Source: Bacteroidota bacterium
GTDB lineage: Bacteria; Bacteroidota; Bacteroidia; Chitinophagales; Chitinophagaceae
Assembly: GCA_018267925.1 (NCBI GenBank)
Contig: JAFDXO010000115.1
Coordinates: 1 to 48,221, forward strand
Direction of reading: 5' to 3'
Length of the DNA stretch: 48,221 nt
Part shown: positions 1 through 48,221 of the stretch, piece after piece
Layout of the letters: the number at the start of each line of letters is the position of its first letter
Position numbering within the stretch: the first letter of the stretch is position 1
The notes under the pieces: model-generated
Told to the model about the DNA's origin: nothing
The model's input: the letters and a program-made list of their open reading frames with translations, nothing else
Database searches by the model: none
Made by a program: the position numbers and the translations under genes

Positions 1-202
1 AAAAATTACAAAACCAAAACCCTATACCAAAATTAAATTTGTAGTACACAAAACTGAACTCAAAAATTTGCAAACGCCTGTAAACAGAATCTTTGAAAGT
101 GGATAGCTGCAAGTTGGGTTAATGGACTTTGTTGCCGGACCCATTCCTGAACTAATTTCAGTCAAGCGAATTCATGGAAATGCAGCATTCAGTTTGTTAT
201 CC

Positions 203-232
203 TTGTTTATTCAATAGTTGACACTATATTTG
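203..232 (+). promoter_or_regulatory. Promoter of tRNA-Leu(CAG)
   Basis: TTG at 203-205 and TATATTTG at 225-232 are 19 bases apart. This fits the Bacteroidota sigma-A consensus (TTG about 19-22 bases before TAnnTTTG). The predicted start near 238-240 lies about 22 bases before the mature tRNA. Nothing else recognisable is present in positions 1-261. Confidence 0.7.
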
Positions 233-261
233 CACCCCTTTAGTTCTTTTTCAAGTTAAAA

Positions 262-345
262 GCCCGGGTGGCGAAATTGGTAGACGCACTGTGTTCAGGT
301 CGCAGCGCTCGCAAGGGTGTGCTGGTTCGAATCCGGTCCCGGGCA
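262..345 (+). tRNA. tRNA-Leu (anticodon CAG)
   Basis: The 7-bp acceptor stem is GCCCGGG (262-268) paired with CCCGGGC (338-344), with discriminator A345. The D-arm motif GGCGAAATTGGTAGACGC and T-loop GGTTCGAATCC are present. The anticodon loop TTCAGGT gives CAG. The long variable arm (about GCGCTCGCAAGGGTGTGC) is class II, as expected for leucine. No CCA is encoded. It decodes CUG. Confidence 0.96.
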
Positions 346-740
346 CTTAACCACTCTTCAAAGATATCAGCAGAAACCACCCCTACAATGCCTAAAATTT
401 CATGATTGGAGTCGGCATCCAAATGTTCTCATGTTGTCCACCGTCATATGTATGCCCGCCTTCAATGCGCTGTGCGAAAAGTCTATATTACTTTCCGTTG
501 CCGTATCATGCCGTTTCACAGTTGGGTATAGCAACTCTGCGTGTTTGCTGCTGGTGTTGAAGTTGATTGCACCGGCTACGCCACCCCCGCGCCAAAATTC
601 CTGCGAAAATATTATCTCTTTTAGACTGTCGAATAGGTTGTCAAATGACATTCTAAAAAAACTTTCGGATAATTGTAATCTTCGATTATTTTGATGCCTT
701 AGTTTTCAGGCGTTTAACTTTTTAAGTAATTTTTTTCTCA
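346..740. other. 395-base region without a convincing gene
   Basis: This stretch separates tRNA-Leu from the DUF4256 gene. Open frames exist on both strands, the longest being about 125 codons on plus (starting inside the tRNA) and 83 codons on minus (651-400). They overlap each other, and the plus frame reads through the tRNA. The minus frame has fairly ordinary composition and could be a remnant, but no domain is recognisable. I treat the region as non-coding. Confidence 0.4.
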
Positions 741-1301
741 ATGATCAAACCACAGCTTTCCGAAAGCGAAATAGAAGGTTTACTAAAAGTATTAAAAGCT
801 CGTTTTGACAAAAATAAGCATAGGCATCAGGGCATAGAATGGAAGGAGGTGGAAGCGCGATTGGTAATGCAGCCTACTAAGTTATGGTCTATCAATGAAA
901 TGGAAGGCACGGGAGGCGAACCGGATGTAGTGGTTTTTGATCCAAAAGACAAGATGTTTGTTTTTTGTGATTGTGCTTCTGAAAGCCCGAAAGGAAGAAG
1001 AAGCATTTGTTATGACCACGAAGCATTGGCATCCAGAAAAGAACATAAACCCAAAAACAGTGCTGTAAATATGGCGGAAGAAATGGGAATCGAGCTGTTA
1101 GATGAATCTCAATACGGTCATTTGCAATCTTTAGAGCAGGTTGACTCCAAAACATCAAGTTGGCTAAATTCTCCCGAAAGTGTAAGGAAACAAGGCGGTG
1201 CTATCTTTGGCGACTTTCGGTTTGGACGTGTATTTTACTACCACAATGGAGCAGAGTCCTATTATGCCGGAAGGGGATTTCGAGGGTTGTTGAGGGTATA
1301 G
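741..1301 (+). CDS. DUF4256 family protein
   Basis: A 186-residue soluble protein without a signal peptide or membrane segment. It resembles the DUF4256 family: an N-terminal helical part is followed by a conserved core with the segments KLWSINEMEGTGGEPDVV, FVFCDCASESPKGRRS, CYDHEALASR and a C-terminal GAIFGDFRFGRVFYYHNGAESYYAGRGFRG. The length is typical of the family, so the gene looks intact. The function is unknown. The charged and Cys/His-containing core hints at an enzyme, but I would not assign a reaction. The start at 741 is the first ATG before the conserved region. It stands alone, 184 bp before the urea transporter gene, and no clear promoter was found. The family assignment comes from recognition of the motif set only. 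Confidence 0.8.
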   Translation: MIKPQLSESEIEGLLKVLKARFDKNKHRHQGIEWKEVEARLVMQPTKLWSINEMEGTGGEPDVVVFDPKDKMFVFCDCASESPKGRRSICYDHEALASRKEHKPKNSAVNMAEEMGIELLDESQYGHLQSLEQVDSKTSSWLNSPESVRKQGGAIFGDFRFGRVFYYHNGAESYYAGRGFRGLLRV

Positions 1302-1485
1302 ACAAAACGTAGTTGGGCTTCTTTTGCTGGGCGTTATGAAGTGTTGAGCGTGAGCGGTAAGTTGCCCCAATTGCCATAGCCTAAAACTGTGGTTTCTTTT
1401 TTAAAAAATAAAGCTCAGTGCTGCATTTAGTAATAAGGTGTTTTAAAAAAATAACCTTACCTAAGTATTAATTATTGTTCATTGT

Positions 1486-2370
1486 ATGAAAAAATCTCTT
1501 TCTCTGCTTGATTACTTCGATACTGTTTTTAAAGGGATCGGTCAAATCATGCTTCAGGAAAATCGTTGGACGGGCATTTTGTTTTTTGTAGGATTGTTGG
1601 TGGGAAGTTGGCCATGTGCTATTGCTTGTTTGTTAGCTTCAATTGTAAGTTTGGTAACTGCTCAGTTATGTCACTACAATGTATCGGAGATAAAGTCGGG
1701 TCTTTATGGCTTTAGCCCATCTTTGGTGGGTGTTGCCCTTACTTTTTTCTATCAGCCCACCGGTTTAATCTGGTTTTTGATTGTGATAGGGTCTATGGTT
1801 GCTGCCATGCTTCAGCATTTTTTTCTAAAGCGCAATATTCCGGTCTTTACGCTTCCTTTTATCATAGTAAGTTGGGGCTTGATTTTTATGATTAACAAAT
1901 GGGCCAAAACACCTGCTTCCATTTTGTTTCAAACACCTCATTCAATTGCTTCTTACGATCCATATTTGATTCCACTAAGAGGATTTGGTCAAGTTATTTT
2001 TCAGGGACACTTTCTTTCAGGTGCTTTTTTTGTGATGGGGGTTCTCGTTAATCGCCCTGTTGCTGCGTTGTATGGCTTATTAGGAGCTTTATTGGGGGCA
2101 GGAATAGCTTCGGGTCTTGATCAAAACCTCGAGTTTATTTATGCCGGACTATTTAGTTTCAATACGGTGCTTACTGCCATTGTTTTTGCGGGAAATAATA
2201 AGAGCGATATGGTTTGGGTGATGATAGGAATCATCTTTACGATATTGATACAATATTTTTTGGTGCGTTATCATCTGTTTGATGTTGTAGGTGGCGTGTT
2301 AACGTTTCCATTTGTTGCGGGCACATGGTTCACTTTGATCCTTCAACAATTGTTTCTTAAAAAGGCTTAG
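1486..2370 (+). CDS. Urea transporter (UT family)
   Basis: A 294-residue polytopic inner-membrane protein with about ten hydrophobic segments in two homologous halves, the duplication typical of UT/Yut urea channels. The half-site signatures are visible: GLYGFSPSLVGVAL followed by PVFTLPFIIVSW in the first half, and FNTVLTAIVFAG followed by GGVLTFPFVAGTW in the second. These correspond to the loops that line the selectivity filter in the family. It would allow passive, selective entry of urea as a nitrogen source. No urease genes lie in this window, so the metabolic partner is elsewhere or absent. It is a single gene with 115-bp and 161-bp flanking spacers. The length is normal and no damage was seen. 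Confidence 0.88.
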   Translation: MKKSLSLLDYFDTVFKGIGQIMLQENRWTGILFFVGLLVGSWPCAIACLLASIVSLVTAQLCHYNVSEIKSGLYGFSPSLVGVALTFFYQPTGLIWFLIVIGSMVAAMLQHFFLKRNIPVFTLPFIIVSWGLIFMINKWAKTPASILFQTPHSIASYDPYLIPLRGFGQVIFQGHFLSGAFFVMGVLVNRPVAALYGLLGALLGAGIASGLDQNLEFIYAGLFSFNTVLTAIVFAGNNKSDMVWVMIGIIFTILIQYFLVRYHLFDVVGGVLTFPFVAGTWFTLILQQLFLKKA

Positions 2371-2476
2371 TATTTGTAGGATACACATGCTTTAGAAAGG
2401 GAAAAATTTATTCCTTTTTTTAAAAGATGAAAAATAGATAGCCCTTCATTGAAAGGACGGAAATCAGTAAAAAGTT

Positions 2477-2509
2477 TTGCTAAGAACAAACATTTAACCT
2501 GTACCTTTG
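2477..2509 (+). promoter_or_regulatory. Promoter of the cytochrome c biogenesis/dehydrogenase genes
   Basis: TTG at 2477-2479 and TACCTTTG at 2502-2509 are 22 bases apart, matching the Bacteroidota promoter form. The second box ends 22 bases before the ATG of the CcsA/CcmC-like gene. The tight spacing downstream suggests it drives three genes up to 4903. Confidence 0.6.
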
Positions 2510-2531
2510 CGAAAATTTTCAAAAGCAGCCT

Positions 2532-3206
2532 ATGCGCCGTTCATGGTGGAAAGTGCTTTGTGTGCTTTTTTTGGGTTATAGCATAGTGGCGGGATTTCTC
2601 TTTCCTGTTCCTGCCCTTAATATTGTCAACGAAACCATTCGTAACCTGTACTTCCACGTTCCGATGTGGTTTACCATGATTTTGTTGTTTTTCGTTTCCT
2701 TTATTTATGCCTTAAAATATTTGCGAACCGGACGAATAAAAGACGATATTTTTTCCAGTGAACTTACCAAAGTCGGTATTTTATTTAGCATTCTGGGAAT
2801 GATAACCGGAATGGAATGGGCAAATTTTACTTGGGGTGAGCCTTGGAGTAATGATCCCAAACAATTAGGTACAGCAATTAGCATGTTGATTTATTTTGCT
2901 TATCTCGTTTTGCGCGGTGGCATGAAAGATGAAGAAAAGCGGGCAAGAATAAGTGCAGTATATAATGTCTTTGCTTTTGCGCTAATGATTCCATTGATAT
3001 GGGTCTTACCACGTATGGTTGACTCTCTTCACCCAGGCAGTGGCGGCAATCCGGGCTTCAATACTTATGATTTAGACAGCAATATGCGCTTGGTGTTTTA
3101 TCCGGCTGTGTTAGGTTGGATGTTGATGGGTGTATGGATTTCATCATTGAGAATTCGTTTTTCCTTATTGGTAAACCACCATGAAAATAAGATGGTAATT
3201 TCTTAA
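2532..3206 (+). CDS. ccsA: Cytochrome c biogenesis protein, CcmC/CcsA family
   Basis: A 224-residue integral membrane protein with about six transmembrane segments. Family hallmarks are seen. A conserved His (His42 in LYFHVPMWF) follows the first segment. A tryptophan-rich periplasmic haem-handling loop (MEWANFTWGEPWSNDPKQ) is followed by a long hydrophobic segment. A second His lies in a periplasmic loop (SLHPGSGGNPGF). CcmC/CcsA proteins handle haem on the outer face of the inner membrane for covalent attachment to apocytochromes c. The next gene encodes a CcmD-like small membrane protein, which supports the CcmC side of the family. The seven-haem cytochrome at 18428 is a possible client of this pathway in the same window. 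CcmB may be encoded left of the window, but that cannot be seen. Confidence 0.88.
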   Translation: MRRSWWKVLCVLFLGYSIVAGFLFPVPALNIVNETIRNLYFHVPMWFTMILLFFVSFIYALKYLRTGRIKDDIFSSELTKVGILFSILGMITGMEWANFTWGEPWSNDPKQLGTAISMLIYFAYLVLRGGMKDEEKRARISAVYNVFAFALMIPLIWVLPRMVDSLHPGSGGNPGFNTYDLDSNMRLVFYPAVLGWMLMGVWISSLRIRFSLLVNHHENKMVIS

Positions 3207-3223
3207 ATAATTTTAGAAAAACA

Positions 3224-3448
3224 ATGCACAAGAATATATTGTTTACCATTTGCTTTTTTTTGTTTTCAAACCTGCTTTTTGCAGCCGAAACACAATCGCC
3301 TGAAATGGCAAATTCATTGCGATCGGATGGCAAAATTTACGTTGTTGTTATAGTACTCGCTACTATATTTGCAGGGATTATTGCCTTCTTAATTCACTTA
3401 GAAAGAAAAATTTCCAAACTCGAAAAAACAAGTCATAACAACCTTTAA
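3224..3448 (+). CDS. CcmD family small membrane protein
   Basis: A 74-residue protein with a hydrophobic N-terminus (MHKNILFTICFFLFSNLLFA, a likely signal peptide or first segment). It is followed by a polar stretch, one transmembrane helix (YVVVIVLATIFAGIIAFLIHL) and a basic C-terminal tail. This is the layout of Bacteroidota CcmD-family proteins, which help release haem-loaded CcmE from CcmC in system I cytochrome c maturation. It starts 18 bases after the CcmC/CcsA-like gene and ends 12 bases before the dehydrogenase gene, so it is almost certainly in the same transcript. Sequence conservation in CcmD is low. The call rests on size, topology and position. Confidence 0.8.
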   Translation: MHKNILFTICFFLFSNLLFAAETQSPEMANSLRSDGKIYVVVIVLATIFAGIIAFLIHLERKISKLEKTSHNNL

Positions 3449-3460
3449 TTTTTAAACATT

Positions 3461-4903
3461 ATGGTAGAAACAACCACTGCCAAAACCGCAAAGCCACAAG
3501 AGCATTACAGCTTCTTTCATGGCGTAGAACGCAACTTTGATAAAGCTGCAAAATTCACTCGTTTTGAACCCGGAATCCTGGAGCAGATCAAAGCCTGTAA
3601 CTCGGTTTACAAAATGAAATTTCCTGTACGCATTGGCGAGAAGATTGAAGTTATCGAAGCCTATCGTGTTCAGCACTCTCACCACAAATTACCTTGCAAA
3701 GGAGGCATTCGCTACAATATTGATGTAAACCAGGACGAAGTAATGGCTTTGGCTGCATTGATGACGTATAAATGCGCTATTGTGAACGTTCCTTTTGGCG
3801 GCGGTAAAGGTGGCATCAAAATCAATCCTAAGAATTATACTGTGTATGAATTAGAAAAAATAACTCGTCGCTATACTTCTGAATTGGTTAAAAAGAATTT
3901 TATCGGTGCGGGTATTGATGTTCCGGCTCCTGACTATGGCACTGGTGCAAGAGAAATGAGCTGGATTGCGGATACTTATGCTTCACTAAACCCGGGAGAT
4001 GTAAATGCGTTAGCTTGCGTTACGGGCAAACCGGTAAGCCAAGGTGGTGTGCGCGGTCGTACAGAAGCTACCGGATTGGGTGTTTTCTATGGTATTCGTG
4101 AGGTGGTGAATGTGAAAGAAGATATGGATCGCATCGGATTGTCAACCGGCATTCAGGGTAAGCGTGTAATTGTTCAAGGCTTAGGTAATGTGGGTTATCA
4201 TGCTGCAAAATTTTTCTTTGAAGGCGGAGCTACCATTGTCGGAATTGCTGAATACGAAGGAGGTGTATATAATGCAAACGGAATTGATCTAAATGCTTTA
4301 GTAGCACACCGCAAATCAACAGGTTCTATTTTGGGCTTCCCCGGTGCTAAAGATTTTAAAGTAAGTGGTGAAGTGATGGAGCAAGAATGTGATATTCTTA
4401 TTCCCGCAGCCCTTGAAAACGTTATTAATGCTTCAAATGCAGATCGCATCAAAGCAAAAATTATCGGTGAGGGTGCAAATGGTCCTTTGACCCCTGAGGC
4501 AGATGAAATATTGAATGCTAAAGGCATCATTGTTGTCCCTGACATGTATCTGAATGCAGGTGGCGTAACGGTTTCTTACTTTGAATGGCTGAAAAACTTG
4601 AGCCACGTTCGTTTCGGACGCATGGATAAACGCTTTAGCGAAAACCAAAACACTCAAATTTTAAAAACAGTTGAGAACCTTACCGGTCGCGCTGTTTCAA
4701 ACCTTGAGCGTGAACAAATCATGCACGGTCCTGATGAAGTGGACTTGGTATATTCCGGTTTAGAAGATACCATGATTGGTTCTTATCACGAAATCCGTGA
4801 CACTATGTTGAGTCTTAATATTCCGGATATGCGTACAGCTGCTTTTGTTGTTGCGATTAACAAAGTAGGTGTTGCTTATGAAGAATTAGGCATCTTCCCA
4901 TAG
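3461..4903 (+). CDS. Glu/Leu/Phe/Val dehydrogenase (glutamate dehydrogenase-like)
   Basis: A 480-residue cytosolic enzyme that oxidatively deaminates an amino acid to its 2-oxo acid with NAD(P)+, or runs in reverse. The N-terminal substrate domain has the family motifs [18 protein letters not shown] and [13 protein letters not shown], containing the conserved lysines for substrate binding and catalysis, and [18 protein letters not shown]. The Rossmann domain has [15 protein letters not shown] and the later [16 protein letters not shown] and [18 protein letters not shown]. Substrate class cannot be fixed by eye, but glutamate is the most likely. It begins 12 bases after the CcmD-like gene and ends before a strong terminator, so it closes this operon. 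The pairing with cytochrome maturation genes has no obvious functional logic. The length is near the upper end for hexameric GDH relatives. Confidence 0.92.
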
Positions 4904-4922
4904 TCGGTATAGTTTTTCTAAA

Positions 4923-4953
4923 GAGCCGCTTCTCTAAAGGAGGCGGCTTTTTT
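4923..4953 (+). terminator. Rho-independent terminator after the dehydrogenase gene
   Basis: An inverted repeat with arms AGCCGCTTC and GAGGCGGCT is followed by a run of six T. It starts 20 bases after the stop codon of the dehydrogenase gene. Confidence 0.85.
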
Positions 4954-5063
4954 GCGTTTAACTTATTAAATTCTTGGAATCCCAATTCTTGTAAGGCATT
5001 CAGTAGTTTTTAACCCTAAACTTTTAGTCTATCAACTATTTTCTTTTTCCGACTTTTGGGTAG

Positions 5064-5648
5064 ATGGAAAAACAGATAGAATCAGGCTGCCATTGGCCGG
5101 GTGAAGATGCGTTAATGCTTGCCTATCATGATCAGGAATGGGGTGTTCCTTTACACGATGATCAGAAACTTTTTGAATTTTTGGTTTTGGATGCGTTTCA
5201 AGCAGGTCTAAGTTGGAAAACTATCTTACATAAACGAAAAAATTTTGAGCAAGCTTTTGCAAAATTTGATCCTAAAAAAGTTGCAGATTTTTCAAAGGAA
5301 AAAGTAGAATCGCTCATGCAAGATGCCGGCATTATTCGGAATAGACTAAAAATAACCGGTACTATTTCTAATGCACAATGCTTTCTTGAAGTGCAAAAAG
5401 AATTTGGCAGTTTTGACCAATATGTTTGGCAATTTGTACACCACCAGACCATTATCAACAACTGGGAATCCGGCACTCAAATTCCAGCAAAAAGCCCAGA
5501 GTCAGATGCGCTGAGCAAAGACCTGAAAAAGCGTGGTTTCAAGTTTGCTGGCAGCACTATTTGTTATGCGTTTATGCAAGCAGCCGGTATGATTAATGAC
5601 CATTTGGTAGGCTGTCCGAAACACGCTCTCATAAAGCAAATGCTTTAA
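5064..5648 (+). CDS. tag: DNA-3-methyladenine glycosylase I
   Basis: A 194-residue cytosolic base-excision repair enzyme that removes 3-methyladenine from alkylated DNA. It carries the Tag signature CHWPGEDALMLAYHDQEWG with Cys9 and His22, and near the C-terminus NDHLVGCPKH with His180 and Cys184. These four residues match the structural zinc site known in the E. coli protein. The helix-hairpin region AFQAGLSWKTIL and the GFKFAGSTICYAFMQAAGMIND motif are also typical. The length matches the family (about 190). Its 3' end overlaps the convergent porP gene by four bases. No strong promoter could be identified in the 160-bp spacer after the terminator. Confidence 0.95.
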   Translation: MEKQIESGCHWPGEDALMLAYHDQEWGVPLHDDQKLFEFLVLDAFQAGLSWKTILHKRKNFEQAFAKFDPKKVADFSKEKVESLMQDAGIIRNRLKITGTISNAQCFLEVQKEFGSFDQYVWQFVHHQTIINNWESGTQIPAKSPESDALSKDLKKRGFKFAGSTICYAFMQAAGMINDHLVGCPKHALIKQML

Positions 5649-6697
5649 TAGATAAGCGTAGATTCAAATCTTGGACAAATTAAGGCATCACGGCTGTCTT
5701 TGTTGCGAGGGAAAAAACCACGACTAAATAAAGAAATCTCATACCCACCTGCTTGGTTGATGTACATTCTTTTTCCACTCGTGTTTACATCATAGGATAA
5801 AACAAGCCCCCAATTTTTGTATTCTAATTTTAAAGTAGGAATCACGGCATCTTGCCAACGATAATAGCATCCGGCTGAAAGGGTTAGAGTGGTGTGTTTC
5901 TCTATGTCTCTACTGCTAAAAGAAAACATGCCCCCACCGATTATTTCTTGATAAGGATCTTGCCATTGCGCATAACCATGTAATACCAAATGAATGCTTT
6001 CACTTAGTGCTGTACTAAGACCAAGGCTGCCTGTCCAACGAGTATTGAGACGAACAAAATTTCCATCATCATTAAATGTTTGTTTGGGCTTCTGAACATG
6101 ATATCCGGCAATGCCAATATAGTATTGAGTTTTGTTTTCAGAGCCTATCGAACTGTTTACACTTACTCCTGCTCCTACATCAAAGTTATAAAGGTGATTG
6201 TTGGATATATTTTGTGCTCCAACAGAATTATTAAAATTGCCGGCTACATATTGGTTGCCAAAAGTCATTTTACTTACATCAATAGATCGCTGAAGATAGC
6301 CACCCGCAAGCCCTACGGATAAGAATGTATGATGTTCATCATCTAATGCTTTGCTATAATTGAGTGCCAGATAAGTTGCCAAACTATTGAAGTTTATAGT
6401 GCCGGCTTTATCATAATAGGCACACAAGCCAACGCTCAATACATCGCCGCCATCGTTACGAATAGGAATTTTTGTTTCGGCATTTATCAAAGTGGTATTA
6501 AAGGCAGTCGCAAAACTGCTCCATTGGTTACGATAGTTTACCGTAACACGATAGTCACCCGTGAAGATGCCTGTCAGTGATGGATTTCGTAAAATGGCAT
6601 TTTCGTAAAATTGAGAAAAGTGGACATCTTGTGCTTTAGCCAAGCTATTTCCTAATATTGAAAGGACTAAAATTATTTTTAAAATAGATGATTTCAT
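5645..6697 (-). CDS. porP: PorP/SprF family type IX secretion membrane protein
   Basis: A 350-residue protein with a signal peptide (MKSSILKIILVLSILGNSLAKA, cleavage after AKA). It continues as QDVHFSQFYENAILRNPSLTGIFTGDYRVTVNYRNQW, the N-terminal signature of PorP/SprF proteins. The rest alternates glycine/aromatic-rich beta strands and ends in an aromatic strand, as for an outer-membrane beta barrel. SprF/PorP proteins partner with T9SS substrates that have type B (CHU_C) C-terminal domains and help export or anchor them. The gene lies 40 bases downstream of a large CHU_C protein on the same strand, the usual substrate-partner pairing. I infer the two work together. The length is typical. 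Confidence 0.9.
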   Translation of the reverse strand: MKSSILKIILVLSILGNSLAKAQDVHFSQFYENAILRNPSLTGIFTGDYRVTVNYRNQWSSFATAFNTTLINAETKIPIRNDGGDVLSVGLCAYYDKAGTINFNSLATYLALNYSKALDDEHHTFLSVGLAGGYLQRSIDVSKMTFGNQYVAGNFNNSVGAQNISNNHLYNFDVGAGVSVNSSIGSENKTQYYIGIAGYHVQKPKQTFNDDGNFVRLNTRWTGSLGLSTALSESIHLVLHGYAQWQDPYQEIIGGGMFSFSSRDIEKHTTLTLSAGCYYRWQDAVIPTLKLEYKNWGLVLSYDVNTSGKRMYINQAGGYEISLFSRGFFPRNKDSRDALICPRFESTLIY

Positions 6698-6737
6698 TGT
6701 GTTTGTTTTTTGGGGGTAATTGAAAATGAAGGATATT

Positions 6738-9554
6738 TTATCGAATCAGTGCAACATCGCCCTTAATCACTGCTCGTTCGCCTGTTGCACAAACTGCTTC
6801 AACAACATATATAAACACGTCAGGCTTAACAGCTACATTATTGACAGTGCCATTCCAGCCAAAGTGAAAATCATTAGCCGGAAAGTTTGCTGCTTGAAAA
6901 ACGATTTCTCCCCAACGGTTGTAAATCATGAATCGGCTAATGGTGTTGATGCCTTTTCCCTGTGGAAATAAAAAATCATTTTCTCCATCAGCATCTGGCG
7001 TAAATGTATTAGGCATATAAAACACGCTACCATCGCACATCGCAGTGATAGTTATATCGTCAGATGCACTACAACCGGCATCATTTCGTACCGTAGCGGT
7101 ATAGGTGATAGTTTGTCCAATAGTAGCAGTTGGCTTATAACAATCAGAACAACTTAATCCGTTTGTAGGTGTCCATGTGATGTTATGGCTTCTAACTGCA
7201 TCGGCAATTAGTTCAACATTTGATCCCGGAATGGCCTTAAAATCTGGGGGTAATGTTACAGTCGGGGCTTCAAGCACTCGAACGGATTGAAAAAGCGTAT
7301 CAGTAAAACATTGATTTTGGATTACTAAAACCTGATATCGGGTATCTGTTTTAGGGAAGGCTTTCGGGTTGGCAATTGTAGGGTCGTTCAAGCTTTGTGT
7401 AGGAGACCACATATATTGCACACCACCCGAAGCGACAAGTTGAGTTGAATCGCCCAAACAAATCTTTTGTTCATCGCCTACTTTTGAGAGTCCGTGTTTA
7501 ATCACATTAATCTTTACGAAGGCTGAATCAAGACAGTTGTTTTTATCTGTTCCTGAAACCAAATACACTATTGTGTCTGTGGCACTTACACGTGGAGAGG
7601 CGCATTGAGTGCAGCTTAGCCAGGTAGCCGGTGTCCAATGATAATTATTGCCGCCGGTGGCGTTTAATTGTAGCGTTTGACCGTTGCAGAGCATTCTGTC
7701 TGGTCCTGCATCAACCAAGTTGTTGGGATAATTGCTTATGAATATTTGATGTGCGGTAGAACAGTTTTTTGCATCGGTTAGGGTGATGGTATAATTTCCA
7801 TTTCCTAAGCCTTTTGCCGTGTCTGTATTTTGAACCGGAATAGTATTCCATGAATATTGATAAGGAGGTGTTCCATTAGTTGCTATTGCATAAGCAACGC
7901 CATCTTTTTCCCAAGTGCAAGCATTTCTAACAATTTGAGTGTTTAAAGTTAGCTGAGTAGGTTGGTTGATGGTGATTTGAGAGGTTTTTACACAACCGGC
8001 AGAGTCAGCTATTGTAACAGTGTATGTTCCTGCTTTGAGTGAAGTAGCTGTTGCTGTGTTTTGTATGGGAGTTGTATTCCATGAAAAAGTATAGGGTGGT
8101 ATTCCGCCTGATGCAGTAGCTTGCGCGATTCCATTTTGTCCGTTGAAGCAAGAGACATGAGCGGAAACATTTGCAGAAGATTGCAGAAGCGTTGCAGGTT
8201 GTGTAATGGTTACAGAATTTGTTTTTGAGCACCCTAAACTATCTGTGATGGTTACGGTGTAGGTTCCGGCAGTTAAACCGGTAGCCGTTGCTGTATTTTG
8301 CACGGGTGTTGTATTCCAAGTGTAGGTGTAGGGTTTATGTCCTAAAGAAGGTAAAGCAGTAGCTGAGCCATTATTATCTCCTTTACAAGGAACATTTTGT
8401 TTGTTGAAATTAATGATTGGGCCGACGGCAACGGTAACACTATCTGTTTTGCTACAACCATTAGGATCGGTAACGGTAATGAAATATTTGGTTGAGGCAG
8501 CAGGTGAGGCAACCGGACCTGCACAACTATTGCAAGTTAAATTGGTGCTTGGTGTCCAAGTGTAGGTTACGGGAGTTGCCGCACTTGTTACAATTGGATT
8601 TAATTGAAGGTTTCCTCCGGGGCAAACGAAAGTGTCGTTAGGTGCTTTTAGATTGATGTTTGAAATAGAAACAGTAGTATGAAGTGTATCGGGACATCCA
8701 AAGCCAGTGTAAGGAGTTAAGATCACATGATATACGGTTGAAGTTGAAGGCGTAGGAATCGTGATAGTTTGTCCGGTGTCTATGGTGTTATATCCGGCAT
8801 CTGTCCATGTATAGGTCATGAATCCGGGGGGCGCATTTAAGGTCGTATTAGGTGCGCCATTACAGTTTACATTTTGAATGGCAAAAAGCCCGCAACCCAT
8901 ATCCACATATCCATATCCAAAATGTCCACCCAGAGCACAATCACCACTGGCAAAGTCCACTGCAATAGTCTTTCCTGCCATTCCGGAAAGGTTCAGGCTT
9001 GCTGTTGTCCAATCTTTGTACCAAACGTTACTACCACTGCTAGATAGTAAAAAACCCGGAAGCGACGAGCCTGCTACATAGGTATATTGGGCGCAAGAAA
9101 TTGGCATATTGGTTGTAGAATCAAAAGCTTTTACTTCAAACCGCGGCTTCTGCATACTAGTGTGAGACGAGCCGGGATCTTCAAAAACAACGGCATATCT
9201 ATATATCAAGCTATAATTATTGACATTGTTGGGTACGTGGATATAATATCTGGCTCGTTCAGCTTCGTAGTTAACATTAGAGTTCCCAAGTTTTAATGAA
9301 TAATTGCCTCCACCCGGAGCAACAGTTGGGAAATTACCATACGGATCTAATGTAGTTGCGGAACTTTGCAACGTATGCCGACCAGAAATAGGTGTAGTTA
9401 AAGTTGGTGTATTAATTGGACAACAGGAACCGATATAAAAGTTCCAATAGCTAAGGTTGCCGAGTTCAAAATCTAAATTTGGTGGACATGCTAACTGTGC
9501 AAAAGAAGAAATACAAAGGCACACCGATGCCATAGAGAGAAGCAAACGTTTCAT
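6738..9554 (-). CDS. Secreted protein with SprB-like repeats and CHU_C (type B) T9SS sorting domain
   Basis: A 938-residue exported protein. I place the start at 9554 (MKRLLLSMASVCLCISSFAQ), because a longer frame to 9650 only adds an unlikely N-terminus before a clear signal peptide ending at SFAQ. The N-terminal part has a Cys-rich lectin/adhesin-like beta domain. The middle contains PKD/Ig-like stretches and three SprB-like repeats (PPYTYTWNTTPVQNT, LTAGTYTVTITDSLGC). Cysteine pairs of the type CTQCA and CSDC appear between repeats. The C-terminal 95 residues (PNTFTPDADGENDFLFP, FMIYNRWGEIVF, WNG, DVFIYVVEA, GDVALIR) are a gliding-motility-associated CHU_C domain. It is probably a surface adhesin exported by T9SS with help from the adjacent PorP/SprF. 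The ligand is unknown. Confidence 0.88.
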   Translation of the reverse strand: MKRLLLSMASVCLCISSFAQLACPPNLDFELGNLSYWNFYIGSCCPINTPTLTTPISGRHTLQSSATTLDPYGNFPTVAPGGGNYSLKLGNSNVNYEAERARYYIHVPNNVNNYSLIYRYAVVFEDPGSSHTSMQKPRFEVKAFDSTTNMPISCAQYTYVAGSSLPGFLLSSSGSNVWYKDWTTASLNLSGMAGKTIAVDFASGDCALGGHFGYGYVDMGCGLFAIQNVNCNGAPNTTLNAPPGFMTYTWTDAGYNTIDTGQTITIPTPSTSTVYHVILTPYTGFGCPDTLHTTVSISNINLKAPNDTFVCPGGNLQLNPIVTSAATPVTYTWTPSTNLTCNSCAGPVASPAASTKYFITVTDPNGCSKTDSVTVAVGPIINFNKQNVPCKGDNNGSATALPSLGHKPYTYTWNTTPVQNTATATGLTAGTYTVTITDSLGCSKTNSVTITQPATLLQSSANVSAHVSCFNGQNGIAQATASGGIPPYTFSWNTTPIQNTATATSLKAGTYTVTIADSAGCVKTSQITINQPTQLTLNTQIVRNACTWEKDGVAYAIATNGTPPYQYSWNTIPVQNTDTAKGLGNGNYTITLTDAKNCSTAHQIFISNYPNNLVDAGPDRMLCNGQTLQLNATGGNNYHWTPATWLSCTQCASPRVSATDTIVYLVSGTDKNNCLDSAFVKINVIKHGLSKVGDEQKICLGDSTQLVASGGVQYMWSPTQSLNDPTIANPKAFPKTDTRYQVLVIQNQCFTDTLFQSVRVLEAPTVTLPPDFKAIPGSNVELIADAVRSHNITWTPTNGLSCSDCYKPTATIGQTITYTATVRNDAGCSASDDITITAMCDGSVFYMPNTFTPDADGENDFLFPQGKGINTISRFMIYNRWGEIVFQAANFPANDFHFGWNGTVNNVAVKPDVFIYVVEAVCATGERAVIKGDVALIR
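7725..8418 (-). repeat. SprB-like tandem repeats inside the adhesin gene
   Basis: Three units of about 75 codons each encode an opening Cys, then PPY(T/Q)(Y/F)(T/S)WNT(T/I)P(V/I)QNT, then (L/G)(T/K/G)(A/N)G(T/N)YT(V/I)T(I/L)(T/A)D, then C. The repeats are conserved in protein and partly in DNA. They may vary in number between strains by recombination. Confidence 0.75.
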
Positions 9555-9633
9555 TGTTGGGGTAATTTTGCATAAATGTAAAAGCGTTATTTGAAAAAAG
9601 CAATGGATAGTAGGAAAATACGTATATCTACGC

Positions 9634-9665
9634 AAAAAAAAACGCCTCATTAAGAGGCGGTTTGT
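9634..9665 (-). terminator. Rho-independent terminator of the DUF6089 gene
   Basis: On the minus strand a stem CGCCTC/GAGGCG with loop TTAAT or similar is followed by nine T. It lies 23 bases after the stop codon of the DUF6089 gene and upstream of the adhesin gene, so those two genes are probably transcribed separately. Confidence 0.8.
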
Positions 9666-9687
9666 AAAATTTTATTGGAATTTAGTT

Positions 9688-10551
9688 TTAGCGTCTGCCA
9701 AATACATTGGGACATTTTGTTTGCCAGTAGCTGGCAAGATTTCCAAAAGCATCAAAATAAATAGCTACAGAAATTCCACCAAACCAATACCAATCATTTG
9801 ATTTGCTGTCACCACGTTGATATTTATAGTCGGGATAATTTCCATCCCATCCACGTACCTCGTTACCTCTGAAAGATAAGTCCACAGCTTGTTTGCTGCG
9901 GTAAGCCATCAAAGTGTCCATATTTACATAGCTGCGACTTACATCATCAAGATAATCTGTGGTAGTGTAGCGGAAGCCAATTTCAGTTGTAATCATTAAG
10001 GTTTTGCCAATAAAGAATTTCAAACCTCCACCAATTGGGAAACAGGCATTCACTAAGCTATATTGTTTCCGATCGGGATAATTAGGCAAACCTTGGCCTT
10101 CTGTGCTGAGCGGGCGTAGATATACTTTTTCTCCGTTTAAACCATCGGTATATGAATTGTAGTAAAACACACCTATACCTGCAAATACATACGGGCTAAT
10201 TTTTGCTCGATCAATATCTACGGCAAACAGATTTACTTCTAATCCGCCGTGTACTTCAAAGAGTCCGGTTTCAAAACGAAGATTACGCGCACGTTTTGCA
10301 GGAATATCACTCAAGCTGTCAGCGGCGGTAAGGCGAGTATAGTTTGCGCCAAATCGCACACCTACTCGCGGGTGCATAAAGTACTTATATACGATGCCCA
10401 TGTTTGGTTTATAGCCATAGCTTGGAAACCACTTGTCTTGTAAATCGCCGTGATAGTTACTCACGCCGGCAAATAACCCGATTTCGTGGTGGCTTTGCGC
10501 ACTTACAAAAAGCGGCAACATCATCAGTAAACAACCTAAAATTCGTTTCAA
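9688..10551 (-). CDS. DUF6089 family outer-membrane-like protein
   Basis: A 287-residue protein with a signal peptide (MKRILGCLLMMLPLFVSAQ). It then has SHHEIGLFAGVSNYHGDLQDKWF, the DUF6089 signature, and repeated beta-strand segments with YKYFMHPRVGVRFGANYTRLT and ISPYVFAGIGVFYYN. The predicted structure is a small beta barrel in the outer membrane. DUF6089 genes are common in Bacteroidota near cell-envelope loci, but their role is not established. It lies downstream of the PorU-like peptidase on the same strand with a 119-bp spacer and is closed by its own terminator. A link with T9SS is suggested by location only. Confidence 0.82.
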   Translation of the reverse strand: MKRILGCLLMMLPLFVSAQSHHEIGLFAGVSNYHGDLQDKWFPSYGYKPNMGIVYKYFMHPRVGVRFGANYTRLTAADSLSDIPAKRARNLRFETGLFEVHGGLEVNLFAVDIDRAKISPYVFAGIGVFYYNSYTDGLNGEKVYLRPLSTEGQGLPNYPDRKQYSLVNACFPIGGGLKFFIGKTLMITTEIGFRYTTTDYLDDVSRSYVNMDTLMAYRSKQAVDLSFRGNEVRGWDGNYPDYKYQRGDSKSNDWYWFGGISVAIYFDAFGNLASYWQTKCPNVFGRR

Positions 10552-10670
10552 CTTTGTATAGTTTTATGGACGATAGCGAAAGATAGCAACAATTTCAGAA
10601 AAACAAGAGAGAGGGCAAATATTTCCTTTATTTTTTTGAACTTTATGTAAATTCATACATCAATTTGATG

Positions 10671-13600
10671 TTATCGCATGATATACATTTTCCCATAGCC
10701 GTTTTTGAAAAATTTGTCCACGTTGTTGGTTCCGCGTTGTGAGTTTCCATCCATGTTTTCTCTATGCTCTATATCATTTCCATTGATGGAAGTTACTACT
10801 CGGTATAAATACACTCCATTACCTAGTAGTTGTCCGTATTGATCTTTTCCATCCCATTTATATTCGGTTATGTTTCTACCAATATGGATAGGTCCTATTT
10901 CTTGACGTGTGATTTCCCGTACTACCTTACCTGTAACTGTCAAAATTTGAATCTTAAATTGGGTAGGGATTTCTGAACCGGTAAGTGTAAACAAAAATGC
11001 GGTTGAGGTAGAAAATGGATTGGGATAGTTCAAAACATTTGTGATGGTTGATTTTTGAATAACTTCAAATGCTACTTGATAATCAGATGGCCCGGCTTCG
11101 TTGCCACTTTTGTCCTTCCCGTAAACGAAGAGTTCATAAATTCCCTCTTCCGGCAAATTGGGGCGATATTCAATAGTGGCTTCATTGTTTTTTGATCCGG
11201 GCGAAGCAGGAATAAAACGAGCAATTTTGTTATCAAAAGGAATAGTTCGGGTAGTGCCTACATCGCTGGGATAGCGAATACGTAATTTAATCAAGCCGGT
11301 ATCATCAAGCTTTAAAAATTTATTTTCATCTCTCATCACAATTTTGATAAATGGTTTGGAAGAAACAATGTCCCTATCTAAAATATGCACACCATCAAAC
11401 GTTACGTCAATCAATGGGTTTCGCAAATCAGCTTGCACTTTAAAAGGCAAATAGCCAAGATTGTTGGGGTGATATTGTTCAGGTTGATCGTTATCTGGAT
11501 TTGCTTCAATAAAAAAGATGTTATTGCCGGTATATATCTGTGGGTTGAAGTTGAAGTTGGCATGTAGGGTATCATTAGCCGGCAACGGGCGATATCTTTT
11601 GTTTGACAATAAATGGGTATTGTTTCCGGCATCTATCAATTTGTATCGAACCAACATACTATCCATTGGAAAGTCGGATATGTTTTCAATAGCCACTCCA
11701 AAGTTGAAAGGTTGTCCTACTTGAAGACTGTCGGACACAACCAAATATGCGTTAGGGTTTAGGGCAGCTTCCGGAACCGGACTGTATAATACACGCCAGT
11801 AGCGGAGTTGCGGACTGGTCAGCGTAATAGAGTCTAAACTATGCCACACCATTTTGATGTTGGGATACTGTGTTGCATTGATAAAGGATAGGCTGGTGTC
11901 TTGTGCATGACCATTGTACAATTGAGTACTTTGGTTGTTTTGGTCAATCCCCCAAATGATGACTGATGGATTGTCATTTTGTGGTTTGTTGTCAGTGCTA
12001 TAACTCCATTTAAGTTGTTGCCATTGTTTAGCCGGTCCAATCACGACACTATTCATATCTCCATGTGGTCGAAGGGTGGGTAATAGAAAATCTCGAACAA
12101 TTGTGTCTTGTATGTTTTTCCCTATGTATTGACGAACCGATGCGACATCCCCTTTCTTAGTAAAAAACATAAATGGACGAATGCTGGTAAATGAATCAAT
12201 GAGGCTAAATCCTAAGTTTATTATTTTTTGATAGAGATTTTGTCCGGCATCTAATTTCCATTTATCTACAAAAGAGGAATCATACATTCCTAAGTTGATG
12301 ATGTTGCGTACTAACACGAAGTTTCCTGCCGGAATACTGTCTAAGAAATGGGCTGCATTAGCTCGACCTTGCGGGGTATTAACCGGAAATTCAAAAGTAA
12401 AATAGTCGCGCGTGTCAAGGCATACAGGATAGGCACCGGACGTACCGTTGATAGAATCATTTTTCCAAGGAGCGTTTGTCAGTGAATCAAAAACGTTTAT
12501 TTGCAAAGTCCCACCCCAAGGATAGCATCCAAGCCGTTGAATGTCGAACCCATTAATCATCACTTTTACAAAGTCTGCTTTATTCCATGGCCAGTTGGGA
12601 ATTTGATCAGCATATACAGCATTGGAAGCGGTTACTACATTATAGCTTACCGGATAGCGAAACACACGTGTAGAGTCGTATAAAAGCCCATTGAAGGCAT
12701 TTCGCATGTATTGAAAATAGTGGCTTTGATTCCAGCCGGGAGTGCCATTTGCTAAATAGATAAATGAACTATTAGCCCATTGATAAGATCCGTTTACAGC
12801 ACTATCATAAGATGTGCGCCAGTAATAAACGGTGCTATCCGTAAATGAGATGGAAGGAGTCCATTTGATTACACCGCCACCACTAACAATAATTGTTTGT
12901 TGTTTTAATGAACTGTTGAACAACTGCGTAGTGTCAATTTCAATTTTATATTTTCCAATGGGACGAAAAGGGTTGAGGGTAGAGGCTTTCAGCGTTACTG
13001 TTGGTGTATTTACAATGCTGAATTCTTTGGGATAAACTGGAATTAAATTGTCTGAGTAAATAAAGATTTCAAGAGTAGCAACATTATTTGCTTCGCTAAC
13101 TTCATCAAACTTATTGTTGTCATCAATCGTAACCGTGTATTTATTTAAACCTACATCAGCTATTTTATTGACCGGCAAATTGGTAAAAATTGTATCACTA
13201 TACATCAATTTTGAGATGTACAGATATTTTAGTGTAGTAGTGTTTCCTGCGGGGTTTGTATGCTCTATTTTTATGCGCACTGTGTCATCAATTGCCTTTG
13301 CCAAATTGAATGCAATTAGTTTCAACGTAAATGAATCCAATGTGTTCGTTACGTTTGATGGAATAGAGGATAAGCGATTAGATGCAACGTGGAAATCGGG
13401 TTTAGGTAAACCATAAAAGGGTAAAGCCGGATCGCCTTGCAATAAAAGGCTTTCCAGTTGATAGTATGTCCCTTCTGATTGATCTGTGCTTAACAAACTA
13501 TCGTAAGCTTCCATTTGGTGTGTGCCTATGGTTGAACCATAGTTTTTTCGGGAAATGCTATTGGCTACGGTAGGTAAATAAATTCTATGAAATTCTTGGA

Positions 13601-15725
13601 ACTGAAGGTTGTTGCTTGCCAGTACAGATATTGACCCGCCAACAGGTGCAATTAAGTATCGTTCACTTAAAGTACGAATGGTAGAATTGAGGTTAAATAT
13701 TTGGGCTACATCACATCCTAAAGCAATAAAATGAGGAAACTTTGCAACGGTTGTATAAGATTCGGGATCTTTAATGCTAAAGTCAAATCCATTCGATGTA
13801 GCATGTCCATTGAAGTCAATCAGTGATAAACCGGTATTGACTAAGCTGTCAATGGATTTATTGTTGACCATAGAGAGTGGATCGGTAGTGCTTTTGCTGA
13901 TTGTGGTAATTTGTGCGCCCAAGGAAGTGTCCTTGAGTATGTCACCGGCAATATTGAGCGTACCTAAAAGATACTGTTGTTGTCCGAAGGTAAGCCCACC
14001 GCCAATATGTAGCACTTGTTTTTTCCAACCATCATTCTCGTGTGTAGGAATTCCTGTTGGTTTTAAGGCCGCTTCAAAAGCCTTTATTTTTTCTAAATAG
14101 TTCCCTACTTCTTGACCATTCCAAGCATTGAAACGTCCAACCTTCATTGCTTGCATTCGATTGGGAAGAAAATTGACAAAATCATTATCCGATCCAAGAT
14201 CTCCGTATGTCGGCACAATGCCTGCATAGGGAAATAGACTGCTACTGTTTTGATACGTACGATACTTATGATACAGCAAACCCTTTCCAATGAAGAAGGC
14301 ATACTTAGGACGAACGGAAAAACTATCGTAGGCATATTTTAAAAACCTGCTGATAGCTAAAGGATGAATATCATGTCCATAAGCAAACTGATCATACAAT
14401 TCACGCACATCAACTATGGTTGCGTTATAGCTTCCACCGGTTGTTGAGGAACGATAGTTTTTATAATCAGTAACATAGTTATGTCCATTCACTGAAGCAT
14501 CATAAGCTCCATGCGTAAGAATGATGTAATTGCCTTGATTGGAAATCGTTATAAAATTTTTAAACAAAATGGACTGAGTCTGAGAAATGGTAGTTAAATC
14601 ACTACTTCCTTCTGCATAAATCACAAAGTCTGCCGCAGATAGAGATGGATCAATTAAGAAACGAATCTTCCCTGATAGGGCTACATTGCCTCCATACCAT
14701 TTTTTGTTGGTTAAGTCATATAAGCGTGGATTGGTTCCGATGCTAAAGTTGTTGAATTCAAGATAAGTTGGCGAGTTGTTTGGAGGTAATGAAAACTGAA
14801 AAAAGGAAGTATTGTTAAAGTTGAAATCACGCGGATATTTTAATTCCCAAAACGAAACTCCATATTGATCAAACTGAGTGCCTCCTGTTAGAGCAATAAA
14901 CTGAAGGGTGTTGCTATTTGAAACAAGGGAAGCAGGGAATGGAATTGTAAAATGCTTAGTTGCATCTTGAGGCAAGGCAGAATCCGCAATTTGTTGGTTG
15001 TTAAAAAATATTTTGATGTTGTCCGGTGCTACATAATAGGAACCTCTCAAAACAGCACTTCTCAATACTGCGTTCATGGGTGCAGCTATGGCATTTGGGG
15101 CATTAAATGTATAATTAATCGGTGCGCCAACCGGAACAATCGAGTCAATATATCCTTCTGCGTTATCAAATAGAGATAAAGGAATATTTTGGCCGGTATA
15201 GACTGTTCTTCCCGAATTGAAATTTCGTGTAAAATCAGTTCGAACAGTAGCTATGCAAAAAGGTTGAGGGGTAGGTGGGTTATTGGGAATATTGTTAGGA
15301 ATGTTGGTATATCTCAGATGGTTGGATTGCGCATCGGTAGTCAGAAAATATACAGCAGTATCACTAAACAAACTGATGCCGTCATTAGGCTGAAATTCAG
15401 GCTTTATGTAAAGGGATTTATCTAATAGTCCATCGGCTTTTTTTCCATAAAATTCTAAATAATCGTTTATGCCAAATACCCCATTTGTAGTGGTGGATAT
15501 AGGTTGTTCTACACCATCCAAATAAAGAATGAAATTGCTACCATTTACTGTTGGCGAAATTCCGGTTAAGGCAGAAAGTGGAACTCGATATATTCCATTC
15601 TTGCCTACTTTTATTTTCCAATAGGTTTTGCCGTAGTCAATCCACTCATTGCCTATTTGTGCCTGAGCATGGTATTGTCCTCCAAGCACCAACAGTAAGA
15701 TAAGCGTACGTTTTATTCGATTCAT
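10671..15725 (-). CDS. PorU/PorU2-like T9SS C25 peptidase (sortase-like)
   Basis: A 1684-residue exported protein starting with a signal peptide (MNRIKRTLILLLVLGGQYHAQAQ). An N-terminal beta domain precedes a gingipain-type C25 peptidase domain at about residues 380-780. His641 (in FNGHATSNGFDF) and Cys671 (in ALGCDVAQIF) match the catalytic His-Cys pair of the family. Long CARDB/Ig-like beta regions follow, ending in a FlgD-like Ig domain with NYPNPFSTSTAFLFTL, VTGKVVREI and WDGKDQYGQLLGNGVYLYRV. PorU cleaves C-terminal domains of T9SS cargo and attaches the cargo to lipid. This protein is longer than classical PorU (about 1150) and has the C-terminal form seen in proteins annotated PorU2, so I prefer that subtype. 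It lies 12 bases after the PorV/PorQ-like gene, so the two are co-transcribed and probably work together. Confidence 0.85.
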   Translation of the reverse strand: MNRIKRTLILLLVLGGQYHAQAQIGNEWIDYGKTYWKIKVGKNGIYRVPLSALTGISPTVNGSNFILYLDGVEQPISTTTNGVFGINDYLEFYGKKADGLLDKSLYIKPEFQPNDGISLFSDTAVYFLTTDAQSNHLRYTNIPNNIPNNPPTPQPFCIATVRTDFTRNFNSGRTVYTGQNIPLSLFDNAEGYIDSIVPVGAPINYTFNAPNAIAAPMNAVLRSAVLRGSYYVAPDNIKIFFNNQQIADSALPQDATKHFTIPFPASLVSNSNTLQFIALTGGTQFDQYGVSFWELKYPRDFNFNNTSFFQFSLPPNNSPTYLEFNNFSIGTNPRLYDLTNKKWYGGNVALSGKIRFLIDPSLSAADFVIYAEGSSDLTTISQTQSILFKNFITISNQGNYIILTHGAYDASVNGHNYVTDYKNYRSSTTGGSYNATIVDVRELYDQFAYGHDIHPLAISRFLKYAYDSFSVRPKYAFFIGKGLLYHKYRTYQNSSSLFPYAGIVPTYGDLGSDNDFVNFLPNRMQAMKVGRFNAWNGQEVGNYLEKIKAFEAALKPTGIPTHENDGWKKQVLHIGGGLTFGQQQYLLGTLNIAGDILKDTSLGAQITTISKSTTDPLSMVNNKSIDSLVNTGLSLIDFNGHATSNGFDFSIKDPESYTTVAKFPHFIALGCDVAQIFNLNSTIRTLSERYLIAPVGGSISVLASNNLQFQEFHRIYLPTVANSISRKNYGSTIGTHQMEAYDSLLSTDQSEGTYYQLESLLLQGDPALPFYGLPKPDFHVASNRLSSIPSNVTNTLDSFTLKLIAFNLAKAIDDTVRIKIEHTNPAGNTTTLKYLYISKLMYSDTIFTNLPVNKIADVGLNKYTVTIDDNNKFDEVSEANNVATLEIFIYSDNLIPVYPKEFSIVNTPTVTLKASTLNPFRPIGKYKIEIDTTQLFNSSLKQQTIIVSGGGVIKWTPSISFTDSTVYYWRTSYDSAVNGSYQWANSSFIYLANGTPGWNQSHYFQYMRNAFNGLLYDSTRVFRYPVSYNVVTASNAVYADQIPNWPWNKADFVKVMINGFDIQRLGCYPWGGTLQINVFDSLTNAPWKNDSINGTSGAYPVCLDTRDYFTFEFPVNTPQGRANAAHFLDSIPAGNFVLVRNIINLGMYDSSFVDKWKLDAGQNLYQKIINLGFSLIDSFTSIRPFMFFTKKGDVASVRQYIGKNIQDTIVRDFLLPTLRPHGDMNSVVIGPAKQWQQLKWSYSTDNKPQNDNPSVIIWGIDQNNQSTQLYNGHAQDTSLSFINATQYPNIKMVWHSLDSITLTSPQLRYWRVLYSPVPEAALNPNAYLVVSDSLQVGQPFNFGVAIENISDFPMDSMLVRYKLIDAGNNTHLLSNKRYRPLPANDTLHANFNFNPQIYTGNNIFFIEANPDNDQPEQYHPNNLGYLPFKVQADLRNPLIDVTFDGVHILDRDIVSSKPFIKIVMRDENKFLKLDDTGLIKLRIRYPSDVGTTRTIPFDNKIARFIPASPGSKNNEATIEYRPNLPEEGIYELFVYGKDKSGNEAGPSDYQVAFEVIQKSTITNVLNYPNPFSTSTAFLFTLTGSEIPTQFKIQILTVTGKVVREITRQEIGPIHIGRNITEYKWDGKDQYGQLLGNGVYLYRVVTSINGNDIEHRENMDGNSQRGTNNVDKFFKNGYGKMYIMR

Positions 15726-15737
15726 ATTTCTGCTTTT

Positions 15738-16892
15738 TTAGTGATGGGTACGCGATGAGGCAGATTTATTCTTTTGCTTTTTCAACTCTTGGTTGTCAAG
15801 CAAAACTCGTAGGGAAATGATATGCGTAAATAAGGGGTTAGATTGAGTTTGTAAACTGGTAAAGGCATAGTCAATAATCAACTTACTCACCTTAACGCCT
15901 AAACCAATAGAAGGTTGAAAAATCATCCTTTTCTTTTGGTTCATAGTGTCTTTATCGTCTAAGACATATTGGAAATTGCTCACTCCGGCACGAAGAAAAA
16001 TAGAATTTTTGTAACTGGCTTCTATCCCTAATCTTGGATCTAAACTGAAAGTGCTACTTGCTAACAACGTATTTCTATGTCCATCAGTTGTCAAGTCGAA
16101 ACCCGCTTCTGCCAACAGTTGTATTGATTTGCCCGGTTTTACAAATTGGCGTGCAATTCCGAAATTAAATCGGGGCAGCATCACTTCATAAGATTTAACC
16201 GGAATGTCATTTCCGGTTTGATAGAACACTCGTTTTTCTTCATCCGTTAAATGAAAACTCCAAGCCGTGTAAGTTGTCGTGATGTCTTTTGCCATGATAC
16301 CGAATAGCCATTGCTTATATCGGGCTTGAATGCCTAAGTCAATTCCAAATCCCCAGGCATTGGCCATGGTTCCTAAGTTTCGATAAATAATTTTTGCATT
16401 GCCGCCTATATTGGTTTGAATGTTTTTGTTTTTAAAAATTTTCAATCCCTGAGCGTAAGAAAGCAGAAAGGCATAATCTGCTGCTGACATAGATTTGAGC
16501 TTACTTTCATCAAAAGATCCGTCAGGCTGCACATAGTCAATTGTATTGGGGATATCATCAATGGCGAAGCGCAAAAAAGAAATGCCAACCACTCGTTTTT
16601 TATCTTTTAATGGCTTCACAATTGCCCCGTAATCATACTTTGCATTGCCTGAAAAATATTCAGCGTGCATCAATCCTATTTCCAAATCGCTGGTTATGTG
16701 CATCAGCCCGGCGGGATTCCAATAGCCCGAAGTAATGTCATGGGTTGATGCAGCTTGTGCGCCTGCCATGGCTAATCCTCTTCCGCCAACCCCAATGTTG
16801 AGGTATTCATTTACATAAATACGGCTCTGTCCTTTCGACTTACTAATCGAAAAACACAGCAAAAAAAACAGAATGGAATTGGTTCGTTTCAT
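15738..16892 (-). CDS. PorV/PorQ family outer-membrane protein
   Basis: A 384-residue protein with a signal peptide (MKRTNSILFFLLCFSISKSKG). It is followed by a signature close to the FadL-like PorV/PorQ barrel: YVNEYLNIGVGGRGLAMAGAQAASTHDITSGYWNPAGLMHI. The remaining sequence alternates beta strands (NFGIARQFVKPGKSIQLLAEA and FLRAGVSNFQYV) and ends in a basic tail. PorV shuttles T9SS substrates from the translocon to the attachment complex containing PorU. The next gene downstream, 12 bases away, encodes the PorU-like peptidase. PorV and PorQ cannot be separated safely from sequence alone. The C-terminal tail of Lys/Ser/His after the last strand is unusual for a barrel and may mean the last strand is LRVLLDN. 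Confidence 0.83.
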   Translation of the reverse strand: MKRTNSILFFLLCFSISKSKGQSRIYVNEYLNIGVGGRGLAMAGAQAASTHDITSGYWNPAGLMHITSDLEIGLMHAEYFSGNAKYDYGAIVKPLKDKKRVVGISFLRFAIDDIPNTIDYVQPDGSFDESKLKSMSAADYAFLLSYAQGLKIFKNKNIQTNIGGNAKIIYRNLGTMANAWGFGIDLGIQARYKQWLFGIMAKDITTTYTAWSFHLTDEEKRVFYQTGNDIPVKSYEVMLPRFNFGIARQFVKPGKSIQLLAEAGFDLTTDGHRNTLLASSTFSLDPRLGIEASYKNSIFLRAGVSNFQYVLDDKDTMNQKKRMIFQPSIGLGVKVSKLIIDYAFTSLQTQSNPLFTHIISLRVLLDNQELKKQKNKSASSRTHH

Positions 16893-17033
16893 TCAAAATG
16901 AAAAGTGGGTAAAAGCGTATAAAAATAAGAGATATTAAGCAGTTAGTTCAGATACAATCAAGCAAATCTATCACTAACGAAGCAATTCAGACATTATTGC
17001 CTTCATTTAGTAACCCCATTCATCATGGATACT

Positions 17034-17041
17034 TACATTTG
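17034..17041 (+). promoter_or_regulatory. Candidate -7 box of tyrS
   Basis: TACATTTG matches TAnnTTTG and ends 24 bases before the ATG at 17066. No well-spaced TTG box was found upstream. Its position supports 17066 rather than an in-frame start at 16997. Confidence 0.45.
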
Positions 17042-17065
17042 CAACATTTCATAAAAATAATTCGG

Positions 17066-18346
17066 ATGAACCTGATTGAGGATTTGCGAGCACGCAACCT
17101 GATACACGATATAATGCCCGGAACGGAAGAACAATTAGCTAAAGAAATGACCTCCGGTTATATTGGTTTTGATCCTACTGCCGATAGTTTGCATGTCGGT
17201 AGCATGTTACAAATTACCCTCTTGCGCCGATTTCAACTTGCCGGACATAAACCGTATGCCTTGTTGGGCGGAGCTACCGGCATGATTGGCGACCCTTCTG
17301 GAAAATCAGCAGAACGTAATTTACAAGATCGTGAAACCATCGAAAAAAATATTGCCGGACAAAAAAAGCAGTTAGAAAAATTTTTAGACTTCAATCCTCA
17401 AATACCCAATGCCGCTGTTTTAGTGAATAATTATGATTGGCTAAAGGACTATAGCTTTCTCAACTTTATTCGAGATGTAGGAAAGCATATTACAGTTGGC
17501 TACATGATGTCGAAAGATTCTGTTCAAAAACGATTAGAAACGGGTCTCTCTTTTACTGAATTTTCATATCAACTTATTCAAGGTTTTGATTTTTGGTATC
17601 TCTACAACAACCAAAATGTAAAACTGCAAATGGGTGGTGCTGACCAATGGGGAAACATTGTTACCGGCACTGAACTTATCCGTAGAAAAGGCGGGGGAGA
17701 AGCTTATGCCATGACTAGTCCGTTGATTACAAAAGCTGATGGTAGCAAGTTCGGTAAAACAGAAACGGGAACCGTTTGGTTAGATGCAGAAAAGACATCT
17801 CCGTATCAGTTTTATCAGTATTGGCTTAAACTTTCAGACTTAGATGCCGAAAAATCAGCCTTGTCATTTTCCTTTCAACCAGTATCAGAAATTCAAGCAT
17901 TGATTGCCGAGCACCGTGCAGCACCCCATCTTCGAAAATTACAAAAAGCTGTTGCAGAAGAAATGACCACCCTGTTGCATGGTGCAGAAGAATTGTCTTT
18001 TGCCCAAAAAGCATCAGATATATTATTTGGTCAAACCGCAGTTGATACACTACGTGCTTTGAATGAAAAACAATTGTTAGAAGTAATGGATGGAGTGCCT
18101 CAAGTGCTTGGTGAAAAGCATTCTTTGGATGGCGAAGGACTTGATTTGTTAACTTTTTTAGCCGATTCAAAAATATTTCCATCAAAAGGAGAAGCAAGAA
18201 AATTAATCCAAAACGGGGGTTTAAGCATTAATAAAGAAAAAGTAACTGCTCCCGATTGGCGTATTAAGCAGGATTTGCTTTTAAATGGCTGCTACTTACT
18301 GATCCAAAAAGGAAAGGCAAATTATACTTTGGCAATTTTTAGATAA
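17066..18346 (+). CDS. tyrS: Tyrosyl-tRNA synthetase
   Basis: A 426-residue cytosolic class I synthetase that charges tRNA-Tyr. I use the ATG at 17066 (MNLIEDLRARNLIHDIMPGT), since an upstream frame start at 16997 adds non-conserved residues and lies before the promoter box. The HIGH-like motif is in DPTADSLHVGSM. The tyrosine-binding region follows (GGATGMIGDPSGK, YDWLKDYSF, QGFDFWYLY, QMGGADQWGNI). The KMSKS-equivalent loop is KADGSKFGKT. A C-terminal S4-type RNA-binding domain is present (FPSKGEARKLIQNGGLSINKEKV). The length matches bacterial TyrRS. The gene is divergent from the PorV/PorQ-like gene with 173 bp between them. Confidence 0.97.
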   Translation: MNLIEDLRARNLIHDIMPGTEEQLAKEMTSGYIGFDPTADSLHVGSMLQITLLRRFQLAGHKPYALLGGATGMIGDPSGKSAERNLQDRETIEKNIAGQKKQLEKFLDFNPQIPNAAVLVNNYDWLKDYSFLNFIRDVGKHITVGYMMSKDSVQKRLETGLSFTEFSYQLIQGFDFWYLYNNQNVKLQMGGADQWGNIVTGTELIRRKGGGEAYAMTSPLITKADGSKFGKTETGTVWLDAEKTSPYQFYQYWLKLSDLDAEKSALSFSFQPVSEIQALIAEHRAAPHLRKLQKAVAEEMTTLLHGAEELSFAQKASDILFGQTAVDTLRALNEKQLLEVMDGVPQVLGEKHSLDGEGLDLLTFLADSKIFPSKGEARKLIQNGGLSINKEKVTAPDWRIKQDLLLNGCYLLIQKGKANYTLAIFR

Positions 18347-18427
18347 ACCCTTTCAGTAGATTTTTGATTACTTTGGGTGTACCATGAAACCGGCAATTCA
18401 CCACTTGGTTTATTGAGCCATAATACA

Positions 18428-20389
18428 ATGAAAAAAAAACAGGCTGTCTTTGTTTTTACAGGTGCATTGATGTTGATTGCCATGATTTGTACTTTTTGTA
18501 ATCAACCTCAAAAGAGCAAGTCGGAATTATCTTCACAATGGCGAAATGTTTATGACTCATCTGCTCACTATGTAGGGATGAATGTGTGTGCATCATGCCA
18601 TGCGGATATTTATGCCAGCTTTATGAAAACCGGTATGGGGCAATCGTTTGGCTATGCTACACAAAGCAAATCTTCAGCCGATTTTGGACCTCATGCTATA
18701 GTTTATGACACGATTGCTGATTTTTATTATAAGCCATTTTGGCAGAATGATAGCCTTTATATCATGGAATATAGGCTTGTAGGCATGGATACCGTTCATA
18801 AATTGGTTCAGCATATTGATTATATAGTAGGTTCAGGCCAACATACCAATTCGCATATCTTTTCTCAAAACGGCTATCTCTATCAAGCTCCCATCACATT
18901 CTACACACAAAAAAGAAAATGGGATTTAGCACCAGGTTTTGAACGAGGTAATAATAAGCGTTTTTCTAGAATGATAGAAAGCGAATGTATGACTTGTCAT
19001 AATGCTTACCCTGATTGGGTAGCCGGAAGCCAAAATAAATTCTTACACGTAAAAACAGGAATTGATTGTGAACGATGTCATGGTCCGGGTAGTATTCATG
19101 TTGCCGAAAAGCAAGCCGGACATATTGTTGATACTTCTAAAGCCCCTGATTATTCTATAGTAAACCCACGACGTTTATCAACAGAATTACAAAATAATGT
19201 TTGCCAACGATGTCATCTGCAAGGTGTAGCCGTGTTGAATGATGGTAAAAGTTTTTTTGATTTTCGACCCGGTATGCAGCTGAGTGAAGTAATGAACGTT
19301 TTTATGCCGGAATATGAAGGTGGAACCGATAAGATGATTATGGCGAGTCATGTGGAGCGAATGAAGAAAAGCAAGTGCTATTTGAATAGCGGCAAAATGA
19401 GCTGCATCACTTGTCATAACCCACATGTAAGCATCAAGTTTACACCCAGAAATCAATTTTTAAATGCTTGCTTTAGCTGTCATCAACCGATCAATCAAAA
19501 AGATAAAAATTCCTTGATGGACTCACATGGATGCTCTGAAATAGAAACAATACGAGCTACACAAAAAAACGATTGTATTACTTGTCACATGCCACGCAAT
19601 GGAAGTATAGATATACCTCACGTAGCCGTGACAGATCATTACATTCGTAAACGTCCATTAAGCGAAGCGGAACATCGGGGTATTACCGCTTTTTTAGGCT
19701 TGAAATCATTTAATAACAATCAACCCGATGCCCTAACTAAAGCACGCGCCTATATGGAATTTTTCGAGCGATATAATCCGAACAATGGATTACTTGATTC
19801 AGCTTTGTTTTATATAGCTAAGCAAAATGATGTAGAGCTAAAAGGTGAACAGAATAGGGATAATATGCGTGCCTATTTTTTGTTGAACAACTATTCAAAA
19901 GTGATTGAGTATGCAACCCCTTTACAATCTTCGAATATGCAAGATGCTTGGACAGCTTATAGAGTGGGTGAATCTTATTTCCAAACAGGAGTTTGGACAA
20001 AAGCAGAAGCATGGTATAAACGTGCAACTGAAATCTGGCCTTATTCGTTAGATTTTCAATCGAAATATGCAGTTTGTTTGTTGGCGCAGCAAAAAATGCA
20101 AGAAGCACAAAAAGTTTGTGAGTACATTCTGTCAGAAAATGCAAACCATGTAGATGCAAACACCAATCTGGGATACATTTTTATGCATGAAGGGAATAAT
20201 GGACAAGCTTATAAGTTTATGCAACGAGCTTTGCTTTTAGATCCGGATAATGAACAAAATCTGATCAATATGGCTGTTTGGTTTCATGGCAACCAACAGT
20301 ATTTGCTCGCTCAACAAACACTAAAACATCTTTTGCAAAAACATCCACAAAATCAACAAGCTCAAGCTATGTTAGCCGAGTTAAAATGA
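18428..20389 (+). CDS. Seven-haem c-type cytochrome with C-terminal TPR repeats
   Basis: A 653-residue exported protein. The start at 18428 (MKKKQAVFVFTGALMLIAMI) gives a clean signal or lipoprotein-type N-terminus with Cys21 or Cys24, while the longer frame adds 17 non-hydrophobic residues. Seven CXXCH haem motifs are visible: CASCH, CMTCH, CERCH, CQRCH, CITCH, CFSCH and CITCH. The arrangement resembles cytochrome c554/DmsE-like multihaem proteins. The last ~200 residues form TPR helices (NTNLGYIFMHEGNNGQAYKFMQRALLLDPDN). It probably carries electrons in the periplasm or at the outer membrane, with TPRs for partner binding. The partner is unknown. It follows tyrS by 81 bp and is convergent with a glycosyltransferase gene. 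It needs cytochrome c maturation, genes for which lie at 2532-3448. Confidence 0.88.
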   Translation: MKKKQAVFVFTGALMLIAMICTFCNQPQKSKSELSSQWRNVYDSSAHYVGMNVCASCHADIYASFMKTGMGQSFGYATQSKSSADFGPHAIVYDTIADFYYKPFWQNDSLYIMEYRLVGMDTVHKLVQHIDYIVGSGQHTNSHIFSQNGYLYQAPITFYTQKRKWDLAPGFERGNNKRFSRMIESECMTCHNAYPDWVAGSQNKFLHVKTGIDCERCHGPGSIHVAEKQAGHIVDTSKAPDYSIVNPRRLSTELQNNVCQRCHLQGVAVLNDGKSFFDFRPGMQLSEVMNVFMPEYEGGTDKMIMASHVERMKKSKCYLNSGKMSCITCHNPHVSIKFTPRNQFLNACFSCHQPINQKDKNSLMDSHGCSEIETIRATQKNDCITCHMPRNGSIDIPHVAVTDHYIRKRPLSEAEHRGITAFLGLKSFNNNQPDALTKARAYMEFFERYNPNNGLLDSALFYIAKQNDVELKGEQNRDNMRAYFLLNNYSKVIEYATPLQSSNMQDAWTAYRVGESYFQTGVWTKAEAWYKRATEIWPYSLDFQSKYAVCLLAQQKMQEAQKVCEYILSENANHVDANTNLGYIFMHEGNNGQAYKFMQRALLLDPDNEQNLINMAVWFHGNQQYLLAQQTLKHLLQKHPQNQQAQAMLAELK

Positions 20390-20404
20390 GCGCATATGGC
20401 GTGT

Positions 20405-21607
20405 TTATTTTCGATGTTTACTCTCGTCAATTAAACGATGATAATAAGCAGACATATCGCGTACCAAACGCTGATAAGAGAATTTACTTTGCACAAAGTC
20501 TTTTCCGAAAGCACCAAAATCAGACCGCAATTTTTCATCCTGAACCAGTTTCAAAAGAGCCTCAGCAAAAAGTTCTGCATTGGCAGGAGGAGTAACAAAG
20601 CCACATTTTCCGTCCATAACCATATCGGCTACGCCACCTACATGAGTTGAAACAACCGGACGAGAAGATGCTTGTGCTTCAATTAAAGAAACAGGAGTGC
20701 CTTCATTGTGTGAGGTTAGTGCTACAATATCTAACCCTGCCAACACCTCATCAATTTGTGTTAGCCAAGAAGTGCAAAAGGCTGTGGCTTTTCTTTTTTG
20801 TTCGGGATAATAGGTGTAATCAATGCCGGCAGCTTGAAAAGATGCTTCCATAGAAGGTCGCATATCACCATCGCCTACTACTACAAAACGAAGTCGTTTT
20901 GAGCTGGTATCTAACACTTTTTTAGCAGCAGCAACAAAAAGTTCGTGGTTTTTTACAGGTACAATTCTGCCAATAATACCGATAGCAATTTCGTCCTCTT
21001 CAATCTGGTATCGGTTTCGAAACAGTGCTCTTTTTTCATCTTGTCTTTGATGAAACTTATCTAAGTCTAAGCCTAAAGGAATGACTTCCAATTTTTCTTC
21101 CGGACATATTTTATACACGTTTGCCAACTCTTCTTTTTGACTTTGACTGATAGCCACTATACCACTTGATTTACGAGCAAGATAGCGTTCAATATGAATA
21201 AACATTTTTGTTTGCCAAGGACTGAAATAGCTATGGAATACATGACCGTGAAAGGTGTGTACAATAACCGGAACTTTACAAGCATCTGCTGCCAAACGCC
21301 CGATTACACCTGATTTTGCAGCGTGTGTATGAACAACATCCGGCTTAAATTTTTGAATGATTTCCTTTATTTTTTGATAAGCAATTCCATCTTGGCGCGG
21401 GTGAATATTACGGCGCATTTCATTCACCACAATGGGTTCTATTCCTAAGTCGCGAGTTAAATGTATAGCGTCTTGTTCATGCTCGTCTTTACCGCCAATT
21501 ACAAGCATGGTTTCAAATTCCGGTGCCATATACCGTGTTAAATAGGTAACATTTATAGCGGGACCACCTATAATAAGACGATTATGAATTCGTAAAACGC
21601 GAGGCAT
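20405..21607 (-). CDS. Glycosyltransferase family 4
   Basis: A 400-residue GT-B enzyme that would transfer a sugar from a nucleotide donor in the cytosol during surface polysaccharide synthesis. N-terminal acceptor-domain landmarks are GGPAINVTYLTRYM and VVHTHAAKSGVIGRLAA. The C-terminal donor domain has IGIIGRIVPVKNHELFVAAA, VVVGDGDMRP and the EX7E-like segment EGTPVSLIEAQASSRPVVSTHVGG. Donor and acceptor cannot be read from sequence. It is the last gene of a minus-strand run that starts at asnB (53 bp gap). It ends 16 bases from the convergent cytochrome gene. The length is typical. Confidence 0.9.
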   Translation of the reverse strand: MPRVLRIHNRLIIGGPAINVTYLTRYMAPEFETMLVIGGKDEHEQDAIHLTRDLGIEPIVVNEMRRNIHPRQDGIAYQKIKEIIQKFKPDVVHTHAAKSGVIGRLAADACKVPVIVHTFHGHVFHSYFSPWQTKMFIHIERYLARKSSGIVAISQSQKEELANVYKICPEEKLEVIPLGLDLDKFHQRQDEKRALFRNRYQIEEDEIAIGIIGRIVPVKNHELFVAAAKKVLDTSSKRLRFVVVGDGDMRPSMEASFQAAGIDYTYYPEQKRKATAFCTSWLTQIDEVLAGLDIVALTSHNEGTPVSLIEAQASSRPVVSTHVGGVADMVMDGKCGFVTPPANAELFAEALLKLVQDEKLRSDFGAFGKDFVQSKFSYQRLVRDMSAYYHRLIDESKHRK

Positions 21608-21660
21608 GGATTAGTGAAGTCGTGATTCAAATGTATAAACAATTCAATTCAGTAGTGAAA

Positions 21661-23571
21661 TTAATTCATGTATCGTTTCCACCAGTGTTGGAAAACAATC
21701 AAAGCCCAGATCGTTGCATGGCTATCGCCGGGATCGTTGCTCCGAAGTTTTTTCTTTAGCATTTCTGTAGTGCTAACATTAAAAATCCCTTGCTGTTGCA
21801 CAAAGTTTTTTTCTAACAAATCGGCATCAATCATTTGCCATAATTCGTTTTTAAACCACCCCAGTAGTGGAATTTCAAATCCATGTTTAGGGCGGTTGTA
21901 TAGTTCTTCCGGCAACATGTTTCGAAAGGCATCTTGAACAATTTTCTTTTTCAATTTAGCATCAATCTTATATTGAGATGGAAGCCCAAAGGCAAAGTCA
22001 ACCACTTTGTAATCCAAGAAGGGGCTGCGAACTTCAAGGCTATTAGCCATACTCATCAAGTCCACTTTTACAAGCATATCACCGGGTAAAACTAAGTTCA
22101 TATCTGCAAGCAACACTTGGTTGAAGTCTTCGCTTTTAAACACAGAAAGAATCTTATTTCTTTCTTCTTCTATTTCGCTTTTAGAAAGCTTTTGTCGTGT
22201 TGCTGAAGCTAACAAGGCATCTGTTGCTTGAGCATCATTAATGGAAGCCCATCTCCAATAGCGATCGGGCATGGAAAGGGTTGCGCCTTCTGCAAACCTA
22301 TGCAGTTGACGAAACAGGTTGGTTAATTTGCCGTTTCTACTTTTGGGTAAGAGTTTCCACAATGGCAAACCGGTTCTAACCAAATTGTTTACAAACGATT
22401 GTTGGCGAACCTTCCATTCTGCGGCGTGTTTATTATATCCGGCAAAAACTTCATCACCGCCATCTCCACTAAGAGCTACGGTAACGTGTTTGCGAGTGTG
22501 CTTACATAGAATATACACAGGAATAGCAGATGAGTCGGCAAAAGGCTCATCTATATAATCAAGTACATCATGTACATGTTCTAAAAAGTCAGAATTGGAA
22601 AGCGAAAAGACGGTGTGATTTGTTTTATATTGATTGGCTACTAATTTGGCATAGCTTGTTTCATCAAAAAAAGCATTGTCTTTGTATCCGACTGAAAAAG
22701 TGTTGAGATGCTTAGTGTATTTACTTGCAAGGGCAACGATGATGGATGAGTCAATGCCTCCACTTAAAAATGCACCCAGTGGCACATCAGCAATCATACG
22801 CTCTTGAACTGCAGTGTCCATGTGCGAAACTAATTTTACCTTAGCTTGTTCATAACTCAAAGCTTCATAACGCTCAGGCATTGGTTGTAAATGATAAAAG
22901 GGTTTTTCCTCAAAGGGTATTCCTTCTTTTAGCTTAATATAATAGGCTGGACGTAATTTTCTCACACCTTTAATCATACTTTGCGGTTGCGGAACATAGT
23001 TTAATTGAAGGTATTGATATAAGGCTTCATGATGAAGTTGTCGAGGCATCCCAAAAGCAAGTAGGGCTTTCATTTCAGATGCAAAAGCAAAAAAGAGATC
23101 ATCTTGATATAGGAGCAATGGTTTTTTCCCATATCGGTCACGTGCTAACAACAATTCTTTCGTTTGCTGGTCATATAAAGCGAAGGCAAAAAAGCCACTC
23201 AGCCAGGGCAAACAATCTGTACCGTAATGAATAAGCAAATACAATAGCACTTCTGTATCAGAAGTAGTACGCGGTGCTCCAATCTCTTCCCATATTTTTG
23301 TTAAGTATCGTTTTGAAAGCTCTTGATAATTGAATATTTCGCCGTTGAAAACGAGAATATACCTACCTGAAAGATCACTCATGGGTTGAGATGCCCCATT
23401 AGAAGTATCTAAAATGGATAGCCGCCTATGCCCTAATGCACACGGATAAGCTGAAAAAGTATTTCCACAATCAGGCCCACGCAAGAATAGTTTGTCTGTT
23501 GCTTCTTTTATTTTTGCAAGATTAAAATTCGCACTGTTGTTATAGGCAAAAATTCCGGTGATTCCGCACAT
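21661..23571 (-). CDS. asnB: Asparagine synthase (glutamine-hydrolysing) family protein
   Basis: A 636-residue two-domain amidotransferase. The N-terminal class II glutaminase domain begins MCGITGIFAYNN, so Cys2 is the nucleophile after Met removal. LGHRRLSILD, YILVFNGEIFNY and SDTEVLLYLL also match. The synthetase domain has the ATP PP-loop LGAFLSGGIDSS and VALSGDGGDEVFAGYNKH. In glycan loci such proteins often amidate a sugar or substrate rather than make free asparagine. This is inferred here because the gene sits among glycosyltransferases. Length and motifs are complete. The 145-bp spacer upstream separates it from the divergent membrane protein gene and should contain both promoters. 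Confidence 0.9.
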   Translation of the reverse strand: MCGITGIFAYNNSANFNLAKIKEATDKLFLRGPDCGNTFSAYPCALGHRRLSILDTSNGASQPMSDLSGRYILVFNGEIFNYQELSKRYLTKIWEEIGAPRTTSDTEVLLYLLIHYGTDCLPWLSGFFAFALYDQQTKELLLARDRYGKKPLLLYQDDLFFAFASEMKALLAFGMPRQLHHEALYQYLQLNYVPQPQSMIKGVRKLRPAYYIKLKEGIPFEEKPFYHLQPMPERYEALSYEQAKVKLVSHMDTAVQERMIADVPLGAFLSGGIDSSIIVALASKYTKHLNTFSVGYKDNAFFDETSYAKLVANQYKTNHTVFSLSNSDFLEHVHDVLDYIDEPFADSSAIPVYILCKHTRKHVTVALSGDGGDEVFAGYNKHAAEWKVRQQSFVNNLVRTGLPLWKLLPKSRNGKLTNLFRQLHRFAEGATLSMPDRYWRWASINDAQATDALLASATRQKLSKSEIEEERNKILSVFKSEDFNQVLLADMNLVLPGDMLVKVDLMSMANSLEVRSPFLDYKVVDFAFGLPSQYKIDAKLKKKIVQDAFRNMLPEELYNRPKHGFEIPLLGWFKNELWQMIDADLLEKNFVQQQGIFNVSTTEMLKKKLRSNDPGDSHATIWALIVFQHWWKRYMN

Positions 23572-23724
23572 GTAGGGACAATCGTATGTTGAATGAGATG
23601 GGATAAAGGTACGCTTGAAATTGGCAACAACAAGCTGTGTGAATATTGTGGATAACAGATTCTGAATTCAACCCACAAAATGATATAATTTCAACGCTCG
23701 AATAATCATAGGAATTTGACCTCA

Positions 23725-25107
23725 ATGTTGTTTTTAGTTCAATGGAGTCCTGATGAGTTGAATAATTTCATCGTGCTGTTGGATTACCTTCTTTTACCCT
23801 TATACCTCTTTATAATCTACGTTGCAGCAGACTTTATTAGAGATAACATGTATCCCTTGGGGCATCCTTGGCGTCCCTATTTTATGCCAGCCCTTTCTGC
23901 AAAAATTATTGGTGCTATTTTTATCGGGTTGATTTATCGCTATTATTATGGTGGAGGTGATACAGCTAACTATTTCTTTCATGCTAAAGTAATCAACGGT
24001 GCATTTGGTGAGTCTGTGATCAAGTGGATCAATTTGTTGTTGCGGATTCCGCCTTGGTATGATGGTGCTTATTCAGATTATATTTCACAAATGTGGTGGT
24101 ATGAAGCTCCGGCAGAATATACCGTTTCCAGTATTACCGCAATTTTGGGTACCATAACCTTTACTACTTATTTGCCAATTGCAGTTTTGTTTAGTGTCAT
24201 TTCCTTTACGGGCGTATGGGCTTTGTTTAGAACCTTTGCTACTAAGTATCCCCAATTTACTAAACAAATTGCATGGTGTACCCTTTTTATTCCCAGCACC
24301 ATAATGTGGGGGTCTGGAATTTTTAAAGACACACTCTGTATGTTCGGGTTGGGATGGCTTACTCATAGCGTTTTTCGAATGTTGATGAATAAGGATTATA
24401 GCATCGGAAATATCATAATGGCTATAATCAGTTTTTGGCTTATTTCTTCTGTCAAGCTGTATATATTGTTAGCCTTTATTCCGGCACTTTTGCTTTGGAT
24501 TTTGTTTACCTATTCGCATCGAATTAGAAATGGAATGACCCGGACCGCAGTGAAATTAATGGTCGTTATGGGATGCATTGTAGGGTTCTTGTTTTTTGCT
24601 CAGAAATTTGCAGTTGAACTGGGAAAATATTCCTTAACCAACATGGCACAAACCTCATATACCACAAGCTCTTACATTGCTGCAGTTTCTTCTGATGGCG
24701 GCTCTGCCTACCATTTAGGAAGCGATGACCCTTCCTTGTCGGGAATGATAAAAAAGTTTCCACTGGCTGTAAACGTTACCTTATTTCGCCCTTATTTATG
24801 GGAAACAAGAAAGCCATTTCAATTGCTGAATGCGCTGGAAGCAACGATGTTTATGTGGATAACGCTCAAGATCCTATTTACCATAGGATTCAAGAAGGTT
24901 CGCAAAACAATTGCAGAGGATCCAACCATTCAGTTCTGTCTGATATTTGCCGTAATCTTTGCTTTTGCTGTCGGGCTTTCTTCGGGCAATTTTGGTGCGC
25001 TTTCTCGTTATCGCATTCCATGCTTACCATTCTATGGCATGGCACTTGTACTGATTTTCTATAAACACAACCCGCTCGAAAAAAATATATTTTCCTTTAA
25101 GCGATAG
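23725..25107 (+). CDS. Polytopic membrane protein of the glycan locus (unknown, polymerase-like)
   Basis: A 460-residue protein with about ten to twelve predicted transmembrane helices. The ATG at 23725 is preferred over a TTG three codons upstream. A hydrophilic stretch near residues 70-135 contains YRYYYGGGDTANYFFHAKVI and a DGAYSDYISQMWWYEAPAEYTVS loop. Later come PSTIMWGSGIFKDTLCMFGLGWL and a basic SHRIRNGMTRT loop. I do not recognise a named family. Its position between asnB and glycosyltransferases, its size and its topology suggest an O-antigen or exopolysaccharide polymerase (Wzy-like) or a GT-C transferase, but that is inference. It is the only plus-strand gene in the 20405-30656 run and its 3' end almost touches the convergent glycosyltransferase gene. 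Confidence 0.7.
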   Translation: MLFLVQWSPDELNNFIVLLDYLLLPLYLFIIYVAADFIRDNMYPLGHPWRPYFMPALSAKIIGAIFIGLIYRYYYGGGDTANYFFHAKVINGAFGESVIKWINLLLRIPPWYDGAYSDYISQMWWYEAPAEYTVSSITAILGTITFTTYLPIAVLFSVISFTGVWALFRTFATKYPQFTKQIAWCTLFIPSTIMWGSGIFKDTLCMFGLGWLTHSVFRMLMNKDYSIGNIIMAIISFWLISSVKLYILLAFIPALLLWILFTYSHRIRNGMTRTAVKLMVVMGCIVGFLFFAQKFAVELGKYSLTNMAQTSYTTSSYIAAVSSDGGSAYHLGSDDPSLSGMIKKFPLAVNVTLFRPYLWETRKPFQLLNALEATMFMWITLKILFTIGFKKVRKTIAEDPTIQFCLIFAVIFAFAVGLSSGNFGALSRYRIPCLPFYGMALVLIFYKHNPLEKNIFSFKR

Positions 25108-25109
25108 CA

Positions 25110-26183
25110 TTAATTGAAAAGGGCTATAAATTTTTCCTCTTGTGATTGCAAGCTATACGATTGAACAATTTTTTCTCTCCCTTTCTCTCCCATTTCTCTT
25201 CTAAGTTCAGGGAATTGAATCAGTTGAGATAGCTTCTCGCTCCATTGTTCTGTATTTGTACACAGAAAACCATTGATACCATCGTCAATAATGTCTTTAT
25301 TAACCCCAACAGGATCGGCTAATGATGGAATACCACAGCTCATATATTGAATCAACTTGAAACCACATTTGCCCTCGCTCCATTTATCCGCCTTCAAGGG
25401 CATGATCCCAATATCCATACGCAAAAGATCTGCTACTTCTGTCTCCTCATTCCATTGAATAAATTGCCAATCACGCAAGGGTAAATCCGGAGATTTATCA
25501 GCGATGACTAAAAAGGTAAAGTCGAATTGTTCTTGCAATGTTTGCAAAATTGGCATGAAAGCATCCAGATAAAAAAGGGTAGAATGGCTGCCTGTCCAGC
25601 CTACAACCGGTTTTCCTTCGTGGTGCTTTTTCACTTTGTTGTGCTTGTGAATGACATCAACAACGGTAGGTAAAAAAACGGTTTTTTGAGCACCGTTTTG
25701 AACTGCAAATTGATTTAAAAAATTGTTCCCACCGCTAACAAGAGTTGCCCAACGGCAGAGGTATTTTGTTTTTCCAAAATTTTTAAACCATCGAGCTAAT
25801 CCGTTTCCTTTGGTTATTCGGGGAATCCAAATAGCATCATCGAAATCGAAAATCATTTTCTTTCTAAACAGATGGGTTACAATCCATTCCCACACCGGTG
25901 GTCCTAATGGAGTAGCTTCTCGATGTACAAAAATGTAGTCATATTGCAAGCTGTCAAAAAGGTGTACTATTCGTCGTCCATAACCCTTAACCAGTCCTTT
26001 TAGTTTGGCAAAAGAATGACCCGGTTTGAAAATTATAGCCCAAGTTGCCTCATCCATAAAGGGGGCTACTCGATATTGAATTTCATTTTTTTGAAGCGCA
26101 GTTTCATATAATTCTACACGGAAACGCTGTGAAGGAGCGCAATGGATAGGGTAGGGAACAATAAATAAAACAGACTTTGGCAT
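25110..26183 (-). CDS. Glycosyltransferase (GT4-like)
   Basis: A 357-residue GT-B fold protein without a signal peptide. N-terminal segments include VLFIVPYPIHCAPSQRFRVELY and YDYIFVHREATPLGPPVWEW. The C-terminal donor domain has VVGWTGSHSTLFYLDAFMPIL, DIGIMPLKADKWSEGKCGFKLIQYMSCGIPSLADPVGVN and INGFLCTN. The K(C)GFKLIQYM segment replaces the usual EX7E and is typical of a subgroup of polysaccharide glycosyltransferases. Its start overlaps the stop of the preceding gene by one base (TAATG), which indicates translational coupling. Substrate is unknown. Confidence 0.85.
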   Translation of the reverse strand: MPKSVLFIVPYPIHCAPSQRFRVELYETALQKNEIQYRVAPFMDEATWAIIFKPGHSFAKLKGLVKGYGRRIVHLFDSLQYDYIFVHREATPLGPPVWEWIVTHLFRKKMIFDFDDAIWIPRITKGNGLARWFKNFGKTKYLCRWATLVSGGNNFLNQFAVQNGAQKTVFLPTVVDVIHKHNKVKKHHEGKPVVGWTGSHSTLFYLDAFMPILQTLQEQFDFTFLVIADKSPDLPLRDWQFIQWNEETEVADLLRMDIGIMPLKADKWSEGKCGFKLIQYMSCGIPSLADPVGVNKDIIDDGINGFLCTNTEQWSEKLSQLIQFPELRREMGEKGREKIVQSYSLQSQEEKFIALFN

Positions 26184-27280
26184 TATGATATCAAGGCATT
26201 GAATGAAAGAATGAATGTATCAAGGCTAAATTTTTTTCGCACAAATGTTTTGCCGGCTTCTGAAAATCTTTTTCGCATTGTTTTATCTTTTGACAACGAC
26301 AACATGGCTTGTGTCATTTCCGAAATGTTTGCTTTCGCTACTAAAATACCTGTTTGATTATGGTCAATTATTTCTTCAGGCCCACCACATCGGGTAGCAA
26401 TCATGGGAGTGCCATAAAAGGATGCCTCCAAGCATGTCATTGAAAAGGATTCCCCATCAGAAAAGTTGAGCATGATGTCAGCATTTTTAATAGCAATTTC
26501 AACATTTTCAACAAAGGTTTGAAACGATACAACACTTGATAATCCCAATGCTTGGGTACGTGAAATAAGCTCTTGACGGAAGATCTCATTTTTCTCAAGC
26601 CCCATGTTGCTTCCTGCAAACGTCAATTGTAAGTTTGGGTTTTCTTGAAAAGCTTTGAAAAAGGCTTCCAGCGCATAGTTTTGACCCTTTCCTCGAGTAA
26701 AATTCGCAAGATATAAGAAGCTTATTTTTTCAGAAATTTTAGGTGCACTAACTACGTGTTCCGATAGGTTGACCGGATCATATAATCGTACATTTTTGGC
26801 GTTCATTGGTAGCTGGTTTAGCACAGCATCCGATACCGCAATTATTTTGTCGCTGTATTTTTGCGCAGCATAAAGCCAAAATTTTCGAAGAGGAGATGGA
26901 ATGGTTTGCGGTAAAAATCGAACGTAGGTAAACATTTTGCTTTTATAGCCCATGATACGCAAAGCCGCGCCCAGCAGGTTGTAGAAGTCATTGATTTGAA
27001 TTAGTTCTACGTGCTCATGTCGTACAATTTTTCGTAAGGCAATCGTGTTTTTTAACAGTGCGAATGGATAGATAGCTATTGCTTTAACAGACTTAGAAAT
27101 TTCACGAAAGGGAAGTGTATGCACTTGAAAGCCTTTTTCCTTTGCCAAGTTTGCAACCGAACTTCCAGAAGGGAGAACAAAAACAAAGCGATGTTTTTCT
27201 TTCAGAGCTAAAGCTTCATTGAGTGCGCATTTAAAAGCACCGGTGAAGGCAACAGAATTGTCTATGATCAGGATGGTCAC
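26183..27280 (-). CDS. Glycosyltransferase family 4
   Basis: A 365-residue GT-B enzyme. The N-terminal domain starts MTILIIDNSVAFTGAFKCALNEALAL with a nucleotide-fold glycine-rich turn. The donor domain shows ISFLYLANFTRGKGQNYALEAF, LTFAGSNMGLEKNE and the conserved FSDGESFSMTCLEASFYGTPMIATRCGGPEEII, including the EX7E pattern. It lies between two other transferases, overlapping both neighbours (four bases upstream, one base downstream), so the three are translated as a coupled set. The sugar donor cannot be inferred. Confidence 0.9.
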   Translation of the reverse strand: MTILIIDNSVAFTGAFKCALNEALALKEKHRFVFVLPSGSSVANLAKEKGFQVHTLPFREISKSVKAIAIYPFALLKNTIALRKIVRHEHVELIQINDFYNLLGAALRIMGYKSKMFTYVRFLPQTIPSPLRKFWLYAAQKYSDKIIAVSDAVLNQLPMNAKNVRLYDPVNLSEHVVSAPKISEKISFLYLANFTRGKGQNYALEAFFKAFQENPNLQLTFAGSNMGLEKNEIFRQELISRTQALGLSSVVSFQTFVENVEIAIKNADIMLNFSDGESFSMTCLEASFYGTPMIATRCGGPEEIIDHNQTGILVAKANISEMTQAMLSLSKDKTMRKRFSEAGKTFVRKKFSLDTFILSFNALIS

Positions 27281-28503
27281 TTTTTAGATTCTATGACGTT
27301 TTTCCATTTGTTAAGCATTGTGTCGAGCGTATAGCGGTTTGTTAATTCATCAAAGTAATCTTGAGGTATTTTATCTTGTTTCATCCAGTAAGTCATTTCT
27401 TCTACCCACATTTCATTCGTTTCAGCAGAAGGGTTTTGTAACAAGGGTAAAAGACTTCCTACTTTGGTTCTGATGGCAACCGTAGTAGGAGTTTGCTGCA
27501 ACTTGTCTTGGTTTAGTATTTCACGCGGGCCGGTGTAGCAATCTGTTGAAACAACAGGGATTCCACAAATGAGTGCTTCAGCCAGTACGTTTGGAAAACC
27601 TTCCCAAGAAGAGGCAAGTGCAAATAAGGTGCTTCGTTTATAGAATTTAAAAGCATTGGTTTGAAAGCCCATAAAATATACGTCTGCCGTTGCGTTGTTG
27701 GCTCTATCTGCTTGCCAGTCGCAGGTTATAAGATTTAGTGAATGACACAAACTTATCAAGGAATGTTTTTTGTCGCCATCCCCTAAGATCATCAATCTGG
27801 CTGCTCTTTTAGTTTTTAGCTTAGCAAATAAGGCAATCAATTTGTCATATTCTTTTGCCACATGCAGCCTTCCGGAGGAAATAATAACCGGCAATGAAAA
27901 TATAGTTTCTTCTTCTGGAGTCAGTGCTTCGGCAGCCTGTTCGCGAATGTTTTCTACTTCGTAAAAGTTATAAATCGTCAGCAGTTTTTCTTTAGCAATA
28001 CCGAATTGTTGGTTTAGCTCATTGCATAGTGCATCAGTAACACAAACAATTGAATCAGCCTTTCTATAAAGCCAAGGAATAAGAATCCGTTTTCTAAAAC
28101 TGCCCATTATTCCAGAAATCTCTTTGTCGTGCATCTTCGATCCGCGAATGCTTAGTGTTACTTTTTCTTTTCCTTTTGTAAGCACATTTACATAATCCGG
28201 TCCTTCCAAAAAGCTAATTGATATGTCAATCTGTTGCTTTTTTTTGAGTGCTTTTATCTGATTTAGACGATAACGCCAAGCACTAATTTTGCTGAAAATA
28301 TTGTTGGTTTCCGGTGGGTCAATAAATACAATAGAGCTGCACGTTTTGTAAAACTTTTGACGATCTGTTCCCGAAAGAATGCAAAGGGTAACATTGTAGA
28401 ACGGCTCCAGATAATAACTGAGCAAAGAAATTGAACGCTCGGCTCCACCTTTGCCTAATTCTGAACCAATGAGTAATACATTCTTCTTCATGAATTGAGC
28501 CAA
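27277..28503 (-). CDS. Glycosyltransferase family 4
   Basis: A 408-residue GT-B protein, starting at 28503 or more probably at the in-frame Met four codons later (MKKNVLLIGSELGKGGAERS). N-terminal GKGGAERS is the common loop of GT4 enzymes. The donor half has VIISSGRLHVAKEYDKLIALFAKL, LMILGDGDKKHSL and SSWEGFPNVLAEALICGIPVVSTDCYTGPREIL with an intact EX7E region. Its last four bases overlap the next gene (ATGA). It is probably the second or third transferase in assembly of one repeat unit, but order of action is not visible. Confidence 0.9.
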   Translation of the reverse strand: MAQFMKKNVLLIGSELGKGGAERSISLLSYYLEPFYNVTLCILSGTDRQKFYKTCSSIVFIDPPETNNIFSKISAWRYRLNQIKALKKKQQIDISISFLEGPDYVNVLTKGKEKVTLSIRGSKMHDKEISGIMGSFRKRILIPWLYRKADSIVCVTDALCNELNQQFGIAKEKLLTIYNFYEVENIREQAAEALTPEEETIFSLPVIISSGRLHVAKEYDKLIALFAKLKTKRAARLMILGDGDKKHSLISLCHSLNLITCDWQADRANNATADVYFMGFQTNAFKFYKRSTLFALASSWEGFPNVLAEALICGIPVVSTDCYTGPREILNQDKLQQTPTTVAIRTKVGSLLPLLQNPSAETNEMWVEEMTYWMKQDKIPQDYFDELTNRYTLDTMLNKWKNVIESKK

Positions 28504-28579
28504 ATCTCGTAATCGTCTTTTTAAGACGCCGTAAATTTAATTTACCTACTTTGATATTTATAAATTTCAGAGTGCATTT

Positions 28580-29740
28580 TTATTCTTCCTTTTCGGTTTT
28601 TGCATCTGACTGATAAATAGAAAGGTATTTCGAAAGACACATTTCCATTGAAAATTTTAATGCTGCTTGAACTGCGTACTCTGAGCATTTATGGTATAAT
28701 TCTGTTTCCTCCATCAGGTGCTTCATAGCCTGAAATAAAGGTTCTGTAATAGTTTCAGGCGTATGCTCAGAAATGATCACGCCGGCAATATGACCTGATT
28801 CGTCTTCCATCATTTGAGCAATTTCCCCTGCTCGTGTGGCTATTACGGGTTTTTGCAAGGCTAAATATTCAATCACCGTTGTGGGTAGGCTTTCTGATGG
28901 ATAATAGGTAGGAAGTAATCCCACATCAATCTGATTGATGGCTTGTAAAGGATTGTTGGTGAATCCGGCAAATGTTATTCTGTTGTCTGTTTGTTTTGAT
29001 TTTAGATCATTCAGATAATCACTTTCACCAAAAAATAACAAGCGTGCTTCTTGTTTTTTTATTCTTGTAAATGCCTGTATAGCTTGCTCCCAGCCTTTTT
29101 CAGGAATGCCGCGAGCGATCATCCCAAACGTGAAATTTCCATGCTTGTGAAGGGGTTCCTTGTTTTCCGGTAAAGGATACCCATTGTATATTTTCTTGCA
29201 TTTTGAAGCAATAGCCGGTAGTGCTTCTGAGAGAATTCTTTTTTGTTCATCAGAAATCAACACAATTCCATCAACGGTTTGAAGCACTCTTCTTGATATT
29301 TCTATTTTCTTGCTGTTACCTTTTTTAATGTATTGAATATGATCGCCGTGAATTGTAATTATATGCCTTTTGCTAAAAGCTTGGTTTGCGTGTATGGTTG
29401 TGAAATCCGCAGGTAGTAAGTGGCTATGAAGAACATCGGGTTTAAAAGTTTCCATAACGTTACTTAGGTAGTGTTTATTTATACTTTCAACGGCTGGTTG
29501 AAAACCAAATAATTTTTGCAAGACTCTATCAGCTCTAACTGCATTTTTTATCAGCTTTATCGGTGCATGAAAAATGGGTACAGCCTTGAATTGAGAGGTC
29601 ATTCTCTCATCTATCAAGTCAGGGCGTAAAATAAATAATTGCACCTCATGCCCTGCACCAATGAAAGCGTCTGAAAGCCTTAATACAAACCACTCGGCTC
29701 CACCTGTCATCAGCGTTTCGGTAATCATTAATATTCTCAT
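28580..29740 (-). CDS. Glycosyltransferase family 4
   Basis: A 386-residue GT-B protein. MRILMITETLMTGGAEWFVLRLSDAF is the GT4 N-terminal signature. DVLHSHLLPADFTTIHANQAF and the donor-domain segments FGMIARGIPEKGWEQAIQAFT, LLFFGESDYLNDLK and LPTYYPSESLPTTVIEYLALQKPVIATRAGE are present, with the E of the last segment in the EX7E position. A 76-bp gap separates it from the next transferase, and 16 bases separate it from the deacetylase-like gene upstream. Substrate unknown. Confidence 0.9.
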   Translation of the reverse strand: MRILMITETLMTGGAEWFVLRLSDAFIGAGHEVQLFILRPDLIDERMTSQFKAVPIFHAPIKLIKNAVRADRVLQKLFGFQPAVESINKHYLSNVMETFKPDVLHSHLLPADFTTIHANQAFSKRHIITIHGDHIQYIKKGNSKKIEISRRVLQTVDGIVLISDEQKRILSEALPAIASKCKKIYNGYPLPENKEPLHKHGNFTFGMIARGIPEKGWEQAIQAFTRIKKQEARLLFFGESDYLNDLKSKQTDNRITFAGFTNNPLQAINQIDVGLLPTYYPSESLPTTVIEYLALQKPVIATRAGEIAQMMEDESGHIAGVIISEHTPETITEPLFQAMKHLMEETELYHKCSEYAVQAALKFSMEMCLSKYLSIYQSDAKTEKEE

Positions 29741-29756
29741 GGCAAGATTTCTTTTT

Positions 29757-30656
29757 CTACGGCTTGGTATTTTTTGATAGCAATTCCGATAAGGTCAGAT
29801 AAGTCACTGAAAATTTAGAAACGTGCAACAGAAATTCATGTAGAACATCCTTCATTATGAGCTTGCTATTGTATGTGGTTGGGTAAAAAAATTCAGCATA
29901 ATGTGTGGACAAAACAAAATCTCCATCAAAACGGCGCACTGCATCAAAGGCGGAAATTAAATCTGCTGCTTTTGTAGTAGGCTGTAAAGGATAATGATAA
30001 GGAATTTCTGTGTGGTTAGAATAGTGAATCACAAAAGGGTAGTTTGTATGCTTGTGCTTCAATTTAAAAATAAGTTGCGAAGCTATATTGTATAATCCAC
30101 GAGCGTCTTTTTCTTTAGATAAAAAGCTAAGCCCGCCACCACAAATGTTAAGCCCAGCATGTCTTACTGCTTGATACCCAAGTTTGGAAAGAAGATTCTG
30201 AGGCGGTGTAAAGACGGAAATATTGTAGTCGAAAATTGCATTTAAATGGGCAACTTCTGTAATGATTTCATTGGTTTTATCTTCATTCGTATAAAATTCT
30301 GCTCCACGCACATAATTGTTTTCTCGGTCGTTTGGTCGCACAGCATCACTATTTCTGTGATGCTTTGCATGGAAACAGATGTCCAGTCTTCGTTTGTGCA
30401 ACTGTTGTTTCAAAAAAGACGTAAGTAATTCGTTTTGCTCAATGGGATGTGCCTTATCATCATTCTCCCAGCCTTGCCAATCTGTTTGATGCCGGTTGCT
30501 GTATATATGTTGGAGCCAAAATGGCCAATTTCCTTTTACTTTTGAAATCAGCGATAGTGAGGGTGGAATGGTTTCCCATATATCGGCATAGCAAGCTTCT
30601 AATGCTTGAGGGGTTGTAAAATAGTTGGCATCATCATCGCGAATAGCAAAACGCAT
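29757..30656 (-). CDS. NodB-like polysaccharide deacetylase family protein
   Basis: A 299-residue soluble protein. It begins MRFAIRDDDANYF, with an Asp-rich motif at residues 7-9 like the metal/catalytic Asp motif of NodB-type deacetylases. CFHAKHH, near residue 95, could supply the two metal-binding histidines. TPPQNLLS and GDFVLSTHYAEFFYPT match later catalytic-barrel strands and a catalytic His. The family removes acetyl groups from amino sugars. The absence of a signal peptide suggests cytosolic action on a lipid-linked precursor, or the protein may be a DUF2334-like relative of unknown activity. It is the first gene of the run down to the glycosyltransferases. The 179-bp spacer upstream separates it from dnaG. 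Confidence 0.65.
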   Translation of the reverse strand: MRFAIRDDDANYFTTPQALEACYADIWETIPPSLSLISKVKGNWPFWLQHIYSNRHQTDWQGWENDDKAHPIEQNELLTSFLKQQLHKRRLDICFHAKHHRNSDAVRPNDRENNYVRGAEFYTNEDKTNEIITEVAHLNAIFDYNISVFTPPQNLLSKLGYQAVRHAGLNICGGGLSFLSKEKDARGLYNIASQLIFKLKHKHTNYPFVIHYSNHTEIPYHYPLQPTTKAADLISAFDAVRRFDGDFVLSTHYAEFFYPTTYNSKLIMKDVLHEFLLHVSKFSVTYLTLSELLSKNTKP

Positions 30657-30835
30657 AGGCTTAAAATAAAAAAATTAAAAACGCTTAAAATTAATGGTAG
30701 TCATTGATTGAAAATAGGCTAAAGTGGTAATTGTAAATCAGCAATAATCGTTGGCTAAAATAAGTGAATATTCAACGGTGAAAAGATGCTTGATTCCTTT
30801 TTTAAAAAATGCTGAAAATGGCTTTGATTAACGAA

Positions 30836-32782
30836 CTATCCTTTTCGCATCATTTTTAGAATAACCGTACCATGTTTTCGGACTATTTCTGCTTCTGCTT
30901 GTTTTAGTTCCAGCATCTTGCGTTGCAGAAGTGTAATTTTTGCTTCATCACGTTCGTTGCGAAGACGCTCGGTAAGCAAGGCTTGCATTTGAACAATACT
31001 TTTCACTTCGAAATAGGTAAGAGCACTTTCGGCTTCATTGATGAAATTTAGATCGCCGCTTAGTGTTTCTATGCCATACATCTTGCTCCAATTATGGCTT
31101 ATCTCATTTCGAGTATGCAACAGGGTTGCCATTTGCTCTGTAACTGCCTTATTGGGGAAGTTGGTAAAATAGCCGATAGGTGGAAAAGTGCCTTGCTGCG
31201 CTTTAAAAGAAAAATAAGCATTATACACTTCTTTCACCATTGCAGATTCCAGTAAATCGGGGTCCACTCTTTGTTGAATTAAATCGGCAACATTTTCAAA
31301 GCCTTCAAATGGTTTTTCGCCATGCTCAATCAACACTCGAATCAATTCCCATTCTTGGGCATAGTTTTTTTCATGCTCATTTTCAGCATTGGGTTCATCT
31401 GTGATTTCCGGTGTTATGGCAGGCTCAGGCAACTTTTCTTCGCGCGAGGTCTGTCGGCGATCTTGTTCAATTCTATCTCGAATAAACTTGTTGACAAGGT
31501 TGATTAGTCCTGCTTCCTCTACATCCAGTTTACGTGCCGTTTCGCGGATATAATAATCTTGAAGCGAAAAATCTTCTGCTTTATTTATTTTGGAAATACT
31601 TTCGGCTAATTCATTAACTAATTTGGATTTTGCAACCGGATCAGTTCCTATTTCTTTAAGACCTACTTGCAACCGGAAAGAAATAACATCTTGCTTTTTA
31701 TCTTTTACATATTCATGAAACTTTGTCGCACCTGATTTTTGAATAAAACTGTCTGGATCTTCCCCCTCCGGCAGTAATACTAATTTTACATTAAAGCTTT
31801 GCGCCAATGCCATATCCAAGCCGCGTAATGCAGCTTTGATACCTGCTGCATCGCCATCATAAAGAATGGTTAGATTTTTGGTCAGTTGTCCAATAGCACG
31901 AAGTTGCTCTTCAGTTAAGGAAGTGCCACTACTGGCTACTACGTTTTCCACACCACCCTGATGTAGTGAAATGACATCGGTATAGCCTTCTACTAAAAAA
32001 CATTCATCTAATTTTCCGATGGCTTGTCGAGATTGATAAATGCCGTACAGTACACGGCTTTTTATGTACAATTCGTTTTCGGGTGTGTTGATGTATTTGG
32101 GGGCGCGTTCGTTGGTTTTTAGAATGCGAGCACCAAACCCTAACACGCGACCAGTCATATTTTGAATGGGAAAAATGACTCGACCTCGATACACATCGTA
32201 ATGGCTTCCGTTTCGATTTTTGACTAATCCGGCCTTCTCCATTAGGTCTGTCTGATAGCCAGATTGTGTAGCCTTTGTATAGAAAGCATCGCCAGCTTCT
32301 GAACAAAAGCCAAGTAGAAATTTTTCAATGGTTTCTTTTCGAAAACCTCTTTGCTTGAAATAGGATAATCCGATGGAAATTCCCTCTTCTTGTTCTAATA
32401 GAAAGGATTGAAAATATTTAGCTGCAAATTCATTCAGAATACGCAGGCTTTCTTCCGTTTTTTGTTGTTGAGCTTGCTCCGGTGAACGCTCTGTTTCTTC
32501 AAGAGCGATTTTGTAAAAATCTGCAAGCCAACGGATGGCTTCTGGATAGGTTAGTTTTTCATGTTCTTGAATAAAGGTAACTACATTCCCACCTTTGCCA
32601 CAGCCAAAACACTTATAGATACCCTTGCTGCCGGAAACATAAAATGAAGGAGTCTTTTCTGAATGAAAAGGACAGTTGGCAATATGATTAGCACCACGTC
32701 TTTTTAAACGCACAAACTGACCAACTATTTCAAGAATGTCGGCGCGGTTCAATACTTCTTGTATAGACTGAGGTGCAATCAC
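30836..32782 (-). CDS. dnaG: DNA primase
   Basis: A 648-residue cytosolic enzyme that makes RNA primers for DNA replication. The N-terminal CHC2 zinc-binding domain has NCPFHSEKTPSFYVS followed by YKCFGCGKGGNV. The Toprim catalytic domain contains CFLVEGYTDVIS (acidic E), then VASSGTSLTEEQL and TILYDGDAAGIKAALRGLD. The C-terminal part is helical and charged, as in the DnaB-interaction domain. Length is usual for Bacteroidota. No rpsU or rpoD neighbours are present. The gene is followed by the glycan locus and preceded, 45 bp away, by a dehydrogenase-like gene on the same strand. Confidence 0.97.
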   Translation of the reverse strand: MIAPQSIQEVLNRADILEIVGQFVRLKRRGANHIANCPFHSEKTPSFYVSGSKGIYKCFGCGKGGNVVTFIQEHEKLTYPEAIRWLADFYKIALEETERSPEQAQQQKTEESLRILNEFAAKYFQSFLLEQEEGISIGLSYFKQRGFRKETIEKFLLGFCSEAGDAFYTKATQSGYQTDLMEKAGLVKNRNGSHYDVYRGRVIFPIQNMTGRVLGFGARILKTNERAPKYINTPENELYIKSRVLYGIYQSRQAIGKLDECFLVEGYTDVISLHQGGVENVVASSGTSLTEEQLRAIGQLTKNLTILYDGDAAGIKAALRGLDMALAQSFNVKLVLLPEGEDPDSFIQKSGATKFHEYVKDKKQDVISFRLQVGLKEIGTDPVAKSKLVNELAESISKINKAEDFSLQDYYIRETARKLDVEEAGLINLVNKFIRDRIEQDRRQTSREEKLPEPAITPEITDEPNAENEHEKNYAQEWELIRVLIEHGEKPFEGFENVADLIQQRVDPDLLESAMVKEVYNAYFSFKAQQGTFPPIGYFTNFPNKAVTEQMATLLHTRNEISHNWSKMYGIETLSGDLNFINEAESALTYFEVKSIVQMQALLTERLRNERDEAKITLLQRKMLELKQAEAEIVRKHGTVILKMMRKG

Positions 32783-32827
32783 TGTTCGTATGCTAAGTTA
32801 CAATTCGGGAAAATGGTGCAGAGAATA

Positions 32828-34030
32828 TTAGTAGGCGTAATCACTAAGATATTCATAATGCTCTGTCAGTTGCCCATTTGAACAAATAGTTGCTCTGTCA
32901 ATGATGTTGCTTTTGTTAGCCGACAAAAGCTCGGCTAAAATGTACTTGATAATATGTTGCCCGAAGTGTCGAGAGGCATCTTGAGGCAATTCATTGGGTA
33001 AATTGTCCACAGCCATTATGTCCACAACATCTGTTCTGTTTTGAAAAGGAGCTACTTTTTGAAATGTTTTTTTATCCACACCATAAACCGGATCAGCAAT
33101 GGTGCTGGCACCTAAATTAATAGGGACGGAACCATCCATATCGCAGGTAATGTCGGCAATTACATTCATTTTGTAAGAGGGCTGTTGAATGGCTTCTTTT
33201 TCAAAAAGCCGAGGTACATTTTTATCCCAATAAATACCATTCATCAAAATGTCGGTAACGGGTAGAAATCTTTTAAAAGAGCATTGATAATCTTGTGGAA
33301 AATGATGAAAATCCTCTCGATGGTAAGTGCCGTTATCCTTGCGAACATACAATGAGTTGCCTTTTAAATGGGTGTAAACAGGATAAGAAAATTGTTTTTC
33401 AAGATAATCTTCAGGCTCTACAAATTCTATGTCAAAACGATCCATAATGTCCACAATGCCGGAGGCTACTTTTCCCGATCCTGTAACGGCTATTTTGATG
33501 GGCGGTAGATATACATCCTTGTATTGTTCTGTCATATCTTCTAAGCCTTGGGAATGATGTGCCGGAGTCAAATGGAATTTAGCAAACTTTTTTCCGTACG
33601 TCAATAATCCGTTATGAGCACCGATAACACCGGCAAAGAAACCAAAACCAAGAATTCGTTGACCATCGGTATGGGTTAGACATTCATAATCAATCAGTCG
33701 GATTCGCTTTTTGATAAGTGCCTGCATGAGCTTTTGGTTATAGGGTTGTTTCTTTTTAGTGTGAGAAAAAAATAAGTAGGTCTTACCTTCTATAAGTTTG
33801 TCAATAGGCACTTCTTTAATGCCTATTAATATGTCGCAGCCCGACAAGTCGGTTTTCATCTCTATTCCGGCATCTATATAATCACTGTCAGGGAAACATC
33901 TATTGGGCGATGGCTCAACCCAAATTTTTATGCCAAACAAACGTTGTGCTTCTTTACATTGTTGAGGTGTCAGTGCAACACGAGTATCCGGTGGAGTCTT
34001 TTCTTCTCTTATCAAACCAATGTGAACCAT
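32828..34030 (-). CDS. NAD(P)-dependent dehydrogenase, alanine/saccharopine dehydrogenase-like
   Basis: A 400-residue cytosolic oxidoreductase. I place the start at 34030 (MVHIGLIREEKTPPDTRVALTPQQ), because the longer frame reads back into the divergent hscB gene and starts without conserved sequence. The N-terminal part is the AlaDh/PNT-N fold (IREEKTPPDTRVALTP). The middle has a Rossmann motif, IAVTGSGKVASGIVDIMD. Later come VIADITCDMDGSVPINLGASTIADPVYGVD and FGQHIIKYILAELL. Relatives are annotated alanine dehydrogenase or lysine-forming saccharopine dehydrogenase. The substrate cannot be decided from sequence. Its promoter region (48 bp) is shared head-to-head with hscB. Confidence 0.8.
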   Translation of the reverse strand: MVHIGLIREEKTPPDTRVALTPQQCKEAQRLFGIKIWVEPSPNRCFPDSDYIDAGIEMKTDLSGCDILIGIKEVPIDKLIEGKTYLFFSHTKKKQPYNQKLMQALIKKRIRLIDYECLTHTDGQRILGFGFFAGVIGAHNGLLTYGKKFAKFHLTPAHHSQGLEDMTEQYKDVYLPPIKIAVTGSGKVASGIVDIMDRFDIEFVEPEDYLEKQFSYPVYTHLKGNSLYVRKDNGTYHREDFHHFPQDYQCSFKRFLPVTDILMNGIYWDKNVPRLFEKEAIQQPSYKMNVIADITCDMDGSVPINLGASTIADPVYGVDKKTFQKVAPFQNRTDVVDIMAVDNLPNELPQDASRHFGQHIIKYILAELLSANKSNIIDRATICSNGQLTEHYEYLSDYAY

Positions 34031-34051
34031 CTCTCTGATTTTTTTTGCAAG

Positions 34052-34059
34052 CAAAGATA
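34052..34059 (-). promoter_or_regulatory. Minus-strand -7 box for the dehydrogenase gene
   Basis: CAAAGATA on the plus strand reads TATCTTTG on the minus strand, an exact TAnnTTTG match. It ends 22 bases before the ATG at 34030. A CACCTTTG at 34067-34074 on the plus strand, one mismatch from the consensus, ends five bases before the hscB ATG and may be its -7 box, giving a near leaderless message. Confidence 0.5.
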
Positions 34060-34078
34060 ATGTACCCACCTTTGCAGC

Positions 34079-34606
34079 ATGGTTAACTATTTTGAAACCT
34101 TCGGTTTGCCTGTCAGTTTTCATCCACCTCAAGATTTAGTTCGTAAAAAGTATTATGAATTGAGCCGAAAACACCATCCGGATCGTTTTGCACAAGAGCC
34201 TAAAGATGAAGCTATAAACGCGCTCCAGATGAGTGCTTTGATTAATGATGGCTATAAAATATTGAAAGATGCTGAGGCAACGGTTGAATATGTGTTGCGT
34301 TTGGAAGGCGTTTTAGAGACAGATGAAAAATATTCATTGCCTCAAAGTTTTTTGATGGAAGTGATGGATTTAAACGAAGCTGTTAGTGAATATGAAATGT
34401 TGCGAACAGAAGAATCTAAGCAAATGTCTTTAGTTACGCTTGAAGAGCAAAACACTGCCTTGAAGAATAAAATGGATCATCTTTTGAACAGCTACGATGC
34501 AGGGAATAAAACGTCGGAATCATTAGCTCAAATAAAAGATTGTTTTTTTCGGAAGAAATATCTGTTGCGAATTCAAAAACGAATTACTACCTTTGCGTCC
34601 CCGTAG
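34079..34606 (+). CDS. hscB: Fe-S cluster assembly co-chaperone HscB
   Basis: A 175-residue J-domain protein of the cytosol that delivers IscU-like scaffolds to the HscA chaperone. The N-terminal J domain shows YFETFGLPVSFHPPQDLVRKKYYELSRKHHPDRF with the invariant HPD tripeptide. The C-terminal three-helix domain (about residues 85-170) contains LPQSFLMEVMDLNEAVSEY, the usual IscU-contact helix start in HscB. The length is typical. Its last codons overlap the promoter of the tRNA-Leu immediately downstream. Confidence 0.9.
   Translation: MVNYFETFGLPVSFHPPQDLVRKKYYELSRKHHPDRFAQEPKDEAINALQMSALINDGYKILKDAEATVEYVLRLEGVLETDEKYSLPQSFLMEVMDLNEAVSEYEMLRTEESKQMSLVTLEEQNTALKNKMDHLLNSYDAGNKTSESLAQIKDCFFRKKYLLRIQKRITTFASP
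34565..34595 (+). promoter_or_regulatory. Promoter of tRNA-Leu(CAA) inside the 3' end of hscB
   Basis: TTG at 34565-34567 and TACCTTTG at 34588-34595 are 20 bases apart. The predicted start near 34601 precedes the mature tRNA at 34614. The boxes lie in the last codons of hscB. Confidence 0.65.
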
Positions 34607-34613
34607 GGGAAAT

Positions 34614-34697
34614 GCCCAGATGGCGGAATTGGTAGACGCGCTAGACTCAAAATCTGGTTTTCGCAAGGGAGTGCAGGTTCGATTCCTGTTCTGGGCA
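34614..34697 (+). tRNA. tRNA-Leu (anticodon CAA)
   Basis: The acceptor stem is GCCCAGA (34614-34620) with TCTGGGC (34690-34696) and discriminator A34697. GGCGGAATTGGTAGACGC is the class II D-arm. The anticodon stem CTAGA/TCTGG encloses the loop CTCAAAA, giving CAA. The long variable arm and the T-loop GGTTCGATTCC are present. No CCA is encoded. It decodes UUG. It is the last conserved gene before the cassette array. Confidence 0.95.
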
Positions 34698-34700
34698 CTA

Positions 34701-34747
34701 AAAAGGGACAGTCTGTTTTTGATACAACAGACAGTCCCTTTTCTTTT
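34701..34747 (+). terminator. Rho-independent terminator after tRNA-Leu
   Basis: Arms AAAAGGGACAGTCTGTT and AACAGACAGTCCCTTTT pair with one mismatch. The T-rich tail continues to about 34747. Confidence 0.88.
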
Positions 34748-35139
34748 TCCACTAAGTCGTTGATAAATTGGTATGTGTGTGGGCTTCTGTGATACAATGG
34801 GTATTAACATTGCTATTGCCATCTGTTAGAGGCTACACGGAGAGAGGTTGTAGCGTTTATTTTGCCAAATAAAGGTAGAAGCAAAATCGTCATGGAACGG
34901 CTGCTGTTTTTTTTGTTGATGGCTTATCGTCCGTATTTTAATACGAGAGTTGACCTACTACCGCTCGTGACCATAGGGATTAGATTTTTATTTGCTTGCT
35001 TTTCATTTAATCGGCTACACCGTATCGCAATGATATATGTTTTTTGTTTTTAAGTTCGTAATCAAATCTCACCCAAATCATCTTTTTGTCATGATGAGAA
35101 CCAAGCGAAAAGAGGAACAATTTGTGATAAAAAGTGAAT

Positions 35140-35180
35140 TGCGCATTTAGAATATTCATTATCTGCGCATTTTGAATATT
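35140..35180. repeat. 17-bp direct repeat upstream of the first cassette
   Basis: TGCGCATTTAGAATATT (35140-35156) and TGCGCATTTTGAATATT (35164-35180) differ at one base and are 24 bases apart. The repeats lie outside the first cassette, so they belong to the host side. They could be integrase accessory sites, as the direct repeats of known attI sites are, or the operator of an unseen regulator. Confidence 0.65.
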
Positions 35181-35231
35181 TCAAAGGTAGTAAAAATACT
35201 AACTCATTGAAAATGAATAAAGTAAAAAATT

Positions 35232-35260
35232 TTGAAAATTGGTGGGATTTCGTATATTTG
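35232..35260 (+). promoter_or_regulatory. Promoter reading into the cassette array (Pc-like)
   Basis: TTG at 35232-35234 and TATATTTG at 35253-35260 are 18 bases apart. The second box ends three bases before the GTT at 35264, so transcription should start almost exactly at the cassette junction. Any cassette inserted here would be expressed from this promoter, as with the Pc promoter of known integrons. Confidence 0.65.
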
Positions 35261-35272
35261 TGCGTTAGGTGC
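35261..35272 (+). other. First cassette junction (attI-like core site GTTAGGT)
   Basis: TGCGTTAGGTGC contains GTTAGGT (35264-35270), a match to the integron core GTTRRRY. The nine bases GTTAGGTGC are the exact reverse complement of GCACCTAAC at 36832-36840, the end of the same cassette. The sequence to its left lacks the inverted-repeat arm shared by the six attC-like sites, so this is an attI-type or secondary insertion site rather than another attC. Confidence 0.7.
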
Positions 35273-35404
35273 AACCCTACGGACGACCGTGCAGACATTA
35301 ACCGACTGACAGAAAAACGGACTGACCAAGCCCACCCACCACCCGACAAGACAACGATTTAAAAACTTTTTTGTAGAAACTTTTGACTGTTTCAAATCTT
35401 TATC

Positions 35405-35414
35405 GCAATATTGC
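35405..35414. promoter_or_regulatory. Candidate ArsR operator
   Basis: The perfect 10-bp palindrome GCAATATTGC lies 25 bases before the arsR ATG. Its position and its AT-rich palindromic centre suit an ArsR-family binding site for autoregulation. No binding evidence is available. Confidence 0.45.
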
Positions 35415-35439
35415 AATCTGAAAATAAAATAAGACGACA

Positions 35440-35772
35440 ATGGGAGCGACTAAAACAGACCATTTTACAGACAAACAAAACGCCATTGCGACACTTGCAA
35501 AAGCAATCGGACATCCTGCAAGAGTGGCAATCATTGAGTATTTAATGAAAGTGGACACTTGCATTTGTGGCGACATCGTAAACGAATTGCCACTTGCACA
35601 ACCGACAGTTTCGCAACATTTGAAAGAACTCAAAAACGCAGGACTGATAAAAGGAAACATTGAAGGCAATGCCATTTGCTACTGCATTGACGAAAAAGCG
35701 ATTGAAAAACTGCAAAACTATTTCGGCAATATTTCAACCAAACTCACGACCAAGAAAAACAACTGTTGTTAA
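35440..35772 (+). CDS. arsR: ArsR-family arsenic-responsive repressor
   Basis: A 110-residue winged-helix repressor. The helix-turn-helix is PLAQPTVSQHLKELKNAGLIKG, the typical ArsR recognition helix. VDTCICGDIV has Cys41 and Cys43 in the region where ArsR binds arsenite, and the protein ends in NNCC (Cys109, Cys110), possibly adding ligands. Release of arsenite-bound repressor from DNA would switch on the four-gene cassette. A palindrome at 35405 is a likely operator. It is the first gene of cassette 1; the next gene begins 17 bases after its stop. Confidence 0.92.
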   Translation: MGATKTDHFTDKQNAIATLAKAIGHPARVAIIEYLMKVDTCICGDIVNELPLAQPTVSQHLKELKNAGLIKGNIEGNAICYCIDEKAIEKLQNYFGNISTKLTTKKNNCC

Positions 35773-35789
35773 ACTAAAAACGAATAAAA

Positions 35790-36263
35790 ATGAAACTTTC
35801 ACAAGTCAAAACACTTTTGCCGACATTAGACAATGTTGCGTTCAGATTAGAAAACGGAACTTTTGTTCCCGAACATTTTCACGTTACCGAAGTTGGAATG
35901 GTAACAAAAAACTTTATTGATTGTGGCGGAACAATCCGAAACGAAAAGACAGTTAATTTTCAGTTATGGAACGCAGACGACTACGACCATCGTTTGAAAC
36001 CAACGAAGTTGCTACATATCATTGAACTTTCCGAAAAGCAATTAGGCATTGAAGATGCCGAAATTGAAGTAGAATATCAAAGCGACACGATTGGAAAATA
36101 TGCGTTAGCGTTTGACGGAACAAATTTTATTCTGAAAAGCAAAACAACGGCTTGTTTGGCAAGTGATAAATGCGGAATACCGCAAGAAAAACAAAAAATC
36201 AAATTGTCGGAATTGCAAACGGCTCAAACTTCTTGCTGTTCGCCAAATGCGGGTTGTTGCTAA
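35790..36263 (+). CDS. DUF6428 family protein of ars operons
   Basis: A 157-residue soluble protein. MKLSQVKTLLPTLDNVAFRLENGTFVPEHFHVTEVGMVTKNFIDCGG is a pattern I recognise from proteins encoded beside ArsR in Bacteroidota (DUF6428). The sequence has a compact alpha/beta middle and ends in a Cys-rich tail, TSCCSPNAGCC, that could bind arsenite or a metal. Its reaction is not known. It lies 17 bases after arsR and one base before a small membrane protein gene, so it is co-transcribed. The tail supports a role in arsenic handling, perhaps as a chaperone or sensor, but this is inference. Confidence 0.78.
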   Translation: MKLSQVKTLLPTLDNVAFRLENGTFVPEHFHVTEVGMVTKNFIDCGGTIRNEKTVNFQLWNADDYDHRLKPTKLLHIIELSEKQLGIEDAEIEVEYQSDTIGKYALAFDGTNFILKSKTTACLASDKCGIPQEKQKIKLSELQTAQTSCCSPNAGCC

Positions 36264-36264
36264 A

Positions 36265-36390
36265 ATGAAAGAAAAAATAATCAAATACAAGAAACCAATT
36301 ATCATCACAACATCTGTAATTGTGTTGCAACTCATTTTCGGTTTTGACCCGAAGTTTTGTATTATCAATATCATTTGGCTATTCGTTTAG
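36265..36390 (+). CDS. 41-residue membrane peptide of the ars cassette
   Basis: A small frame begins one base after the DUF6428 stop (TAAAATG) and ends three bases before arsC. It encodes a basic N-terminus (MKEKIIKYKKP) and a single hydrophobic helix (IIITTSVIVLQLIFGF), then FDPKFCIINIIWLFV with a Cys. The tight packing between two operon genes and the topology support a real gene. No known arsenite pump is present in this cassette, so a membrane role in arsenic handling is possible. No family is recognised. Confidence 0.6.
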   Translation: MKEKIIKYKKPIIITTSVIVLQLIFGFDPKFCIINIIWLFV

Positions 36391-36393
36391 ACT

Positions 36394-36813
36394 ATGGACA
36401 AGAAAAAAATATTAGTGCTTTGCACAGGAAACAGTTGTAGAAGCCAAATAGCCGAAGGCTACTTACGACACTTCGCAGACAATAAAGCTGACATTTACAG
36501 TGCAGGCGTGGAAACTCACGGAGTAAATCCAAAAGCTATTGCAACAATGCAAGAAGACGGCATTGACATTTCAAATCACACTTCAAACAACATTGACGAA
36601 TATTACGACATTGATTTTGACTTTGTAATTACAGTTTGCGACAACGCAAAAGAACGTTGTCCATTCTTCCCGACCAAAGCAAAAAAGTTTCATCAAAACT
36701 TTCCCGACCCTGCAAAAGCGACAGGAACAGAAGAAGAAATTAAAGAACAGTTTAGACAAGTCAGACAACAAATCAAAGACTATTGCAGACAATTTGTAAC
36801 GGACAACTTGTAA
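36394..36813 (+). CDS. arsC: Arsenate reductase (thioredoxin-linked, LMW-phosphatase type)
   Basis: A 139-residue cytosolic enzyme that reduces arsenate to arsenite. MDKKKILVLCTGNSCRSQIAEGYLRH contains the CX5R phosphate-binding loop, CTGNSCR, of the low-molecular-weight phosphatase fold. VCDNAKERCPFFPTKAKKFHQNFPDPAKATG carries the second and third cysteines used in the disulphide relay in Staphylococcus-type ArsC, and the DP loop. Cys, Arg and Asp residues are all in place and the length is typical. It is the last gene of cassette 1, only 18 bases before the first attC-like site begins at 36832. Arsenite efflux must be encoded elsewhere, since no ArsB or Acr3 gene is in the window. Confidence 0.93.
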   Translation: MDKKKILVLCTGNSCRSQIAEGYLRHFADNKADIYSAGVETHGVNPKAIATMQEDGIDISNHTSNNIDEYYDIDFDFVITVCDNAKERCPFFPTKAKKFHQNFPDPAKATGTEEEIKEQFRQVRQQIKDYCRQFVTDNL

Positions 36814-36831
36814 CACGACAGAAAAAGGGCA

Positions 36832-36967
36832 GCACCTAACAGCGGTTTTGCGTCAGGCGGGGTGACGTGGTAAATTGAACATTTGTGCTTTTTATTAACT
36901 TTGGTGCAAGGTTGAAAGTTTGTGCTTCTAATCCCGCCCGAACGCAAAGCCGCGAACCGTTGTGCGT
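36832..36967 (+). repeat. attC-like site 1
   Basis: The left end is GCACCTAAC (36832-36840). The left arm GCGGTTTTGCGTCAGGCGGG pairs with the right arm CCCGCCCGAACGCAAAGCCGC. The right end is CCGTTGTGCGT with core GTT at 36959-36961. The loop between arms is about 70 bases and shares a conserved block with site 3 (AATTGAACATT). The junction bases GTTGTGCGT recur as their reverse complement at 38233-38241. Confidence 0.9.
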
Positions 36968-37014
36968 CATGCTATCTGACTTGCGGAGAAATGGTTAATT
37001 AATTAAAAAATAAA

Positions 37015-38202
37015 ATGCGGAACAAGCAAAACAAAAAATACCTTTGGTTTATTGTTGGAATTACAATTCTAAATGCAATTGGAATGACAATCGTACTCCC
37101 ACTCTTTCCATTTCTATTGGAAAAATATGTTTCAAAAAATCAAATTGCTACAACAATGAGTGCACTTGTTGCAGTTTTTGCGATTTGTCAATTTTTTGCT
37201 TCACCCGTCTTTGGGGCATTAAGTGACCGATTTGGACGAAAACCAATTCTACTTATAAGCCTTTTAGGGTCTGCAGTGGGCTATTTATTACTTGGTATTG
37301 GAGGGGCACTTTGGGTTCTCTTTTTGGGTAGAATTATTGACGGACTTACCGCAGGAAATATAAGTGCATTATTTGCATACATTACCGACAGAACTGAACC
37401 AGATGAACGAGGAAAATGGTTTGGTTATTTAGGTGGTGCAATAGGAATTGGGTTCATGATTGGTCCTGTAATTGGTGGTATCCTCGGAACAATTTCCATA
37501 ACACTACCTTTTTATGTTACTGCTGCTATTACATCTGTTTCTATTATTTGTATTTTTCTTTTTGTTCCTGAATCACTTTCAGTTGAAAAACGAAGCAAAG
37601 AAATTTCATTAAAAAGCTTAAATACTTTCTTGCATTTTAAGGAAATATTTTCAGTTAAACAAGCAAAAGATTTAATAATAATGGGAGGGTTTTTCTATAT
37701 TGGATTAGGCATCTGGCAGTTTAATGCAAGTATCTTTTTAAAAGATGTTTTTATGTGGGGTCCCTCATTTATAGGTGGCGTTTTTGTATTGGTTGGTATT
37801 TGTGATATATTATCTAGAGTAATTATTTTACCGCAAATGCTTAAAAGATGGAACGAGCAAAAGGTTGGAATTATTGGTTTGTTAGGACTTGTTTTGGGAC
37901 TTGGTTTGTTATTTGTGAGTGCATTTATTTCTTCAGCATTATTTATTATTGCTGCCGTTGCGTGTATTGTGTTGGGAGAAGGATTATTTGACCCTTCCTA
38001 CAACGTAAGGCTTTCTAAATCTGTTGATGAAAGTAAACAAGGATTACTTCAGGGAACTAACCAAAGTCTACAGGCTTTATACCACGTAATAGTTCCAATT
38101 GGAGCTGCCTTTATTTATTCTTATAGTCACGGAGCTGTTTTTGGAATTGCGACATTACTAATGATTGTCGGTCTTTTGCTGTTCATTAAATTACAGGAAT
38201 AA
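37015..38202 (+). CDS. MFS efflux transporter, TetA-like DHA1 family
   Basis: A 395-residue inner-membrane protein with twelve predicted transmembrane helices. The motif A loop between helices 2 and 3 is GALSDRFGRKPILLISLLG, a classical drug/H+ antiporter signature. The second half has a weaker copy near SRVIILPQMLKRWNEQKVG, and motif C-like GXXXGPVIGG is in GIGFMIGPVIGGILG. The family exports small molecules such as tetracycline or other drugs in exchange for protons. Substrate cannot be read. It is the only gene of cassette 2 and starts 54 bases after the cassette junction. It could be expressed from the upstream promoter by read-through. Confidence 0.88.
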   Translation: MRNKQNKKYLWFIVGITILNAIGMTIVLPLFPFLLEKYVSKNQIATTMSALVAVFAICQFFASPVFGALSDRFGRKPILLISLLGSAVGYLLLGIGGALWVLFLGRIIDGLTAGNISALFAYITDRTEPDERGKWFGYLGGAIGIGFMIGPVIGGILGTISITLPFYVTAAITSVSIICIFLFVPESLSVEKRSKEISLKSLNTFLHFKEIFSVKQAKDLIIMGGFFYIGLGIWQFNASIFLKDVFMWGPSFIGGVFVLVGICDILSRVIILPQMLKRWNEQKVGIIGLLGLVLGLGLLFVSAFISSALFIIAAVACIVLGEGLFDPSYNVRLSKSVDESKQGLLQGTNQSLQALYHVIVPIGAAFIYSYSHGAVFGIATLLMIVGLLLFIKLQE

Positions 38203-38232
38203 TATTTATTCAAATTTGCGAAAAAAGCACGA

Positions 38233-38434
38233 ACGCACAACATTAGGTTTGGCATTATTGGGGCTTGACGAATATTGCTTCAACATTTGTTCTTTATTGT
38301 GCTTCAGTTTGGGCTTGACGTTATAAATTTGGCTTATGAATAAAACATCAGCAATATTGCAATTATTGGGCTTCGGTTATGGGCAGACGGAATTCTAATT
38401 CCCCAACAAACGCCAAGCCTTTTTCGTTATCGGT
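38233..38434 (+). repeat. attC-like site 2 (long form)
   Basis: ACGCACAAC (38233-38241) begins the site. Arms AGGTTTGGCATTATTGGGG and CCCCAACAAACGCCAAGCCT pair well. The core GTT is at 38426-38428 in TCGTTATCGGT. At about 200 bp it is 65 bp longer than the others. The loop repeats GGGCTTGACG at 38261-38270 and 38311-38320. The junction bases GTTATCGGT recur, reversed and complemented, at 43886-43894. Confidence 0.85.
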
Positions 38435-38637
38435 CAGTGTAAAAAGACAGCCAACTCACAAATGGCACATTTGGTTTTGCCCGACACACAAGCCAACCCT
38501 TCGCAAAACCAAAAGAGCCTTTTTTTTTGCCAACGCACCGACAAGACTGTTGAAAATTTTCTGATTACTTTTTATCTTACAAAATGAGATACTAAAAATT
38601 ATAAACCTATCTTTGCGACTTGACATCATTTGAACAA
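38435..38637 (+). promoter_or_regulatory. Leader of the type III R-M cassette, with a -7 box
   Basis: A 200-base gene-free leader. TATCTTTG at 38608-38615 matches TAnnTTTG and ends 22 bases before the ATG at 38638, so the restriction-modification cassette probably has its own promoter. No well-spaced TTG box is present. The left part contains an AC-rich stretch with GCAAAACCAAAAGAGCC before a run of T, weakly terminator-like. Confidence 0.5.
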
Positions 38638-38847
38638 ATGAACAGAATAAAAGAAGTGTTGGACGAAAAAGGCATCAAGCAGACTTGGCTTGCCGAGCAA
38701 TTAGGCAAAAGCTACAATATGGTAAATGCTTATGTGCAAAACCGACAACAACCACGAATTGAAGTGCTTTATGAAATCGCTGAAATTCTTGGCGTAAACG
38801 TAAAGGAACTATTGATTGACAACGAAATTAAAAAGAACAAGAAATGA
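38638..38847 (+). CDS. XRE-type helix-turn-helix regulator (controller-like)
   Basis: A 69-residue DNA-binding protein, using the ATG at 38638 (an in-frame TTG at 38620 would add six residues and lie closer to the promoter box). The Cro/CI-type helix-turn-helix is IKQTWLAEQLGKSYNMVNAYVQNRQQPRIEVLYEIAEILGV. Small XRE proteins upstream of restriction-modification genes often act as controller proteins that delay the nuclease relative to the methyltransferase. The stop overlaps the start of the methyltransferase gene (ATGA), showing translational coupling. The target site is not identified. Confidence 0.85.
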   Translation: MNRIKEVLDEKGIKQTWLAEQLGKSYNMVNAYVQNRQQPRIEVLYEIAEILGVNVKELLIDNEIKKNKK

Positions 38848-40871
38848 GCAACGAGCAAAAAATAACAACCGAAATAAAAGTGCCGAATAAAGATTTGGAA
38901 ACTTTGAAAATTCATTTTCCGCATTGCTTTGACAAAGACGGGAATTTTCAATTTGAGAAATTCAAAAACAACCTAACCGAAAAGGAAATCAATTTTTCTA
39001 CCGAGAGTTACGGTTTAGACTGGTTAGGCAAAAGCTACGCAAGACTTTTGGCAAGCGACCCTGCAACAACTTTATTAAAAGCAGACGAAACACACAACGC
39101 AAAGCCCGAAAACAACAACTCCGAAAACTTGCTAATAAAAGGCGACAACCTGGAAGTGTTAAAGCACCTTGCCAACGCCTACTACGAACAAGTAAAAATG
39201 ATTTACATAGACCCACCTTACAACACAGGCAGTGATGGGTTCACATACCAAGACGACAGAAAATTTACAGTAAAGGAACTTCAACAACTTATTGGCGTAG
39301 ATGCAGAAAAAGCAAAACGCATATTAGATTTTACACAAAGTAAAAGTAATAGCCACAGTGCTTGGTTAACATTTATGTATCCTCGTCTTTACATTGCTAA
39401 ACAATTATTGAAGGATGAAGGTGTAATTTATGTTTCAATTGATGACAGTGAAGTATCCCAACTTAAAATGTTGCTAGACGAAATTTTTGGGGAAGAAAAT
39501 TTCAGGGGCATAATAATAAGAGCAACAGGAACTACAACGGGACAAGAAGCACTTAAAATTGGTAGTTCGTATGATTCTTGTCTATGCTACTCAAAGACAG
39601 CAAAATTTCAGTTAAAAGGCATTCCGTTAAAAGGTAAAGACCTAAATAGGTTTAATAATGACGACAATGATGGCAAAGGCAAATACGCACTTTTACAGTT
39701 AAGAAAGACTGGAAATGCAGACCGTAAAGAAGATAGGGAAGGAATGTTCTTTCCGATAACAGCTCCAGATGGTAGTCAAGTATTTCCCATTGGACCTACT
39801 GACTATTTAAGTCGATGGAGAACTGGAAAGGATAAATTTCAAAAATTCTTGGACGAAGGGTTAATAGTTTGGAAAGAAAACGGAGAAGATATAGAAGAAT
39901 TTGACGATGATGAAGACGAAAATGAAGAAGATGAAATCACAGATTACTCATCAGTGACAAATGAGAATGTAGATATTTCAAAATTTAAGTCGAAGTGGAA
40001 ACCTTACGTGAAATACTACTTATCAGAACGGACAAAACAGGTTTCAAACTTGTGGACAGATATTGATGGTAACAAAAAGGGCAGTATCGAACTGAAACTA
40101 CTATTCGAGAAAAAGAAACTATTTGAAAATCCCAAACCGACTGATTTTCTGAAGCGATTAATAACTATTAGCTGTAGTTCAGATGAATTAATCCTTGATT
40201 TTTTTGCTGGTTCAGGAACAACTGCTGATGCTGTATTAAATATGAATTCTGATGATTTAACCAATCGAAAATTCATATTAGTTCAAATTCCTGAATTAAT
40301 TGACCCAAAGAAAAGTAAGACAACTTACACCTATGTTAAGAATGACTTGGGTATTGAAGTGCCTACAATTTTTGATGTAACCAAAGAAAGAGTTATCCGT
40401 GCAGCTAGAAAAATTAAAACTGAAAAAACAGAATATGATGGGGACTTGGGTTTCAAAATTTTTGAAACAACTCCAATTTGGGAAGATTACAATTTTGAAG
40501 CAGAACAGTTTGACAGTTCACAAACGCTGTTTGATGTTGGTAAACTAACAGAAGACGACATCAAAGCCTTACTGACAACTTGGAAAACGTATGATGGCAT
40601 TGCCTTAACACAAGATTTAGAAAGTATTGATTTAAGCGGTTACACCGCTTATTATGGCAATGGCAGATTGTATCTGATGCACAAAGGCTTTACTACTGAC
40701 AGCCTTAAAACATTGTTGGAAAAGATAGACACAGACAAACATTTTGAACCTAAAAGTATCATCGCCTTTGGCTATCACTTGGAGAGCAAGAGTTTACGAG
40801 AGATTTCGGAAAACGTAAAAACTTACAACAACAAGAAAAAAAGCGACATTGACTTTATAACAAGGTATTAA
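38844..40871 (+). CDS. mod: Type III restriction-modification methyltransferase (Mod)
   Basis: A 675-residue DNA adenine-N6 methyltransferase. Catalytic motif DPPYNTG lies at residues 123-129, preceded by the beta strand VKMIYI. The AdoMet motif FFAGSGTT lies later (near residue 450), giving the beta-class order. The region between, about 160-440, is the target recognition domain and holds a very acidic stretch (EEFDDDEDENEEDEITDY). YTYVKNDLGIEVPTIFDVTKERVIRAARKI is the usual Mod C-terminal block. Mod alone methylates one strand of an asymmetric site. It overlaps the regulator gene by four bases and ends two bases before res. Length is typical. Confidence 0.93.
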   Translation: MSNEQKITTEIKVPNKDLETLKIHFPHCFDKDGNFQFEKFKNNLTEKEINFSTESYGLDWLGKSYARLLASDPATTLLKADETHNAKPENNNSENLLIKGDNLEVLKHLANAYYEQVKMIYIDPPYNTGSDGFTYQDDRKFTVKELQQLIGVDAEKAKRILDFTQSKSNSHSAWLTFMYPRLYIAKQLLKDEGVIYVSIDDSEVSQLKMLLDEIFGEENFRGIIIRATGTTTGQEALKIGSSYDSCLCYSKTAKFQLKGIPLKGKDLNRFNNDDNDGKGKYALLQLRKTGNADRKEDREGMFFPITAPDGSQVFPIGPTDYLSRWRTGKDKFQKFLDEGLIVWKENGEDIEEFDDDEDENEEDEITDYSSVTNENVDISKFKSKWKPYVKYYLSERTKQVSNLWTDIDGNKKGSIELKLLFEKKKLFENPKPTDFLKRLITISCSSDELILDFFAGSGTTADAVLNMNSDDLTNRKFILVQIPELIDPKKSKTTYTYVKNDLGIEVPTIFDVTKERVIRAARKIKTEKTEYDGDLGFKIFETTPIWEDYNFEAEQFDSSQTLFDVGKLTEDDIKALLTTWKTYDGIALTQDLESIDLSGYTAYYGNGRLYLMHKGFTTDSLKTLLEKIDTDKHFEPKSIIAFGYHLESKSLREISENVKTYNNKKKSDIDFITRY

Positions 40872-40872
40872 T

Positions 40873-43746
40873 ATGAAGGGATTTAATTTTGAGAAAAACC
40901 TAAATCATCAATCACACGCAGTAGATAGCACTATTGCTGTGTTTGAGAACATTAGCCTTGTTCAGCCCACAGAAGCGGATAAGAACTACATTAACCCTGC
41001 ATTTGACTTTACAACAGAAAGAACATATCCTCAAAACATCAGAGCAGTTCAAGAAGATAATGGAATAAACGAAGACATAAAGCGGAACAGCAACATCATT
41101 GATATAATGATGGAAACGGGAACTGGTAAAACATACACTTATACCAAAACCATTTTTGAACTCAATAAAAACTACGGCATTTTCAAATTCATAGTCGTTG
41201 TTCCAACGCTTTCCATTAAAGCAGGAACAATTGATTTTTTGAAATCGGACAGTAGCCGTGAGCATTTCAAAGAACAATATGGCAAAACACTTCATTTACA
41301 CATTGTAGAAAGTCAGAAAAACAGCAAGAGCAAAAAATCATTTATTCCACCGGCAGTAACCAGTTTTGTAAATGCCGGAACTTTTGAGAAAAACAGCATT
41401 CAGGTTATGATTATCAACGCAGGTATGATTAACTCTGAAACAATGCAAAAGAGTTTTGACAAAGGATTGTTTGACAAATACACCATTCCTTTTGATGCCG
41501 TTGGAGCAACAAAACCTTTTATGATTATTGACGAGCCACACAAATTCGGGCAAGGCAATAAGACTTGGGAGAACATTCAGAAAATGAAGCCCCAATTTAT
41601 TTTGCGTTATGGTGCGACTTTTCAAGGTTATGAAAACTTGATTTACACTTTGACAGCCGTTGATTCATTCAACAGAAATTTAGTAAAAGGCGTAATCGGA
41701 CACATCACTGAATTTAATGCAGGTGAAAACGCAATCGTAAAATTCATTGATTCAGATGGAACAGAAGCCAGTTTTGAATTGATTGAAAATGACAGACGAA
41801 AAACAGTAACAGTTTCTAAAAAGGAAAGTCTGAAAAAGATACATCCTGAAATGTCTGACTTGGGAATTGAAAATTTGAATAAAAGCACGGTTGTTTTAAC
41901 CAACGGTTTAGAAATGAAAAAAGGAGATAAAATCAACCCTTATTCGTATGCTGAAAAGTTGCAGGAAACAATGATTCAAAAGGCTATTAAGCACCATTTT
42001 GAAATTGAAAAACAGCTATTGACAAGAGAAGTGAAGATTAAACCTTTAACGCTTTTCTTCATTGACAATATAGACGAATACCGAAACAAGGACGGATATA
42101 TCCGAAAAACAGTTGAGCAATACATCAAAGCAGAAATTGAAGAATTGCTAAAGACAGAAAAGGATGCTTTTTACAAAGCCTATCTTGAAAAGACATTGCT
42201 TGACCTTTCGGCAACACACGCAGGTTATTTTTCAAAAGACAATACAGAGAAAGACGAAGCCATTGAAAAAGAGATAAACGAAATTTTGCACGACAAGCAA
42301 GCAATGCTTGATTTAGAAAATCCAAGAAGATTTATTTTTTCAAAATGGACGTTGCGTGAAGGTTGGGACAATCCAAACGTATTTCAGATTTGCAAACTCC
42401 GAAGCAGTGGCAGTGAAATTTCAAAACTGCAAGAAGTTGGACGTGGTTTGCGTTTACCAGTGAATGAATATGGCAATCGTGTAAAAGACGAACAGTTTTA
42501 TTTGAACTACTTTGTTGACTTTACCGAAAGCGACTTTGTAGATAAATTGGTTAGTGAAATCAATCAGAAATCGGGAGCTATTTCTCTTGAACAAGTTCCA
42601 GACAAACTTTCTGAGCAAATGATTAAAAAGATTTGCGAGTTATACGAAACAACCGAAGATGAACTTTTGGAAGTTTTGGACACGAACAACGTCATCACAC
42701 GAACAAATTCATTCAAAACAGGCGGCTTTGATTTTATCAAACAAAACTATCCAAGAATATTTGAAGGTGTAAACTCTAACAAGGTTCGCAAAGCAACCGA
42801 CCCGAAAAAGAAAGTTGTAGTAAGAGCAGAGAAATATCAAGAACTTAAAGACCTTTGGGAAAAACTAAATGAGAAAGTAATTCTTGAATATAAGTTTGAC
42901 AACGAAGCCAACTTCAAAACTCTGTTCACAGAGTTTTTGAAAGCACAAAAAGATAATTTCACTTCGGACGGAATAAATGAGAGAATTTCAAAAGTTGAAA
43001 TAAAAGACAATAAAGCAGTTGTAAACGAACCTGAATCAGTTTACAACCGAAAGACCGCAACTATTTCAATAATGAAATACAGCGACTTTTTGAAAGAGCT
43101 TTCAAAGATGCTGAATATAAACATCGCAACATTGCATCAATCAATCCTTGACGCAGAAACAGACATCAATAAATATCTTAACCAAACAACATTGAGAATC
43201 ATCAAACAGAACTTTGACTTTTTCTTAATGACACAAGCATTTGACAAGTATTCTATTGAATACAAAAAGGTTTCAAACAGCATTCATCCAACAAAGCTTA
43301 CAGACGAAAAAGGAAATGTGCTGAAAGAAATTTCTGCTTCTGATGTTGGTGTTTTGTTTTCTGACGAAGATGTTGCAGATTCTTATTTCTTTGAAGAATT
43401 GTATTACGATTCTGACTTAGAGAAATCAAACATAAAGACAGAAGTAAAAGAAGTTATTGTGTTTACCAAAATACCGAAGAACTCAATTAAAATTCCAGTT
43501 GCAGGTGGCAAATCATATTCACCTGACTTTGCCTATGTTTTGAAATTCAAAGACGGAGGGCAAAAACTAAACTTCATTGTTGAAACCAAAGACGTAAACA
43601 GCAAAGACGGACTTCGTGACGAAGAAAAATTCAAAATCAAACACGCTGAAAAATTCTTTGACGGCAAAGTAAAAATTGAGTTCAAGACACAATTCAGCAA
43701 CAACAAAATAGTTGACTTAATAAAAGAACTTTCAGTGGATGAATAA
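40873..43746 (+). CDS. res: Type III restriction endonuclease (Res)
   Basis: A 957-residue ATP-dependent nuclease that acts with Mod. The helicase domain has Walker A ETGTGKTYTYTKTIFEL (GTGKT at residues 83-87), Walker B-like MIIDEPHKFGQGNKTW (DEPH), and motif VI-like LQEVGRGLRLPVNE. SKWTLREGWDNPNVFQIC is the Res motif V region. The C-terminal nuclease region contains SPDFAYVLKFKDGGQKLNFIVETKD, which fits PD-(D/E)XK with PD and ETK. All key motifs are intact. It follows mod by one base, so the two subunits are made together. It is the last gene of cassette 3, with about 140 bases before attC site 3. Confidence 0.92.
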   Translation: MKGFNFEKNLNHQSHAVDSTIAVFENISLVQPTEADKNYINPAFDFTTERTYPQNIRAVQEDNGINEDIKRNSNIIDIMMETGTGKTYTYTKTIFELNKNYGIFKFIVVVPTLSIKAGTIDFLKSDSSREHFKEQYGKTLHLHIVESQKNSKSKKSFIPPAVTSFVNAGTFEKNSIQVMIINAGMINSETMQKSFDKGLFDKYTIPFDAVGATKPFMIIDEPHKFGQGNKTWENIQKMKPQFILRYGATFQGYENLIYTLTAVDSFNRNLVKGVIGHITEFNAGENAIVKFIDSDGTEASFELIENDRRKTVTVSKKESLKKIHPEMSDLGIENLNKSTVVLTNGLEMKKGDKINPYSYAEKLQETMIQKAIKHHFEIEKQLLTREVKIKPLTLFFIDNIDEYRNKDGYIRKTVEQYIKAEIEELLKTEKDAFYKAYLEKTLLDLSATHAGYFSKDNTEKDEAIEKEINEILHDKQAMLDLENPRRFIFSKWTLREGWDNPNVFQICKLRSSGSEISKLQEVGRGLRLPVNEYGNRVKDEQFYLNYFVDFTESDFVDKLVSEINQKSGAISLEQVPDKLSEQMIKKICELYETTEDELLEVLDTNNVITRTNSFKTGGFDFIKQNYPRIFEGVNSNKVRKATDPKKKVVVRAEKYQELKDLWEKLNEKVILEYKFDNEANFKTLFTEFLKAQKDNFTSDGINERISKVEIKDNKAVVNEPESVYNRKTATISIMKYSDFLKELSKMLNINIATLHQSILDAETDINKYLNQTTLRIIKQNFDFFLMTQAFDKYSIEYKKVSNSIHPTKLTDEKGNVLKEISASDVGVLFSDEDVADSYFFEELYYDSDLEKSNIKTEVKEVIVFTKIPKNSIKIPVAGGKSYSPDFAYVLKFKDGGQKLNFIVETKDVNSKDGLRDEEKFKIKHAEKFFDGKVKIEFKTQFSNNKIVDLIKELSVDE

Positions 43747-43885
43747 AGTAACAACAATAAGCCAACGCATTTTGCAAGCACATTGCCAAAGCCGCACAAG
43801 CCAAAGCACAGCCCAAAGCTTTGTCAAAGAGCTTGCAAACCCAACGCACAACCGACTGACAAACAGGACGAAAGAAGAACACCGA

Positions 43886-44022
43886 ACCGATAACAGGCGT
43901 TTGGCTCAATGGCGGGTGACGTGGTTAATTGAACATTCTACCTCGCATCAACTTTTATGGTGTATTGACAGTTTTGTGCTCCGAAATCCGCCACTGCGCC
44001 AAGCGCCAAAACGTTATGTGGC
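43886..44022 (+). repeat. attC-like site 3
   Basis: ACCGATAAC (43886-43894) begins the site. Arms GGCGTTTGGCTCAATGGCGG and CCGCCACTGCGCCAAGCGCC pair with few mismatches. The core GTT is at 44013-44015 (ACGTTATGTGGC). The loop shares about 22 of 23 bases (43915-43937) with site 1 (36861-36883). The junction bases GTTATGTGGC recur, reversed and complemented, at 45266-45275. Confidence 0.9.
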
Positions 44023-44041
44023 ATTTTAAAACAACACCGCA

Positions 44042-44245
44042 ATGAAAGAAGAACTAACAGACAACGAACATTCTGAAATATTAAAAAATGAAGAAGCCGA
44101 TTTATTCGGACGAAAAGCAACTTTCAAAGATTATGTGAACATTGGATTCGATATTGAGGAAGCGAAAAATATGGCGGGACTGAAAAACTACGATTTTTCA
44201 ACGGATGAAGAATTACAGAAATTTATTGACGAAATAATAAAATAA
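44042..44245 (+). CDS. Unknown 67-residue acidic protein (cassette 4, gene 1)
   Basis: A small soluble protein, MKEELTDNEHSEILKNEEAD followed by LFGRKATFKDYVNIGFDIEEAKNMAGLKNYDF. It is rich in Glu, Asp and Lys, predicted helical, with no signal peptide or Cys motif. The segment FGRKATFKDYVN is the most conserved-looking. I recognise no family. It starts 27 bases after the cassette core and ends one base before the next gene, so it belongs to a three-gene operon. It may be a small antitoxin-like or accessory protein, but that is speculation. Confidence 0.6.
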   Translation: MKEELTDNEHSEILKNEEADLFGRKATFKDYVNIGFDIEEAKNMAGLKNYDFSTDEELQKFIDEIIK

Positions 44246-44246
44246 T

Positions 44247-44810
44247 ATGTTTTCAACTAACAAAGAAATAAAAGCAATCAACTTATACTTCAAAGAATTT
44301 GTTTTACAACATAATGATTATTTTTTTGACAAACATTTAGAAAAGACAATCAAAAAAATTGAAAGCGAAACAGAAACAGATTTTAGCGAAAATTGGGAAA
44401 ACCTTATTGCTCTAATGCAGATTATTGAACGAACTTACAACTTAAAAGCAATAATCACTGAAAACAATTATTACAGGTTTGAATTTCACAATGCAGAAAA
44501 TATTCAAGACAAAGGAGCAACAAAGATTGATGCACTTTTTAGTTGTTGTTATCAAACATTGAGAAAGTATTGGAATGAAAATGCACCATATTTCAACAGA
44601 GGCGTTGAACCATTTGACATTAGTGATTTTGACGAAACCGAAGAAGAGTTCAATGACGAAGGTTTTAAAGAAATTGGAACAAAAGAATTTTTAAAAACAA
44701 TTACGACCAACGAATTACTTTCAATGCTTAAAGTAACTAAAAAAGACAATCCGACTAAACTAAAATTTATCAGTTGGTTAGAACAAGAATTAGAAAAAAG
44801 AAAATCATAA
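44247..44810 (+). CDS. Unknown 187-residue protein (cassette 4, gene 2)
   Basis: A soluble, mainly helical protein. Segments include INLYFKEFVLQHNDYFFDKH, KIESETETDFSENWENLIAL, RFEFHNAENIQDKGATKIDALFSCCYQTLRKYW and a highly acidic middle (DISDFDETEEEFNDEGFKEI). The last part, FLKTITTNELLSMLKVTKKDNPTKLKFISWLEQELE, looks like a compact helical domain. No transmembrane region is predicted and I recognise no family. It begins one base after the 67-residue gene and its stop overlaps the start of the GIY-YIG-like gene (TAATG), so the three are translated together. Confidence 0.6.
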   Translation: MFSTNKEIKAINLYFKEFVLQHNDYFFDKHLEKTIKKIESETETDFSENWENLIALMQIIERTYNLKAIITENNYYRFEFHNAENIQDKGATKIDALFSCCYQTLRKYWNENAPYFNRGVEPFDISDFDETEEEFNDEGFKEIGTKEFLKTITTNELLSMLKVTKKDNPTKLKFISWLEQELEKRKS

Positions 44811-45259
44811 TGAAACAATTTGAGTTTGACCGAAATTTCATTGAAGCCAAGTTTTCAGAAGCAGAAACGTTTCTCTTTGACAAGCAGAACGTTTATCAAA
44901 TAAAATATGAAAACTTTGACAAAACAACGTTTGACAAGCTCAATTCCGATTTATTACATAATGTTTCAAATAAATTTATAGTTTATTGCTTGTGGTTGGG
45001 CGACACTCAAAATGATTTGAAACCAAAATATGTTGGACACGCAAAAAACACAATTTCACGACAACGATTAAGGGCACATTTGACGAAGAAAAACAAAGCA
45101 ACAGGTGCACAACTTGACAAAATAACAAAGTATTTAGAAGATAAAAAGTATTTTGGCTTGACATATTTAATCATTGAGCCAAGTTATATGAGAACTTCGC
45201 TTGAAGAATGGTTAATAAACAAAAATATTGACAAACTTGAATGGAATAAAAACAAATAA
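44810..45259 (+). CDS. GIY-YIG-like nuclease-domain protein (cassette 4, gene 3)
   Basis: A 149-residue soluble protein. The start at 44810 (MKQFEFDRNFIEAKFSEAET) is preferred over an upstream in-frame start, since it forms the TAATG overlap with gene 2. GIY-YIG hallmarks are visible: FIVYCLWLGD (residues 56-65) in place of GIY, KPKYVGHAKN (71-80) in place of YIG, then SRQRLRAHLTKK with Arg85 and Arg88, and later RTSLEEWLI with Glu132/Glu133 as the metal-binding glutamate candidate. The spacing is compatible with the fold. It may cut DNA or, if degenerate, only bind it. Its neighbours are unknown. It could be a defence effector or a mobile-element nuclease. Confidence 0.65.
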   Translation: MKQFEFDRNFIEAKFSEAETFLFDKQNVYQIKYENFDKTTFDKLNSDLLHNVSNKFIVYCLWLGDTQNDLKPKYVGHAKNTISRQRLRAHLTKKNKATGAQLDKITKYLEDKKYFGLTYLIIEPSYMRTSLEEWLINKNIDKLEWNKNK

Positions 45260-45265
45260 AAAAAC

Positions 45266-45402
45266 GCCACATAACAAGGTATTGCCAAAAGCGGGGCTGA
45301 AGTGCATATTTAGAAATTGTTACATATATTTGGCTTGAGGTATTTCTATTAGGCTTGGGTACAAAAATCCCCGCCTTCGGCAATACCCAAACCGTTGCCT
45401 GC
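45266..45402 (+). repeat. attC-like site 4
   Basis: GCCACATAAC (45266-45275) begins the site. Arms GGTATTGCCAAAAGCGGGG and CCCCGCCTTCGGCAATACC pair with two mismatches. The core GTT is at 45394-45396 in CCGTTGCCTGC. The left arm and start of the loop share GCGGGGCTGAAGTGCA with site 5. The junction bases GTTGCCTGC recur, reversed and complemented, at 47318-47326. Confidence 0.9.
45325..45332 (+). promoter_or_regulatory. -7 box in the loop of attC-like site 4
   Basis: TATATTTG is an exact TAnnTTTG match. It lies in the loop of site 4, 110 bases before the first gene of cassette 5. No TTG box at the usual spacing is present, so promoter activity is uncertain. Confidence 0.35.
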
Positions 45403-45441
45403 AAGCATAACAGACACCCTAAACATTAAACAGACATTAAA

Positions 45442-45822
45442 ATGGCAGAAATTTTTACAATAGACATTGAGCTAACATCAGAACGACAAAAGCTACTAAA
45501 AATACCTGAACTCATTGAAGTACCGAAAGGTTCTGTTGTTCAATGGAACATTAAGAACTTTGAAGAATTTAGACAGAATTGGCATAGACCATTCGGCAGT
45601 TTTATATTCACTCTTTACTTTGAAAACAAATCGCCATTTAAATGGAAACGGACATTTATACAGCTTTTTGACCCACATTTTGGACCTTACTATTCAAGAA
45701 TAATTCGCTTGGCAGAAGATGTAGCAGACAAAAAGGGAGATTATAAGTATGGTGTAAGTGTTTTTGATGCTGAACAAAATGAGCCTGTTTATGATGAAGA
45801 CCCTATTTTAAGAGTGTTTTAA
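45442..45822 (+). CDS. Unknown 126-residue protein (cassette 5, gene 1)
   Basis: A small soluble protein predicted to be mostly beta strands. Segments are IFTIDIELTSERQKLLKIPELIEVPKGSVVQWNIKN, FGSFIFTLYFENKSPFKWKRTFIQLFDP and KGDYKYGVSVFDAEQNEPVYDEDPILRVF. The order of strands, the PKGSVVQW turn and the final YDEDPILRV suggest an Ig- or cupredoxin-like fold without the metal ligands. I do not recognise a named family. It lies eight bases before the patatin-like gene and is surely co-transcribed. Such a partner could regulate the phospholipase or sense a trigger, but this is inference. Confidence 0.65.
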   Translation: MAEIFTIDIELTSERQKLLKIPELIEVPKGSVVQWNIKNFEEFRQNWHRPFGSFIFTLYFENKSPFKWKRTFIQLFDPHFGPYYSRIIRLAEDVADKKGDYKYGVSVFDAEQNEPVYDEDPILRVF

Positions 45823-45830
45823 GATTAGCT

Positions 45831-47306
45831 ATGGAAATACAAATATTTTCAATAAAGAAAGAACTATACAAGCACATTGAAAAAGCTTGTAACGACTTAA
45901 ATAATATTCAAACAGACAAGGAGTTTACGTTTAAAACACCACCAGAACGACTTAAAGACAAATTTTATTTAGAACATCGAGATGAATATCACTCTGACAC
46001 AGTTTTTGAGTGGTTAAAAAACTACCGACAACAAGAAAAAAAGGAAAATCAATTAATCATTTTAGTTGTTGATGGATATTTAAGGTCAAGCCGACTTGGT
46101 AATTTATTTGGGACTGTAAGTGCAACAGACGGTTTGGCAGTGTTTACGGTTGTAGATTTTAGCCAATTTGTAAATGATATTGTTCGTTTTTGTAGATACT
46201 ATTTAGTAAGATATGCTTTAAGTTTTTTAGAGCCTTCAATAAAATCACACGATGACCCAAGCAGAAAAGAATGTGTGTTTCACAAAAAAATGAATAAAAT
46301 AGAATTGCGAGATTCTCTTTATTCGGGACACATTTGTCAAACTTGTTATGACCAATTAAGACCAAAATTAAATACAGAAATAAGCAATTCAATAAAGCAA
46401 ATGCTTTTATTGGTTTCAAATCAACACCCTTACTCAATCGTTATTAAAGGTGGTGGTGTTAAAGGACTTGCATTTGCAGGTGCATTATTAGAACTTGAAA
46501 ACTATTTCTCATTTGACACATTTGCAGGAACATCAGCAGGTGCAATAACAGCAGTATTGATGGGTGCAGGTTACAAACCAAACGAATTACTTGAAATCCT
46601 TGATAAAAAAGATTTTAATGAGTTCAAGGATGCTTCCTTCCTAAAAGGAGTTTTAAACTTTATTAGAACAAGGGGGTTTTATCCAGGCGATGAAATAGAA
46701 AAATGGATTAACCAATTAATTAGAACCAAACTACCAGAACTTTTAAACGAAGTCACGATGGAAGAGTTGCCAACTCATACTATTGTATATTCATCAAGAG
46801 TAAAAGATGGGACTTTGATTTTTGATTCCAAAAAACAACGAAAAGAAACTCACGTTGCTTTTGCAACACGATGTTCTATGTCAATTCCTTACTTTTTTAG
46901 TCCAAAACTTGTTGATGGCGTTAGGGTTTACGATGGCGGTGCAAGAAACAATTTTCCTTTAAAAGTATTTATTGACACTTATCCTAATAAACCTGTAATT
47001 GGACTTTATCTTGTCAATGGAACAAAAAAAGGTGGACTTGTAATTGGCGAATTAGCAAATATCGCTATGGACGGAGAAGAAGTCCCTATTGTCCAAAACA
47101 ACCTTGACAAAGTAGTTGTAATAGACCCAAGACCTATCAAAACAACTGATTTCAATTTGACCAAAAAGAAAAAAGAATTTTTAGTCTTATCAGGCAGACT
47201 TGGAGCATTGAAATTTATTGAACGAAATTACCCTGACATTGACTTTGACAGAGAAAGAATACAAACTATAAGCCGACAAATTGACGAACTTAAAAAAGAG
47301 ATATAA
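45831..47306 (+). CDS. Patatin-like phospholipase with an unusual N-terminal domain
   Basis: A 491-residue soluble protein. Residues 200-470 form a patatin domain: oxyanion loop GGGVKG (207-212), nucleophile elbow GTSAG with Ser235, and DGGARNN with catalytic Asp368. The dyad is complete, so it should hydrolyse acyl chains of membrane lipids. Residues 1-200 are not like known patatin N-termini. They have a beta segment (LIILVVDGYLRSSRLGNLFG), a helical part and a Cys/His cluster, Cys148-X2-His151 with Cys169-X2-Cys172, that could bind zinc. Patatins are effectors in some anti-phage systems such as CBASS CapV, but no cyclase is nearby. It is paired with an unknown 126-residue protein in cassette 5. 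A defence role is a hypothesis. Confidence 0.8.
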   Translation: MEIQIFSIKKELYKHIEKACNDLNNIQTDKEFTFKTPPERLKDKFYLEHRDEYHSDTVFEWLKNYRQQEKKENQLIILVVDGYLRSSRLGNLFGTVSATDGLAVFTVVDFSQFVNDIVRFCRYYLVRYALSFLEPSIKSHDDPSRKECVFHKKMNKIELRDSLYSGHICQTCYDQLRPKLNTEISNSIKQMLLLVSNQHPYSIVIKGGGVKGLAFAGALLELENYFSFDTFAGTSAGAITAVLMGAGYKPNELLEILDKKDFNEFKDASFLKGVLNFIRTRGFYPGDEIEKWINQLIRTKLPELLNEVTMEELPTHTIVYSSRVKDGTLIFDSKKQRKETHVAFATRCSMSIPYFFSPKLVDGVRVYDGGARNNFPLKVFIDTYPNKPVIGLYLVNGTKKGGLVIGELANIAMDGEEVPIVQNNLDKVVVIDPRPIKTTDFNLTKKKKEFLVLSGRLGALKFIERNYPDIDFDRERIQTISRQIDELKKEI

Positions 47307-47317
47307 CAAAAATGCCA

Positions 47318-47456
47318 GCAGGCAACAAGCAGTTTTGCAATAGCGGGGCTGAAGTGCAAAATTGAACTTGTGTGCTTCTATCAACTTTTGTACATTAGCC
47401 GAACGGAAGTGCTTCGATTGCCCCGCCATCGCAAAGCTGCCAAACCGTTATATGCC
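47318..47456 (+). repeat. attC-like site 5
   Basis: GCAGGCAAC (47318-47326) begins the site. Arms GCAGTTTTGCAATAGCGGGGC and GCCCCGCCATCGCAAAGCTGC pair with few mismatches. The core GTT is at 47447-47449 in CCGTTATATGCC. The loop contains AATTGAAC and two copies of GTGCTTC. The junction bases GTTATATGCC recur, reversed and complemented, at 47970-47979. Confidence 0.9.
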
Positions 47457-47497
47457 ATTGCCGTTCTCCGATTGAACAGTAGTGCATAATTTGAACA

Positions 47498-47938
47498 AGA
47501 AAAAGAAAATATTTTTCCACCACACAAATTTGTTAATTGGTTAATTCGGTATAATCATTTTGGTAGTTGTGGTTTTCAACCTTCTTTTCTTCCTCCTTTG
47601 AATACTTTACGGCTGAATAATCTAACCAACTTTCTCTTTCGTCATTGAAAACTTCCTGTGCTTCATCTTCACTTTCAATTTCATCTTCTTCCATTATTTG
47701 AGTTATATCCCGAAGACCGTTCATACCTGCATAGTTTTCATATTCTTCACAAGCCATTTCGTATGCTTGCTGTTCGGCATCTTCAAAATCTCTTGCCTCG
47801 ATTACGAGAAAGTTGTTTGCTCCGCCAAAACCACCAGCTAATCCGTAGCCGATGATAAATAAATTGTCTAATTTGTTTTCCATTTTTTTATTTATTTATT
47901 GTTTAATTATTCCTACGCTAAAAATATTTTCTTTTTCT
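47498..47938. repeat. 19-bp inverted repeat flanking the cassette 6 gene
   Basis: AGAAAAAGAAAATATTTTT at 47498-47516 and its exact reverse complement AAAAATATTTTCTTTTTCT at 47920-47938 enclose the minus-strand gene. The sequence is AT-rich and of low complexity, but a perfect 19-base match in this arrangement is unlikely by chance. It may be a remnant of an inversion or a transcription signal on each side. Confidence 0.7.
47533..47883 (-). CDS. Unknown acidic 116-residue protein (cassette 6)
   Basis: A small soluble protein on the minus strand, opposite to all other cassette genes. It starts MENKLDNLFIIGYGLAGGFGGANNFLVIEARDFEDAEQQAYEMACEEYENYAGMNGLRDI and continues with an extremely acidic helix (MEEDEIESEDEAQEVFNDERESWLDY). 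The GYGLAGGFGGANN loop and the following EARDFEDAEQQAYEMACEEYE resemble small proteins often found in phages and other mobile elements. The function is not known. It is the only gene of the shortest complete cassette. Its promoter must lie in the cassette at 47884-47970, where TATTTTTA on the minus strand is one mismatch from TAnnTTTG. Confidence 0.65.
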   Translation of the reverse strand: MENKLDNLFIIGYGLAGGFGGANNFLVIEARDFEDAEQQAYEMACEEYENYAGMNGLRDITQIMEEDEIESEDEAQEVFNDERESWLDYSAVKYSKEEEKKVENHNYQNDYTELTN

Positions 47939-47969
47939 TTCTCTCAGATTGAACTTTGTTGGAAGCAAC

Positions 47970-48107
47970 GGCATATAACAAGCACATTGCCAAAAGAGGC
48001 GGTGTGGTGATTAATTGAACTGGATTGCTTCGTATCATCATTTGTGCTTTATTGAACATTTGTGCTTCGTATTCGCCTCCTTCGGCAATCTGCAAACCGT
48101 TGTAAGC
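47970..48107 (+). repeat. attC-like site 6
   Basis: GGCATATAAC (47970-47979) begins the site. Arms GCACATTGCCAAAAGAGGCG and CGCCTCCTTCGGCAATCTGC pair with few mismatches. The core GTT is at 48099-48101 in CCGTTGTAAGC. The loop has ATTGAAC twice and TGCTTCG twice. If the rule holds, the seventh cassette should end with about GCTTACAAC beyond the window. Confidence 0.88.
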
Positions 48108-48123
48108 AATTTTTCATCAAACT

Positions 48124-48221
48124 ATGTCACAAAAAGAAACAATCGAGACAAATCCAAAAAAGAGAATCTATCAAATTGATTTATTTAGATTTTTAGCAGC
48201 CCTTTCAGTTGTTTTTTATCA
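48124..48221 (+). CDS. Acyltransferase 3 family membrane protein, 5' part only
   Basis: The frame begins ATG at 48124, 24 bases after the cassette core, and is cut by the window edge. The visible 32 residues are MSQKETIETNPKKRIYQIDLF followed by RFLAALSVVFY, with IDLFRFLAALSVV typical of the first transmembrane segment of acyltransferase-3 (O-acyltransferase) proteins. Such enzymes move acyl groups onto surface sugars or other acceptors. It is the first gene of cassette 7. The rest of the gene and its end site are not visible. Confidence 0.7.
   Translation, partial: MSQKETIETNPKKRIYQIDLFRFLAALSVVFY

Follow-up and report, generated by a model that had tools for sequence, protein, structure and literature searches.

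The closest described systems are the chromosomal (super)integrons known from Vibrio, for which a structure of the integrase IntI exists (PDB 2a3v). In passages of the papers concerned, the I2 helix is presented as the defining feature of IntI (PMC9668308), as the innovation that lets integrases use single-stranded attC sites (PMC7790495) and as the part of IntI that contacts an extrahelical base (PMC3053210); integron cassettes are said in an excerpt of PMC8618304 to hold generally one ORF, and integrons in an excerpt of PMC9024848 to look rare in Bacteroidetes. Parts of PMC8138268 deal with an 'integron-like' subgroup of simple tyrosine recombinases, in which the insertion is incompletely conserved, yet these parts describe the insertion as indispensable to integron function, and they link no cassette arrays to the insertion-less members. 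A literature search exclusive of subscription papers and preprints yielded no paper describing I2-less integrases with cassette arrays. Compared with the Vibrio-type (super)integrons, the system described here has no I2 insertion in its integrase and no one-sided bulges in its sites, while its R box measures 9-10 bp and its cassettes reach 11.2 kb and hold whole restriction-modification operons. As in CALIN (clusters of attC sites without an integrase), the array of the window does not include a complete integrase gene, but the genome encodes a complete integrase together with attI elsewhere, and arrays are linked to the family of that integrase.

The window, that is, the whole analysed stretch of 48,221 nucleotides, which likely belongs to a Bacteroidota chromosome, carries a row of gene cassettes forming one piece of a larger cassette set. 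We put at roughly 87% the probability that this row is an integron-type array which an I2-less tyrosine recombinase, with its gene on another contig, has assembled and reshuffled, the recombination being deduced from sequence comparison. There is probably a second form of integron that has been overlooked: the system works like an integron, yet by the two features tested, I2 and bulges, it is not an IntI integron. The original prediction of an integron-like array holds in that an attI-like site, attC-like sites, complementary ends within each cassette and breakpoints at (C)GTT are all present. Covariance models of the sites were built from five window sites, with s2 left out (R1), and from 101 sites (R2). 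The features of the window are as follows.

35056..35161, minus strand: 5' remnant of an I2-less integrase gene, ~34 codons, its start codon and reading frame assigned by eye
35162..35263, plus strand: attI-like site; its flank is shared with contigs C24 and C59 and is more diverged in genome G004
35230..35260, plus strand: predicted cassette promoter within attI (TTTTG at 35230-35234, 18 nt, TATATTTG at 35253-35260)
35264..36840, plus strand: cassette 1, with an ArsR-type regulator, a DUF6428 protein and a low-molecular-weight phosphatase/arsenate-reductase-like protein
36838..36961, plus strand: attC-like site s1
36959..38241, plus strand: cassette 2, with an MFS transporter
38239..38428, plus strand: attC-like site s2, of the long class, with 95% identity to a stretch of genome G003; missing from the R1 and R2 lists
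38426..43894, plus strand: cassette 3, with an HTH protein and type III restriction-modification mod and res; a relative occurs in genome G017
43892..44015, plus strand: attC-like site s3
44013..45275, plus strand: cassette 4, with three small ORFs
45273..45396, plus strand: attC-like site s4
45394..47326, plus strand: cassette 5, with an uncharacterised ORF and a patatin-like phospholipase
47324..47449, plus strand: attC-like site s5
47447..47979, plus strand: cassette 6, with a single ORF (47533-47883) on the opposite strand
47977..48101, plus strand: attC-like site s6
48099..48221, plus strand: cassette 7, cut by the window end

The array had been placed at 35264 to 48221. Its start stands, lying directly behind the attI-like site with the integrase remnant; its end does not, the last 125 bases of the window being identical to the start of contig C96, on which the array seems to continue. 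The claim that four of the six cassettes carry genes of defence, resistance or transport is borne out by family name only (ArsR/LMWP, MFS, type III restriction-modification, patatin); the patatin-like phospholipase of cassette 5 has a weak likeness to CBASS effectors, and the three ORFs of cassette 4 are without Pfam or NCBIfam match, two of them having also been scanned with PADLOC with no match. An Rfam search of positions 34000-48221 returned tRNA only.

Each of the six complete cassettes opens with GTT and 6-7 bases that complement its own 3' end, and all six complementary pairs were recovered at the places first described for them. In a 6 x 6 table of the window, a cassette's own pair agrees over 9, 9, 9, 10, 9 and 10 bases and any other pair over 3-5; neighbouring cassettes differ, as had also been noticed. 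With 62 of the 68 listed sites usable (AAC and GTT found), the rule holds for 37 of the 39 cassettes lying between consecutive model-found sites in the window and in another 23 stretches of its genome. One of the two exceptions is the window pair that spans s2, which is absent from the model list; when partners are swapped, matches of at least 7 bases occur in 72 of 1482 comparisons. Among relatives it holds for 10 of 12 cassettes in one set and for 16 of 26 in another (40 of 46 sites usable), where the ten misses likely reflect skipped sites in between. Agreement often resumes for 2-3 bases past one or two mismatches, which extends the R box beyond 9 bp, and R' and R'' of the same site agree over at least 7 bases in only 4 of 62 sites. 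A tandem row of cassettes, each with a 5' end complementary to the R box at its own 3' end, is a mark of integrons, and the combination of own-end match, differing neighbours and unlike R' and R'' is the trace expected when a circle is inserted through a cut beside the G of GTT.

Movement of single cassettes with breaks at GTT, likewise a mark of integrons, was found between loci and between species rather than between sister strains. One cassette stands behind attI on C59 (attI followed by GTTAGCTGTT) and behind attC on C176 (attC followed by GTTAGCTGTT); from GTT on, 206 of 208 bases agree (99%), and before it the two do not agree. This shared cassette may be a duplication or come from a mixture of strains. 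A cassette of C151 is 81% identical over 1.16 kb to C1 of genome G001, starting from the C before GTT, and the flanks are unrelated. The type III restriction-modification cassette has an 81% identical relative in G017, the likeness being confined within the cassette bounds; there it is the second cassette behind a different integrase of the same family and has other neighbours and other R boxes. Breakpoints away from GTT were looked for, and in two cassette comparisons and four attI flanks all of them fall at (C)GTT and none elsewhere; the other context of the type III cassette in G017 shows, moreover, that the cassettes do not travel together as a single block, both as the original prediction expected. 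That the repeats are immobile hairpins, such as terminators or REP-like elements, between ordinary operons has a probability close to nil: there is fold-back structure between genes, and 124 of the 129 cassette ORFs (summed by hand) point in the direction of the array, but own-cassette complementarity, GTT breakpoints and the linkage to an integrase given below would all be left unexplained.

The attI flank occurs in three copies, in the window, on C24 and on C59, each before a different first cassette, and the orthologous place in G004, beside the same tRNA-Leu, has the flank (78%) with a fourth first cassette. Contig C24 carries a complete gene for a 363-aa tyrosine recombinase, divergent to a cassette that starts with GTTGTCTGC and ends with GCAGACAAC, and 219 of its bases (L012 2641-2423), comprising the gene start and the flank as far as the cassette, share 90.9% identity with window positions 35056-35274; the remainder of the integrase gene is not adjacent to the remnant in the window. 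Contig C79 encodes a second integrase of the family, 42% identical, upstream of a cassette and in the same direction, and both layouts, divergent and same-direction, recur in relatives. An attI beside an integrase gene, with cassettes inserted there, is again a mark of integrons. The arrays could instead be CALIN-type leftovers, moved once by another recombinase and now only decaying, and the window by itself would fit this, having an integrase remnant only. CALIN, however, is marked by the lack of an integrase serving the cluster, whereas on C24 a complete integrase gene, the same attI and a cassette stand together; furthermore, decay would blur the R boxes, which in 37 of 39 cassettes retain matches of 9-10 bases, and the 99%-identical cassette in two contexts of one assembly points to recent movement or a strain difference, and we regard mere leftovers as quite improbable. 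The array of the window would rather be served in trans, presumably by an integrase of the C24 type, and so would other arrays whose attI copy stands beside a broken integrase gene. Integrons have a cassette promoter at attI. TAnnTTTG is a promoter motif of Bacteroidota, and it lies near GTT in 7 of the 18 first-cassette flanks inspected; cassettes proximal to attI are predicted to be expressed from a promoter overlapping attI.

Across 101 sites 93% of cells pair, and 425 two-sided changes were counted against 128 when shuffled and 31-68 when slid, in an alignment fitted to the structure, which favours pairing. The inverted repeats are real, and the case for structure rests on this covariation, since RNAfold z-scores of single sites are unremarkable (-2.1 to +1.3). 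The arms are of equal length in 85 of the 101 sites. In the 84 sites with arms of 21 + 21 nt, 13 of which belong to the long class (186-193 nt), as s2 does, positions 2-20 pair Watson-Crick in 93-100% with the exception of three, which on the top strand are position 5 (43 T.G), position 11 (57 A.C) and position 14 (80 A.C). An A stands at position 11 of the cassette 5' end in 83 of the 84 sites, mostly opposite a top-strand C. Instead of the one-sided bulges of the IntI type there are, thus, three fixed mismatch or wobble positions in equal arms; four IntI-linked sites from sister classes have three one-sided bulged bases each, at about positions 7, 11 and 15. The R' box consensus of IntI-type integrons is GTTRRRY, which fits 1 of the 84 sites, and GTTRNNNGYNA fits 69 of them; GTTRRRY does not discriminate within this phylum, since the four IntI-linked sites also depart from it. 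In integrons, recombination runs through the folded bottom strand; for the sites analysed here, the bottom strand is predicted to be the more stable one in 71 of 84, against 22 of 73 control windows.

We infer, and this is central to our reading, that the lack of I2 and the lack of bulges go together. In the mechanism that we propose, each attC-like site would fold its bottom strand into a hairpin, the GTT/AAC ends would form the R box of 9-10 bp, and the integrase would cut beside the G of GTT and place the cassette circle either at attI or at a further attC, a reaction to which the observed boundaries point. Being without the I2 helix, by which IntI reads extrahelical bulges, the integrase would recognise three fixed positions that are not Watson-Crick pairs in arms otherwise equal. 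A top-strand A.C at positions 11 and 14 becomes a bottom-strand T.G, which pairs, and the same code would therefore also make the bottom strand the better folder.

The spacing from KDR to HxLRH is 60-65 aa in the attC-linked integrases versus 102-103 aa in canonical IntIs (with one unreadable locus among the ten), the additional domain with the I2 helix that defines IntI is absent from the new integrases, and their matches to TIGR02249 break off near 182 and resume near 238-243, remaining below cut-off. The best model for the C24 integrase is NCBIfam NF040815 ('site-specific tyrosine recombinase/integron integrase', XerA/XerC-like), with 197.7 of 220 bits and so below its cut-off; the C24 family differs from XerA/XerC-like recombinases in an N-terminal extra domain, found in most members, and in its place beside attI and arrays. 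Not every member has this domain, which is missing from several attC-linked integrases of about 275-330 aa; a comparison of the domain with PDB sequences gave no match (best E 0.34), and fold comparison gave weak folds only, with a HARP-like one (HARP / DUF5710) as a lead. The new family may belong to the insertion-less members of the 'integron-like' subgroup, as far as the parts of PMC8138268 mentioned above describe them. A plasmid search with the integrase returned 342 records, all below 60% identity, the best named ones being Chryseobacterium plasmids at 38-39%.

In a tree of 70 rows, all 25 attC-linked integrases fall into one clade (support 95/98). With Xer as the far group, IntI forms a separate clade at 100/99, from 3 IntI rows only (2 of them from the ten new IntI loci), and I2-less recombinases of other phyla fall between IntI and the new clade (88/80 and 96/94), an order which favours integron function having been taken up separately from IntI. 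The layout of the sites, on the other side, speaks for some common past of both kinds, which have in common the GTT/AAC ends, a size of the same order, the left/right spacer asymmetry and three landmarks; six weak matches beside IntI (L203, L201 and L204; E 0.013-0.095) lie near canonical-looking positions, and the two kinds of site are therefore related in layout. A single origin, with the new integrase as an IntI descendant minus I2 and with bulges that became mismatches later, would explain what the sites share but sits poorly with the tree, and we hold it to be doubtful, though by no means negligible. The question of a single origin bears on where the system comes from, not on its likeness to an integron. 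The system would be an integron variant with a fair chance of an origin separate from IntI. At slightly better than even odds, we lean towards a second kind of Bacteroidota integron, in which an I2-less Xer-like lineage took up folded-cassette capture separately from IntI, with mismatch and wobble landmarks in equal-armed hairpins in place of extrahelical bulges, strand choice by A.C/T.G and whole defence operons as single cassettes throughout the phylum.

Among 59 relatives, 17 of 32 integrase loci (35 rows less three that were fragments or had several stops) have a site within about 10 kb, where 1.5 would be expected if sites were scattered at random, an expectation computed from lower-bound site counts; the other 15 loci have no R1 site in reach. 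In wider sets, R1 at E<=0.01 gave sites at 9 of 80 named loci, with 78 of 87 tested loci lacking them, and R2 on 87 loci gave 20 with and 67 without, many of the site-less loci lying at contig ends and both models deriving from one lineage. Named hosts of family loci include Flavobacterium enshiense, F. aciduliphilum, Arundinibacter roseus, Aquiflexum, Algibacter onchidii and Zunongwangia mangrovi. Outside the Bacteroidota, R2 found sites at 0 of 24 recombinase loci of named organisms, and 0 of 16 genomes with related recombinases have a site. Across the phylum, sites (E<=1e-5) are present in at least 99 of 198 genomes, the site counts here and in the relatives being lower bounds under stricter filters and capped scoring. 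The new integrase (E<=1e-45) occurs in 60 of the 99 genomes with sites versus 9 of the 99 without (p 9e-15), and IntI over cut-off in 21 of 99 with sites versus 36 of 99 without. Among the site-bearing genomes, 15 have both integrases, 6 have IntI only and 33 have neither at the limits used; the last possibly have divergent or truncated integrases, or possibly their arrays decay, and they would also fit the reading as leftovers considered above. In the class of the window, by lists counted by hand, the new integrase occurs in 29 of 38 genomes with sites versus 3 of 11 without (p 0.0046), and IntI in 0 of 38 and 1 of 11, respectively.

A canonical IntI, lost or missed in the assembly of 196 contigs, might have made the arrays, with the I2-less integrase as a bystander; arrays break assemblies and an assembly gap could hide the IntI gene, sister classes commonly have IntI (57 of the 198 phylum genomes), and the 15 site-bearing genomes with both integrases would agree with it. 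However, a profile search found no IntI over cut-off in this 100% complete genome, nor was one found in any of the 34 relatives with sites, and G052, the only relative with IntI, has no such site and, in a hand-made scan, no canonical attC beside its IntI. Sites at E<=1e-3 occur at 0 of 10 IntI loci versus 7 of 10 new-integrase loci, three of the latter having been picked after sites were seen nearby; a cassette-rule scan of the ten IntI loci gave pairs in few. Considering, in addition, that attI is flanked by the I2-less gene on one side and by the first cassette on the other, we judge this explanation very improbable and keep to the I2-less recombinase as the agent. If this is true, integron function would be separable from I2, and the avoidance of the second strand exchange would become a testable question; the apparent rarity of integrons in Bacteroidetes would be explained as well, as searches for IntI and bulged attC pass such sites by, though at least half of the phylum genomes surveyed have them.

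In the genome of the window, at least 89 attC-like sites were found at E<=1e-3 with R2 (the best 150 of 1523 first-look candidates being scored), and the earlier R1 gave at least 100 matches at E<=1 (the best 150 of 836 first-look candidates being scored); a few of the weakest matches may be false. The sites are spread over many short contigs, which often end in a site. The 37 rule-obeying cassettes measure 529 bp upwards, with a median of 1443 bp and eight above 3 kb, and the largest, of 11,197 bp, contains ten ORFs, among them genes for type I restriction, methyltransferase and specificity, and closes with a 10-base match. A 5.5-kb cassette of C79 carries a type IIG system. In a cargo scan covering 122 of the 129 cassette ORFs, many restriction-modification systems were found, and the arrays therefore look like a library of defence genes.

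In the phylum survey of 198 genomes, the canonical integron integrase IntI scored over the cut-off in 57, nearly all of which come from outside the class of the window, and 15 genomes contain IntI and the new, I2-less integrase together with sites of the new type. At the limits used (E<=1e-45 for the new integrase, the cut-off for IntI), neither integrase was found in 33 of the 99 site-bearing genomes. The attC-like sites themselves fall into two length classes, 122-127 nt (71/84) and 186-193 nt (13/84), the latter having the longer loop. A single genome holds several attI copies, as in the source genome (window 35056-35263, and L081 on its contig C59) and in the related genome G004 (stretches L075, L076 and L077), and the integrase gene beside most of these copies is broken or present only as a 5' piece.

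Judged by family name only, the cargo of the array contigs L055-L074 includes many methyltransferases, CAAX proteases, GmrSD and DUF1016, as well as two beta-lactamase-family proteins and one match to the streptomycin adenylyltransferase family. In several restriction-modification cassettes, the genes are preceded by an alike leader hairpin, resembling AAATGGCACATTTGGTTTTGC...GCAAAACCAAAAGAGCC, at the following positions:

Window, 38460-38523, leader hairpin
L011, about 4060-4120, leader hairpin
L065, 3136-3345, leader hairpin
L080, from 2389, leader hairpin

In genome G017 (L080, 1835-1995), the integrase is followed by a first cassette of about 164 bp, in which an ordinary gene would not fit. 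Among the integrase-family members, a 534-aa protein in genome G037 (L183, 242-1843) seemingly carries the N-terminal extra domain three times.
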